Of a stretch of 64,000 nucleotides of DNA, positions 1-64,000 are shown piece after piece. Location of the stretch: positions 14,220,151 through 14,284,150 of the forward strand of contig NC_135257.1 in the NCBI RefSeq assembly GCF_964204865.1, in the 5' to 3' direction. Each line of letters opens with the position of its first letter. Positions within the stretch are counted from its first letter, which is position 1. The position numbers and the translations under genes were made by a program. This DNA comes from Styela clava. Its lineage: Eukaryota; Chordata; Ascidiacea; Stolidobranchia; Styelidae. The notes under the pieces were generated by a model. The model saw only the letters and a list, made by a program, of their open reading frames with translations. It did no database searches and was not told where the DNA came from.

Positions 1-1394
1 TGATTACTTCCCGCAATCTTGCAATATAGGTTTGTAAATATGCTCTTGCTTTAGTCCATTGCAACCTGTGTCGCAGGTTGGCATTGTCAGTGGGCCCCGT
101 TTTTTCATAGGACATTCAGTTGGCCAATTCTTGCTATCAAGCATATTTTTTATGATATACAGCATGACTTTGCTACACGCAAGGCTTATGAGGTAAAGTT
201 ACTTTAATCGTTATTTTGCATTTGCTTTACGTTACTATCCTTAGCCCTATCCAGCTTGGTAACCGCGCAATACTATTGCGTATGCTAAGGCCCGCAATGT
301 CTCTGAACCATGGCCTAACCGTCAAATCGACTTTCAAAAAACGTAGAAATATACTGTTCCCGGATTGTTGCACATGTCGGTAATATTAAAAATCATATTT
401 CAGAATAATCTTGTATAATAGGTGAAAGAATCATGGAATTGCAATGAATTATAACCGATTTGGCAAAGAACGATGTTCATTTTGAATCTTTACCTACATA
501 GCTCAATATTTGTGCCGGGTAATAATCTAATAAAATCCAAAAACACAGCAATCTTGTGCTTCAGAGCTTACACGACATATAAGTCACGGAAGTAGGTTAT
601 AATGTTAGAAAAAAGATATTAGACTGGTATTTTACCGTGTGGGATCTGAATAAGTGACGTAAATCGCCCACAAGAATGAATATCTTGAATAGTTTATTGT
701 TTAAGTTGACGCGATTGCAACACAATTATTACGCATCACAATATGACATGCCAGTCAGAGAATGAATGGTTAGTTAAAGAGATACCTTACTGCTACAAAA
801 GTAAATTTAAATAATAATCAAAGTAATTCAGTGTAATAAAACATTACAAATCAACCATTGAAATGATATATATTGTTAAAATAGTATAGTAACATATTTA
901 AATAGATGTTCAAATCGTTAATACCTGCTCACAACAAATTTCTGAGATTTCAATCAAAATACCACTAAATACAAGTAATATATATAAACTGTTGTACAGC
1001 ATAAATAAATTACAAATCGATGCAATTCAGAATTTTGGACAAGTAATTCGTTAGGCCAGGCATGACTCGGTTGCGTCATTGAGTCAATCAAATTTGCTCC
1101 AAGAAGAATATTATTTTTCAGTCGGAAGTGTAAAAAACATTATCCAAACCATGTATGGGCGACATCTATATAGGCTTTATTGATACGCTGCAAGTTTTTA
1201 AAAACTGATCTATTGTGACGAATATTACGTAGAGATGAGTTCCCCTCTCTTGACATATTTGTCGTTTGTTGCAATAACAGAAGCATAAAATGAAGATGTT
1301 GAACAATTTTGTTTCATTCTATATTCAGTGGAAGTAAAAGAACGGGCATAGCATACGACGCAGTATTTAGTTCCAATTTACAAGATTATCAACG
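1..1394. other. no recognisable gene; 5' flank of the 7TM gene
   Basis: AT-rich sequence without a convincing ORF, RNA gene or repeat that I can recognise. It should contain the promoter and 5' UTR of the receptor-like gene that starts at 1395, but I see no clear TATA box or initiator that I would defend. Confidence 0.4.
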
Positions 1395-3589
1395 ATGAAT
1401 GTGGACAATACAAGTAGCTTTTCACCAAAAGAACCGTATTTAGAAAGATACTGGCTATTTTGCGAGTCAATCTTGGTTGTATTGACACTTTCAGTGCTGT
1501 ATTTGACTGCATGCTTGATTCTACATGTGCTAAACGAGAGAAAAACTCAAACTCGAGGCCAAAAAATTTGGCAAAAAAAGTGGTTAGCATGGCTTCCCAT
1601 AGTCAGCTCCATAATATTCTTTTTACGAATATGCAGTGACCATATTTCAGCGTTCTATGGGTGGCGAGATGATGACTCTTGCTGGGTCACTGTCACAGTC
1701 AGTACAGTATTATTCGCTCTGTCTCTTTACGCAGTTTATATATTTCTATGGGTAAGACAGAGCATATTTTATGCCGATCCTCTCATAAAGGAAATTATAA
1801 AGCCATTCGTTGCATACGTAAGCTGGTTCACACTCGGATTCATGTTGATATCTGGATCCGCATTGAGCATTTTGTACAATGTACCACAAGCTACGCAATG
1901 GGTTTACCGAGCCACGGCTGACGGATGTAAAGAAGTTTCAGTGGATTCGCCGGAAATTATACCAGGAGTAGTAGCTGCTACAACAATAACATTTCAAGTA
2001 ACTCTTCTGGCTTTGTTTGTTTACCCATTGATCAGTAGACAGACCGCACGATTTCGAGCTAGTGACAATAAAGGACATTTTCAGCCATCCAATTCTCTTA
2101 GTCGATCAGACGAACACAAGCAAAACGAAGAAGAAGAAAAAGATATTGTCTTTCATGCGTCACCAGGATCTCTTGTCCATCGACCGCAGTCCGCTTCCGT
2201 CATGAAGGAAAAACCAATTTCTCCTCTTGTTACGTCCGAGAATTCACGTTTCATGTTTACTCAAAGCGAAATCAAAAATTATGTTGATACAGATCCAGAA
2301 AGTGGGACTGAATTAGTTAATAAAGATTGTGATAGTGTTTGGAGTGGCAAAAGTCCAACAATCAAAAGAGGAGGCACAATGTCGCTGAATTTAAACAGAG
2401 TAGCCAAGAGGAGAACAGTACTTGATCGCGTGAAGTCAGTAAAACCCGGAAGTATTTTTTTCAGACCCAAATCGAATTCTTTGTCTTCAGAAAATATGGA
2501 GAGTCCTGCCGCGAGTGACACCGAGTCGCGATATTCAGGACGCGGCGCAACTTTGAAAAGAAAAGCAAAAAAGTAAATTCAAATGAACATATCATATACA
2601 TAATAAATATATTTAGTTGCGATATAACATGCTATTATACGAAAATGGAATACAGATATGGTTACCTTAGAAATATTGCCTCGTTTTGAATACTCAATAT
2701 ATATATTAGACTGTATCGATTTGCATTTTCCTTGGGTTACAAATTTTCTAATTAATTCGGTTTTAATCCCGATGATGAATCTATGATCATGCAATGTCTT
2801 TATTTACAGAGAAAACGCGCGCGGGAGAAGGCTTGTGGCCATGATGAAGAAATATGCAATGCTCATGTCTGTGTGTGTAATCACAGATCTCGTATCAGCT
2901 GTTATTCAAATAATATTCGTTCTACCTGAGCTGGTTTATCTCGTGCTTTTCGACGTGAATCTTCTGGTTAATCTAATATGTGTCATCATGACGTTTCAAG
3001 AATGGCAGAAAATTCTATTTCCTTGTGCAATAATCGAGTAAGTGTAGCTAATTCGTCTATTTTTTATTGAAGTATAGAACGGGGATACGTAAGCATATCA
3101 GACTTGCCCATAGATTGGTCTGTCACGTTAGTCATAATTGACTGTTTGAGTGATGCATTTGCTTGATGCAGTCAGGTAGCCAGTTAAAGACTACTTTGAC
3201 AACAAGAATACTGTTCATAAACATGCCGTGAAGTCGTCTCGCTTTAATACAAACGAACGAAATGGTATTATACTAAATCTAATGCTGTTTTTAAATCTTC
3301 GTTTTAAGAATATATATATATATGTCAATATTCAATTATCAGATCAAACGCACTGAATCAAAAAAATACCTACAAGTTAAAAAGAAAACCAACTCCACTG
3401 AAAAGAAGAAGAACACGAGACCGAGTTGAAGCCCTTCGTCAAGAAGGAAGAAGACTGGAGTCCCGCCGTAGCTCATCAAGACGTTCAAGTGGGAGTGGAT
3501 ACGATTCTGCTGATTCAACTGGTAGTCATACTCACATATACAAGCATGCAGTCGAAACAAAGCCTTTAATGACAACTTCTAGAGTTTGA
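1395..3589 (+). CDS. orphan seven-transmembrane receptor-like protein, 3 exons, 550 aa
   Basis: Exons 1395-2572, 2810-3037 and 3343-3589 join in phase (1653 nt, 550 aa). Donors and acceptors are GT/AG, with polypyrimidine-rich tracts before 2810 and 3343. Seen: seven hydrophobic segments, at roughly residues 23-46, 63-83, 97-122, 138-161, 189-213, 407-430 and 435-458. A potential N-glycosylation site (NTSS) lies before segment 1. Cys96 at the start of segment 3 and Cys178 before segment 5 are placed like the class-A GPCR disulphide. The loop between segments 5 and 6 is about 190 residues, charged and Ser/Thr-rich; the tail is Arg- and Ser-rich. I see no DRY or NPxxY motif, so membership of the rhodopsin family is not shown. 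Inference: a plasma-membrane receptor with a large cytoplasmic loop. No family recognised. Poly(A) signals are at 3663-3668 and 3839-3844. Confidence 0.82.
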
Positions 3590-4768
3590 TGGAGTTGTGC
3601 CTACATACACGTGGATTTATTCCGAACCTTGTAATTGCATTCACAACATTTATATTTAACACAATAAATCCAATGACCTGCGTTTTTGTACTGCATGAAA
3701 TGATTCTTGAAATTCATTTGTCGATTCTCGCGCAAAAAATCCCGATAAAAGCTCTTTTTTTTTTGAATATCCTCAATTACTTATTTTTATTTACTTATTT
3801 TTTTATTGACTTATTACCAATTTTCATATATATTATTCAATAAATCGAATGCACATTTGAAGAATCTCCACTTTATGCTCGTACTACTGACAAGCTATTC
3901 TATACTAGTGACACCACTCAGTACGATTTGTTTCTAAACTAAACGATGTCATATTCCATCCAACATTGTTAATATATATACAGTAGAAAAATAGGATTTA
4001 TGCGTATGATACAAGAATGAGTTTTATATGATATTCCCATATTTTCGCCCCGAACGAGGCAATGTACAAGTAAGGGAGTGATTGTATACGATTCCGACTT
4101 GATATCTCTTACATTTGACGACAATATATTTATGCCGATTCTCGCAGATATTTGCAATTGAAAATTCTTAATTAAATCCGACTTTAGAGGCGATATTCAA
4201 GGTACAGTTATGCTATTGTAGTTGGTTACAAGAAAAACATTAGCCATAACTAAGAATATTCAACATTCTAGAAATTTGCAATTAAGTAGAACCCTGTTTT
4301 TTTGTTTTTAATTCTTGGCTTTTGATGGCAGATTTCTGCAATGATAAAATGACGGAAGATCCATACACCCACTTCATTGACTAATTTTTCGAAAAATATA
4401 ATTTTTTCTTTACCGAATGTAGTGTAATATTCAATGTTAAGTGAACTATTAACTTTCAACGTAATGCAGTTGTGAATGTTTTTTTTTCTGGGAAAGGGAG
4501 CATAAAGGGCGAGCGCCGGATGATGCGTGATATTTTTACGGAAATCAATTATCTATTGTTCTCGTGACATCATTCGATAAGTTGACTCCGTGAATGACGC
4601 ACATCATTCCTCTTGTATGCATTAACATGAGTCATAAAATGCGTAACGTGATATCTCTGCATTAGGCAATGAATTTTACCAGCATTAGGATTTTTGAATT
4701 CGGTGCTGATATATTATAGTTGTAGGCCATGATAAGATTCAAAATTTTACGGATAGTTTCTCTTTACG
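3590..4768. other. 3' UTR and intergenic, no gene seen
   Basis: The first 250 bases are probably the 3' UTR of the upstream 7TM gene, with AATAAA at 3663 and 3839. The remainder is AT-rich with only short shadow ORFs. Confidence 0.4.
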
Positions 4769-4947
4769 TAAGTGATTCAAGAGTCTTGCTGCACACTAGT
4801 ACAAATATATTTCTGTAAAGTTTCGTCTGACCAAGGTGAGACTCCTTCAGACATACATAGTTGAACTATGTATGTCTGACCTGGGTCAGACGAAACGTTA
4901 CAGAAATATATTTGTGTTAGTGTGCAACAGGACTCTTGAATCACTTA
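4769..4947. repeat. palindromic MITE-like hairpin
   Basis: The stretch begins TAAGTGATTCAAGAGTC and ends with its near-perfect reverse complement. Arms of about 65 bases match with a few mismatches, and the centre contains a second inner palindrome (around CATACATAGTT / AACTATGTATG). The whole 179 bp can fold into one long hairpin. No ORF. This is typical of a fold-back MITE; a target duplication is not clear. Confidence 0.75.
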
Positions 4948-5486
4948 GGTTAGTTATCTTCACTCTTGCTACAGCATCATTGCATTATATGCTTTCGAAA
5001 TCACCGACACAAAAGCATAGAAGGGAGATAAGTAGTTAGTAACGCAGAAACCAAATCATTATCTTCTCTTTATGCATCAACGAACACCCCTAATCCCATC
5101 GCATCTGTAGCGCTAATCATGCAGGTTGAAGGTTCTGCTGTAACTGAGTATTTCTGCCGCCCGAATTAGTCTTGTCCTCTCCCTCATTCGATAGTGAATT
5201 GGGATTTAGTTACGGCGAAATGTTGAGCTTTCATCTCAGCGCTTAATTCTAACAGTCTTCCTTTCTATAATAAATTCTATATATTCCTCGGGGCGCGCTT
5301 CCTACATCAGCTATAGATGACTTGCACGGGTCACGTGACTTTGTTTACTGGACGGCAAAAAAAAACAAAAACGTCCAGCTGGCTCCTGTCAGTTGCAAGT
5401 CGGATTATACGTTTCCGTACGTTTTTATTTGGCTGTTGAAAATGGTTATTTCGCATTGTTCCGTTGGCTGTACGTATAGTATAGAC

Positions 5487-6796
5487 CAGTGGTCGGCAAC
5501 CTTTTTCAAATGACGGACCGGTAAAGCCTGACCAAAATCTTGGCGGACCACCTATATACAAACGAACTAAGTCTATGCAATACATTAAACGCATTATGAA
5601 ATTTATGTTGACAATATACTAAAAACGACGGTGATGCTATTTAACGCGATATCTGTATTTGTTTGATGGCCATCAACTGTTCCCATATTCGAGATATGGT
5701 CGACATTTATTTATATTATTTCGTTTTTGTAGTTATCAATATTAAAAACCAGGCCTCATATTAAAAAGATTTCGGGAAAGTTAACAATGCCTGTATCATT
5801 TTGTTGGGGAGATCTTATTCGGACTGATGAGAGGCATTCTTATACGGGCGTAGAGATAACAATTGACCCAGCATTATTGCGACATACTGACATGGCAATT
5901 GTTTATGAAGTCAGATATGCTGCTTCATAGTGTTGTGCAGTGGTCGGCAAACTTCATGTACTTGCGGGTCAAATATACACATTTCTGGTAGCGCGCGGGC
6001 CGCAATATTTCTATTTCCGTCTTCAAACAATCGCTACATTGATTGAACTTCACTTATTATCAATGTGAAAGATGATGATTTTAAGGTAACTTGTCGTCCA
6101 AATGATGATCTGACAGGCGAGTACGAAATTTAGTCTAAGTGTAATTAATTTTAGATAAAGCTGCTCAAGGCCATATATTCTTCCGACCGTGCACATTACA
6201 CCTTTTTCACTAGCGCACAGATGAGCTGTGGCGCAGTCCCGGGTCTCGGGGTCGAATTTTCGACGACTCGTTCTGTAACCAGTTTAACATCAAAACCCTT
6301 AACAACTGCGATGCTGACTGGGCATATTGAGCAAACCGGTTTTGAAATGCGCAAGGAAGAAAAATATTTTTCCGTCCAAGCACTTTGGAATGCTCGTCGC
6401 TCCGTTTCCCAAACATTTTCAATTTTTAAAAAGTCAAAATTAACTCGAACGATATACATCCAACGCTACTTATTACAAAACAAGCACCGTACATCAGCAC
6501 TTGTTACCACATGAATCCGTGTAGAGACAATAATAAATTTAGAATCATATTTGGTTTTATGTATTAAATGTCGGGTCGTTCGAGGGCCGCAACAAGTCCG
6601 CAGTTTTGCCGAACCCCGGTGTTGTGTTTGTTTGGTTTACTGTTGTGTTGAGTGCTGTTTTTAGTCGTTGGGTTCGTGGTTAGATTTTAGAGTTTTTTTT
6701 ACGGCCTTTTCCGTTTTTGTGTCACCTCTCTGCGGACCGGCAGTAACCATTCCGCGGACCGGCGATTGGCCGCGGCCCGGTGGTTGCCGACCACTG
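5487..6796. mobile_element. non-autonomous hAT element (CAGTGGTCGGCAACC)
   Basis: Terminal inverted repeats CAGTGGTCGGCAACC at 5487 and GGTTGCCGACCACTG ending 6796. It is flanked by 8-bp duplications gtatagac (5479-5486) and gtatatac (6797-6804), one mismatch. No transposase ORF. It interrupts the THAP relic and is itself interrupted at 5938-6618. Confidence 0.88.
5938..6618. mobile_element. second hAT element nested in the first
   Basis: Starts CAGTGGTCGGCAAAC; the other end reads TTTGCCGAACCCCG, a decayed inverted repeat. Exact 8-bp target duplication gtgttgtg at 5930-5937 and 6619-6626. About 680 bp, no coding capacity. The sequence near the ends is related to the host hAT, so a family member seems to have landed in a relative. 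Confidence 0.75.
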
Positions 6797-8690
6797 GTAT
6801 ATACAACGAAATGAGATCTTCAGTTATATTCCACTCCACTGTTTTCAAAAGATCCGGAACGTCGCGCAGTGTGGATATCATCTATTGGCAGGACTGCTTA
6901 GTGTCGAGTCCAGAAGTCATCTCGCTTGTGTTTCACTGTTTGCGGACTGTATTTCGTTGATGGTGAGTAATAATGTGCTGTTATCAATTTCTTTAAATAT
7001 TCATAAGCTCCCTCATTTCAACGGAAAGCAGATGACAAACTAGAGGACTTGCACGGGTCACATGACTTTGTTTACTGGACGGCAAAAAAAACAAAAACGT
7101 CTAGCTGGCTCCTGTCAGTCGCAAGTCGGATTATACGTTTCCGTTTTGTTTGGCTGTTGAAAATGGTAATTTCGTATTGTACCGTTGGCTTGCAACTGAC
7201 AGGAGCCAGCTGGACGTTTTTGTTTTTTTGCTGTCCAGTAAACAAAGTCACGTGACCCGTGCAAGTCCTCTATACCAGGGGTTCTCAAACTTTTGGTGTT
7301 GCGGAGCCCTTGAAAAGGTTGACTAATATTCACGGAGCCCCAAAAGAAATGTTAAAATTGTTACTTTCCGATTAATATTCCTGAGTAATTAAAAGTACTT
7401 TACTTAATTTAAATGCTAAACCTTTTTTAATAGGGTTAATACAAGTCATAAATAAATCTTAATTTCAAAGATAAATTATATACTCTTACTAAAGCTGTAT
7501 ATTTGACACTTGACAAACATATTAGGGGTCGAATAAACTAGGGGTCGAATCTTTTCCCTTTCGACATTTTCGGAAGGCCGCTAATAACGTGCGCTATTGC
7601 ATTTTGTTACAATCACCAATAGTTTTCGTCAGCATGGCGTGTTTTTAAACATCTTTACGCCGGTGTTTATTCTCCCTAAATTAAAAATTTTCTCCGGCAT
7701 ATACATGTATTGTTCCACAATGACGACGATAATTGCTTTTTTGTTCTCGTGGGGAATTATGAGTTCAATGTGAAAAACATGTTACCATAATAGTAATCGG
7801 CGACGAAGTGCTAAAATTAATATTTAATAATAAAGAGGTAAATCCGCAACCCAAATTTCTTGATTGAAAAACGGCATTCTAAAATATTAAAACTAAAAAT
7901 GAAAGATCACACTATAAGTTTGGTTTTAGCAGACTCACGTCAGATTAAAAACGCTTTTATAGGCATTGTAAATCACAAAATTTGGTGTTAGGTTAGGTTT
8001 TCTTTGGTTATTCATCGTATAGTAACTGTGAAATCGAAACACAGTCAATTGTGTGCGCGATTTACCTTTTTTTATTCTGAAACTACCGACGGAGCCGCAT
8101 GCATTAAAATAAATTTCAATCGTTCGTATTTTGCCCAGATATTGTGATTTTTTAAACGGCGATATCTTGCTTAATAATAATCTTGAGTGCAAAAGAACAA
8201 ATCAAGTTTGACAAATTCCAATATCGCAAAAATACGACTCCAATTTATTTATATATAGTTGGCAGTTTATCACGTATTTTATGTTATTTTAGAGTAGTAT
8301 TCTTTCATTTCAGTAATCCTAATAGTAATCTCGAATGAAACGTGAGTAACTATGAGTACAATTGAATTATTACGACAAGACACTTTAAATGCTCGCATCG
8401 GCCATGCATTGAATATTTTACGCAACAGAAATCTTGTTATCCGTTTTTTATAATCGCAAAGAATGTTGCGCGGAAATTTCCGATTCAAATCCCCACCTCT
8501 TAAGAATCCTGGCTGCGCTCCAGCTTATAAATAACGTCATTTTTTAATTCCGCCTCTTTGCCATATTTCGAGGCTATATTGTTGTCAAATTTTATCAAAG
8601 CTGTTATTGCTTCTTTGAACAGTTACGAAATTAGCCAAGTCATTATTTTGAAAAGTAATCGAATATCTCGCGGAGCCCTGGGCTCCGTAC

Positions 8691-11600
8691 CAATGACATT
8701 AAACAACATGATGCGCAACTCCGGCATTTTTGTCCGAAGATCGTATTCGATAGCACGCTCCAATGCACATACTTGACGAGACGAAAACGAGCGGATGTGT
8801 GCTGCTTTCAAGGCGTAGCACGAATGGTGTTCGTGCCTGCTTTGACAGTTGTTGTCGATGTTAATGATATTTTTGAAAGTTGGGGTAAAAAGAAATCGGT
8901 AAAAGGTAAGGTGAATACTATTGTTGTATATCACACCCGGGCATCGCACTGTTAAGTACATGTGGGAAAGCCAGCCTTTGTCAAATACTACGAAGTTATT
9001 AATTCAGTACGGTACGTAGTTGCCCATTTGCCGAAATTACATATTTACTTACCCCTTATGGTTTCAAATAGTTCATGCACCTCCAGTTAGATTTTTTTAA
9101 TCAGTGAGGATATATACTCATTGTTGATTGCTGCTCATTGTAACATACTATTACGCATTCACTTTTATTTGCGTATTGAATCAAAGTGTTAACAAGTTCA
9201 CCTAACATTTCACTCATACCGGTCTATATTGTATAGTCTGATTTCTCAAGTATTTGGAGCCACGAATGCTTGTAATTTTCTGACTAAACTCTTTTATTAG
9301 TTGGTTTATATACCAAATTCAGTAAAATATTTTTTAAATAAAACATGAGATATTGGATTTATTAGCTTTTCCATTCTGAATCATATAGACTGCTTTATTT
9401 ATTCTTAACGAAAATTAATAAATCTCCTCTCTTTCTTCAGATGTGAAAGTTGTGGACAAACCTGTCTAAGCATTGTGAGACTCTTGCAGCACAAGAGGCA
9501 ATAGCAGAAATAGTAAGTATATCAATCAAGAAATTAAGCCGACATAAAGCAAAACTTTCAACTATTCGTCTAATCTCAATTTCCTATTATTTATTCACAG
9601 GACAACTATAACAGACGGGGAGATATCAGAAGTCTGGCGACATATCAGTGACAGTGTGATTCCAAGAAATATAATGCAATTGAAAATTGCAATAGAAAAA
9701 CAACCTATGGAGGCATGCAAAGACATTTGACCCTCCGGTAGAGTTGTGTATGGCCCCCACATCCTGCAGTGCTTGAGGAAAATAACTAAAAATTCCAAAG
9801 CGTAAGATTGCATAAGCGGTCTTATTTGTAAAAAGGCACAAAACACGCCAGACATACTTAAAACAGCTTTGGAAATGAGGATTACGGGTACCTCACTGAA
9901 CCTGTGTTATATTTGGTTCATCAACTTTTGGTAGTACTATAGAAGAAATTCCGGAAGGGGTATAATCATCATTCATGATAAAATACTATCATATATTTTT
10001 TGAACAACTTCAATCTAGACCAGGGATCTCAAACTCGCGGCCCCAGAGAACTTCCAGTGCGGCCCTCGAACGCTTAACAATAATTGTAATAGTATTTTGG
10101 AAGTTTTTTTTTATCTAAATGTAATAGATTTTTCAAACCTTCTAAAGTGAAATTGATTATTCACACAGGAAACAATTTACTGAAAGTAGTTTTGGAATAT
10201 TAATTTTTTTTGTCCACATTTTGACCCAATTAAGAATACACATCAAGCTAGCAAAAGAATACTTGAATAAAACACTTGAGTAATTAAATTAAACGCAAAG
10301 TACATGAAGAATGTGACATTTTTGAAGAAAATGGGAGTTGTAACATTTCTGCTCTTCACAAAATTCTGAAGCACATTGTTTAATTTGTCATATTTCCATC
10401 AATACAATCAAAAAACACAATAAGCTCAGCAGTCTATATGACAAATTCGAAGACCAACTTCGAACAGAAAATTTCCATGTGTTTGTATATTAATATAATT
10501 ATACAACGACTTAGTTACTAAAAATCAATATCAATAATAATTCAAGCAATCCTATGCCACGCAATGTAGTGCGAAATGTCTTGTCGAAAAAATCTGTCAT
10601 TTGTTTTTTTACCGATCTATACATGAAATGATAAAAGTAACTTTTTTGCATTACTGGAATTAATTAAACATTCGTAAAGATCCAGATAAACCCATGATCA
10701 TGTGGCCTCGTTAGTTAGATTTGGTACTATAAAATCATTTCAGACTGGCCTTAGTATGCTGGTGACACAAAAAAGATGCCAAACGCCAGGACAAATGTAA
10801 TTATTAAAACATTGAGTTTATACTGTAGTATTTTTGTTAATTTTAGGTTCATATATTTAGATTAAGTTATTTTTAGTGTATGTATTATTCTTTCCTTATT
10901 CAAAGCTTGTTCAAAAATGATTTTGATGGTTGTACATAGAATTTTACGATTTTTTATAATAAATACTGTAACTTGCAAATGTTGCAATAATAGTGGAATG
11001 CAAATATTAATATGTAATTGCATTTGAAATTGAAGAAAATAATAAAACCTAATCCAACTGTTTAGTTGCATCACAATATATGTCACAAACTAAAACTATC
11101 TTAAAAATATCTTTTGAGTATACATTATCAAAAACTGTTTGCGGCTCTTTTTACAATTTTCAAAATGCAATGCGGCTCTCGAAAACCCATGAGTTTGACA
11201 CCACTGATCTATTCTAGACGATTCAAGCATTGCTTTGGGAAATTATATCACTTCAATTAAATTGAAATAATCTCGCTATATTAAATACAAAATCGTTGCT
11301 ATCATAAAGGTAAACCAATTCAGCCACTCGAAATATATTGGCCTTCACAAAGCAATGGAGGCAAAATTGAGAGTTCATGAGCTATGAACATTTGTTCTTT
11401 TCTTTGTCTTGAACTTTCCATACTCCACAGCCCCTATTAATTTTAATTACCATGTGATGGTCATACATATCTTTAACTTGTATTTTCTATCATGATGTAT
11501 TATCTCAATGTGCCAAACTATTAATTAGTGTGCATATTTTGCTTCCAGATGACATAAATGTATTGTCATGTTTATTACCTCAGCTTGGAGTATTGACAAG

Positions 11601-12485
11601 AAAAAGGTGCCAGTAAATTAGGTAAAAAAATTTTCAACTCATTGTTATAATCAGAATTCACAATCAATAGGAATTATAAACAGCCAACAATCAGTGAGAA
11701 TTATATGCGAAATCCCTCAGAATAAATTTGTCTAAAATCGGAGGAAGGCAAAAAATATAGGTAGTTTCCATCCACACAAGCATTTCAAGAAGACTTGCTC
11801 GAGCCAAACTAAATGAGCATCGTCAGGTGATCGGTAAGGCTGCAAGTTGAATTCAGCCCTGCAACCTCCTGCATAGAAGATAATATTAATTAGTGGGCTA
11901 TGAGCTAAATTCCTAAATTTAAACAAACCTATCTACGATGCATTATGTACCAGCAATGTTACCTACGATTAACTGAATATGTAATATGTCTAATAAATTC
12001 ACCTACAAAAGCAAGTTCGATAGGTGCAAACTTTGTGTTATGGAATTGTATCGCAGCACAGATTTGTATGACACCCTCTTTAAATAAAATTTCAATGATT
12101 AAGCGCAAACATTAAAATTACTAACTTTGAACTTTGTCATTATCTGCAAAATGTTCCACACAAATCTTTCCGCTATCGCGTTTGTAATCTTCTCTGATAA
12201 AAAAAAAGTCTATGATGTCCAGAATTGCTCTTTACAGCTTGCCTGTTATTCCAGCTTTCCAAGTAAGCAAAACTTCTTAGATATAGAGATTATTTTGTTT
12301 CGTTACAGGCGCAAAAAGGCAGGTACTACACGTAAAAAAGACGCCGAGTAGCAAAAGCGAGCGGAAAACGGACGCGAAAGGCGACGAGAAATATGTGCAT
12401 TGGAGCGTATCATGAAATACAATGTTTTGCCTGTAGTCTTATGGAGTGACGTCAGAGTTGCCTATCATGTTGTTTAATGTCATTG
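8691..12485. mobile_element. 3.8-kb element, copy A (7-bp target duplication, unassigned superfamily)
   Basis: Ends CAATGACATTAAACAACATG at 8691 and its inverse at 12485. Similarity continues inward with interruptions for roughly 140 bases, for example CGCTCCAATGCACATA shared at both ends. Exact 7-bp duplications tccgtac at 8684-8690 and 12486-12492. Copy B (26571-30368) matches in inverse orientation along its length and differs by only 3 bp in total size. An internal hAT passenger sits at 10021-11206. Coding potential is weak: splice-acceptor-like sites precede 9441 and 9601, and the 9441 segment reads C-E-S-C-G-Q-T-C with a later His, but in-frame stops are shared by both copies. The element looks non-autonomous. 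A 7-bp duplication is reported for Dada-type and some P-type transposons; I cannot choose. Confidence 0.75.
10021..11206. mobile_element. hAT-like passenger inside 3.8-kb element, copy A
   Basis: Starts CAGGGATCTCAAACTCGCGG and ends GAGTTTGACACCACTG, an imperfect hAT-type inverted repeat. The left flank is atctagac and the right flank reads atctattctagac, an imperfect duplication. No transposase. Copy B has the same passenger at the same internal place (27883-29047), so it inserted before the two carriers separated. Confidence 0.75.
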
Positions 12486-12521
12486 TCCGTACGGAGCACT
12501 TTGAGAACCGATGCTCTATAC

Positions 12522-14096
12522 CAGTGATTTTCAACCTTTTTTGTACCGCGGAACACTTTTTTTAATTTAAAATTGTGGCGGAACACCAAACGAGATTTTT
12601 GAAAATAAACTATATTATGCAATTAACTGACGTCGATCATTTCGGCATGAAAATAAAATAGCGAAATCAATAATATATAAAGTATGTTAACTTCAGCTGG
12701 AAAAGACGTGACACACCCCGATTCAGAGCTACAAGAGCTAAAGTACGATACAAATAAATGTTTTTGCAAGTTTGCCTATGAATACTATGATTACGGTAGC
12801 TAGAAACAGAAATAGTATTTTAATGTGATATTTAGGTCTGTTTCGATGAGTTTCAAATATTTTATTCTGTAATTGAGGAGAGACAAACACGCAGCTCTTT
12901 CTCAACAGCTCTCAATTTCTCGCGTTTTTCTTTATACGCAACAGGAGTCCAGAAAGAAGGTCGGAGGTCGATTTGGAAATTAATAGAAACATTGAAAATT
13001 GGCAGCAAAGCGATTTTTACTGTTTAATTTCGTCATAATCGATACTTTTTTTGCCCCTTGAACGTTTTCATATTACCGCCTTTGTTCTTGTGCGCAACAG
13101 CGCAAGTATTAATTCTTGCCGATCGGCGGAGATCGAAGTTTTATATTTTTGTATAACTATATGCGTTCACATCGGCGACAGATGTTAAGGACATTAAGGA
13201 GCGCTTTTAAATTCCAATTTTATTCTGATTTTTATCTTTTGCGCTGGCTTGGATCTAACTTATCGCCGTTTGCAAATTAAACGTCCCAGTTTTAAGCGAA
13301 TAATATTATCATTAGCGCACACATTTATTAAGACGATAATTGAGTTTCTTATGCTCCATACTGGTGTCAGTGTTATTTCCGGAATAAATCAATTAGATAC
13401 TGTAATTAGATAAATCTGTGATTACGTGAATCCTGAATGTTGATTTAAAAGCTGAAATAAAGGCATTTCTACGTGGTCATTAGGCGAGATGACGATGAAG
13501 AGCACTTCTTTAACGATATCTTACATGCGCGACCTGATGCCAAAAAAATTGTAAACAATTTTTTGCCCAAGTGCTTTTGTGCTGATTAGACGCTGATTAG
13601 AATTAATCACCTCGAGTTTTAACGTTTTTTTTTCCAACAAAACAATACCGCGACCATTATCATAGCTAAAATCGTTACCTACAAATTCACAATTTTATTT
13701 ACGGAATTTGCAAATTCAACACTTCACTTGACGATTTTGATGATGCCACGCCCTAATTATTACAGCAAGAAAAGCTTCAAAATGCAACGAATGTAATCAA
13801 CTCCGATGATGACTCCATTCATGGTCGAGTATAATGTTCATATTTTTGAAACATTATTTGGTCAAAAATGGAATGGATCACTAAAAAAACGCCGAGATAA
13901 AGTCCATTAAAAGGGAATATGGCCTGTCATTTCTTATCTGGTCACAAGTCTTTTATACCGACTTTCCAAAACTCTGTCTCGCCGTTTTCAAATCGACGCT
14001 ATTTATATTATTCAAATGACGTCATAAAACCTCGAAAAAGCAATTTTTCGCAGAACACCTGGAGGTCTCTCGCGGAACACCGGTTGAAAATCACTG
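12522..14096. mobile_element. hAT element (CAGTGATTTTCAACC) in the same target as its neighbour
   Basis: Starts CAGTGATTTTCAACCTTTTT and ends CCGGTTGAAAATCACTG. The 8-bp duplication ctctatac at 12514-12521 and 14097-14104 is exact, and the left copy is also the right duplication of the hAT at 7276-12513. 1575 bp with no intact ORF; the termini retain GCGGAACAC near both ends. Confidence 0.88.
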
Positions 14097-14104
14097 CTCT
14101 ATAC

Positions 14105-14691
14105 TCTATAGCAGGGGCAAAGTGACTATAAACCAAAGTGACTATAACACAAGTGAGGACATGCATTGGTAACGTTATAAGCGCGTGTGTGACTTCACAC
14201 TCGCCATTTTGGGTCCAGAGTTCTATCGCTGTGTGATCCTAACTAAATGATTTAAACTTGCGATCGTTAAATATTTGATTAAAAAAAAGATGCTCAACAA
14301 TTCGGACCAAACTTTCGCAGCAGCAAAACGAATGAACATTCTTTTGAAAAATTAATTTTCCGCAGATATTTCTCAGATAACTCGGCTCGGCGGTACGGTC
14401 AGCATATACGAAGTTAAGGTTAAAGCGTAAATGGTTAAAGTCATCCAATTAAACTCGATAAATCAACACCCAATAAGACATAAATATTAAACAAAGAGAT
14501 ACACATTTTATTATAAAAATTCCTGATGTAAGTATCGCTAATTACACAGAACTTATTTTAACAAACTAACAGAAGTACAATACAAATTACACTACAGAAA
14601 CTTGCAACTATTTGTACATGATAAAATTTTCAACACTCCGCGCAAAAATACGATTGCTTTTTGGATGGGTGGCATAAATATTGGATAAAAC
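14105..14691. other. no gene seen
   Basis: Spacer between hAT-type insertions. A short direct repeat of caaagtgactataa lies near 14118-14148. Otherwise only shadow ORFs are present. Confidence 0.35.
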
Positions 14692-14869
14692 CAGTGGTGG
14701 GATTCAAATTTTTTGTCACCGGTTCCATCACACAAATGTCATATTTTTTAGCCGGTTCTGTTACAAAAAGTCATGTTTTTTTCAGCAATGTCAACCGGTT
14801 CGCTGATCTCATAAAATTCCGTGAGACGGTTCTATAGAACCGGTGCAAACCGGCTGAATCCCACTACTG
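14692..14869. repeat. hAT-type MITE, CAGTGGTGGGATTCA family, copy 1
   Basis: Starts CAGTGGTGGGATTCAAATTT and ends GCTGAATCCCACTACTG. Flanks gataaaac and ggtaaaac (7 of 8 match). It contains repeated CCGGTTC blocks. 178 bp, no ORF. Two related copies lie at 15016 and 45053. Confidence 0.85.
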
Positions 14870-15015
14870 GGTAAAACTAGCAATTTTCACATTTTTACCA
14901 TGTGTGTAAGACCGAAAAACAGTTAAGTAACGATTGATTAAATATAAATAATAATCACTAAAAAACAAGGGCCATGATATATATATACATTTGGTATCTG
15001 ATTATGGCACGTAAC

Positions 15016-15185
15016 CAGTGGTGGGATTCAGCCGGTTCGATAGAACCGTCTCACGGAAGTTTATGAAATCAGCGAATCGGTTAGCATTACTGGTTACTGT
15101 CAATGTTCTGTTTGCAACAGAACCGGCTGAAAAATATGTCTTTTGTGAAGGAACCGGCTGACAAAAAATTTGAATCCCACCACTG
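15016..15185. repeat. hAT-type MITE, CAGTGGTGGGATTCA family, copy 2
   Basis: Starts CAGTGGTGGGATTCAGCCGG and ends AATTTGAATCCCACCACTG. Flanks cacgtaac and gacgtaac (7 of 8 match). Its internal sequence is close to the inverse of copy 1 and parallel to the copy at 45053. Confidence 0.86.
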
Positions 15186-15236
15186 GACGTAACTAAATGG
15201 CCAAACCAAAAAGAATCGAAATTTTCTGCCAATATG

Positions 15237-15826
15237 TTGATAGGTTCTGTAACACCAGACGCGGCGACTGGTCTTCAAATTTTGTCCGTTATAATGTACA
15301 ACTCATACACTTCGATGCAATTCATTAGGCCGCACAATGGGCTAGTCATAAGACCGTTCATATTCTATCATTTTTGGAGCAACTGCTCGTTAAATCAAGA
15401 AAAATTTTCCCGAGAAAATTCGGACATTTCATCAGCTTCTTGAATGATTATTGCAAAACGCAGGCTTTAAACGTTCGGCATGGTGTGAACAGGTATCACA
15501 TTACCAGTTCAAATAATACCTGCTTTTTGGTTCTGGATCAAGGGTCCCAACTCAAAATACGTCACGGGCCACTTTATGAAATTTATGAGTTTTACATTAA
15601 TCATTCCAGAAGTTGATGAAATGAATTTTCTCGGGACAAATTTTCTTGATTTTCTTTTCTTAATCAATTTAACGAGCTGTTGCAACAGTTGCTCCAAAAA
15701 TTATAGCATGTGAACGATCTCATGGCTAGCACATTGTGCGGTCTAATGATTTCATCGAAGCATGTACATTATAAGGTACAAAATTAAAAAACCAGCCGCC
15801 GCAACTGGTGTTGCAGCTCTTATCAA
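15237..15826. repeat. long fold-back repeat, arms about 220 bp
   Basis: Left arm roughly 15237-15453, right arm roughly 15595-15826, inverted and about 80% alike by eye. Shared blocks include tttttggagcaactg, cgcacaatg and cccgagaaaatt. The 140-bp centre contains CAAGGGTCCCAACTC, which looks like a decayed hAT terminus. No protein-coding signal. Confidence 0.7.
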
Positions 15827-16079
15827 ATTATTATTGGCAGGATATTTCGACTCTTTGATATCCAACAGTGAAAAATTAGCCTTGATGTTTCCGGCGGAAC
15901 CCTATAAAGACGCGGGGTTCAAATTGTTTGTTTTTATGGAAACTGTCAATCGCGATGAATGCCCACAATCGTTACTAACTCTTTTTATGTCTTACACACA
16001 TGATAAATATTTAAATTTGATAGTTGATCGAAACATGATGAATTGTAGTTTGCAAGTTTTTTTCTTTAAATAACCAAGG

Positions 16080-16148
16080 CGAAAAAAGCCGCATGAAACC
16101 GGCGCAAGAGTTGCATGCGGCTCGCGAGCCGCGGGTTGGCCACGCGTG
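16080..16148. repeat. solo hAT-type terminus
   Basis: GC-rich end reading GCGAGCCGCGGGTTGGCCACGCGTG, whose inverse CACGCGTGGCCAACCCGC fits the hAT end consensus CAGNGGTNNCCAAC. The other end may be CAAGGGTCCCAACTC near 15538, but no 8-bp duplication supports the pairing. Confidence 0.4.
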
Positions 16149-16321
16149 GGATATAGAGTTTATTACGTGGGAGAAAGCAAAGTCCCAGTTATTGTTTTTA
16201 TATTATTCCGATGACTGTTGTTTCACTTAGGTTGACAAAAGATAAATTCTCTCTCCATAAGACATCCAATTATATGCAGTGCAAATGCCTGGCAGCTATA
16301 CCGGGCTATCTATAATGTAGG

Positions 16322-16600
16322 ATAGGATTTTACATATTTAACCTGGGGGAGTGGAAAGCCGATAAGACGGCTTATCCATATGGCGAACCACGGCCTCTCG
16401 TCCGGTTACGATTCCAAGTCGGGTATGGGATTAGTTATATGAGTTGTTTTCGGAAGCATGGACTTGGTGGTGGAGGAAGCCGTAACATACCAGCGGTTAC
16501 GTGAACCACCCAACGACGGCGAGGAGTCGAGCAATCCGCACATAACCATCATTGCATGGGATTCGAACCTGCGAACCCTCGCAGAGTAATTAGAGAATTA
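16322..16600 (-). repeat. tRNA-related SINE
   Basis: On the - strand a B-box-like GGTTCGAATCCC (about 16558-16570) is followed by a GC-rich body with CTCCTCGCCGTCG, TGGGTGGTTCACGTAACC and GGCTTCCTCCACCACCAAG, ending near GTTAAATATGTAAAATCC. The order (tRNA-like head, body, AT-rich tail) is that of a SINE. From memory the body resembles repeats in ascidian genomes. A related fragment is at 37890-38000. Confidence 0.6.
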
Positions 16601-16969
16601 CATGTTTGAATGTATTTTAAACTCTCTGCCAAACATCAGGATAGTAAAATACACAAAATGTTTTTTTTTATGAAAACTACACAGTGAAAATAGAACAGTA
16701 TTATAAAAAAACAACAAAAAAAACAACAACAACAATTATTCACATTCATGTGCCTAACTAGAATGGGATCATACTATACATTTTAAAATTTAAACATTGT
16801 AATGAGCTAACAATAGATGAATAAACACTGAACTGTTTGGGAAATGCCCATTAACCAATTTCTATACAAATTCAGAGTTATACAGAGGGTGAAATAAAAA
16901 GATCAGGAATCAAGGAATGTCAGCTTCAGAATGGATCCACTGGTATCTTACAAACAAACAAGATAGCAA

Positions 16970-19020
16970 TCAAGTGGTTGAAAATTGATCAATCAAATCT
17001 ATTTGTTCTGCTTCTTGCTTTTGCAAAGCTTCATGTTGCATGCGTAACCTGAAATATTTGAATAAATATAATTACTTTGACAGTTAGTGTCTAGGGCTAA
17101 GCTTGAGAAACACATGCTTGCCCCGAAAAAGATGCTGTAGTTTAGGGTTGCCATGCCGTCCGGAAAATTCCGGACATGTCCGGAATTTAGGGTTAAATTT
17201 TGCGTCCGGGAAGAATTTAAAAAATGCTCAAATGTCCGGAATCCGGAATTTTACTGCATCTGCAATCGTACTGTGCACAGTGCTAATACAGAACCTTGTT
17301 ATTTTGTACCGTGCGCATATTTCTCACTACGAGGTCATGAAAATAGTCATGCACTGTCCGGAATTTTGCTTTTTCAAATATGGTGACCCTACTGTAGTTT
17401 GTCATAGGAATTTCAAAAACAAGCATAAACAATGCCATTGTCAAATCTATATTTATGCCAAATCTAAATTCCATGGATTACTAGTAGATGTATGGGTTTA
17501 CTTTTGACTCCATAATCACAATAAAAGATGTAAAATCAAAAGAAATAAAACTGATTACAGAATCAGGAAAGCGTACAAAACCTCAAGGTTTAAAACGTAC
17601 AGTATTTAGATTGAAAGGTGTTGTCAAAAGAAGTGTTCACACACAATGCTCACACAAAATGCGATGCCTTGGTTTTTATCTGACATTCTTTTCTAAAGGA
17701 AAAGAGATTTGACCACGCCCACAGGTAATGAAGATTTTTTGGGTTCAGATATTTCCTGTCATATTAATTTACGACTAAATGATAGAGAATAAAATACCAT
17801 AACACACAGTACCTTTCTAATTGTGTTTTCTTCTCTACAATAAGAGCTTGAAGTTGTTGCTGCTGGGCTTCTCTTTGTTTTGCAATTGACTTCAGCAAAT
17901 TTCTTGATCCGATCGCCTGACAATATGCAACATGAAATAAGTCAGAGTTATCAATTATAAAAGAAGGTTTGCTCAAAATTAAACACAGGGAATCATATAG
18001 TCTCCAATCTGAAGAAAAATGAACAACAATACAACTGAAAGCACATGGTAAATCGGAATTATTAGATTCACTTACATTCTACAGCATATAGGATACTTTC
18101 ACACAAACGATATTCAGTATTGGGAACAGTGGGCTTTCGACAGCAAACATTTTTTTTTCGATCATTGTAAGAAATGAGAATGCACAGTAATTTGGGTCAC
18201 CAACCTTCATTTTTTCTTTTTCAACATCCTTGGATAAATTATCAGTGATATCTATGAAGCTCCCAACAAGTTTTTGAAAATCTGCAATCTCTGAAATACA
18301 AATTAATAAAAAAAATAAGGCATTCAGATACAAAACATTATTGAAAATACAGCACAATGTGAAATTGTGAAGAAGGCATATATGCAAGCAGGGCTGTAGA
18401 GTTAGGAAAAATTGGCACTTTATTACAAACTCAGTACATAGCCATTTAAAATCTGACCTAAGCTCCAGACTATTGGTTGACAAAAAGTTTACCTCCAAGT
18501 TAAAGATAGTTTGGGCTTACACACTAGCTCCTAACTCGGAGATAATCAAGCTTTATTAGCAAAAACAATAAATCGAGCAAGCCAGCTTTCTTTAATTGTT
18601 TGTTGAGAATGCCTAATCTACATGATGTGTTTGGAATTTTTGTTGTATATTTCAACTTGTACTATGAGAAGTCTGAAATTATGACTCAATTTGATTTCAA
18701 AACTCCTGCGACTGGCTGAAATATCAATAGAAGCACACTAAACTCACTACTACACAGACCATGATCCATCCATCAATTTATAGTTTTTCAATGAATGTAA
18801 TGACTGATGGTAAATGAGAAGAGTGCTTCTGATACACTAAATGAAATGATCATATTTACCTTATATTACAAATTCTGTACTTACTTGCAACAAACTCACG
18901 ACATTCATCCTTTAATTCAACAGTTTGTTGAGCAGCTTCAGGATCTAACACTCTTAATTTGTTCAAATCATCAAAATGTAAACCAGCTCGACTCAGAGCA
19001 TCTTCAGCAGACATCTTCAT
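16970..19020 (-). CDS. IFT20: IFT20, intraflagellar transport complex B subunit, 4 exons, 134 aa
   Basis: Exons in coding order: 19020-18885, 18290-18205, 17916-17813, 17048-16970. They total 405 nt and phases close exactly. Recognised from [20 protein letters not shown], then [13 protein letters not shown], then [20 protein letters not shown], in the family order; vertebrate IFT20 is about 132 aa. Known role: a small coiled-coil subunit of the IFT-B train that also sits at the Golgi and helps move membrane proteins to cilia. Nearly the whole protein is predicted coiled coil. Two in-frame ATGs, at 19020 and 19014, are possible starts; I took the first. The donor after exon 2 (GTTGGT) is a weak GT site. 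A MITE lies in intron 3 (17143-17391). The next gene upstream is CENPL on the same strand. Confidence 0.95.
17143..17391. repeat. MITE with TAGGGT ends in IFT20 intron 3
   Basis: Starts TAGGGTTGCCATGCCGTCCG and ends TATGGTGACCCTA; several TCCGGAAT blocks lie inside. Exact 8-bp target duplication ctgtagtt at 17135-17142 and 17392-17399. 249 bp, no ORF. The 8-bp duplication and TAGGG ends fit a non-autonomous hAT. Confidence 0.85.
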
Positions 19021-20957
19021 TTCCTGCCTAGTATTCTGGAATTTAATTTAAATTACCTATTTCTGTATTTTTACAATGCAATTTTATATAAATACAGTAA
19101 TATACTGACTATGCTTATAAATCATATAACAAAATATTCATTGCAAGCGAATACACAATTTGACGGTAGCGTAGCGTACGGTACCGGTAGTTCTGTATTT
19201 GTGCAGGACCTTAAAGAGCTAGGAAAAATATAACAAATATTGTTAACAGAGCAGCTAAGGTAGGCCTACCGGTAACATCCTGAAAAAGGAAAAACAATTG
19301 ACTGTTTTAAATGACCTACAGCTGTACAGACCTAGTCCAAACACAGACAATTTTGGGACTATTACCGGTATCACACCTACTGCTGTATGGTACCGGTACC
19401 CGGTAGGCTACCATGTACTGTGAAGCCCCCGCTCTCTGGTATCAGGCTATTAAATCGTGTAATTCCTAAATTCAGTAATTGCTGAACAATCTATTCGCAG
19501 ATTCGAGTCAGATAAGCTTGCTGAATAAAAAAAAAAACTCACTGCAAAATTATGTCAATGGCGTCGAAACTGAAAACTCGAGCTGTGGTAAGGATACATA
19601 CCGGTACGGTAACAAACTGACATACATATGCTATATGCAAATGAATAGTTACGGTAAAGAGTTAGAGATGAGAAAGAACACCTGAAATCTTGGTACGGTA
19701 CCGGTATCATGTCATTTCGTTATCGCTACCTTAAACTTCCCGCGTTTACCGGTATCTCAGGCTATCCCAATCTGTATATAAAAAATTATAGGAACATCAT
19801 TTTCCCGGCACCGTACAGCATAAAAATCTCAAAGCTCCAACAAAAATCATATCCGAATTCAGAACAAGTGCTGATGTAGGTGTTTCGCAACAACAATGTT
19901 AAATCAAGCGGTTGTGAATCTGAGCGGGGATTGAAAAAAACTAGTAGCCTAAGCGACACGTGGTTAAATATTTTTATAGCAACGACGGCTTTGAACGTGT
20001 AAAATCGTTTGTCAAAGCCACTCTCCAACACACTCCCAAATCAAAAAGTTTGCAATAGCAAAGTACGGTGGAAGAAAATTTTTTCGGGGTCAAGGGTCGG
20101 GGAAACGTCCATAGCCTGCCAATAACCATTTTTGAACACAGAGTGTCACAGGTAACTAATGCCAGTGGGCGGAAGTTGACTTAGGGACGGAATAACTCAA
20201 CTCCATGCGATAAATATAAAATGGTATCCCAATCTCTGTTAAAATTTGATCCTTCAACCAGACATTTCACGTACAGGATGGCCAACACGAACCCGATAAG
20301 TTTGAATTGCATCCACCACGAAAAAGCAACTGCTGTCATAATTTATTTTGTATCAGTTTCTAAAATTGTGACATCTATACAAATCCAAACCACGTGATAT
20401 GAGATTTTGAACATCGCACAAACAACTGCGGTTTATTCCAGAAGCATTGTATCATGAGCAGTATTGTACTGTAACATAACGAATGAATCAACCTAATTAG
20501 CACAAAAAATGACACACCTTAACCATATAAAAACAGCATTAAGATAGGAATATAACAAAAAATATGCAAAAATAGCAATCTAAACAAAAATAAAGCAATG
20601 GTTGAAAAGAGAGGGAGGCAGTGTTAAACATCATAGATGGAATCAACTTTGGAAAGTAAATGCGAAGATACAAAATAACACTAATTCGTGATGAACCAAA
20701 TGGATAATATTGTATAAAACAAGTTGCGCAAAAGAGCCTAGTTTTTTAGCAAACAATTTATCAACATAGTCGGTTCTCTTATGGAGGCAATAGTAAAATT
20801 TAACAAATAACTGCAGAAACAGAAATATTGATGTAACATAAAAACCAGGTTGTGCATAAGAGCCAAGTTTCATCAACATAGCTTTCTTTCTTTGTTTGAA
20901 GAATATAATGTGAAAATTCCATTCTATTAAATCCATTAATAAATATTCCATCAAATA
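19021..20957. other. IFT20 upstream / CENPL downstream spacer with ACCGGT cluster
   Basis: Spacer between two - strand genes. The part 19150-19770 is rich in TACCGGTA-type palindromes (at least seven ACCGGT sites). This could be part of the IFT20 promoter or a decayed repeat. The rest shows only shadow ORFs. The CENPL 3' UTR should begin just below 20958. Confidence 0.4.
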
Positions 20958-23886
20958 TCAGGATTCTACAGCGGAGTAAATTCTCTCTGATGATAGGCAA
21001 CAGAGATGTGCTAGGACAGTGAGTATATGAGCAGCCGACCCAATCTGGCAAAAAATGTAAAATTTTATGAAACTTCGTGAAAGCAAAATCCAACAATTCG
21101 TAAGTGATCAGTGTTTGAAAAAGAAACTAACCTTAATCTTTCCAGAAGACTGAACTCTGATGAATGGTGTGGAAATCTCTTCCAGTATGAGAGACTAAAG
21201 AAAATTTCAAAACGATTTAATGAAATTTCATATTCAAATATGACAAATATACTTCCCACATTTTTTGTTATTACTTACCAAGCATGAATTTGAATAAACC
21301 ATACTTTCCTAATCTATATATTGTGCAAAATTGTGCTAACAAAGATGGTTCAACAAAGGCTTGAAAATGACATGCATATCATTATGCCAACAATACTACA
21401 ACATACGAAAATCTTTATACTACCTTGAATTTTCAGTTTATTTCAGAATTCCACCCGACTAGATTACAATTGGACTTACGTCAAATTTTATGCCAGACAT
21501 TCCCTTAAGATGGGAAGTTATCGCTGACATGAATTTTTCCACATATTCTACAGTCATCTCATCGTTTTCAGAATTCTTCATGCTAATGATGAAAAGTTGA
21601 GAATTAGTAACAGTGTAGAAGTGGTATTTTGCCCACATCAAAGTAGACAACATTTTTTTTTATATTCTTTCCATACTTTTCTTTTCAAAAAAATCTCTGA
21701 ATGAACAGAAACTGACATGTGAGGAGCCAATATCTCTAAAATATCCCCAGTTTGGCGTCGCTCATCCAATATAGCCTATTACTCCAAATCCAACCAACAG
21801 AAATAGGCCATCATGCCAACTAACTAATGATGGAAAGATGAAAAATCTTAATATCTTTACCTTTCCCAAATCTCAGTTGTAGATGATGGAGCTATCTGAA
21901 ATTTGATTGTATCCAATCCTATATTGTCAACAGGAATCTTCCAAATGAATTCAGTTAGAAATGATTTTCTCTTCGAAGAAGGAATGTATTTAAAACTTGT
22001 CCACATGCTCATCATCCAACTTAAATCAATTGGATTAAACTTCACAGGTCTAATGACACAATCGAAATTGTCCTGTTAAATTAACATAAAAAAAAAACAC
22101 TCTATTAGTAAAATAAATGCTCGAATTTATAGACATGAAGGTTGAATTACTTACGGTACAAGCACCCACAATGCCAGCTAATGTCAGTTAAATGATTCAT
22201 ACCTAATGCCATACAAAATATTTGAAAACAAATTAACACTGTGTGTCACAACAATGTGTGCTATAAATTATAGAAAAGAGCATTTATGGGCATGCAGATG
22301 GGAATAATGGAAGATCTTCCATTTTTCAGTACTGAAAATTTGAAATTGACTGGTTAGTTGCAATAAAATGCTTTTTCTTCAAAACAACCCTGATAACAAA
22401 AATTTAGAAAAACGATCCATTGATCCACTTTGTATTAAGATACTTGAAGTGGATTTTATAAATGAAATCACGCAGATTTTCTACATATTTGCTTTACTCA
22501 TCACAAATATTCTATAAAATGCATTGCGACAGAACAATAATAAATATAAATAAATATGAACGTGCTGTATCTTTCACTAGGTAATTCTCAAGTTAATTAA
22601 GACTGTAGAATATACCTCACCTCAAACCAAGAAATTACAGCTGAACAAGGCTTCTGGATATATCCATTGTAAATCATGATCGGTAAGGAATAAAAACCAC
22701 TTTTCAATAATCGTATTGTCCTAATATTCTCAGCTGTTGGATTTGAAAATTCGAGAGGGTTGACATCCACAGATAGGAAATATACTTCAATAGGATTTTT
22801 CTTTTCATCATAAGATATGTGCAATTTTATAGCATCAGGTTCATCTGTTGATTATGTAGAGTTGTAAATAGAAATAATGAAATAATTTGCATTTCAGAAA
22901 GGAAATTACAAAATTAACCATTCAGAAATATTATCGTTAATTAATCATTCATCAGGGTCCGAGGATGCTGGAGTTAAAAGAAATTCGCAATAGACTCAGA
23001 TCTAAAATAAATTTTGACTGCGAATCCCGACACTCGATTGTAGGAAATTTCTACTTCGACACCAGCTCCAAGAAAATCCAACTTTCTCATATACAAGCCT
23101 TCTTTAATAGACCGTTAATAAGAAAGACTCGGCGTCAGTAAAAACATGCTAAGCTACTCAACAGTCCTGGCTGTGATAAGCACACTCGGGAAAAATGGAT
23201 AGAAAACCATACCTTGTTGAATTGCAAATCCTTGAACTACAGAAAACTGAGCTGTCAGTCCACCTGAGAATTCTGATGAGAGAAAACAATCCTGTTTCTG
23301 AATCTCTGATGTTAAATATGCTGATAGATGTTGCGAATAATGTCTCAATGAACTTTCATCAGTACGAAAATTGTACAAAGGTGAACAAGAATGGCAAATC
23401 CAAGTTTTATACAGCATTCCTGTGATAATTGGTAACATAGTAATTACACAATATTTAAAATACTAATTTGAAGTATGAATGAGTTTATAAATTTCACATA
23501 TTACAAAACTAAATATTTTTGCCAAATTTGCCTACACTATTTAGAGTGAGTTTGATTTAAGATAAAAGTTTAAACAATGGAGTGAAAAAGAATGAGGTAA
23601 AGTAAGTATGTACTTTGATCAACTACTTAATCTTGACAAATCAGCTTACACGAGAATCAATTAATGTAAATAGCCCTGGTTTCGCTGTCATTGCCTAGAT
23701 TAAAAAAATGGACAATTTTAAAAAGCAACTTAGGTATTGAGGCAAACAAAAATTACCTTTAAATATTCCTTCAATTTCCGGAGTAATTACAGTTTTTTTA
23801 TGTCTTTTATGTTTTTTTGTATCCAATAAACTCTGCCTTTGTATTTTCCTCTTACGAACAGTCGAATGTGGTGTTTTAAAACTCAT
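20958..23886 (-). CDS. CENPL: CENP-L, centromere protein L, 7 exons, 341 aa
   Basis: Exons in coding order: 23886-23757, 23419-23213, 22844-22621, 22072-21861, 21582-21480, 21194-21132, 21044-20958. They sum to 1026 nt and every phase closes; human CENP-L is 344 aa. Matches to the family from memory: S-P-L-Y-N-F near residue 55, VISWFE followed by NFDC, then NPIDLSWMMSMWTS, FIWKIPV, a TEIWES turn, and SGKIK followed by a hydrophobic terminal helix HILTVLAHL. Known role: CENP-L pairs with CENP-N in the constitutive centromere-associated network on CENP-A chromatin. The basic N-terminus (RKRKIQRQ, KKHKRHKK) may serve nuclear import or DNA contact (inference). The last two exons are short (63 and 87 nt) and easily missed by gene finders. 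Confidence 0.93.
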
Positions 23887-24301
23887 TATTTGTTATAATT
23901 AAAATACTGGGAAATAAAATTACAATGTAGAACAAGCACAAAGATTTAAAAATATTAAATCAGTGATAGTGATAATAGAGCATTCTAGAAACAAAATAAA
24001 AAAAGTAAATCAATCAAGGTAATAAAGACAAAGTCGCAATTAAATTTTTTGCAACATCTGATCCATTCCGGTACAACTGCCAGGAATTATCGAAAAACAT
24101 TTTATGGTCGTATAACATTTTTCCCAACCTAGGTTAGATTGAAGCTACCGGCAAGTCAAGTAACACTGGTGGTCAATTTAATTACCTCTATCAACCTGTT
24201 TCATTTCACTTTTTTCAATTGCCAAAACCCGCTATTGTATAATGAGATAAGACATGAACAGAACTAGAAGCATGATTGCATAGAGCTAAATGAAATATTT
24301 A

Positions 24302-25387
24302 CTAGGCATGAAACAAAGGTACAATCTTTTTTATATCACTTCGACATATCGGACATGTTTTTGGGGATGGCAAAATTTCAACACAATCTACACAAGCACA
24401 AATATGACCGCAGTCAAGAATAACACATTCTCTAGGATTCGTTAAACATATGATACAAGTATCATCTTGACCTAAATTTCTTTCAGACATGTTTCCTGTT
24501 GTCCTTCGTGTTGCTTGCCTTTGCTGTCTTACTTCTGCGAGTTCTTCACGCATTTTAGCATATTCCACAGCAGATTTGTATTTTTCCCAGAAGCGCTTTC
24601 CAGCAAAATAAAGTCCAATAACAGTGGCAGCGAATGACAATATTCCTAAAACTTTCCATAGCTTTGACTTGGACTGAAAATGACGAATAACGTCAGCATG
24701 TGATGATTTAGTGAGAATGTATTCACCATGGATTGGTTTTTTCAACTTTAAGAGTCCGTCTTCAATAAATAGTTCGCCAATACCTAAAAGTTTCGTTCCA
24801 ACTTGGAGCATCTTTTCTGTATCAGTATATCCTTTTACTCTATCTCCAGATACTATTCCAATTATTGAATCCATTACTGAAGAATTAGGAGAACGATATT
24901 CTTTATTTATAGTATCAAGAGTGTCACTGCACCACGAAGACTGCAATGGGTCAACAACATGAACAGTTGCATTATCAGCCCCTTTCAAACTGAATGGCAC
25001 AGTGTCTATTATATTTGAAAGTTCATTCTCACTTTCATACCAAACATGAGAATATTTTGCCCACACTTCTTTCCGCTCTTCAGTAATAAAATTGATAATG
25101 ACACCTTCGCGATCTGGGAAATATCGACTTCGTAAAGAAGCTGCATCTGGTTGTACTTTTCCAGACAATGCCACATACTGGAAATTGTCACCAGCATACT
25201 TCACTTCATTTAATAAATCATCATTGATTGACAACAAAGAGGCATCTTTTAAATGCTTGGCTGCAGCATCATGTTTATTTCGAAAATGATAAAACAATGA
25301 GGACAATCCAAAACCTAATCCAACCAATGAAGCTTCCAATAAAACTTCACCATCTATGCAGTCATACAATACATCCGTCCAACCCAT
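24302..25387 (-). CDS. MUL1: MUL1/MULAN mitochondrial outer-membrane E3 ubiquitin ligase, single exon, 361 aa
   Basis: An uninterrupted ORF with the MUL1 layout: membrane segment 1 near residues 15-35, an intermembrane-space BAM/GIDE domain, membrane segment 2 at about 243-264, a basic coiled stretch, and a C-terminal C3HC4 RING starting at Cys311 (CIICL ... CGHICAC ... CPICR) that ends a few residues before the C-terminus, as in the family (human MUL1 352 aa). Known role: anchored in the mitochondrial outer membrane with the RING facing the cytosol; it ubiquitinates or SUMOylates mitofusin, Drp1 and Akt-type substrates and affects mitochondrial dynamics. RING cysteines and His all appear present. 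The gene lies about 400 bp downstream of, and on the same strand as, the CENPL start. No introns are seen; an older retrocopy origin is possible but no poly(A) tract or target duplication is obvious. Confidence 0.95.
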   Translation of the reverse strand: MGWTDVLYDCIDGEVLLEASLVGLGFGLSSLFYHFRNKHDAAAKHLKDASLLSINDDLLNEVKYAGDNFQYVALSGKVQPDAASLRSRYFPDREGVIINFITEERKEVWAKYSHVWYESENELSNIIDTVPFSLKGADNATVHVVDPLQSSWCSDTLDTINKEYRSPNSSVMDSIIGIVSGDRVKGYTDTEKMLQVGTKLLGIGELFIEDGLLKLKKPIHGEYILTKSSHADVIRHFQSKSKLWKVLGILSFAATVIGLYFAGKRFWEKYKSAVEYAKMREELAEVRQQRQATRRTTGNMSERNLGQDDTCIICLTNPRECVILDCGHICACVDCVEILPSPKTCPICRSDIKKIVPLFHA

Positions 25388-26442
25388 CTTTTAAGTAATT
25401 ATTTTCTGATCTATCGCAGCATTACCAGTGTTTAACATCAACATTTACAGATTTATGTGCAAAACCTGAATTGGTCAACAATACAGTAAAAATAAATAAT
25501 TAAGCTGCTATCCGGGTATTTTGATGATCAAAAAGTCATTGGATGAGCTTTCTGATCTACAGGAAAAGGGTGAACTCAATATACTCCCTCCGCTTAGCAT
25601 GTCAATACAGACATAGCTGGATTCTTGCAATATTGGGAGGTTGAAGTTTGGGTTCAGTTTGATCCCGCATACTGGCGGTATTTATTTCAGATTGCGACAT
25701 CTTCAATTTTTGCTCAAAACTTATTCCATATGATATTAAAGATTTTGATGAATGTGACAGCCCTCTGGTAACCGGAGTCGCTCTTGAATGCATTTATTGA
25801 TTGGCGATGTTGGATTTGACCCTGCAAAAAGCGCTATTGATTGGGAATTGTACGGTTATGTGTATCGTAACGAATATATAAACAATGAAAATAGTAAAGT
25901 GGGAGCCGGGATACGAGTCCAATATCATATCCACTCGAAACACACTTGTGCGTACTGCGTACGCCAAAGTATGTTTCTCCAACCTTTGACCCCGGGAAAA
26001 TTCTTCTATATTTCATGCATAGTTACCTTACAAGGAAATATATTATTCGACCATAGTTACCTCATTATGAGGTAACTATGATTCGACTGTCTGTCGTTCT
26101 GGTTGACTGGCGCTGTACGATGACTTTGCTTGTTTTCCGTCTAATGCTTGGCGGTAATGAAGCGTTGAGTTTATTTCTGCGTTCGGTTTTATGTTCTTGA
26201 TTCAGGGCGAGTAAAGAGAAGCAATGCAGTAAATTTTGGTGTTGGACGCACAATATTTCCAACCAGAATTTGTTCTTACAGATAAAATCTATCAAAATCA
26301 GATAAGTTTATAAGTTTTTTTCACATTTATGGTTAATGACACTTTTGACAACAGAAATTGACTTTTTGTCATTTTTTTCTAAAGGGCAACCTAGAATTTA
26401 TCCAGCAAAACTGCAATATGATGCTAGGAGTATGGTAATTAT
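25388..26442. other. intergenic, small perfect hairpin only
   Basis: Upstream region of MUL1. No gene seen. The one feature is a perfect 14-bp inverted repeat at 26052-26080. Confidence 0.4.
26052..26080. repeat. perfect 29-bp hairpin
   Basis: CATAGTTACCTCAT and ATGAGGTAACTATG are separated by one base. Function unknown; it could be a remnant MITE centre. Confidence 0.8.
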
Positions 26443-26570
26443 ACTATAGACAAGGGGTTCCAAATTTTATTGGCCGCGGGCCAAAATTAAAATGATGTTC
26501 GTGGGACGGAAGAGTGTAGCGCCCGAAATCAAGAAACGGTTGATAATCAAATTATTGCCGTATGTCATCC

Positions 26571-29500
26571 CAATGACATTAAACAACATGATAGGCAACT
26601 CTGACGTCACTCCATAAGACTACATGCGAAAGATTGTATTTCATGATACGCTCCAATGCACATATTTCTCGTCGCCTTTCGCGACGGTTTTCCGCTTGCT
26701 TTTGCCACTCGGCGTCTTCTTTACGTGTAGTACCTGCCTTTTTGCGCCTGTAACGAAAGAAAATAATCTCTATATCTGAGAAGTTTTGCTCATTTGGAAA
26801 GCTGGAATGGCAGACAAGCTGTAAAGAGTAATTCTGAACATCATAGACGTTTTTTTATCAGAGAATATTACAAACGCGATAGCGTAAAGATTTGTGTGAA
26901 ACATTTTGCAGATAATGACAAAGTTCAAAGTTAGTAATTTTAATGTTTGCGCTTAAACATTGAAATTTCATTTAAAGAGGGTGTCATACAAAACAGCAAA
27001 ACTGTTTTTACTTCTCTTAAAGGTGCTGTGATACAATTCCATAACACAAAGTTTGCACCTATCGAACTTGTTTTAGTAGGTGAATTTATTAGACATATCA
27101 CATATTCAGTTAATCGTAGGTAACATTACTGGTACATAATGCCTCGTAGATAGGTTTGTGTCTAAATTTAGCTCATAGCCCGCTAATTAATATTATCTTC
27201 TATGCAGGAGATTGCAGGGCTGATTCAACTTGCAGCCTTACCAATCACCTGACGATGCTCATTTAGTTTGTCTCGAGCAAGTCTTCTTGAAAGACTTGTG
27301 TGAATGGAAACTACCTATATGTTTTGCCTTCCTCGGATTTTAGAAGACAAATTCAATCTGAGGATTTTTGCATATAATTCTCATTGATTGTTGGCTGTTT
27401 ATAATTCCTATTAAATGTGAATTCTGATTATATCAAAGAGTTAAACATTTTTTACGTAATTTACGGGCACTTTTTTCTTGTCAATACTCCAAGCTGAGGT
27501 AATAAGCAAGACAATACATTCATGTCATCTGCAAGCAAAATATACACACTAATTAAAAGTTTGACACATTGAGATAATACATCATGACAGAAAATACAAA
27601 GATACAGTATGTATGACCATCACATGGTAATTAAAATTAAAAAAAATTAATAGAGGCTGTGGAGTATGAAAAGTTCAAGACAAAGAAAAGAACAAAAGTT
27701 CATAGCTCATGAACTCTCAATTCTGCCTCCATTGCTTTGTGAAGGCCAATATATTCCGAGTGGCTGAATTGGTTTACCTTTATGATAGCAACGGTTTTGT
27801 ATTTAATATAGCGAGATTTTTTTTCAATTTAATTGAAGTGATATTATTTCCCAAAGCAATGCTTGAATCGTCTAGAATAGATCAGTGGTGTCAAACTCAT
27901 GGGTTTCGAGAGCCGCATTGCATGTTGGAAATTGTAAAAAGGGCCGCAAACAGTTTTTGATAATGTATACTCGCGAGATATTTTTCAGATAGTTTTAGTT
28001 TGTGACATATATTGTGATGCAACTAATCGGTTGGATTAAGTTTTATTATTTTCTTTAATTTCAAATGCAATTACATATTAATATTTGCATTCCACTATTA
28101 TTGCAAGTTACTGTATTTATTACAAAAAATCATAAAATTCCATGTACAACCATCAAAATCATTTTTGAACAAGCCTTGGTTAAGGAAAGAATAATATATA
28201 CACTAAAAATGACTTAATCTAAATATATGAACCTAAAATTAACAAAAATACTACAGTATAAACTCAATGTTTTTTTAATTACATTTGTCCTGACGTTTGG
28301 CATCTTCTTTGTGTCACCAGCATACTAAGGCCAGGCTGAAATGATTTTATAGTACCAACTCTAACTAACGAGGTCACATGATCATGGGTTAATCTGTATT
28401 TGCAAAAGTTTAATTAATTCCAGTAATGCAAAAAAGTTACTTTTATCATTTCATGTATAGATGAGTAAAAAAACAAATGACAGATTTTTTCGTCAAGACA
28501 TTTCACGCTACATTGCATGGCATAGGATTGCTTGAATTATTATTGATATTGATTTTTAGTAACTAAGTCGTTGTATATTTATATTAATATACAAACACAT
28601 GGAAATTTTCTGTTCGGAGATGGTCTTCGAATTTGTCATATTGACTGCTGAGCTTATTGTGTTTTTCATTGTACTGATGGAAATATGACAAATTAAACAA
28701 TGTGCTTCAGAATTTTGTGAAATGCAGAAATATTGCAACTCCCATTTTCTTCGAAAATGCCACCTTCTTCGTGTACTTTAATTTAATCACTCAAGTGTTT
28801 TATTCAGTATTCTTTTGCTAGCTTGATGTGTATTCTTAATTGAGTCAAAATGTGAACAAAAAAAAATTAACTTTCTACAACTACTTTCAGTAAATTGTTT
28901 TCTGTGTGAATATTCAATTTCACTTTAAAAGGTTTGAAAAATCTTTTACATTTAAATAAAAAAAATTCCAAAATACTATTACAATTATTGTTAAGCGTTC
29001 GAGGGCCGCACTGGAAGTTCTCTGGGGCCGCGAGTTTGACATCCCTGGTCTAGATTGAAGTTGTCCAAAATATATAACATTATTTTATCATGAATCATGA
29101 TTATACCCTTTTCTGAATTTCTTCTATAGTACTACCAAAATTTGATGAACCAAATATAACACAGGTGTAGTCAGTGAACCGTAATCCTCATTTTTCAAAG
29201 CTGTTTTAAGTATGTCTGGCATATTTTGTGCCTTTTTACAAAGAAGACCGCTTATGCAATCTTACGCTTTGGAATTTTTAGTTATTTCCCTCAAGCCCTG
29301 CAGGATGTAGGGGCCATACACAACTTTACCGGAGGGTCAAATGTCTTTGCATTCCTCCATAGGTTGTTCTTCTATTGCAAACATTTATGGAGTATTCTAA
29401 TCATATTTCTTGGAATCAAACTGTCACTGATATGTCGCCAGACTTCTGATATCTCCCCTTCAGCTACAGTTGTCCTGTGAATAAATAATAGGAAATTGAG

Positions 29501-30368
29501 GTTAGACGAATAGTTGAAAGTTTTGTTTTATGTCGGCCTAATTTCTTGATTGATATACTCACTATTATTGCTATTGCCTCTTGTGCTGCAGGAGTCTCAC
29601 AATGCCTAGACAGGTCTGTCCACAACTTTCACATCTGTAGGAGAGGAGATGTATTAATTTTCGTTAAGAATATATAAAGCAGTCTATATGATTCAGAATG
29701 AAAAAGCTAATAAATCCAATATCTCATGTTTTTTGTAAAAAATGTTTTACTGAATTTGGTATATAAACCAACTAATGAAGGGGTTTAGTCAGAAAATTAT
29801 AAGCATTCGTGGCTCCAAATACTTGAGAGATCAGACTATACAATATGGACCGGTATGAGTGAAATTTTTAGGTGAACTTGTTAACCCGTTGATTCAATAC
29901 GCAAATAAAAGTGAATGAGCAATAGTATGTTACAGCAATAAGTATATATCCTCACTGATTAAAAAAATCTAAATGGAGGTGCATGAACTATTTGAAACCA
30001 TAAGGGGTAAGTAAATATGCAATTTCGGCAAATGGGCAACTACGTACCGTACTGAATTAATAACTTCGTAGTATTTGACAAAAGCTGGCTTTCCCGCATG
30101 TACTTAACAGTGCGATGCCCGGGTGTGATAAACAACAATAGTATTTACCTTACTTTTTTCCGATTTATTTTTACCTTCAATTTTCTACATATCATTAAAA
30201 ACCACAACAATTGTCGAAGCAGGCTCGGACACCATTTGTGCTATGCCTTGAAAGCAACACACATCCGCTCATTTTCGTCTCGTCAAGTATGTGCATTGGA
30301 GCGTGCTATCGAATACGATCTTCGGCCGAAAATGCCGGAGTTGCGCATCATGTTGTTTAATGTCATTG
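26571..30368. mobile_element. 3.8-kb element, copy B (inverse orientation to copy A)
   Basis: Ends CAATGACATTAAACAACATG at 26571 and its inverse at 30368. Exact 7-bp duplication gtcatcc at 26564-26570 and 30369-30375. It aligns in reverse to 8691-12485 nearly end to end (3798 against 3795 bp). It includes the same hAT passenger (27883-29047), and on the - strand the same short cysteine-containing segment near 29565-29640. The two copies have diverged by scattered substitutions and small indels. Confidence 0.77.
27883..29047. mobile_element. hAT-like passenger inside copy B
   Basis: Starts CAGTGGTGTCAAACTCATGG and ends CGAGTTTGACATCCCTG. It is the inverse of the passenger at 10021-11206, at the same internal place. 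No ORF of note. Confidence 0.75.
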
Positions 30369-30782
30369 GTCATCCTAATACCGGTCCATATAATTGAAAT
30401 ACCGGTATAATTGAATTGTTGTGATAAACACGGGCTTAATCTGTGATAATGACGTAATAATTGGCGGTATCTAATATATCGCAAAAGGTATAAACAAAAT
30501 CTGTTTAACACTATTTCACTTAAGCTCGGCGGGCAATATTAAATTGTTACACGGGCCGGATTTGGCACGAGGCCACGGTTCGGGAACCCCTACTATAGAC
30601 TCTCTGTCTGGTCTATATTTTAGCTTCAAAAAGGTAATGCCTCAGTGAATGGTGTCCTCGCACGGTTCACTTCAGTACTTGGATTGCCTAACCACGCACG
30701 GACGGTCTGATCACTAACTTTTCTATTTACTGTCCAGTCAATTCTCTTTTCTCTGCGTGAGTTACAGTACATGATTCTATAT

Positions 30783-31134
30783 CAGTGCTCTTCAACCTTT
30801 TTGTTATTGTGGAACCCCTGAATAATTTTTCCGTTTTTATGGAACCCAAATTAACAAAATTAAAATAAAACACAAAATACTCGTAACACGAAATATTTGT
30901 AATTCAAATATTTCTACTTCAACAACGAAATAGAAAGAAGGCAACAAGCGTGAAATTTAATGACTAGGTTGTTCTTGCACTTCCTTTGCAAACTTCTTGA
31001 TTCTCATACTCATGTCTACACTCTCTAAACTTCGCAACGACGCATCAACATGCTGAAGCAAGAATTAATTTTCCCTGAAAAAAAAAAGAACCCCTAAGGA
31101 ACCCTATAAACTCACGGAACCCCACTGCATGTAT
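30783..31134. repeat. hAT-type fragment
   Basis: Begins CAGTGCTCTTCAACCTTTTT; GTGGAACCCC near the start reappears inversely near the far side (CACGGAACCCCACTG). No convincing target duplication, so the boundaries are tentative. Confidence 0.4.
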
Positions 31135-33302
31135 TCAGTATTTAGAAGAAGTACTCTTTATTTTCTTGCTTGCAAGTTTTTTAGTGTTGCATGATTATCC
31201 ATAATCTACACTCCAATTTTTCACCATCCCTTTTGCTTTTTTTTATGTTAACCCCTAAAACCAAAATGAATTAAATAACCATATGGAGGACTTCACTTCT
31301 GCATTTGGTTTTCGATATAGGGAAATCGGATGCATTCAATATTTGTTTATATATATTTTGACAAAGATGGATTGAAATATGCTATCAGGCGAGTGTTCTA
31401 GAAACTGGCTTTAGCATAATACGACATAAATATACAGTTACACGCCACAATGTAAATGAGGTTTATTTTCGACTTCCTACAAAGACGTCACAAACAAATA
31501 CCAAATTCGGGAAAGAGACAAAAATAAACGAAATTTCAAGACACACTAAGCACGTTTCCCACCCATATACAAACAATAATACACGAGGCGCATAGATAGA
31601 GTTGACGATTCGACGCCCACTGGTCGGATTAAAAGTTTTCGATATACACACGCAGGAGCAGTGGAAATATAATAAAAATAAAGTGATAAACACGGTTATA
31701 AACGAGGGCCCAGAAATGAAGTTTAGTCGGTTATTGTCGAGGTAAAATATTTTTTATATTGCAACACCCATCCAAGATGCAACAAATATCATGAGATTAC
31801 CGTACCTTTGAATATTGAGGAGGAACTGCGTATCAGGGATATGGGTCACTGGCAATTACTTCTAGGAGATTTAACTCAGCCAATCGGCATCGATAGCTCT
31901 TGAAGACTTCAGATTGCGCAGCCCACCAAACTGCTCGTTTAATTGTAATTATCTTCGTCAAACTTCTATCCACTTTCGTTTGATCTCGAGTATTTCCCGC
32001 GCATTGCAGACATTTTTATTGGGTGTCCACGCAACAGCTACTACAACACTATTTACGATGTACATTTAGCAATAATATTTGACAGATGTCACACTGAAGA
32101 AACAAATAAATTGGATTAAACCAGTTTTATCTAATGCTGCCAAGGCAAGTTATTTTCGTGCCGCAAATATTTCTAAATTAGGTGTTAGAGGACCTAGGAT
32201 AACTATAATTTTGAAACGAATGTCAAATAAAAGTACATTGTGAAAGGCACTTTCATATTGTTTCCCATTATTAATCATTGGCCTATATATCGTGTCGCCT
32301 CGCGTCATTATTGAAATGCGCTTCACAGCACGGCATTACCAGTTCACCACGTGGGGGTTGACAAAGATGGGCAAGTTTCGTGAATCAGCGAAAATATACA
32401 TTTGCGGACAGTCCAATTCAAAGCTCCAAGCTTGAATTTAGGGTATGTAGCATGATTGCTTATTTCTTTGTGTTGAAAAATTTTCCGTTTCCAGTGTTTT
32501 ATTGGGCACAAAGTGGAGATATGGATAGTTTTGTTGTGCGCTGTCTGGTGGTCGTGCGATTCCAGTGGTGTTAATTCGATTCACGTTGAGACTGGGCGCA
32601 TAAATCACCATCGCCACAGGACCTGGGAAAACCAGGGCACTCCCGGTTACCGGTTCTGGTAAGGTACGTTAGCTGGTTTGACTACGTTTAAAATATGATT
32701 TTTGTGGGAATTGTGGAAAAATATTTGGTTTTGACCCTTGTGTACGTGTCCAAATGAATTCGGAAATCTCCCATCTCCATCGATCGATCTTTTATTGACC
32801 ATGCTACCCCAAATGTCCATCGTACCGCGCACCTTTTGCACTGGCACTTAACATTCTGGGCCTGCAGGTAAATTTAAAACAAGAGAGCGATGCTAAAGTA
32901 TTTGAACACGACGGCCAAAGAGGAGCAGTTGTCTACCTCATCGCGCCTAGTCTTGTGCAGGCCACGATCTAGTAAAAAGCTTCAAACTTTCGAGTAGCAC
33001 GAGAGATGTCACAGAACCTCTACAAAGAATTTTTCGAAGATGTCATCACACAAAAGTTCGATGTGAAAAACGAATCACATAGAGCGCACAAAAAGTGCCC
33101 AATTGTGCGTACCGCGATCAGAATCGACATGGCGCTACCAGCGACAACTATTGAAATTGATCGATCTTTTTAATGTATGAAACGGGTCAAGACACGGTTG
33201 CAATCAGCGATTGCCTTGTGGAGAGGTGTCGCCAAGCGGACGCAGGTTGATTTTATGATTGTTTCATGTTTTAAATAAAAATTTGGAATTATATCAAAGA
33301 AA
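31135..33302. other. no gene recognised
   Basis: About 2.2 kb with only short shadow ORFs and no repeat I recognise. Confidence 0.35.
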
Positions 33303-33310
33303 GGTGCTGG

Positions 33311-36300
33311 CAGTGGCGGCGCGTGGTCATTTTGACAACCGGGCAAGCTACTGCGGGACCAAGTCACCCCCATCTACAGGGACAGGATGAGCGCTGTAAG
33401 TTCTCCCATCATTTTATGAATATAAAAACTATTCCATCGGTAATAACCAATCGGCAAAAGCGACAATTTTTAACGATAAGAAAGTGTCTTTAAAACCGGT
33501 CAAAGTCAAGGGATTAATAAATATAGACATAGTTTATTTTGAAACCTCTTTCAAAAGGAAAGGCAATATTTACCCAGATAAATACAATGACATATATTAA
33601 CAGAAACTTCGGGAAAGCAGACAAAACCTAAAATAAGGTTTAAAACGTTACCATGAAGAAAGGAAAGCTAATGCAAAGATAAGGACATGCGTCGCTCACT
33701 CATAGATATACATGCTGCTAGACTTCTACTGCTTGAACATATATGCAACACGGCGCGGTTTCTTGGAAGCAAAATGCGCAATAACGCGCTGATTAAAGTC
33801 ATGCATCCCAGAAATAACGTCTCTGTGAATGGATAAAACAGCCAAGGAATTTAATCTATCTTGCTTCATTGTGTTTCTGAGATACGTTTTAATACGCTTC
33901 AGCGTGCTGAATGTTCGCTCTGCGTCGGCGGAAGAAGTAGGCGTTGTCAAAATGATGTCCAGAAATTTTGCAGACGCCGCAAAGGTAGTTACTAGAGTGT
34001 TATCTATGAGGAAACCATAGAGCGCGCAAGTTGATGTGATGTTCAAAAAAGTTTGATTGGTGTATATACATCGCAATTCATTTTCCAATTTACCCACGTT
34101 TATCATGGGGTAAAATTTGGAGACAGTAGCCAACAAATGGATGGGAAATTGACGTGTGAATTTTGAAAAATTTTTGGGGTTCATCAAAGAGAACGCGGCA
34201 AGGTGTTCAGTGCGCAGACGATCGCCTATTTGATTCACCAGAATGTCACAGCATTCCTTTGCAGACAAAATCAAACGCTGCGTTGCTTGCCCGCGGCGTA
34301 AAGAAGCACTGCATGTGTCGTCGTATTTTATTGTTTCCCGGATACGAGATACAGCATCGCAGAAGTCTGAAATACACGACTGCACAGACGCTCCATCCAT
34401 TAGCCTTGACTGCAATGCGCCGTATAATACATCCACGTGATAGAATATTGTGGAGAAAAAATGAAAACTCACCATCTTCTAGCAGACGCTTTAGACCTGC
34501 CGCCTCCCTCACAGAGCGTTCGTCCCAAACCGGAGAGCTCTGAATGCCATTGAAACACTCAATGAGCTCAGACCTAATTTCGGACACGCCCTGCACCACG
34601 CGTGATTGGAAGTTCCAACGTGTTGGTGCACAAGCTGGGAGACGGCGGCTACATATCTGGCGAAGGAGGTCAGAGCGCTTCGGCAAAAAATGAAGAAAAC
34701 CCCGAAACATTTGCAAAAAATATACGGACGAGAGGGGTATCAAGACACATATTTTTAATAACGAGGTTAAATTGGTGTGCATAACAATGTAAAAAATGCT
34801 CATGAGGAAAATCTTCTTTTATATAAACTTGAACACCATGTTTCGACCCACTCATGACTGCCGCGCCGTCATAAGTTTGAGCTATCAATTTTGACTTCGC
34901 GTTGTAAGGCTGTAACACTTCTTTCAGTGCAGCCGATATCCCGCAGGCCGTGAGATCAACGATTGGTACAAAGCTGTGAAATTTCTCGGTAGGTTTACCA
35001 TCTTTCACGAACCGAAAAATCACAGCCAGTTGGGAAACGCACGTGATGTCAGTTGTCTCGTCAGACTGAATCGAAAGGAACTGGCAATTCTCAATTTCCA
35101 GAGCCAAATGTTGTAAATAAATTTTATACTTTGAGTCGAGCAAATCATTTTGGATATCCTCAGATGTCCCTTTCGAAACAGTTGCGGCATCAAGATGATC
35201 TCTCAATACTGTATCTAGGGATGCGGTGTATTCCACCATATCCAAAAATACCCCTCTATTAGAAGAGCCAGCCCGTTCATCGTGCCCACGGAGGGACAGC
35301 TCGTGACAACCAATGAACTTCAAAACATCTATCAATCGACCTAGAACATGGCGGTTTTTCTCGACGTTTTGGTTGTGCCGACGAATAGAAACCGCGCGTC
35401 CTTCATCCAACTGTGCTGCAATATTAACATTTCCGAATGTTCGGTATTTTACTGCATTGTCCAGATTCTCCATAGAAGATTGATGATCCCTGGCACGCTC
35501 GGAAAGATGTTTAAGATCTCTAAAACCAAATTTACACCAACGTGAGTCACGGGCGGTAGCAAAAAGAAGGCAATAAAAACAAAAAAGTGCATTTTTGTCC
35601 TCCCTGTAACACAACCATTTGTGTTTTTTATACCAAGTTTCTGCGCAGAATGTACGCCGACGCTTTCCTCCGTCATGGGATTGTTCCAGTGAACAAGTTT
35701 TTGGTTGATAAGGCCCAAGACGTTGTACCTCTAATTTTTGTTCCAGCGGCAGCTGCGAAAACGGAGTGCGAAGTAGTGCATCAACCTTATTCATTATGAG
35801 GTCTAAGACTAAAAAATGTGAAGCCGGAAAGAAGAGAGGAGCTCAAAAGGAATGTGGAAAATCGAAAGCAAATGGACTAAAGGTCTCTAACGGATTCAAA
35901 TAGCGAAACAAGCGACAAAAACGAAGGCGAGGAAACTATCAACTCTTCAAGCAACCAACGAATGAGAAGGAATGCGTGAATATGTCAACACGTTGTTGTA
36001 AGAAACGGAATTTCGGGGCCAGCCCCGATGATTTAGTAAAAGAAACAGAAAACAAACGAGACAAACGCGGCGAGTGGAAGATAAAAGAGAGAATACGATA
36101 TACAATGAGCAACCGGGGCAAAATCGGCGTCGCCCCGTCGACGTTCGGCTAAGGCTTTGCGAGCGAAAAATGAACCATGTCGGGAGAATATGGCTAGTGT
36201 AGACAGTCTGTGCAACCGATATTGAGGTATTTTTCGAATATTTTTCATTATACCGAAAAAACAACCGGCCCCGGTTGGCCCTATTGACGCGCCGCCACTG
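33311..36300 (-). mobile_element. full-length hAT transposon with ZMYM1-like transposase
   Basis: Perfect 14-bp inverted repeats CAGTGGCGGCGCGT at 33311 and ACGCGCCGCCACTG ending 36300. The 8-bp duplications ggtgctgg (33303-33310) and ggggctgg (36301-36308) differ at one base. The inside codes a hAT transposase on the - strand (see 33726-35794), now frameshifted. 2990 bp is a normal size for an autonomous hAT. It is the only hAT here that retains transposase sequence, and its ends differ from those of the MITEs, so it probably did not mobilise them. Confidence 0.92.
33726..35794 (-). pseudogene. hAT transposase (TTF finger, DUF4371, dimerisation domain), frameshifted
   Basis: Three overlapping frames on the - strand together give one transposase. 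35794-34670 holds the TTF/ZMYM-type finger (C-F-Y-C-L-L-F region) and DUF4371 (SNRGVFLDMVEY, IQSDETTDI with its acidic residues, then SGSKHGVQ). 34803-34246 overlaps and supplies CAPTRWNFQSR, an RW block typical of hAT. 34475-33726 carries the C-terminal dimerisation region (SSADAERTFSTLKRIKTYLR). Frame changes are needed near 34680 and near 34460. Known: hAT transposases cut and paste with a DDE core. Two frameshifts suggest a dead copy, or assembly errors. Proteins of this class annotated in animals as 'zinc finger MYM-type 1-like' are mostly transposons. Confidence 0.88.
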
Positions 36301-36308
36301 GGGGCTGG

Positions 36309-39185
36309 CATAAAATTGTTAAATTAGCTTGTCTATGAAGCTAATCATGCCGTTTTATTTGTGCTGGGGAGTGTAATATCGCTGCTATTTTAAATTAAAA
36401 ATCATAATATTTGTCACCTCAAAATTTTTTGAGTTGGCTACGTTCTTGGGCCATGGCCATACTTGAAACCACCTGAGTGGAGGTGCAAAATTTAATGATC
36501 GATAGTGAATGACCAACAATAGGCCATACTCTGTAATTGAAAATGTTTCGTTCGTTTCTTTAACGACACCAGAAATATGCTATCGTCCTTCATAACCACA
36601 AAGTTTTTGAGAACTAATAATCGAAATCATGTTTTTCCGAGAAGTGTCTAACATGCAGAATGACAAGATCCAGAAGGTAACTCAGAAAAGAGCATTGGAC
36701 AAGATGACTCTTACGTCAAACGCTTGAAGCAGGTAGTCTTGTTGCAGCAGCGAAGCGAAAATAGGACAAGGCAAGCTTGAATTTCGATTTCCTACTCTAT
36801 TCATCGCTTAATAACGTTAATTATACCGCTTTAATGTTTTGCTAGTCCGTCTGCGAAAGTGTTGGTTGCGTTGGAAATCAGGTACCATTCGCGTTGCTAC
36901 CGCGTTTACAAGCGATCAGTAAGGGCGAACGACGTTTGCACATATGCGGTATGCTACAGAATTCAAAATGCTTTGCGAAGAATTCATCGGGAATCTTTCG
37001 TACAAAGCTCCTGCCACTAATTTAAAAATGTGAATAAAACACCACGCCCCGTTTAAAAAAAAATATTTTGAGCGCTGGACGGGGGTGTTTTTGGCGGAGG
37101 CTTTGTACAAAAGATCCTCTATTGTGTCAGGGGTAACTAAGTAAACCAGGAGATAGATGTTTCGCTTAACATTATCAGACATCCAGTTCGAGAGATACAT
37201 CAAAACGCTTCAGCTTGTTGAAGCTGGTCATCGGAGGTCCTACTCGAAATAATGTCTGAAATTTGAACTATTGGAAACTTGCAGGTAGCAGCATTGAGGT
37301 AAAAGGACCAAACGTGAAGTGAACTGGTATTTGTGATATAGTTGGCGACGTCACAAAAGAAAAAGTAAGCTATGCATATTATAATCCTACACACAAAGTT
37401 TTGGAGACGGAAATTGGGCAGTTCAGAGGATTGGTGACTTGCATCACTTTCGCATAATTACAGGTAATTTTTGCTTCCGCCATGTATTTAAGAAAAGGTA
37501 TTTATGACCCTTCTTTTCGACCCTGGAGCAGTTCGATGATTGCGATGTGAAAAAGTCTGCGTCACGATAAAGGTTGAAATTGTAGGCTGCGCACCTCGAC
37601 AGAACTCTCTTACTTTATGTAGATATTGATTAAAACGCGACCAGAATAAATATATTCCATTTGCCAGGATTTCGCTTACCGCGCGAACAAAGAATGAATG
37701 CTGAAGCCCACTTCTCTTGCTATGGAAGTGAGCCATTACACGAATTTTTTTTTGTGCCAACGACGTTAGTTTGTCACTTTATTGCAAACAATGCGCTCGA
37801 TGGCTTATATGTATTAAACGAATGTAATTTTGCACGCTGCGTTATTGTAAACATATGACTGTTCTCCTTAACCCCATCGCTGCATCGTGGTTTTTAAAGC
37901 AGCGTTTATAAGTAAAAAACTTCAGTAGTGAGAAAAACGAGGACGAGGAGTCCAGCCCTCCTCTCGCACATAACTAACTCACGTGGGATTCGAACCTAAC
38001 TGCCAATTAATTTGGATATGATAAAAATAAAAAAGGGCGCTGTGTAGATGGGCGTGATTTCGAACCTATGACCACTGGTAGGATACTTATCCAACATACA
38101 TTGAAAATAATTAACGAAAACGCTTGAACATGGGTAGTTGGGTTTTATTACTGAACACAAACACTGCAGGGTAGCGTTGTTTGGCCCCGAACTTTTTTCC
38201 ATGCGAACGGTACACATGTCCGTGTAAAAACGGGTTAACACGCCTACGCTTTAAATTTGAATGATTTTTCTAACAGCACTTTTATACAAAAAAATGAGCT
38301 AAACTTGCTGAATCATTCATCTCAAAAATATTAATAAAACAGCAATGAAATTTCAGTTTCGTATTTGAACAAGGGGATCCCTGAATACATTTAAAATCAT
38401 TAGGGTTCGTTAGAACTTTTTGCAAACTTTCTAGGCCTCTTGCATTTTGAATGGTTCAAACGCGACTCTATTGATTATTTCGCCAGGTTAATAATTGCTG
38501 AGTACAATATCGAAATTTAATATAAAGCCGAATCACAGATGGAAACAATCATTTGAATCAATTCCAACTTTTATCCTATATGATATCTGGAAACTAGACC
38601 ACAGTGTTATTCGTAACATTTAAATAGCAAATTAGTTGGCCGTCGGCTGTTTTCATGTTTATATTACCACAAACATTACGATTTCTTGAACGAGTGCAGG
38701 CTTCGGCAAAATACTATTGCAATCGCGCCTACTTCTTGTGTGGCTGAGTTGTTGACCAAGCTTAAATTAGGGAGATATACATGTAGAGTAGCTCCGATAT
38801 TTAATCCGAAAACACCTGCAACACTGGCGATGCGTTATTGCAACATGCAATCAGGTTTCGTACATATTCTGGGACTAGCACAACGCGTAGGCCATAAATA
38901 AAGGATTCCATGCACATCCCAGGTCAGCTAACATGGTAAACCTCTGCCAACAGATTAAGCAGCTCTCGATGTTCAATGTTTAACGCGGATAAACTTAGTC
39001 GGTAAAGAGGTAATTACGTACGGACCATACAGCGCACGGGCAATAAGACGCATTAGTTTTTAAAAAGTGTCGGGTTGCCATCAAAGCTTATTAAACAAAA
39101 CAAAAAAATGAGATATTTTATGGTTATTATTGTATTTTATTCCAAGAAAGCGTAAAACGGCCGTTTGTTTCTAAAACAATAGTAC
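36309..39185. other. no gene recognised; SINE fragment near 37.9 kb
   Basis: Nothing with convincing coding signs. A - strand stretch at about 36916-37394 gives short open frames in different registers with no splice support. A tRNA-like SINE fragment is listed separately. Confidence 0.35.
37890..38000 (-). repeat. tRNA-related SINE fragment
   Basis: On the - strand a B-box-like GGTTCGAATCCC near 37986-37998 is followed by TTATGTGCGAG and GGACTCCTCGTCCTCG, related in order to the SINE at 16322-16600 but truncated. Confidence 0.45.
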
Positions 39186-39193
39186 CTGTAATG

Positions 39194-40515
39194 CAGCGGT
39201 TCCCAAACTTTTTTATGTCGCGGCACACTATTGAGCTATTTAAATATTCGCGGCACATCCGTCACAAAATAGGAACATTTTCTACTCATGAAGCCATTTA
39301 GCTATAAAATAATAAAAAACATAGAAGATCAGATGTGGGAAACTCTTTTCTTGTTAATACAACATACTCTATAGTAAAAATGGATGGTTAATAGTAACCG
39401 ATATTGTAACTTTTTTCTTACAATAATGTGCACGAGACCCACCTTCGGAGCACCTCACATTATTGTAAAAGATGCGCGGCCGCACGGGAAATACCTGACG
39501 CTGATACGCTTTGGTTTTTCTCGCCCTTCCCCGTTTCGCCCTATTATTATCACAGGTATTCTCACTCTTGCACAACCTATTTCATTTTTGTTACAACTCG
39601 ATATGTTCCTCCCATTGCCAAAAGCATTCAATAGTGTTATTGTTGGCACTTGCGAAAGATATGAAAGAAGCAAACAAACCGTATTCCATTATAACAATTA
39701 ATTATTATCGCTAAAAACACTAAATAGGTTTAAAGTTGTTATAAACTATTTTCATCGATGGACGATTCTTTTCACGTTATGAATTTCGTACAAGGCCCGA
39801 GAATAATTTCATGGTAAAGATCGTAGGATTTACTATGTCGAAACGCCTATTTGACTTTTCAGACCGCAGAAACTATCCGAAAAATAACTGTTTCTGTGTT
39901 CGAGATATGAAATAATCGTCAATTCCACCACGCTTTCGTGAAATAGTGCAATTTAATTAAGGTTTTATTATTAAATTTCATTGCATTAGTATTTATTCTA
40001 CCACGCGTTTCGCCAGATTACTGGCATGATTACCGATCGCAAAGGCAGGCAAAATAGAATATATTAAACGAATAAAATGATTAAAATATTTTTAATAAAC
40101 ATACAACTGGCATCCAGAATGCTAGGTATTGTTGTAATGTTGGTGGGCTATTTCCGCCTGTCCACTCTTTTTTTACAAGGACTACTTCTTACGCAACGTT
40201 TGGTTCTATATTCCTGGGAGAACTATGCGTTCATATATAAATAATTCCTTGGTCAAATTTCGCACAATTTGTTACCTTGTTTGACATTTTCAATTTTACG
40301 AAACCGCGTTGGCGCGCATTAGAATCAAAACAGTACCCAAATACCTGAAATACGACTCCTCAAATTTGTCGTTTCTGTTTGTTAGCAAGAAGAGCTGTGG
40401 AGTGTGGAGTAACTCTTGTGGAATTCAAGGGATTGGAATCACTTGAAATAAATTCACAAATGAAATCTTTTTGAGGTACACTAATGTGCCCCGGCACCCT
40501 GGTTGGGAACCACTG
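39194..40515. mobile_element. non-autonomous hAT element (CAGCGGTTCCCAAAC)
   Basis: Starts CAGCGGTTCCCAAACTTTTT and ends CCTGGTTGGGAACCACTG. Exact 8-bp duplication ctgtaatg at 39186-39193 and 40516-40523. 1322 bp, without transposase sequence I can recognise. The terminal motif GCGGCACA near the left is mirrored by TGTGCCCCGGCACC near the right. Confidence 0.9.
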
Positions 40516-40534
40516 CTGTAATGGGTTTTGAGAT

Positions 40535-40635
40535 CCATACATTAAGCGCACCGTGGTATAAGGCGCACGATCTATTTTGAGAAGAAAATTTTTTAAAGTT
40601 CGCCTTATGGTCAGTAAAATACGGTACGCGTATTA
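40535..40635. repeat. short interspersed repeat fragment (GGCGCAC ... ACCGTATTTTACTGACCATAAGGCG)
   Basis: On the - strand this reads CCGTATTTTACTGACCATAA followed by GGCG, then a C/A-rich stretch and GTGCGCCTTATACCACGGTG. It resembles a widespread MITE-like family in fish and invertebrates that I know from memory only. No target duplication determined. Confidence 0.4.
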
Positions 40636-42380
40636 ACATTCCACAAACGGTTACGAAGAACCCTGCAGCCTAAACGTTATTTAAGCCGATGTATTCCCCG
40701 ATGGAACAGCGCGGAGAATGTGTTTTCGACGATATTAACAGCATGAAGTAGTAGTGATACACACGAGATCGTTAATCAACAAAACACCATTGATCAATCC
40801 TATGGAAGTAATTCTCGCTAAGCGTGATAAAATAACATCTTATGAGAACTCCTCCCACAATATCAGTTGTCCGGTGGCTAGAGAACCACGCGCGCTATGA
40901 AGGTTGTAAAAAAAATATTTGCTGCCTGGGCACAAATATTTTCTTTAGCCAACAGAAAGGTATGCGTACTATAGATTGCAAACAATATTCAGTTTTGCTC
41001 GTATGGAAGCACATCAAACTGATCCACGATTGCGGAGTCGAAATAAACTTATACTTGTGAATACATGGAATCAGTAGATCAGGCAAAACAATGAAACTCA
41101 TTTACCGGAACTATTGAATGACTGCTTCGAGCATTGAGCTTTTCAACAGATATATCAAGGACAAGGTATCACTCAGAATGTTTAGGCCCTCCGGCTATCA
41201 AACTTAGTGTTGTGTTGAGGAATATAATCCCAGAAGATTCCACCTATACATGAATCTAACCATTCTGCCAGATTAGCAAATAATATTTTTGAAACTAAAC
41301 TTCAGAATCACCATGAGCTCAAGTTTTAAGTGTATGAATTTAGGAATAACCGAACAGCATATCATTTTAACAAGAGTAATAATGAAAAACTCTTTGGATA
41401 ACGAAAACAAAGTTTTTAGAGGAAACAACATAAAAAGCTTGGTGGCACATATTTACAGAATGATATAATACGGTATAGAAGCTCTGAATTCTCAAGACAA
41501 TTACGTTGACAATGCCCATATGTTTTTCTCTCCACTCTCATCAAAAATTATATAGGCTGTATATATATATACAAATACAACATAATCGAACAAACAAAAG
41601 CAAGGTGTACAAACCCCAACAATCCACCGAAAGGCTGAAATTTCAGTGGTAAATATATTCCGATATACATTTGTTTTAATAACTGGGATATATCCGTTAT
41701 ATCAGACTTTTTATTAAATATAGAAACGGTTTTCATATTCTATCATACTGTACATGTTGATGCGGATTTCAATCAATTCTCATTGAGTTCTGGAAATGAT
41801 TGCCCTTACTTCCGTACCGCATGATAGCGGAACATATCTGATACAACACTTTACAATAATTCTAGTAAAGAACTAAAATTATTATTTGAAAGAAACTAAA
41901 TACTTTTAGAAAATGCATAACTGCATAAGCAGAATACATATTTTAGCCATTGAGTTTGTGAGCTGATAATCATTCATTCAGACATATTGAACGACTCAAT
42001 CCACTGAAACACCAATAAAAAAAAGCTACATCATACAAGTTGACATGTGTAACATATGGTAAATTTTCTTACTCAATACCCATTTCTGGAAATGTACGAG
42101 TATTTGCTATTGATTACCGGTAATTATAGCAGGCTCGTATTAAACCTGTAATTTTCGTATTTATAAAATGTAACATAACACCAAAGGTTCAACCTTCGTA
42201 TGTAAATATATAGTAGTTATTGTATTGCTTCTACCTGTTGTAGCTATTGGTACAACTTGGTAATTGTGAACCAATGTTGTAAGGGGAAATGAGTGTAAAA
42301 CTAGTTTAAAAAATGCGCATACCTAGTCAGAATAAACTGTTCTATATTGCAATTTTGCTATGATCCGAATCCATGCAATA
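40636..42380. other. no gene recognised
   Basis: AT-rich sequence downstream of the zinc-finger gene, with shadow ORFs only. Confidence 0.35.
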
Positions 42381-42386
42381 TTTATT
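42381..42386 (-). terminator. poly(A) signal AATAAA for the zinc-finger gene
   Basis: TTTATT on the + strand equals AATAAA on the - strand, only about 7 bases past the stop codon at 42393-42395. This predicts a very short 3' UTR unless a later signal is used. Confidence 0.55.
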
Positions 42387-42392
42387 AGGTAG

Positions 42393-44963
42393 TTAGTAGT
42401 GTGGTCCTCGATATTGACGAATTCTGTGAATATTGCGATTGACCGGATGACGAGAAATGTGTGGCCTTAATCCCAGCAACCCTTCGTGTCTGATATGATT
42501 AGCATTGTGACTTGATGATAAATAGTCTATATAATCTTCGTCAGCAAAATCATCTTGCATGTCTCCATAAAATCTATTAAGCTGATTCTCTATGAATTGA
42601 TTACTTTGAGAACGCCTTGAATTGAAGTCTGGCCTTGGACCCAATAGAGGGACAGTTTTGGTACCCATATGCGGTCTGATAATATTTTTCTCATCTGATG
42701 ATAGACGATGACTTGGTTGGTGAATGCTGGTTAGATCTGGAAAATCAAGGTCAAAATAATCCTCACATATGATAGGTTTGACAAAGTGTTTTGGGTGTTG
42801 CTTCTTCAATAGTAATTTATTGGAAGATGTTCTGGAACGGCTATTCGATGGGATAAAATTTTGCTGTGATCGGCCTGCTCCTTGTGATCCACCTGCCCCG
42901 CTGTCTGGGTCATTATTTCCATGCTCACCTTTTTTGTGGTCTGAGCTGTATGATTCATGAAATCTTCTCTTTTGACCACTTGAAGATTGATGAATTCTAT
43001 CAAAGTTGTTATCTTGGCTATTTCGAGATTGCTCACGAATGTAATCATATTTATCAGCATAAAACAGATCATCATCGTTATCATTAAAATCTGGATAACG
43101 TCTGTGCCTTGTAGAAAATTTATTGTAATCACTTGAGGATTCAGAATCTATATTTTTTGATGAATTTTCAGGGCGTGCATGTGGAAGTATACGATGTAAC
43201 TTGTCATCAGAACTACCTTGTATGGAGTGGGGCTTCTTCAATGAACGATCCTCTGAAGAAGAACTCTCACTCCTCTCATCCTGGCCCTTTTCCCACTCCT
43301 TTAACCCAGCCTGCAATTGTGGGTTATTTTTGAAAGCCTCTGCTAGTGGTGCCAGAGATCCATTGTTGAGTGCCTGAAAAATTTTCTCTTCTACTTCCTG
43401 TCTAGTTTTAGTAATGCTAGAAGCATTTGCAGCAGAGTGTTCAACAGGTGCAGCATTGTCATTGGAATCATATTGTTCTCCTTGTTCTCTGTTTTGGATT
43501 CTATCTGTTCTTTCAGTTTGTCTTTCTGAATGAAAGCCTTCAGTTTCATAAGAGTTACTGAATGCTAAATCAGCCTCTACATCAGAGCTTAGTTTACCTA
43601 TATGCTTGAGAAGATTACGCTTCCTTTCTCCACGTATTCCAATGAGAAGCCTTTGAAGTTTATCTTGGGCATTTATTTCTTCCAAAGTCATTTGTTTATT
43701 GCCACTGCTTTCTTTCAGTTGTTTGAGTGCATTCAAGATTCTTTGTTCCTGCTGGTCCAGTTTTTGTGCTCGTCTCTCTGCTAAGATATCAGCAGGGTTT
43801 AGTTGTGCAACACTTTCATTAGGATATCTAGAAGACATCTGTAAACGACGGGAAAGAATAATATTTTCTCGTTTCACTCGTTCAGCTTCAGCTCGTTTCT
43901 CCGTTTCAATCTTTTCTTTTTCCAGTCTTCGTTGCTCTTCCAGTTCCCTCAGTTCCTTAGCTTCACCTTCCAGCAATAGAGCTTCTGCCTTTGGTAAATC
44001 TTTATGCTGAGAGGGGTGGATTTTGCCAGGAGGGAGGGCTTGTCTTTCAATACTTATGTTTTGCTCTCCATAATATGCCCTAACTTTGCAGAAACGGATA
44101 TTTCCCTTTAAAATTATTCGTACAACAAAAGAACTATGTTGGTAGAGCAGTTTGTCAGCTTCTGATGGTCTCATCATATTTTTGAAAGATGGAAAGTTTG
44201 TTATTTTATAGTAAATGTCGAAGAAATGTGACCTCATATATCTTAACCTATGATTTCTAGTTATCACATGATCCAGTATTTCAGCATGAAGTCCTCGATA
44301 CTCGCACAATTCACAGAAATATCTGTGAGAAGCACCATTGGACCTTTGATATTCAGTTACATATTCTAAGCCAACAACAGGTTGCTTTTCGGAAAGTTGT
44401 TCAAACTTTTTCTGAATTTCAGCAACCTTTCCACCATGAGAAGGAACACTCGGCGGGTGGTTTCTATTTCTGAAAGCTAGAGTATTTTGTTTAAGTTTGT
44501 TAACATTCTTCAAATGTTTTTTGCCTATCAAATGAGTGTCAAGAACAATCTGTGAAGTACAACTGATATTGCACAAATCACAATAAAATTCAAATGGATC
44601 ACCTTCTGCTTTCTTCTTTTTAGTTTCTGGTTCCCAGCCATCATGTTCATAATAATCACTATTATCATGTAGAGTTCGTCCATAAGATGGAGTGAATATC
44701 TTCAGTTCACTTTTTTGCTTCGATGGCTCTTCATAAAACTTACTTTTGTCAGATTGCAACAATTTAAGAAGATCACCAACGGCTTTCGGATGAGGTTTAC
44801 TGCTTTTATTTTCTTCAGACTTTTCAGGTTTAACAAGAATCTCGGAGTCTGGTCTATTCCCAGTTCCAACATTTGAATAAGACTGTTTTTGTTTTTCATT
44901 GGAATTACCAGATTCTCTTCTTAATTTGCTTATCAACGCCTCAACTGCATGTTCATTCTCCAT
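42393..44963 (-). CDS. protein with two U1-type C2H2 zinc fingers, 856 aa, single exon
   Basis: One uninterrupted ORF. Finger 1: C128-x2-C131-x12-H144-x5-H150. Finger 2: C217-x2-C220-x11-H232-x5-H238. The long His spacing (x5) is that of the U1C/matrin class, which often binds RNA or double-stranded RNA. A Glu/Arg-rich coiled coil lies at about residues 330-385 (ELRELEEQRRLEKEKIE). The second half is low-complexity, rich in Ser, Asp, Asn, Arg and Gln, and probably disordered. The C-terminus is His/Arg-rich. Basic KKKK near 115 may act in nuclear import. Inference: a nuclear RNA- or chromatin-associated protein, perhaps of the ZNF318/matrin-like group; I do not recognise a specific orthologue. 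A MITE sits 90 bp upstream of the start codon, within the likely promoter or 5' UTR. Confidence 0.88.
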   Translation of the reverse strand: MENEHAVEALISKLRRESGNSNEKQKQSYSNVGTGNRPDSEILVKPEKSEENKSSKPHPKAVGDLLKLLQSDKSKFYEEPSKQKSELKIFTPSYGRTLHDNSDYYEHDGWEPETKKKKAEGDPFEFYCDLCNISCTSQIVLDTHLIGKKHLKNVNKLKQNTLAFRNRNHPPSVPSHGGKVAEIQKKFEQLSEKQPVVGLEYVTEYQRSNGASHRYFCELCEYRGLHAEILDHVITRNHRLRYMRSHFFDIYYKITNFPSFKNMMRPSEADKLLYQHSSFVVRIILKGNIRFCKVRAYYGEQNISIERQALPPGKIHPSQHKDLPKAEALLLEGEAKELRELEEQRRLEKEKIETEKRAEAERVKRENIILSRRLQMSSRYPNESVAQLNPADILAERRAQKLDQQEQRILNALKQLKESSGNKQMTLEEINAQDKLQRLLIGIRGERKRNLLKHIGKLSSDVEADLAFSNSYETEGFHSERQTERTDRIQNREQGEQYDSNDNAAPVEHSAANASSITKTRQEVEEKIFQALNNGSLAPLAEAFKNNPQLQAGLKEWEKGQDERSESSSSEDRSLKKPHSIQGSSDDKLHRILPHARPENSSKNIDSESSSDYNKFSTRHRRYPDFNDNDDDLFYADKYDYIREQSRNSQDNNFDRIHQSSSGQKRRFHESYSSDHKKGEHGNNDPDSGAGGSQGAGRSQQNFIPSNSRSRTSSNKLLLKKQHPKHFVKPIICEDYFDLDFPDLTSIHQPSHRLSSDEKNIIRPHMGTKTVPLLGPRPDFNSRRSQSNQFIENQLNRFYGDMQDDFADEDYIDYLSSSHNANHIRHEGLLGLRPHISRHPVNRNIHRIRQYRGPHY

Positions 44964-45052
44964 AATCCAAACTTTTTTAAACTATTCTACTAGTTGTTTC
45001 TAAGCTAAGTATACTGTTCAACACACAAGAAGGAAATAAAATATGTCATAGC

Positions 45053-45213
45053 CAGTTCGCACCGGTTCTATAGAACCGTCAAGGAATTTTATGAGATCAG
45101 CGAACTGGTTAGCTTTACTGATTACTGTCAATGTTCTGTTTGTAACAGAACCGGCTGAAAAATATGACTTTTGTGATGAAACCGGCTGACAAAAAATTTG
45201 AATCCCACCACTG
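45053..45213. repeat. hAT-type MITE, CAGTGGTGGGATTCA family, copy 3
   Basis: The right end AATTTGAATCCCACCACTG is intact; the left end is shortened to CAGTTCGCACCGGTTC. Flanks gtcatagc and ggcatagc (7 of 8 match). It lies just upstream of the zinc-finger gene start (44963). Confidence 0.83.
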
Positions 45214-48200
45214 GGCATAGCACATGACAAAATATTGCAATTTGAATTTCTTAGGAATGTTGTTTTAATGGTTGAAAACTTACTTGAAACACCAACTTTG
45301 CAGAATAACATCCCAATTGTCACATAATCTCGTTTAGAATTCTGTAGTCTGGTAGTTAGTAATTTAATATAGTGTACTGCAGCGAGTACATTGGGGTAAT
45401 TACTACGTATCTCAATATTTTCACCAAGTATTGTTAATAGTGCATATTATTCGCCTGAAACAAGGTCGTTGCTCTAATTCATTTCCTTTATGATTTATTT
45501 CCCTTGCTCAGAGTTGCTTGTCTTTAACGTTCTTTGTTAGTTAGAAATTTGGTTTCATCACACATACTGTATTAAGGTTCTAAGTGTATTTTTCGTTATC
45601 TGGTTTTGGATCAATCGGATTGTGCAACTACAATATACAACATTTGGCATTCAATACAGTGTGTGCTCCATTGACCCCTGAAGGAGTCAAGATCGGAGTT
45701 ACACTCTGTTAATGTGTGTTCAATAACACAGTACAGCAGTAGTGTGGACACGCAGATAGGGTAATACTAATAGCCCCCTATATTTTGTGAAATATTACAT
45801 GTTATTAATATGAAAGGGTTAAATACATTATGATCCATAGTTAGACATTGCACAGTCGCTATACCTGTATACAGTACAAACAAAAAATGTTCCAATTAAC
45901 AACTTTCTATATAGAAAATAACTTTAACCATCAATATAGAACGATAAGCAATAAATGACCGAATGATCAATACCGGTACCTCCTACTGTTCTAAAGTCAA
46001 TTGAACAATGTTATTAGCCTCTAAATACCGGTACTGAAATACGGTAGTAATTCATTCACCATGTTTCCTTATAAGCAATCTTTGAAACATCTACTCGCAG
46101 ATTGGCTTCACAATGCATGCAATGATCAAACGAAGTTTACATCAAAATATTTACAAACAATCCGATGAACCTTCCATGTTCACTTCGAAGTAATCCTGTG
46201 CAATACGGTAACAACCTTAATTCCTGTCCCCTGTCCGAGTAAATGGGGGGGTTTAATTGTATTCATTTTTTTCTGAATTTCGTATGTTATTTTTTTACTG
46301 GATAAAAAATAAACTCGATCAGGACATATATATCTTGCGAAGGACATTTTATGTCCTTTATGTCCATATTAAGCGATTTCTCGAGTATGATGGGAAAATT
46401 TGGGGGATAAAATGATAGAAAATAACAATTTCATTTTGCGTTACCTGGCGGATGTAAATTGAGCAATGAATTAATGATAAAAATCGATAATCAAAACCTT
46501 CTTTCAACCTTTAATTTTCTATGTAGATAAGATAACGTAGTCATAGATTCAGATTGAAACAAATAACCTTTCTTGCGTTTCTGCGCAGGTATTGTAACTA
46601 TGTAGCTGAACATTTTATATTGGAACTGGTTGAAGTACATGACCTTAAATTATGATGAAAGTGGGGATGTCGTTGGATTTCATCAAATATGAAATATTTG
46701 TGATATATATGTAAATATGATATATATATATCGGTAAATATATAAAACCTTACATAATTGTTTTAATATAACGTTAACATATTTGACAAAATACTTGAAT
46801 TCAAAATTTCAGCATGGGAAAATGCGAGAGTTGACCACGAGTTGAAAACGATTGTCGCTATACCCTTTATAGCCAGGAGGGTTCAAAGTGCTCTTACTGA
46901 TTTCTCTGCGGATAACACAGCTTTGAGCCACCAAAGTTGAAATGCAGCAGGACTGGCGCTGGGCTGTTCTTCCTGGCCGGAGATTTCTTTGCGACAGAAA
47001 AGCTGCAGGTACCGTACTCAGGCTGGCTGGCCATTTCAAACAATCAACTTATGTCAAATATAGACATACTCACTGCAGATACTGAACTATTAGTCCTACA
47101 GAACCCTAACCTGAAACTACAAACCTTCAAATATGAAATCCCTTGGTTTTAGTGGTCTGTGTACCGTACTTCTAGAAATGAGTGCCAAAAGCCCCCGAAG
47201 GGGCCACGAGCCATAAAAACTTAAAAAGGTTGGGAGCCACAGCTTTAATTAGATGTCGCTGATCCTGATGAACAACGATGACCACGCCACGTCCTATCAT
47301 AGGTAAACGTTCAAACAAATACCCGGTCCAACTTCACTGAGATATTCGGCAACAATGGATATATAAACACCTCGACGCTCCTTACGCTAAATTACACAAC
47401 GGCTTTTAGCGGTGAAGCCACTCATCCCTAACTTCAACCCTACCAAACAATTTTCTGATATTGGTTTCAGCAATTCGACACAGAAAAATAATAAATACAT
47501 TCATCCTTTTTATCATAGAAAAGCAATTTAAATTTCCAAATTATTTTTCCATAGAAATTTATTCTAATATAAAATGTACGGTAATGAAACATCTGAAATG
47601 CAAATAAGACGATAATTGCATTCACAAAGAAAGTACAACATGACCAGAAACAATAGGCATGAGGCCCGAAGTGGGAAATTTCGATGTTTCATGAAATGAC
47701 CTGTGGTTAAAGCTTCCCACCATATTGCTTGGAACAGCACAAAGTAGGGGTATTGGATCCACACAAAGACAAAACCACTGCTGCTAAGAGCTATTACCAA
47801 ATCAACAAAGTAAACTTAGACAACAGGTACAATACAAATGAACCAACTCTAATATATCATCCATGAGGAAGTTAGCATATAATTGGTAGTCCTCGAAAAC
47901 ATTCGATGCCAGGAATAAATAACCACTAGGCCTTGGAAACTTCAGATACAATAAATTTAGCTTCAAGCTTCAATAAAAAGACACTGAAAAGATGATAAAA
48001 ATAGACAAATGCTATTGTTGATATAATCAAAAGTAATTTCGTTAATGATGCTGACACAGTGCAAATTAGTACCAAATATAACTTGTGTTATATAAACAAT
48101 ATACAAAAAACTTTTATAAACTCTTTACAATAGGGGATAATAATTTGCTCTCATTGAGCACACGCTTGTATGCGAAGTGATAAATATAACTCTTTGATTA

Positions 48201-48373
48201 GGCATTGTTCAAGTAAAAGAAACCACCACTGCATAAGATAACAGAATAATGAACTTGGAACAAAATCTGTGATGCCTGAGAAACGGGCTATTCATTAACA
48301 AAGAATAATCCATACATATCCATCATGATTTGACGCAGTACGCTGGTAGAGAAATAATTACAAATCAGACACA
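45214..48373. other. no gene recognised
   Basis: About 3.1 kb. Includes TA-rich microsatellite-like sequence at about 46690-46745 and a solo hAT-like end (GGTTGGGAGCCACAGC) near 47228-47243. A few TACCGGTA palindromes lie near 45973 and 46027. No supported coding exon. Confidence 0.35.
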
Positions 48374-51300
48374 TCATTTGTTTTTCTGTGTTTCAGCAGA
48401 TGTTGACTCGTATTTCTTCGGATCAGTTTTCCTATGATTTGGAAGAAGTTGTTTGTCTTCAGTTTCATGGAGAACTGATACCTGTACAGTACATTCGTTA
48501 GCAAGATGTGATTATTTTTTTTTTTAAATGGACACTTATGTACAGGGCTGTGCAGCATGAATTTTTTATTGGTATTAAAGACGACTTCTAAGGAATTTAC
48601 ACATAATTTAAACGAATTTAAACATAATTTGAAGGCTAATTTTTAATAATAAATAGTGCACAATTCAAACTTGCCACAAAATGCCAGACCAATCACAACT
48701 AACAGCCAGCAACAATAAGATCAAATCGCAGAATTCAGGAATTAGTATCAAATTTATGAAATTAGACAAAAAATTTGTATAAGCCGTTATAAAATCACAA
48801 CATTCCATTTCTTAACGAAGTCCCTCGAGATGGAGCCTATTTGGGAAGCCGATGGTCAACATTTGCTGGTGAATGGAGAACTATATCGAGAGTTGAGACT
48901 AAACACTATTCTTATTTACTTGGTCATTATTTAAAATGGTTGGCTCGACACTACCAAAGTTACATATATGTAGAGATTATAAAAATAGTGATGTCTCACA
49001 TGAAGTGGCAGTGTGTCTCTTAGAAGCTGACATCGATATTCATTCATACCTTGATCTGAGAACGGACACCAACATAAAATCTGGAAGCAAAAAATTTTAA
49101 GTCAGAAGGTTCACTTAGTTACAACGAAGTTTAATTCAATTGAAATACTAGACAGAAGTGATACTAGAAGTGAGGAAGGACATCAGAATTGATTTCATAA
49201 ACCTAATCTTTGAACTAGTACCTTTGAATTTCATACTTACAACATCACAGATGAAACCAAATGGGACCCAAGCTGGAAGCATTCCAGTAGAAAATGATGA
49301 TATCTGAAATAAAAAATATTCGGTATTGCTTGACAGAGTACCAGAGACTTTCAGAATTGTACCAAATTCCATTGCAATTAGTTGATGATCAAAAAAATTT
49401 AAAACATAAGAAATACATTTTGTAATAGCAATATTAATAAGTTCGCAAAATATATATTGATACTGATAATCCCAATGTGGTCTATACTCTATAGCTGACA
49501 TGGGCAATTCACGGCCCGGTCCATTGGGGAATTCAATCTGGCTCACCCGTTGCTGCCACAACTAAAGTAAAACCAAATTTTGATGTTTCAGCTAAAAAAT
49601 AGCTCAAGAAATTTTTTGAGATTGCGATTAAATTTAGGTTTAGCATGAGGCTTATTGTTTTCCACTTTTGCTTTTGTAACACTGTAAATATTGATCATAA
49701 TATTACTTTTTATGTCACACTTACATGGCCCGCCAGTCAAGGTGGGCAAAATTTTTGGCCCATGGTTTAAAAACCTTGCCGCCCACCCCTGCTCTATAGC
49801 GATATGACTAATAAGAATATCAGTTAAGGTAGCACAGGACAGAAAATAAAAGTGAAATGCTTTGCAGCTATGAAAAACAAGTCTTGAAAATCTTCACCTT
49901 TGCAAGAGATGTTTGACTATCAAAAGGTAAAAAAGATATTTCCACAACATCCAACCAACCAGCTGGTGTGTAAGCAAATATTTGCATCCAGTAATCCTGG
50001 TGTCTGACCTAAGGATTAAAATAGTAGAATTAAGGAGAAAAAAATTTAACCTACATTAATGATATTGTTATTAACAATAAATAAAACAATGTATAATAAA
50101 TGAGTATTTACTGTTATTTTAGATTAATAATTGATAAACAAATAGCATATTCCTACTCTTTTGAACAAATCAAATATCTGACATCATCAGTAATCAGTAG
50201 TTTATTTTTTCACCACACATGAAATACACTAAATGCATACGGAATGTAAAAGGAAGCAAAAACGGATAATTGGAGGTGAAAGGAGTCGCGAAAACCAAAA
50301 TTGGTTATCGAGCAGCGACACCTGAGCTAAAGTCTAATAAATGAATCATAAAACAATGAAAAAAGTCAAACAATGAATAAAAGAATATAAAGAAGTGAAA
50401 AATCGAGACGACCTGAATCCAAGAGACGCTCGAAACACAGAAAAGCAAAACCAAAAACGACTCCAAGCACATATGTGCGAGTAACTATGGGAACGGCAGC
50501 AGGAATGCAGTACGGTGCGATGACAGGATACCGAGCCGATATCGCAGCATTATGGAATTGATAGTTATTTAAACAGATTTTAAATATATCCCGGTAGGGA
50601 TATTATGCCGATAACACGGCGTAATCATAGTTATAAATGTTTGCCAAGAGTTCAAATAAGATTGCAAGTGCTGGGGTAAGTCGAATCGTCATTAATACAT
50701 TACAGATAAAAATTATTCTAATCTGTGAAAAACAGGTTAACTCAACAAAGTAGATGGGGGTAACAATAAATAGCGTTGTAAATTAGTAAGCATACCGCTT
50801 GGAATCGTTGAGAATATAGAAAGAACACGATATGTGTATGAACAGATGGATGAAATAACCACTGCAGCACTGAGTATCAACAGTGCTATATATATACAAA
50901 TTTCGAAAATGCAACAAAGCACAATAATAATAAAGTGGTAAATATGATAGCTTTTTACAAAAATATATACGAGATAGTTATTAAATTGTATTTGGTGAGA
51001 GACCAATATCAAGGATCATGAGTGTAAAACTGTTGAAAGATACTGCTAACACTATACGATTAGGCTATGAGCAAAGTTGAATTACCATTGTATGACAAAT
51101 GGCCATACAGCATAATATAGTGCAGAGCATGCACTATGGAAGTAGATGATAATAAAGAAGCAATTTAAATATTTACATGAAACATTCAGATTCACTTATT
51201 ACAGGTACTGTCGACTCTGGGAGGTTGTGGACCTAGTCAAGTATTCTGCTGGCAGTGCCGAGGGAAAGTCAGTGAGCACATCAAACAGATGTGCTGGAGA

Positions 51301-54300
51301 AAGACAGGTAGGATGAAAGCATGAATTTTTTATATTTTATTTTGAAAGTAGCATATGTGGAGTCACGTAAACTTTGGGGAATGTTATTCCAAATTATTAC
51401 GCCTTTGTATTTCAGGGAATTTTGAGATTTGCTCAGCGAAAAGCGAGGTACAAAAAGATTGGATTTGGTCGAAGAGCGTGTGTTGTGTTCATGCACAGAG
51501 GTAAGCGAAACAAAATAATTGTCGAACGCTGTGGGCAAGTAATTATTCTGAAATTGGTGCATAACTTTGGCAATCTCTAGAGTATAAATGTCGGATAGTT
51601 TCAACACCCTGGTTTTATGGTAAAGGGTGTTTAAGTTTGTACGAATAGACGCTCTGGAGAGAGTTCTAACAGCTTTATTCTGTAAGACCTCCAATTTGTG
51701 AATGTTGGTTTGTGTTGCAGAGCCCCATGCAGTTATAGCATATTGGATGTGGGATTGAAAAAGAGCAAAATAAATGGTTCGCAGGGTAGCATCCTGCACA
51801 TAATGCCTAAGTTTTCCCAAAATCCCAACAGACCTTGACAATTTCTTGTGCATCTCGGTAATATGAGTGTTCCATTTTAAGTTACTATCTATATAGAGCC
51901 CGAGATATTTAAAGGATTGAACAACTTCCAAAGCAACCCCCCTGATTTTGATTAACATGTTGGAATGTTTTTTAATTGATTTAGGACTGAATAGCATGAC
52001 TTTAGATTTTTTTACGTTCACAGTGAGTTTGTTGCATAACATCCACTCAATTATTTTATCTATTTCAGTGTTCATAGTATTTTGGAGCGTGGTTGAATCT
52101 TTGGCACTGGCAAGCAAGCAAGCGTCATCGGCGAAGAGTTTTGTTAAAAGATTCGAACAGTTCGACAAATCATTTATGAAAAGTAAGAAAGCCAATGGTC
52201 CAATGACCGAACCTTGGACAATTCCACAGTGGATGGGCAACATCGGAGACCTATGACATCCTACTTCAACAAACTGTGATCGACCACTCAGGTAATTACA
52301 TAATAGTTTGCATGCGTTACCTCTAAAACCACAGTGTGTCAACTTTTGGACAAGAATTTGATGATCAACTGTGTCAAAGGCCTTCTTTAAATCCAGGAAT
52401 GCACAACAGACAGACTCCCCTTTATCAATTTTTTCATAGATAAATGAAATAAGATCTAGGATGGCATGGGAAGTCGAGTGATTGGATTGAAATCCGAATT
52501 GGCATTTGTCGATCAGATTGAATTTGTTACAGAAGTTGAGCATTCTTTTATAGACTAATTTTTCCAGGACGATGCCAATACAGGGTAGAATTGAAATTGG
52601 CCTATAATTTGAAGGATTATTTTTGTTGCCACTTTTGAAGATGGGTATTACCCTAGCAATCTTCAGAGCGGAGGGAAAAATTCCTAAACTAAATGATAGA
52701 TTAAAGAAATGACTCAAAGCTGGGGATATGCTGTCTGCGACTAATTTTAAGAAAAAAGAAGGAATATTATCATGCCCAACTGCTTTGCCTTTTTTCAGGT
52801 TCATTATTACTTGGTGAACTTCTAGAGGTGTTGATGGCTCCAGAAAAAACGAATTCTGTGTAGGAGCACCCAAAAAGGCTTTGAAAGATTTCGTACTGTG
52901 TGGGACATTATCGGCAAGTCTCTTTCCTACGGATGAAAAAAATTTATTAAATTCAACGGATATCGCGACAGGGTCTGAGACTATGGTACCATTTTCAAGC
53001 TTCAGTTCCGAGATAGTGGTTTCATCATTGGACCTTACTTTGATGATGTCATTTATAGTTTTCCAAGTGCGTTTAACATCGCCTCTGTTGTTCTCTAGGA
53101 TGTTATGGTAATACATTTGTTTTGATCTCCTCTGCAAATGTGTCAAAATATTTTTATATTTTTTAAAGTGGAGACGCTGGGATAAATTTCCCTTCAGGAA
53201 CTTACTTTTGAACATCTTGTTCTTATGTTTAATGGAATTACGAATTCCTTTAGTAATCCAAGGTTTGGAATAAAATTTGTTTTCTCTACGAGAAAATGGT
53301 TTTAATGGGGCATGCTTATTGATTAACCACTTGAAGTGACTAAGAAAAGTATCAAATGAGCTATTGAAGTTTACTTCAGATAATATAACACTAGTGTAAT
53401 TATTACACATTGACTCAACTTCTAGCCTGAACGAGTCAGCACAAAATTTAGTCATGTCCCGTTTCATGCGAGTGTTTGTTTTAACGTTACTATTAGTTGC
53501 TGGTATTGTGCACATTATGGGAAAGTGGTCGGTGAGATCACTGAGCAAAATAAATGACGAAGTGCGGGAATCTATGATATTAGTGTAGATGTGGTCAATT
53601 AATGTGTGGGAGGTTGAGGTCACTCTGGTTGGTTTGGTGATAAGTGGACATATGAAATTGGACATTAGCATATCAAGATACTTGGTAGTAGGATTGTCAC
53701 AAGAATTAAAAAGATTTATATTAAAGTCGCCTAATATAATAAATTGCTTTTTAGCCATCGCCAGCTTCTCAAATAAACAAGACATTGCTGTGGTGAATGA
53801 TGGTATATTATTTTTTGGATGTCTATATATTACACCGACAACAAGATTTTGAATTTTTGAGGTTGGTTGGAAATATTTGAGTTCGATCCACAAGTCCTCA
53901 CAGTTTGGGAGGCAAAGGCTGAAGTCAGTGCATAAATGAAAGTTTAGATTGTCCCTAATATAAAAACCAACACCGCCTGCGCGAGTAGAGGAGGGAGCAT
54001 GAATGAAAGTGTAACCAGAGATATCAATATTGACAACAGCAGTTTCACTCATGATCCTAGTCTCGCTTAGAGCAATAATTTGAGGTGGAATACAAAAATT
54101 TGAAATTAGCTCAACTAGATTATCGGCATATTTTGCCAATGATCTGATGTTATGGTGCAATATAATAAAGTCTGTTGCTAGAAAACTTGAAGTTACTCTA
54201 TTGATATTGGATATTTCAAGGTATCGACTTGCAATAGAAGGAATTTCGGGATGAAAATTGGTTGATTCCCAGGTAGGATAAGGATCACTCATAGATGAGG

Positions 54301-56246
54301 AATGCTAATGGATTCGAATTAGATAACATTAGGTTGGTTGAGGCGAGGGGGGCAAAGTCATTAGATGGGCTATTCCAATGGGGACTGAAGTTATTTAAAC
54401 CAATAACATGATAGAATAATTTACTAGGATATGGCAGTAAAAAATTAAATGGACTCATCTTATTTTATCAAGATCTTCATCTTCAGTTATGGATAAAGTG
54501 TTAGTGTCTTTGTTCTTTTTTATCAGCACTTTGCCATTTGATGTCCATAGGAAGGCGTAACCACATTGTCTTTTGAGAATTTTCGCTTTGTAAAATAAGT
54601 TCTTGTTTTTGTCGGTCAAATTCTCAACAACAAATGCTTTAGATAGGTTCCTTATGGATGTTGAATTGGTAGCGGTTTTGATCAAGTGACGATTTTTGAG
54701 AATTTTAGCTCTGATTTTGCGATTGGTAAATTTTGCGACAATCGGTTTATGGATGTTGGAATTTCGCGTTGGACAACGATGTGTTACAGAGATGTCAGAT
54801 GGTTTGATGTCCACGTGGATGATCTTTCCAATTTCTGTTATCAATTTGTCGGTGTCCTCATTTTCATTAGGTGCGATGCCATGAAATTCTAGATTATCCA
54901 ATCTAGATCGGCGCTCTTGTTCCTCAATTTTTTCTGTGGCATAGTATAATTCTTCCTCCAAGTCATAGACCAACTCTTCTAGATCTCTTATTTTTTTGCC
55001 ATAGAGCATAAGTTTGTCATCTGTTATTTTTTGCTTGGCAATAATCTCATCATATTTTGTTGATTGAAAACTTTGAGATTCTTTAATAGAAGCTAGATCT
55101 TGTTTTATTTCTTTTAGAGACACCATTTGGTCCTCCATACATTCTTTTAGCCCAGGACTCATAGGCAGGTATTCAGAGGTGAAGTTCGCGGAGTTGAAGT
55201 TTTCGGCAAGGCATTTGGCAATTAAAGATGGTAATTGGTCTACTATATTTCTTTGTATTGCCTCCTGGAGATTCATCTGGAAGTTAGCTTGCCCCTCCTG
55301 TTGTTGCGTTAAGGGGCCAATTGGTGAAAGGCCAGGATCCGGGAGACTCCTGGTCAGGCATTGCTTGGGCTGCGAAGCCATGTTGTTATAGATGATTGAC
55401 TTATATGCTGGAATTGATGTTGAAGTACACAGTGATGATTCAGTTAGACTATTCTGCTAGTTTTAGGTTAGTTTTTAAAACCTGTAGATCTTAATTATAC
55501 AGCGAATCATGATCATAATATATATTGCATAATTATATGCAGTTTAGTATGACACAGTAACACAATTTGCATGTTCAGTCATTTTTGCTGAAGATTCGTT
55601 ACCTTATTTACAAAGTATTCAGAGGGATGTTCTGTTTCGTTTAGTTTTCCAACTACATTCATCATTTCTTCAATACATTGTTCTGGATCTCCTTCAACTT
55701 TCCAACTAAAAATGATCAATGATTACTAAATTCTAGAAAGCACAATCCCCTCTAACAATCAGTAGGCCTATTGATTTAGCAGAATTATGAGTACTCATCA
55801 AATACTGAAATATCAATTCACAAACACTGGAATATTTTATTACCGTACTGCTAAAGATGGAAAACTTCATTTAAATTTAATATCGAGTAGAATATTTATT
55901 GATTTATATAAAAAGACTTTGTCATTATCAATTATCATTAGTGTAGTAAAGAGATGTTTTCCATAAAACCCCTGAATAATAAATAGTGCACAATTCATAC
56001 TTGCCACAAAGTGTCAGACCAATCTCAACTAACAGCCAGAAAAAATAAGATCGAATCGCGAAATTTAGGAACTAGGCTAGTATTAAATTTATGACATTGA
56101 ACAAAAATAATACAGTTATAGCAAAGCTAAGTTCAAAAATATCACCTTTCAGTGTATGTATGAAGTGTTTTTGACCCTGGCATCCATGTTCCAGGTCTGA
56201 GAAAGCTCTTCACAGGCGCTTGCAATTGCGCAGGGAAACAGGGCAT
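48374..56246 (-). CDS. conserved-looking protein of unknown function, 6 exons, 188 aa
   Basis: Exons in coding order: 56246-56146, 55705-55603, 50008-49898, 49303-49241, 49080-49000, 48481-48374. They total 567 nt, all phases close, and every intron has GT-AG ends. In-frame stops lie just upstream of the ATG. The protein has no signal peptide and no clear membrane helix in the first half. Visible blocks are SFLRPGTWMPGSKTLHTYTE, DYWMQIFAYTPAGWLDVVEI, then FSTGMLPAWVPFG, and CWCPFSDQGMNEYRCQLLR near the end, followed by a polar charged tail. The F-S-D-Q-G-x-N-x-x-R block looks like a conserved family motif, but I cannot name the family. A LINE occupies intron 2 (50009-55602). The alternative is separate small genes, but the exact phase match of six exons argues for one. 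Confidence 0.75.
48644..48780. repeat. dispersed direct repeat, copy 1
   Basis: About 140 bp, beginning AATAAATAGTGCACAATTCA, matching 55974-56115 in the same orientation with scattered differences. The pair lies in introns 5 and 1 of the 188-aa gene. Confidence 0.7.
49495..49791. repeat. hAT-type MITE in intron 3 of the 188-aa gene
   Basis: Starts CTGACATGGGCAATTCACGG (decayed CAG end) and ends CCTTGCCGCCCACCCCTG. Exact 8-bp duplication ctctatag at 49487-49494 and 49792-49799. 297 bp. Confidence 0.75.
50391..50561 (+). other. short open frame of unknown origin
   Basis: A 56-codon open frame after a stop, with no ATG at its start. It has a basic N-part (KRRSKHRKAKPK) and a less charged C-part (GMQYGAMTGYRADIAALW). 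It lies antisense in intron 2 of the 188-aa gene. It could be the tail of an unrecognised retroelement or an exon; no splice or homology support. Confidence 0.25.
51281..54292 (-). CDS. LINE ORF2: AP-type endonuclease and reverse transcriptase, 1003 aa
   Basis: N-terminal apurinic-type endonuclease: HHNIRSL (Asn), ALSETR (Glu), VGVIYRHP, LGDFNINL (Asp) and a distal SDLTDHFP (Asp-His) are all present. The reverse transcriptase carries ARVIPIFKSG-x-NYRPISILP, FLDLKKAFDTVDH (motif A Asp), QGSVIGPLAFLLFINDL (motif B) and FADDACLL (motif C, catalytic Asp pair), then FKYLGLYID. The C-terminal tail is typical of jockey/CR1/L2-type elements; I cannot fix the clade by eye. Known role: nicks target DNA and primes reverse transcription of its own RNA. 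All visible catalytic residues are intact, so it may be active. Start chosen as the first ATG of the frame. Confidence 0.95.
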   Translation of the reverse strand: MSDPYPTWESTNFHPEIPSIASRYLEISNINRVTSSFLATDFIILHHNIRSLAKYADNLVELISNFCIPPQIIALSETRIMSETAVVNIDISGYTFIHAPSSTRAGGVGFYIRDNLNFHLCTDFSLCLPNCEDLWIELKYFQPTSKIQNLVVGVIYRHPKNNIPSFTTAMSCLFEKLAMAKKQFIILGDFNINLFNSCDNPTTKYLDMLMSNFICPLITKPTRVTSTSHTLIDHIYTNIIDSRTSSFILLSDLTDHFPIMCTIPATNSNVKTNTRMKRDMTKFCADSFRLEVESMCNNYTSVILSEVNFNSSFDTFLSHFKWLINKHAPLKPFSRRENKFYSKPWITKGIRNSIKHKNKMFKSKFLKGNLSQRLHFKKYKNILTHLQRRSKQMYYHNILENNRGDVKRTWKTINDIIKVRSNDETTISELKLENGTIVSDPVAISVEFNKFFSSVGKRLADNVPHSTKSFKAFLGAPTQNSFFLEPSTPLEVHQVIMNLKKGKAVGHDNIPSFFLKLVADSISPALSHFFNLSFSLGIFPSALKIARVIPIFKSGNKNNPSNYRPISILPCIGIVLEKLVYKRMLNFCNKFNLIDKCQFGFQSNHSTSHAILDLISFIYEKIDKGESVCCAFLDLKKAFDTVDHQILVQKLTHCGFRGNACKLLCNYLSGRSQFVEVGCHRSPMLPIHCGIVQGSVIGPLAFLLFINDLSNCSNLLTKLFADDACLLASAKDSTTLQNTMNTEIDKIIEWMLCNKLTVNVKKSKVMLFSPKSIKKHSNMLIKIRGVALEVVQSFKYLGLYIDSNLKWNTHITEMHKKLSRSVGILGKLRHYVQDATLRTIYFALFQSHIQYAITAWGSATQTNIHKLEVLQNKAVRTLSRASIRTNLNTLYHKTRVLKLSDIYTLEIAKVMHQFQNNYLPTAFDNYFVSLTSVHEHNTRSSTKSNLFVPRFSLSKSQNSLKYKGVIIWNNIPQSLRDSTYATFKIKYKKFMLSSYLSFSSTSV
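54455..55381 (-). CDS. LINE ORF1: coiled-coil RNA-binding protein, 308 aa
   Basis: Uninterrupted frame upstream of ORF2. A Gln-rich N-terminus (PLTQQQEGQ) is followed by a long coiled coil at about residues 110-165 (LEELVYDLEEELYYATEKIE), and then by an L1-ORF1-like RNA-recognition region (EFHGIAPNENEDTDKLITEI, VTHRC, then RKIRAKILKNR). Known role of such proteins: trimeric nucleic-acid chaperones that coat LINE RNA. Its layout, with ORF1 separate and 162 bp ahead of ORF2, fits a bicistronic element. Confidence 0.88.
   Translation of the reverse strand: MASQPKQCLTRSLPDPGLSPIGPLTQQQEGQANFQMNLQEAIQRNIVDQLPSLIAKCLAENFNSANFTSEYLPMSPGLKECMEDQMVSLKEIKQDLASIKESQSFQSTKYDEIIAKQKITDDKLMLYGKKIRDLEELVYDLEEELYYATEKIEEQERRSRLDNLEFHGIAPNENEDTDKLITEIGKIIHVDIKPSDISVTHRCPTRNSNIHKPIVAKFTNRKIRAKILKNRHLIKTATNSTSIRNLSKAFVVENLTDKNKNLFYKAKILKRQCGYAFLWTSNGKVLIKKNKDTNTLSITEDEDLDKIR
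55974..56115. repeat. dispersed direct repeat, copy 2
   Basis: Direct match to 48644-48780, starting at AATAAATAGTGCACAATTCA. It lies in intron 1 of the 188-aa gene. Confidence 0.7.
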
Positions 56247-58280
56247 CTTGCAGTCTTTAATGCAATTCTACTAAGAGCACTAGCCTAACTAGATCTATCA
56301 ACGCAATTCAAGTCATAAGACTGTAAACATATTTAGGTCTTGGTACGGTAATTTCAGGAAAAAACACGTTCCTGTTCTAAATACTGAAATAACAGAATAA
56401 AGAATGGTGTAACAATTCGTGTCTCTGCAGTTAGCGAACAGTTTCCTTCTATACACTGTCTGTTGTACTATGCAATTAGTCTTGGACAAACCGTAATGTC
56501 GGGGTCCTGTTTTGTCAGCTGATTGTGATTTCTTGGCCACCACCCGCCACTTTTCCCAAAACTGTTTTCGCTTCTCTGCATTTCCCCACAACGCTGCAAT
56601 GACAAATGAATCCGCGCTCGCGCAGTTTTGCGAGAGAAGACTTTTAAGCAATTGACCCTTGACCCAGCAATGATCGAGAACGTAAATTTGGGATACCGAA
56701 CAACACACAAATCGCCTACTTATATACACCCTAAAGACTGCAACACCTGCTTACTGCTAATATACCTCTTTTTCTCAGCTAATATAACTGTTGAGATTTT
56801 TCATACCTCTCCATGTCATAAACCTCTAAAATGTAAAATGCTTTTGGAGTGAAAGCCTACCCAACACCCTCATCCATTGGGGTATCGTAATTCTGCAAGA
56901 CAAAGCTTGAAACTCAAAAAAATGCTCCCAGAAACAAACAGAAAAAAACATGAAAAATGCTTTTCAAATCCAGTGTTATAGGTGTAACAGTAATTCACTA
57001 AGCATAAGAAGCAAAACACCAGCGGATAACTACAATGGAAATGAATATAATGTAAAGATATGTTAAAAACTGACATTTTACTATAGAAGAATTGCATCGA
57101 TACTTGAATCAAGTCTTGCCAGGACACTATAACTGAAGTAACACAACCAGTCGATGCTCGGTAATAGGCATTCGAGATATTCACTGGTATGCAGAAAACC
57201 AAATGATAGCAGTCTAAACAAGAATGCCATATCTATATGAATGGTCATGAAATAGTAAAATTACCGGTAATCAAAATTCCTCATTCAACCAATAAGAATA
57301 GACAGTATCTAAGCCGATTTGAAAACCATTTATATTATATTTAAGCAATCCTCAGATTACGTGGAGAAGATGGCATAACAAGATACAGAACATAAAATAA
57401 AGGAACACACAATGATAAACTGTTCACAATAGTAATCAACAATTAAAATGACAATTAATGAAAGCGAGGCAAAAATGGGTTGCACATTTGGTCTCATACA
57501 ATCTACCATAGTCCGAGTTACATTCAACTTAACACAACTATTCCGATTGAGACAAATTTAGGGTGCAAATCAATGAAACATATTTTGTACCTACTACATA
57601 AGTAAATTCTTTAAGTGCGTAGTATAATGTTGTATCAGAGCTCATCTGAAAGTGAGGAGTACATCAAAATCATTCCACATCATGTTAAATATTAAACACC
57701 AATTCAGAATCAAAAAACTATAATAATTAATAACGATATCATTAATAACACTGGTTAACTGATTAGCTTTGGTCAACTAGAAATACATTTAATTTAAAGA
57801 ATTAGGTGAGACGAATAAACCAACATTTATATAAATATCTAACGTTTAATAAAATATTTATTTGAAATTAAACAAAAGTTATATGTTGAACTGATTTGTT
57901 TTACCAGAACTCTGTACATTGATTAATGTTAAATTTCCATGATACAATGACATATATGTAAACCAGGTTCATACATTTTTGTGGTATTTGTATCTATATT
58001 CAAATAGAAGTGGTAAGAAGTCCTCTCGAAGATGTCAAATTTTTGTATACAATCTGCACGTAACATTTAGTGGATTCATGGCTGTGCATGCTTAGCTTGT
58101 ATTGCAATGAAAGAATGCTTAGATAGATACACACAAGGCAAACCCCACTAAGTCTAAAAATTGAAATTGCAACTATCATTGGATGAAGGCAGACTTGCTC
58201 AATCACTTGATAATCTTTGTAGCAAAATATGTAGCAACAGGAACAAGAATAATTAGCGGCATCATGTTCTTTATTTTACC
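56247..58280. other. no gene recognised
   Basis: Spacer between the start of the 188-aa gene and the 3' end of the CLIP-type gene, both on the - strand. It should hold the promoter of the former and the 3' UTR of the latter. Confidence 0.4.
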
Positions 58281-61200
58281 TAATACATTTCGTCCTCTGT
58301 GCAGTCTTCCGTTCGATGCCCGAACACTAAGAAGAGTAAATAGGGAATTTTAGAAGACATATATAATGATGAACTCGATAGTTTTGAAGAAATATATACA
58401 AAAAAGGGACCTCCTGAAGTATGCGCACCAAGTTGGCGCACAACCTGAACTCAGGTCGTGTACCGGGTTAGGGTTCAGGTTATGCGACATCTTGGTGCAC
58501 ATACTTCAGGAGCACCCAAAAAAGAATATTATACAAAATAGCAAAGAACATATTATTCTCTCAGTTATAGAATGTACACACGAATACACTACATACAAAT
58601 TAAACATGTTAGAGTCAATAATATAATCAAACTACAGTCAAACAAAACAATAAATAGCAAATTTGAGATCAAGATTGAATGTTAATTTGGGCAAAACCTC
58701 AAGAAGCATAGACTGAATGTTGCAGCATAGACTGAATGTCGCACACAGCAAATTGTAAAAAATGGATCTTTATTACAATATATATAATAATAAATGACAT
58801 GTCATTATCATATTTTGACAACAAATCCATTTTAGGAAGATAAATATGTGGCATAACAATTTGGTGCTGATGTGGAAGTGTTCTGGATGCATTGACAAAA
58901 TCTGATTCACACAATTCATAACCGGTTTGGCAAGAAACCCTACTTTAGGGCAGAAATGACCAGAATAATTTAAATATCAGCAATGGACATGTTGGTATGC
59001 TCTAATTCTAAGTTACAATACTGATCAGTTAATTCATGGAAGCAAATTCATTAAAAAACAATTTTTTTTAGTGATTTGATATCTTGATTGCATATTCTCT
59101 GGCAACGACATTTCAATTCAAATCAATAACAAATTCTACATAATTAGTTCACTAGCAATCTCTCAACCTAACCAGATAAAATCTTGCTCACTGGAAACAC
59201 TTTGTACACTCTTCAGTGCTGTGTGTAAAATCTGACAATTCATTAAAAAATCAAGTCAGTTACAAATGGATCTTAGTTGCAAGTTACATAAGTTTCAAAA
59301 TCAATAAGTACGCTACATATACTAGAGTTATTGTATGTTCAGAGCTTTGTACGGGGCAACAACGGGGTGAAATACCTCAAAAAGTGCCCAGTATTTATAA
59401 TAACTATTTTAGAAAAATTTGAATAATTATGACACAAGATCAATTTTACCATCATAAATTAGTAGTATATTAAATTGGGCAAAGACAGGGATGGACAAAA
59501 TACAGCCTGTGGGCCAGCCGTATGTGGCCCGCCAAAGCATTTTAAGCAGACTCTTGCTAATGGTTGGAGTTTCGAAGATTTCCTAAAACTATGTACAAAA
59601 TTTTGATTCCTTGTCAAACTTCATTTAAAATGCTTTTTTTTCATCACTGGTTCAATAATGTCTGACATGATTAGATTTAACAATATCCTAGTAAATGGGA
59701 ATAGTAATTGTGATGTCACGTCTTGAGTGCTTTTTTCAATGCGGCCCTTCGCTAAAAAGAACTTTGCTCAAACTGGGTGTCCTAACCCATTTACAGTATT
59801 TCAAATCCTAATTAGACTTTCGAATAATAGCCCATATTGAACAATCCATGGCATAGTTGAATTCGCCATTTCAATCCATCCATAATGTCACTGTCTTAAT
59901 GTTCAAAGCCAAAACATTATTCATCTGCAGACATACATGACAACAGTGTAATTGAAGTGTAACATACCTTCACAATTATCACAATATGTCCGTTCCTCCC
60001 CTCGTTGTGTTGCATTATGAGTTGTAGGAGGAAGATCCGACATATCATATTGCATTGAAGATTGTGTTGGACAATCATCAGTGTCATGGGCATCAAATAT
60101 GTCACAAATATCACAAAAAAGTCTAGGAGCAGCCCGTGATTGATGGTCCCTAAAAGAATGAAGATAAAATACAACTTTCACAGTGTAAGGAAAAATACCT
60201 GTAGATTCTGATAAAAGACACAATGGGTTGATGAACAGGAATTGGGCACATAAATACGCTTGTCATGTTGTGAGCATAAGATACAGTTAAAATTATTAAC
60301 CAGTAAAAAAAGAAAAATTGGAATAATGGCCTAATACGTCTGGTAAAGATTCTGAAGACACATCTAGTAATCATACATGAATGAGAAGGTAGAAGGCTTA
60401 GCATGGAAAGCAAGTGCTGGAATATACCTAGCAAAGATAATTTTGAAATGACACTTGACAGTTCAAATATTTATTATGTTCGTCTCATTTTTTATTTAAG
60501 TTCGTCGCATTGCATCTCTACGGTTGTGTGTGTTCATGCGTGAAAGTGTGTGCAAATTAATTTAATTCTTTTAGGCGAGAGAACACGTGCCACTTAAGTT
60601 ATTGTTTGCTCTCCTGGTTCTATAATTAGTTTTGATTTATTTGTTTTTATCAACTATTTTATCATCTGTTATGCTGATTATGGAGTCAAAATAAACTTAT
60701 ACTTATTAGATTTAAAACAAGTTCATATTCTAACTTCCCACTCCACATCTGAATACAAAATCAAATGTTTGAAATCAATAATTCAGTATAAATTGTGATT
60801 TAGCTGCAGAATATTAAATTTGAATTATTAAATAATCATTTTCGAGTGATACGATGAAGTAAAAATATTGTTTGAACTAATTTCAGAAAATCTTTTCATC
60901 AACAAGATATATGGACACGAAGGCTAAAACGAGGTAGTACAGTGTACAATCTGTCACAGTGGACTACTGGTTCTGTAGTCTCACATCATCGCACACAAAA
61001 AACAAATCTCATAGGGCCCACAAAAATTTTTGAAATAAATAAAACTAATAGCCTTCTAGCGAAAATTACAATCTTTAACCAATGAAAATTTCAAATTAAA
61101 TGGACCGGTAGTTTTGCACAAGAAGAAGAAAAGAAATACTAATAAGATGATCGAAAACAAAATAATAACGAAATGATTCACAGGTCCATTCTGTGTCCAA

Positions 61201-63559
61201 TGAGGCTTGCACATTGATATTTTCAAGTACTCACCCTGCTTCATTTTCATATTCATTTGCAACTTGCATTGGATCGACATCTCCATCGTTCAATAACATT
61301 GATTCTAATTCAGAGATTTTTTCATTCAATTCACTGTTTTTATTTTGTTGATCAACAATAACTGAATTTAGAAAATCAATTTGTCCCCTTAATTCTTCAT
61401 CCCCACCTACACCACTGTCTTCAGTAGAAGCAGAATGAGCTGAAAATATGAAATATTTTGAAATGCAGTATACTTTCATTCTGATTCTAGTCTAGGATAT
61501 GATATAATTATTCATATTTATCCTTATTTATATGAGAGGAGAGCTGATAAAATATACCAAATGTATGGGACATCATGACCTTAAAAATTCTACTAATAAC
61601 TCCAGTTTCGTGTAGTTGAAAAGTGGAGGAAGCTTCAATCGACCAGTGATAAACGTCCTATGTTTGTGAGGAGTTTAGCAATTGAACATAATGTAGCTCT
61701 TGAATATGACCATCCTCATCATATCCAGGAATGTTATATTAAAAGCAACTTTATAACTAGACCTTCAAGAAGCGATTTAAAGATCACGATTTTGATTTTG
61801 TTAAAATAATACACAAGAATAATATTAAAAAATTTCAAATTAATGGTGAAAAAATCATTTACGCAAAATTGTTATCGATTGAAATATATGCCCAAACATG
61901 TTTTAAAAACATTTAAAATTTGTACGTCTGTCTTTAATGCAATTATCTTATTCAATTTGATGCCTATCGCTAGGCATAAAAACAATAAAATTGATTGTCC
62001 TTTAAACCAGCGGTTCCCAACCTTTCTACCCTGGCGGACCGGTAACATTAGATTAAATGTACTCGCGGACCGGCAAAAATTGAAATGACCGTAACAGAAA
62101 AGAATAACATATATTTGCGTCTTATAATGCAATGTCGGGCACTCAATATGCTTCTAGACAAAAAAGCACACTTTAAAACATTTCACACGAAGAATAACTA
62201 TCAAATAATGTGCCGACCAAAAATTACAAATGAGTGAAACATAAAATAATACCAGATATTTGCGTAATGAAATGCAGTGCTGGGCACCCATTATGCGTGA
62301 GAAAGGCACGCATTAAATTCTCACATTAAAATAATGCACAATTAACTTCTGTGAGAATTTTGCTGCTGTTTCTTTTCCAATACAAGATTGCGAACGAGGC
62401 AAAGAAGTTTTTGCAACACGTAGCTCTGCAGCCGCGTACAGCCGATTTCCTTGCCTCGTTTTAATCAAAGTGAGGTTTTAATTGAATCGAGTGATGAGAA
62501 TGTTTTTTCGCATAACGCAGTAACTGGCTGAAAAGACGGACCACAGTCCGATTGCTCGATTACTTGGCGATGGGTATTCGTTATCAAGAGATATCTAAAA
62601 TTGTGATAAGTAATTCTTTTTCAATCTGGACTGTAAAGAAGAATCACAATTTTAATCAAGCCTTTTCTTTTTCATTGGGTTCATAATATTAATCCCTCTG
62701 CAGTTAATCGACGCCTCAAACGGAATGAATTTGCATTACAATGACAAAGTCGTCGATAACTTGGCGACAAGCTCAAAATCCTACTGTGTCTGGAAAAGAT
62801 CTCTGCGGCTCTGCTTTTTTTTGCGTGCATCGCGTGACCACCTGTGGGGTCGCAACAAGTTCATATCTTACTGGATTATTATACTGTTCTTGACTGTTTT
62901 CTAGTTTAAACAAGGAGATATCCATTACGTTTCATATGAATGGTCATATTAATCAGGAAAAGCACGCAGAACAGAAAAGGCACGCATGCCGATTTTTAGG
63001 CTTCTTAATTTTGCAAGATTTGATGGAGCGCATTCGCGATGAATCGGAGCTGGAAAAGCGAAAAGTGTGAGTGATCGGCGCCAAGATGTCGCGTAATACG
63101 GCGCCAACATGTCGCGAAAGACGTCGTAATATGACGGCAGAAGAGAACTGCGTAATGAGCCAACGCAACTTTGTCTACGGTAAAGCGATTGAAACGGCAT
63201 AAAAACAACAAGACAACAAAATCTTTTGCGGACCGGCAAAAAAGCTTCGCGGACCGGCACCGGTCCGCGGACCGGCGGTTGGGAACCACTGCTTTAAACA
63301 AGTAGAAATGAGAATTTCTGCATTTACTTAACTGCTTGCATAGAGCCATATTCAAAGAAAAGCAAAAACACTCCATAAACGGTTAAAATAAAAAAAATTC
63401 TCATTACTGCAGGAGGAGCTGAATACAATCCCACTTACTTAACGGAGAAGACTTCAATGATCTGAGTTGAGTGTTCAAATCATCTTTCTCTCGCTCAATA
63501 TTTTTCAATGATTCCTTCAAACTTTCCACAAGTATCATTTCACTTTTCAACAGTGTGAT
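58281..63559 (-). CDS. CLIP1: CLIP-170-type protein, C-terminal part (5' end lies beyond the window)
   Basis: Exons in coding order: 63559-63439, 61439-61235, 60149-59968, 58327-58281 (184 codons plus stop). Phases close and all sites are GT-AG. Seen: a coiled-coil tail ending in GQIDFLNSVIVDQQNKNSEL, very close to the CLIP-170 tail I remember. Then two CCHC knuckles: C-x2-C-x5-H-x4-C (LFCDICDIFDAHDTDDC) and C-x2-C-x4-H-x4-C, completed by the 47-nt last exon (EVFGHRTEDC), with an EDEMY end in place of the vertebrate DDETF. Known role: tracks growing microtubule plus ends through N-terminal CAP-Gly domains (outside this window); the knuckles bind dynactin p150 and LIS1 and fold back on the CAP-Gly part. 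The aromatic C-terminus is preserved. The symbol means CLIP1-like; CLIP2 lacks the knuckles. Confidence 0.9.
58411..58512. repeat. inverted-repeat MITE in the last CLIP intron
   Basis: Arms CTCCTGAAGTATGCGCACCA and TGGTGCACATACTTCAGGAG, with a second inner pair (ACCTGAAC / GTTCAGGT) around a short loop. 102 bp. Similar sequences occur widely in marine invertebrate genomes (memory). Confidence 0.8.
59486..59779. repeat. hAT-type fragment in a CLIP intron
   Basis: Starts CAGGGATGGACAAAATACAG; the right side ends GCTCAAACTGGGTG. GTGGGCC and GCGGCCC blocks near the ends are typical of hAT MITEs. No 8-bp duplication could be matched, so limits are uncertain. Confidence 0.4.
62008..63291. mobile_element. 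hAT element in a CLIP intron
   Basis: Starts CAGCGGTTCCCAACCTTTCT and ends GGCGGTTGGGAACCACTG. Exact 8-bp duplication ctttaaac at 62000-62007 and 63292-63299. 1284 bp; GCGGACCGG is repeated near both ends. It resembles 39194-40515 and 5487-6796 at its termini. No transposase. Confidence 0.9.
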
Positions 63560-64000
63560 CTGGAATCAATAGAAAAGATTTTTATACAACACCAAAAACA
63601 TGTTTGCTTTTGATAGTACTGATGCTATTCATTATCATTATCTGGAGACTGGATTCATGATTAGATATGGAAGGGACAAAATAGAAATATACTCATATAC
63701 TTTTTCCAATATTTGAAATCTGTATAGGGACAATAAAATAAAGCAATGAGAACATATTAAGTACGTCTTAACTCTTAGTGCTTTGTATGTGAATGTCCAC
63801 ATTCACAAGTTTGTGCGATAATAGAGATCAAAAATAGATAATTTTAGCACTAGAATTTTTCGTAGCTGCAGAGTCTGGATTTTTTGCTGATATTTAAATC
63901 AGAAGTTGTAATCGAAGGTGAAATTTCCAAAAAGACAAATGAGAATTCACAAACGCTAAAGATTTTGTAGTCTAAATTTTTCCGTTAATTTAAAGACTGA

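Follow-up and report, generated by a model that had tools for sequence, protein, structure and literature searches.

A young non-autonomous P-superfamily transposon family in Styela clava, with transposase parts on opposite strands in a full-length relative and related loci

The analysed window, a 64,000-bp stretch of the Styela clava genome, contains two 3.8-kb elements of one transposon family. Copy A occupies 8691..12485 on the plus strand (3795 bp, 99.5% identity to the family consensus), and copy B, an older member, lies at 26571..30368 on the minus strand (3798 bp, 93.9%). A is bordered by the target duplication tccgtac at 8684..8690 and 12486..12492, B by gtcatcc (plus strand) at 26564..26570 and 30369..30375, which reads as exact ggatgac repeats in the orientation of B. 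The element ends are CAATGACATT...AATGTCATTG. Based on the consensus, A carries 31-bp terminal inverted repeats at 8691..8721 (plus) and 12455..12485 (minus) with two mismatches between them, and 17-bp subterminal inverted repeats (ACGCTCCAATGCACATA) at 8755..8771 (plus) and 12392..12408 (minus), the positions of the latter being counted by hand. The two elements align from end to end with 91.2% identity over 3852 columns, and just 2 bp can be aligned beyond the ends. Origin of the pair by segmental duplication is rejected because the flanks do not align; an earlier note on this DNA had named such a duplication as an observation that would speak against its reading, and its description of inverse copies with exact 7-bp duplications holds for both A and B. 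Also correct was its placement of the copies in separate hAT elements, each with its own 8-bp duplication: the host of A spans 7276..12513 with CTCTATAC at 7268-7275 and 12514-12521, that of B approximately 26451..30591 with ACTATAGA (both hand-counted). When the flanks of B were joined with a single 7-bp copy, 38 other listed places matched across the junction with 74-86% identity (the scoring covered 40 of 488 candidates, of which two come from the window itself). There are, hence, at least 38 paralogous places in which the B site is unoccupied.

By its sequences, the 3.8-kb family is young, large and recently amplified. Exact 31-bp ends occur 867 times in the 376.6-Mb genome, compared with 0 for the reversed pattern used as control. 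Identity of 33 copies to their own consensus is 99.1-99.6%; young copies are over-represented in the sample, since 38 of the 40 fetched loci had been chosen by their top similarity to the first 300 bp of A. The 7-bp duplication, expected to recur in other copies, is exact in 38 of 40 copies checked; this count leaves out three of the 40 loci (L009, L012 and L024), in which the script located no 3' end, takes L037 as two elements and includes A and B. In L018 and L042, the two copies without duplication, a further element lies at a distance of 7 bp. Around the duplication, the family shows a palindromic target preference, T-NN-GTNNNAC-NN-A. Among the 38 copies with duplication we find T-3 in 32, G1 in 23, T2 in 28, A6 in 29, C7 in 21 and A+3 in 31, each with p < 1e-6 against an assumed base composition. 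The element ends themselves provide the outer T and A of this motif, so that insertion into the element's own duplication would be favoured and elements exactly 7 bp apart would result. L024, considered as a longer relative, turned out to be a short copy of about 0.57 kb with an internal deletion, lying between GTTGGGG flanks. A 566-bp insert in L018 and L025 was rejected as lost coding sequence; it terminates in ATGATTGATT repeats and is retroposon-tail-like. Variant ends CAATGACATTAAACAACATGATC occur at two places, and the one that was fetched, L064, is a 5'-deleted family copy.

Judged by what remains of their coding sequence, the 3.8-kb copies are P-superfamily elements that are non-autonomous and internally deleted and contain a nested hAT-like element, and P transposase is present in A and B as remnants only. 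On the plus strand of A, a probable remnant of the first exon of one gene, termed gene 2 here, lies at 8824..8905 (consensus MVFVPALTVVV..., donor gtaagg; C18 counterpart MEPVPALTVVV..., see below), followed by a zinc-finger exon remnant at 9441..9512 (CESCGQTCLSIVRLLQHKR), both hand-counted, and by the exon remnant of the P-transposase C-terminal domain at 9605..10029 (tblastn of L062C, E 7e-12). The C-terminal-domain exon is interrupted by a hAT-like element at 10021..11206 (plus), whose terminal repeats can be read in the sequence and whose flanking 8-mers are identical in 6 of 8 positions. On the opposite, minus strand, a gene 1 remnant from the RNase H part is found at 11756..11848 (L062M, 31 aa, 74%, E 2e-9), and a region similar at the DNA level to the putative THAP exon of C18 at approximately 12114..12241 (minus; consensus 3443-3570 to c18 10179-10305, 82%). 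B holds the C-terminal-domain exon remnant at 29094..29315 (minus; 59% to C18 over 74 columns, with stops, E 8e-21), the gene 1 RNase H remnant at 27227..27322 (plus, E 1.7e-8) and, as read from its sequence, the same nested hAT-like element at 27883..29047 (minus). The earlier impression that the coding region is degraded alike in both copies was right, and it is the same nested element in the same coding exon.

A longer copy with a transposase had been suggested as a search target, and we found a full-length relative in the same genome. This element, C18 (c18:464-10617, 10,154 bp), has the ends CAATGACATATAACAACATGAT and GTCAGAC at either side as 7-bp duplication, and the 3.8-kb consensus aligns to it in eleven collinear blocks, the weakest with E 0.003. 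Its ends differ from those of the 3.8-kb family by two bases and the exact C18-type end pair occurs at one place only in the genome, thus the true source may be a sister element of C18. C18 may also carry insertions, because the approximately 2.8 kb from its 5' end to the zinc-finger exon are unassigned and partly repetitive. C18 gene 1 matches PF21787, PF21788 and PF21789 above the Pfam cut-off and PDB 6p5a chain A with E 2e-16, where D303, D528 and E531 face D, D and E, numbered as the fly catalytic positions are given in PMC7776569. The second D of C18 (VCDGLS) and its E (DPLEAFFG) are aligned to D303 and E531 of 6p5a, and the first D, in LSMDEIKG, is assigned by motif and by a PF21787 match of its exon below the cut-off (compare D230 of the fused family described below). 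The putative THAP exon, with a frame starting MSKHCCVPGC, reaches E 4.9e-4 against PF05485, its 21.2 bits being under the cut-off of 23.9. In the predicted models, gene 1 combines a putative THAP domain, RNase H, GTP-binding insertion and catalytic acids, and starts about 200 bp from the element's 3' end.

The C-terminal domain of the P transposase is not fused to gene 1. It lies on the opposite strand and is predicted to form a second gene, convergent with gene 1, in which the C-terminal-domain exon of C18 is apparently spliced behind a C2H2 zinc-finger exon; the start is probably about 130 bp from the element's 5' end, both features resting on predicted splicing. C18 has the first exon and the zinc-finger exon with donor sites, and the C2H2 pattern is intact in the latter. 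Gene 2 matches the fused C-terminus of another P family in the same genome (BLASTP, E 3e-7), and for a profile built from three gene-2 proteins the best PDB match is 6p5a chain B, the fly C-terminal chain (E 1.7e-4; hhalign E 4.6e-5, 68.6% probability). The single C18 gene 2 protein did not find P transposase in PDB, and gene 2 hit no Pfam model. The transposase parts are opposite-stranded not just in C18: all six listed loci with both parts show the opposite, convergent orientation, in at least four lineages, among 103 of 640 and 135 of 913 candidates scored in the genome searches, with rows paired by eye. Between C18 and C19, another of these relatives, a gene 1 exon gives a dN/dS of 0.21, though with a dS of 2.1; the gene 2 core is conserved at 35% identity, with dS saturated so that dN/dS is not estimable. 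C2:473912 was rejected as a second C18-like gene 2 element, the similarity to C18 stopping 276 bp past the gene; no gene 1 match is present within the 2.9 kb examined there. With the split transposase, of which we found no description in the literature searched at the level of listings and abstracts, the earlier note's suspicion of a poorly described family is confirmed.

The other relatives extend this picture. The parts of C2 and C19 have 34-54% identity to C18, and frames are open in C18 and C19. In the parts compared, the 192 gene 1 codons of C2 and C19 are unchanged and their 233 gene 2 codons show 3 changes, which indicates that the C2/C19 family moved recently. In C2, E replaces the second catalytic D and gene 2 is without 11 residues present in C19; in C19, the stop codons of the convergent genes are 17 bp apart. 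Stops interrupt the matches in C6, C5 and C1. The same genome also has a P family with a fused frame of 822 residues. It was rejected as source of the 3.8-kb copies, because its left end, where the two were compared, is CACTGAACT, not CAATGAC.

Taken together, we consider it likely that A and B represent a non-autonomous P-superfamily family whose transposase parts are encoded on opposite strands and whose 3.8-kb copies were mobilised by the assembled proteins. Movement would be of the cut-and-paste type, with insertion staggered by 7 bp. The products of gene 1 and gene 2 would assemble, with the C-terminal domain acting in trans across subunits, as happens in the fly enzyme, and the two-protein complex would have mobilised the 3.8-kb copies. 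As described for the fly transposase, a flexible disordered linker connects the C-terminal domain, which is seated between RNase H and GTP-binding domain of another subunit and touches both transposon and target DNA where the looped strand runs (PMC7776569). The split site would be about where the fly enzyme has this linker, and we infer a two-subunit P transposase with the C-terminal domain working in trans. For a more specific version, we see the chances as evenly divided: a P lineage with an obligate two-subunit enzyme, consisting of a catalytic THAP/RNase H/GTP-binding protein and a separate C-terminal-domain protein with a captured C2H2 finger, encoded by convergent genes, one per element end.

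Truncated P products are repressors in flies, and gene 2 could accordingly encode a regulator instead of a subunit, a free protein with zinc finger and C-terminal domain that would repress transposition by binding the ends or competing for the docking site, while gene 1 alone suffices. We regard this as unlikely. The separate finger exon of C18 gene 2 would suit a regulator, and convergent genes, as close as the stops in C19, could regulate each other by antisense transcription. However, an enzyme whose gene 1 had lost the C-terminal domain and gained no substitute would probably be crippled, given the DNA contacts in the fly complex, and the gene 2 core is kept between C18 and C19. Somewhat less probable still is a conventional P element in which the opposite-strand domain reflects an inversion in a dead lineage and the fused working source is absent from the assembly. 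There is a single C18-type element with both ends, and a fused P family does exist in this genome, yet that family has the wrong left end, and the same arrangement in all six listed loci, across the distance between C2/C19 and C18, the open frames, the recent movement of C2/C19 and the gene 2 exon 1 with its donor, which appear in place, all argue against a dead inversion. A hAT family with 7-bp duplications is very improbable. The hAT end pattern is CARNG, and the CAATG ends of the family fit it. A command given in the Repbase paper extracts hAT entries annotated with a 7-bp duplication, so such entries appear to exist (PMC4455052). Against this, both the coding remnants and the full-length relative belong to P, no hAT domain turned up in the four C18 parts scanned against Pfam, and the 38 of 40 duplications are 7 bp long, compared with 8 bp in hAT. 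The non-hAT family with 7-bp duplications that had been suspected is real.

An abundant repeat family with 7-bp duplications thus gains a superfamily and a candidate source. If the two-subunit reading is true, the natural split means that the C-terminal domain can work in trans, offers a ready test of its role in strand looping and target capture, and provides a two-component transposase with separately controllable parts.

The relation to known systems is summarised as follows. Dada-type or P-type elements had been proposed, and only the second part stands, by the remnants and the C18 transposase. The described Dada families have 6-7 bp duplications, similar in length to those seen here, but lack terminal inverted repeats and insert in small RNA genes (PMC3706591), whereas 31-bp inverted repeats are present in our family; the insertion sites of A and B are hATs, and flanks are diverse among the 40 copies. 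Traits of the P superfamily are present in the TNP-like RNase H interrupted by a GTP-binding domain, the D/D/E, the 7-bp GT...AC target and the terminal and subterminal repeats. A C-terminal domain in the same polypeptide is usual in the superfamily, not definitional, and is replaced here by the opposite-stranded arrangement in the six listed loci. In the fly and zebrafish transposases as described, this domain is in the same chain (PMC7776569, PMC10983969). The Drosophila P element (PDB 6p5a/6pe2) shares 31-bp terminal repeats, an inner inverted repeat, RNase H carrying a GTP-binding insertion and DDE (PMC7776569) as well as a palindromic target, with AGT/ACT halves in the fly (PMC4168063); its THAP domain (PMC7776569) has a putative counterpart in C18. 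It differs by an 8-bp duplication and a length of 2.9 kb against 10.2 kb in C18, where the C-terminal domain belongs to a separate convergent gene that also has a zinc-finger exon. Zebrafish Pdre2/THAP9 is similar in its P-type transposase and its terminal and subterminal repeats (PMC10983969, PMC7776569), and differs by an 8-bp duplication, 13-bp ends and the C-terminal domain in the same protein. Galileo, a Drosophila member of the superfamily, has a 7-bp duplication and a palindromic target, GTANTAC (PMC4168063), and differs in its long foldback-type repeats, one transposase segment and another target motif.

Copies A (8691-12485, plus strand) and B (26571-30368, opposite orientation) are transposons of about 3.8 kb with ends CAATGACATT and an exact 7-bp duplication at each. 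The earlier note had described them as inverse copies lying in separate hAT elements, and both points are borne out: end-to-end alignment gives 91.2% identity, the flanks carry the exact duplications, and each hAT has a duplication of its own, CTCTATAC for the one hosting A (7276-12513) and ACTATAGA for the one hosting B. The flanks of A and B can be aligned for only 2 bp, which speaks against a single segmental duplication as their origin. The empty-site query for B, its two flanks joined around one copy of the 7 bp, spanned the junction at 38 other places among the matches listed, with 74-86% identity; scoring covered 40 of 488 candidates, and the remaining two belong to the window itself. 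Because these joined flanks match elsewhere across the junction, B is, on sequence evidence, a genuine insertion into a repeat older than itself. Elsewhere on the minus strand, the window holds a non-LTR retrotransposon (51281-54304 and 54455-55456) with two open frames: one of 1007 residues for an endonuclease/reverse transcriptase and another, upstream of it, containing a Baculo_FP_2nd domain. The same strand carries a hAT transposase with open frames matching DUF4371 and Dimer_Tnp_hAT (33726-35842) and a host-like gene (24302-25390) whose GIDE and RING domains, by their order, make it presumably MUL1-like.

In the 376.6-Mb host genome, exact matches to the 31-base end number 443 in forward and 424 in reverse orientation, and the reversed-pattern control gives none. 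Among the matches listed, 74 of 100 ends form 37 pairs of 5'- and 3'-type, 28 of them enclosing 3.70 to 3.85 kb (extremes 2.7 and 7.0 kb). We fetched 40 loci, 38 of them chosen as best matches to the first 300 bases of A; leaving out three loci without a recognised 3' end, counting L037 as two and adding A and B gave a set of 40 elements. The 7-bp duplication noticed at A and B holds for the family, being exact in 38 of the 40. Length is 3.70 to 3.83 kb in 34 elements, which are 99.1 to 99.6% identical to their own consensus, B excepted (93.9%). The insertion target is a palindrome extending past the duplication, with T at -3 in 32 and A at +3 in 31 of 38 cases, and G1 in 23, T2 in 28, A6 in 29 and C7 in 21 within it. 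Family elements stand exactly 7 bp apart in two cases among the listed ends (C2:1064957/1064995 and C2:1659460/1659498), and the same spacing is seen at L016 and beside a longer relative (C18:4785616/4785624); they look as if one had entered the other's duplication. The CAA start and TTG end of an element would provide the outer A and T and keep its own duplication a good target, which would explain this spacing.

The terminal inverted repeats measure 31 bp with two mismatches, and a perfect 17-bp inverted repeat lies inward of them. In both A and B, the same exon contains a nested hAT-like insertion some 1.2 kb long. A 566-bp passenger insertion occupies an identical internal site in the copies at L018 and L025, which lie on different contigs, so a copy carrying a passenger may have moved again; the insert is retroposon-like, and L025 is flanked by an exact 7-bp duplication. 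An end variant, CAATGACATTAAACAACATGATC, is present at two places separated by 86 kb (C16:11880734 and C16:11966965); one of these places, L064, is a 2.76-kb copy with the consensus from position 1078 behind a 22-bp end and GTTTTAT on both sides.

The earlier note proposed looking for a longer copy with a transposase, and a longer relative with transposase coding parts was found. Searching the genome with the P GTP-binding domain PF21788 gave, among other matches, a divergent one on contig C18, and the 13 kb around it contain a 10,154-bp element (c18:464-10617) whose ends are CAATGACATATAACAACATGAT and whose flanks both read GTCAGAC. The 3.8-kb consensus aligns to it in eleven blocks, in kept order from first to last base, with large internal deletions, and the ends of the two differ at two of the first 30 bases. 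Exact C18-type ends number 11 in the genome, and the only pair is that of the C18 element itself. The coding remnant of B matches the C18 protein with 59% identity over 74 columns (E ~7e-21), stops present. PF21787, PF21788 and PF21789 exceed their cut-offs in the C18 parts and THAP stays under its own (E 4.9e-4); comparison with chain A of the fly P transposase structure 6p5a (E 2e-16) places D303, D528 and E531 opposite D, D and E. By homology, the coding parts are those of a P transposase.

These parts are divided between two genes. Gene 1 (THAP, RNase H and GTP-binding exons) lies on the minus strand of the C18 element, the ATG of its THAP frame about 200 bp from the element's 3' end. Gene 2, on the plus strand, holds a C-terminal-domain frame of 290 residues preceded, by predicted splicing, by a C2H2 finger exon (CESCGKTFPSIVRLLQHKRQH), with the frame kept between its apparent donor and the next acceptor. 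A likely first exon (MEPVPALTVVVDFDNVLESGVGKEIART, donor gtaagt), also recognisable in the 3.8-kb consensus, begins the gene roughly 130 bp inside the 5' end, with 2.8 kb of unassigned sequence before the finger exon. The convergent arrangement occurs in 6 of 6 loci with both parts among the matches listed (C18, C19, C2, C6, C5 and C1), which we count as representing four lineages or more. In the family to which C2 and C19 belong as recent copies, the two stop codons are 17 bp apart and gene 2 starts with a possible finger (CHMCFEDCGDFILHHHRTC). By BLASTP, gene 2 aligns with the C-terminal part of a P protein from the same genome that is fused and 822 residues long (E 3e-7), and comparison by hhalign to two fused C-termini yields E 4.6e-5 (probability 68.6%). 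The single C18 gene 2 sequence found no P transposase among its PDB matches and nothing in a Pfam scan; a profile from three gene-2 proteins has as its best PDB match chain B of 6p5a (P transposase, 135 residues; E 1.7e-4), taken to be the C-terminal piece because of its length and the 569 residues of chain A. We regard gene 2 as homologous to the P C-terminal domain with high but not full confidence.

In the fly complex, a flexible disordered linker joins the C-terminal domain to RNase H, and this domain is seated between the RNase H and GTP-binding domains of another subunit, contacting transposon and target DNA (PMC7776569). Since a break at the linker position would spare these interfaces, we infer a P transposase of two subunits; the main rival explanation is that gene 2 acts as a repressor. 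In the accessible text of the open-access literature searched there is no report of a split or convergent P transposase. Fused and split P transposons coexist in this genome: a second P family (L050-L056, e.g. C6:11275220; left end CACTGAACT) has the C-terminal domain fused on the same strand, in open frames of up to 834 residues. Another divergent fragment of P-like coding sequence (L061, C8:8200200-8207200) is followed directly by the start of a family member, and a match at C5:15218946 comes very close to it in both score and frame length. The fly P element has 31-bp ends with 11-bp inner repeats, as described in PMC7776569, and the 3.8-kb family, with its 31-bp ends and 17-bp inner repeats, is alike in this respect. 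Taken alone, this family would be new but unremarkable among P-derived families; it is the conserved split that sets it apart.
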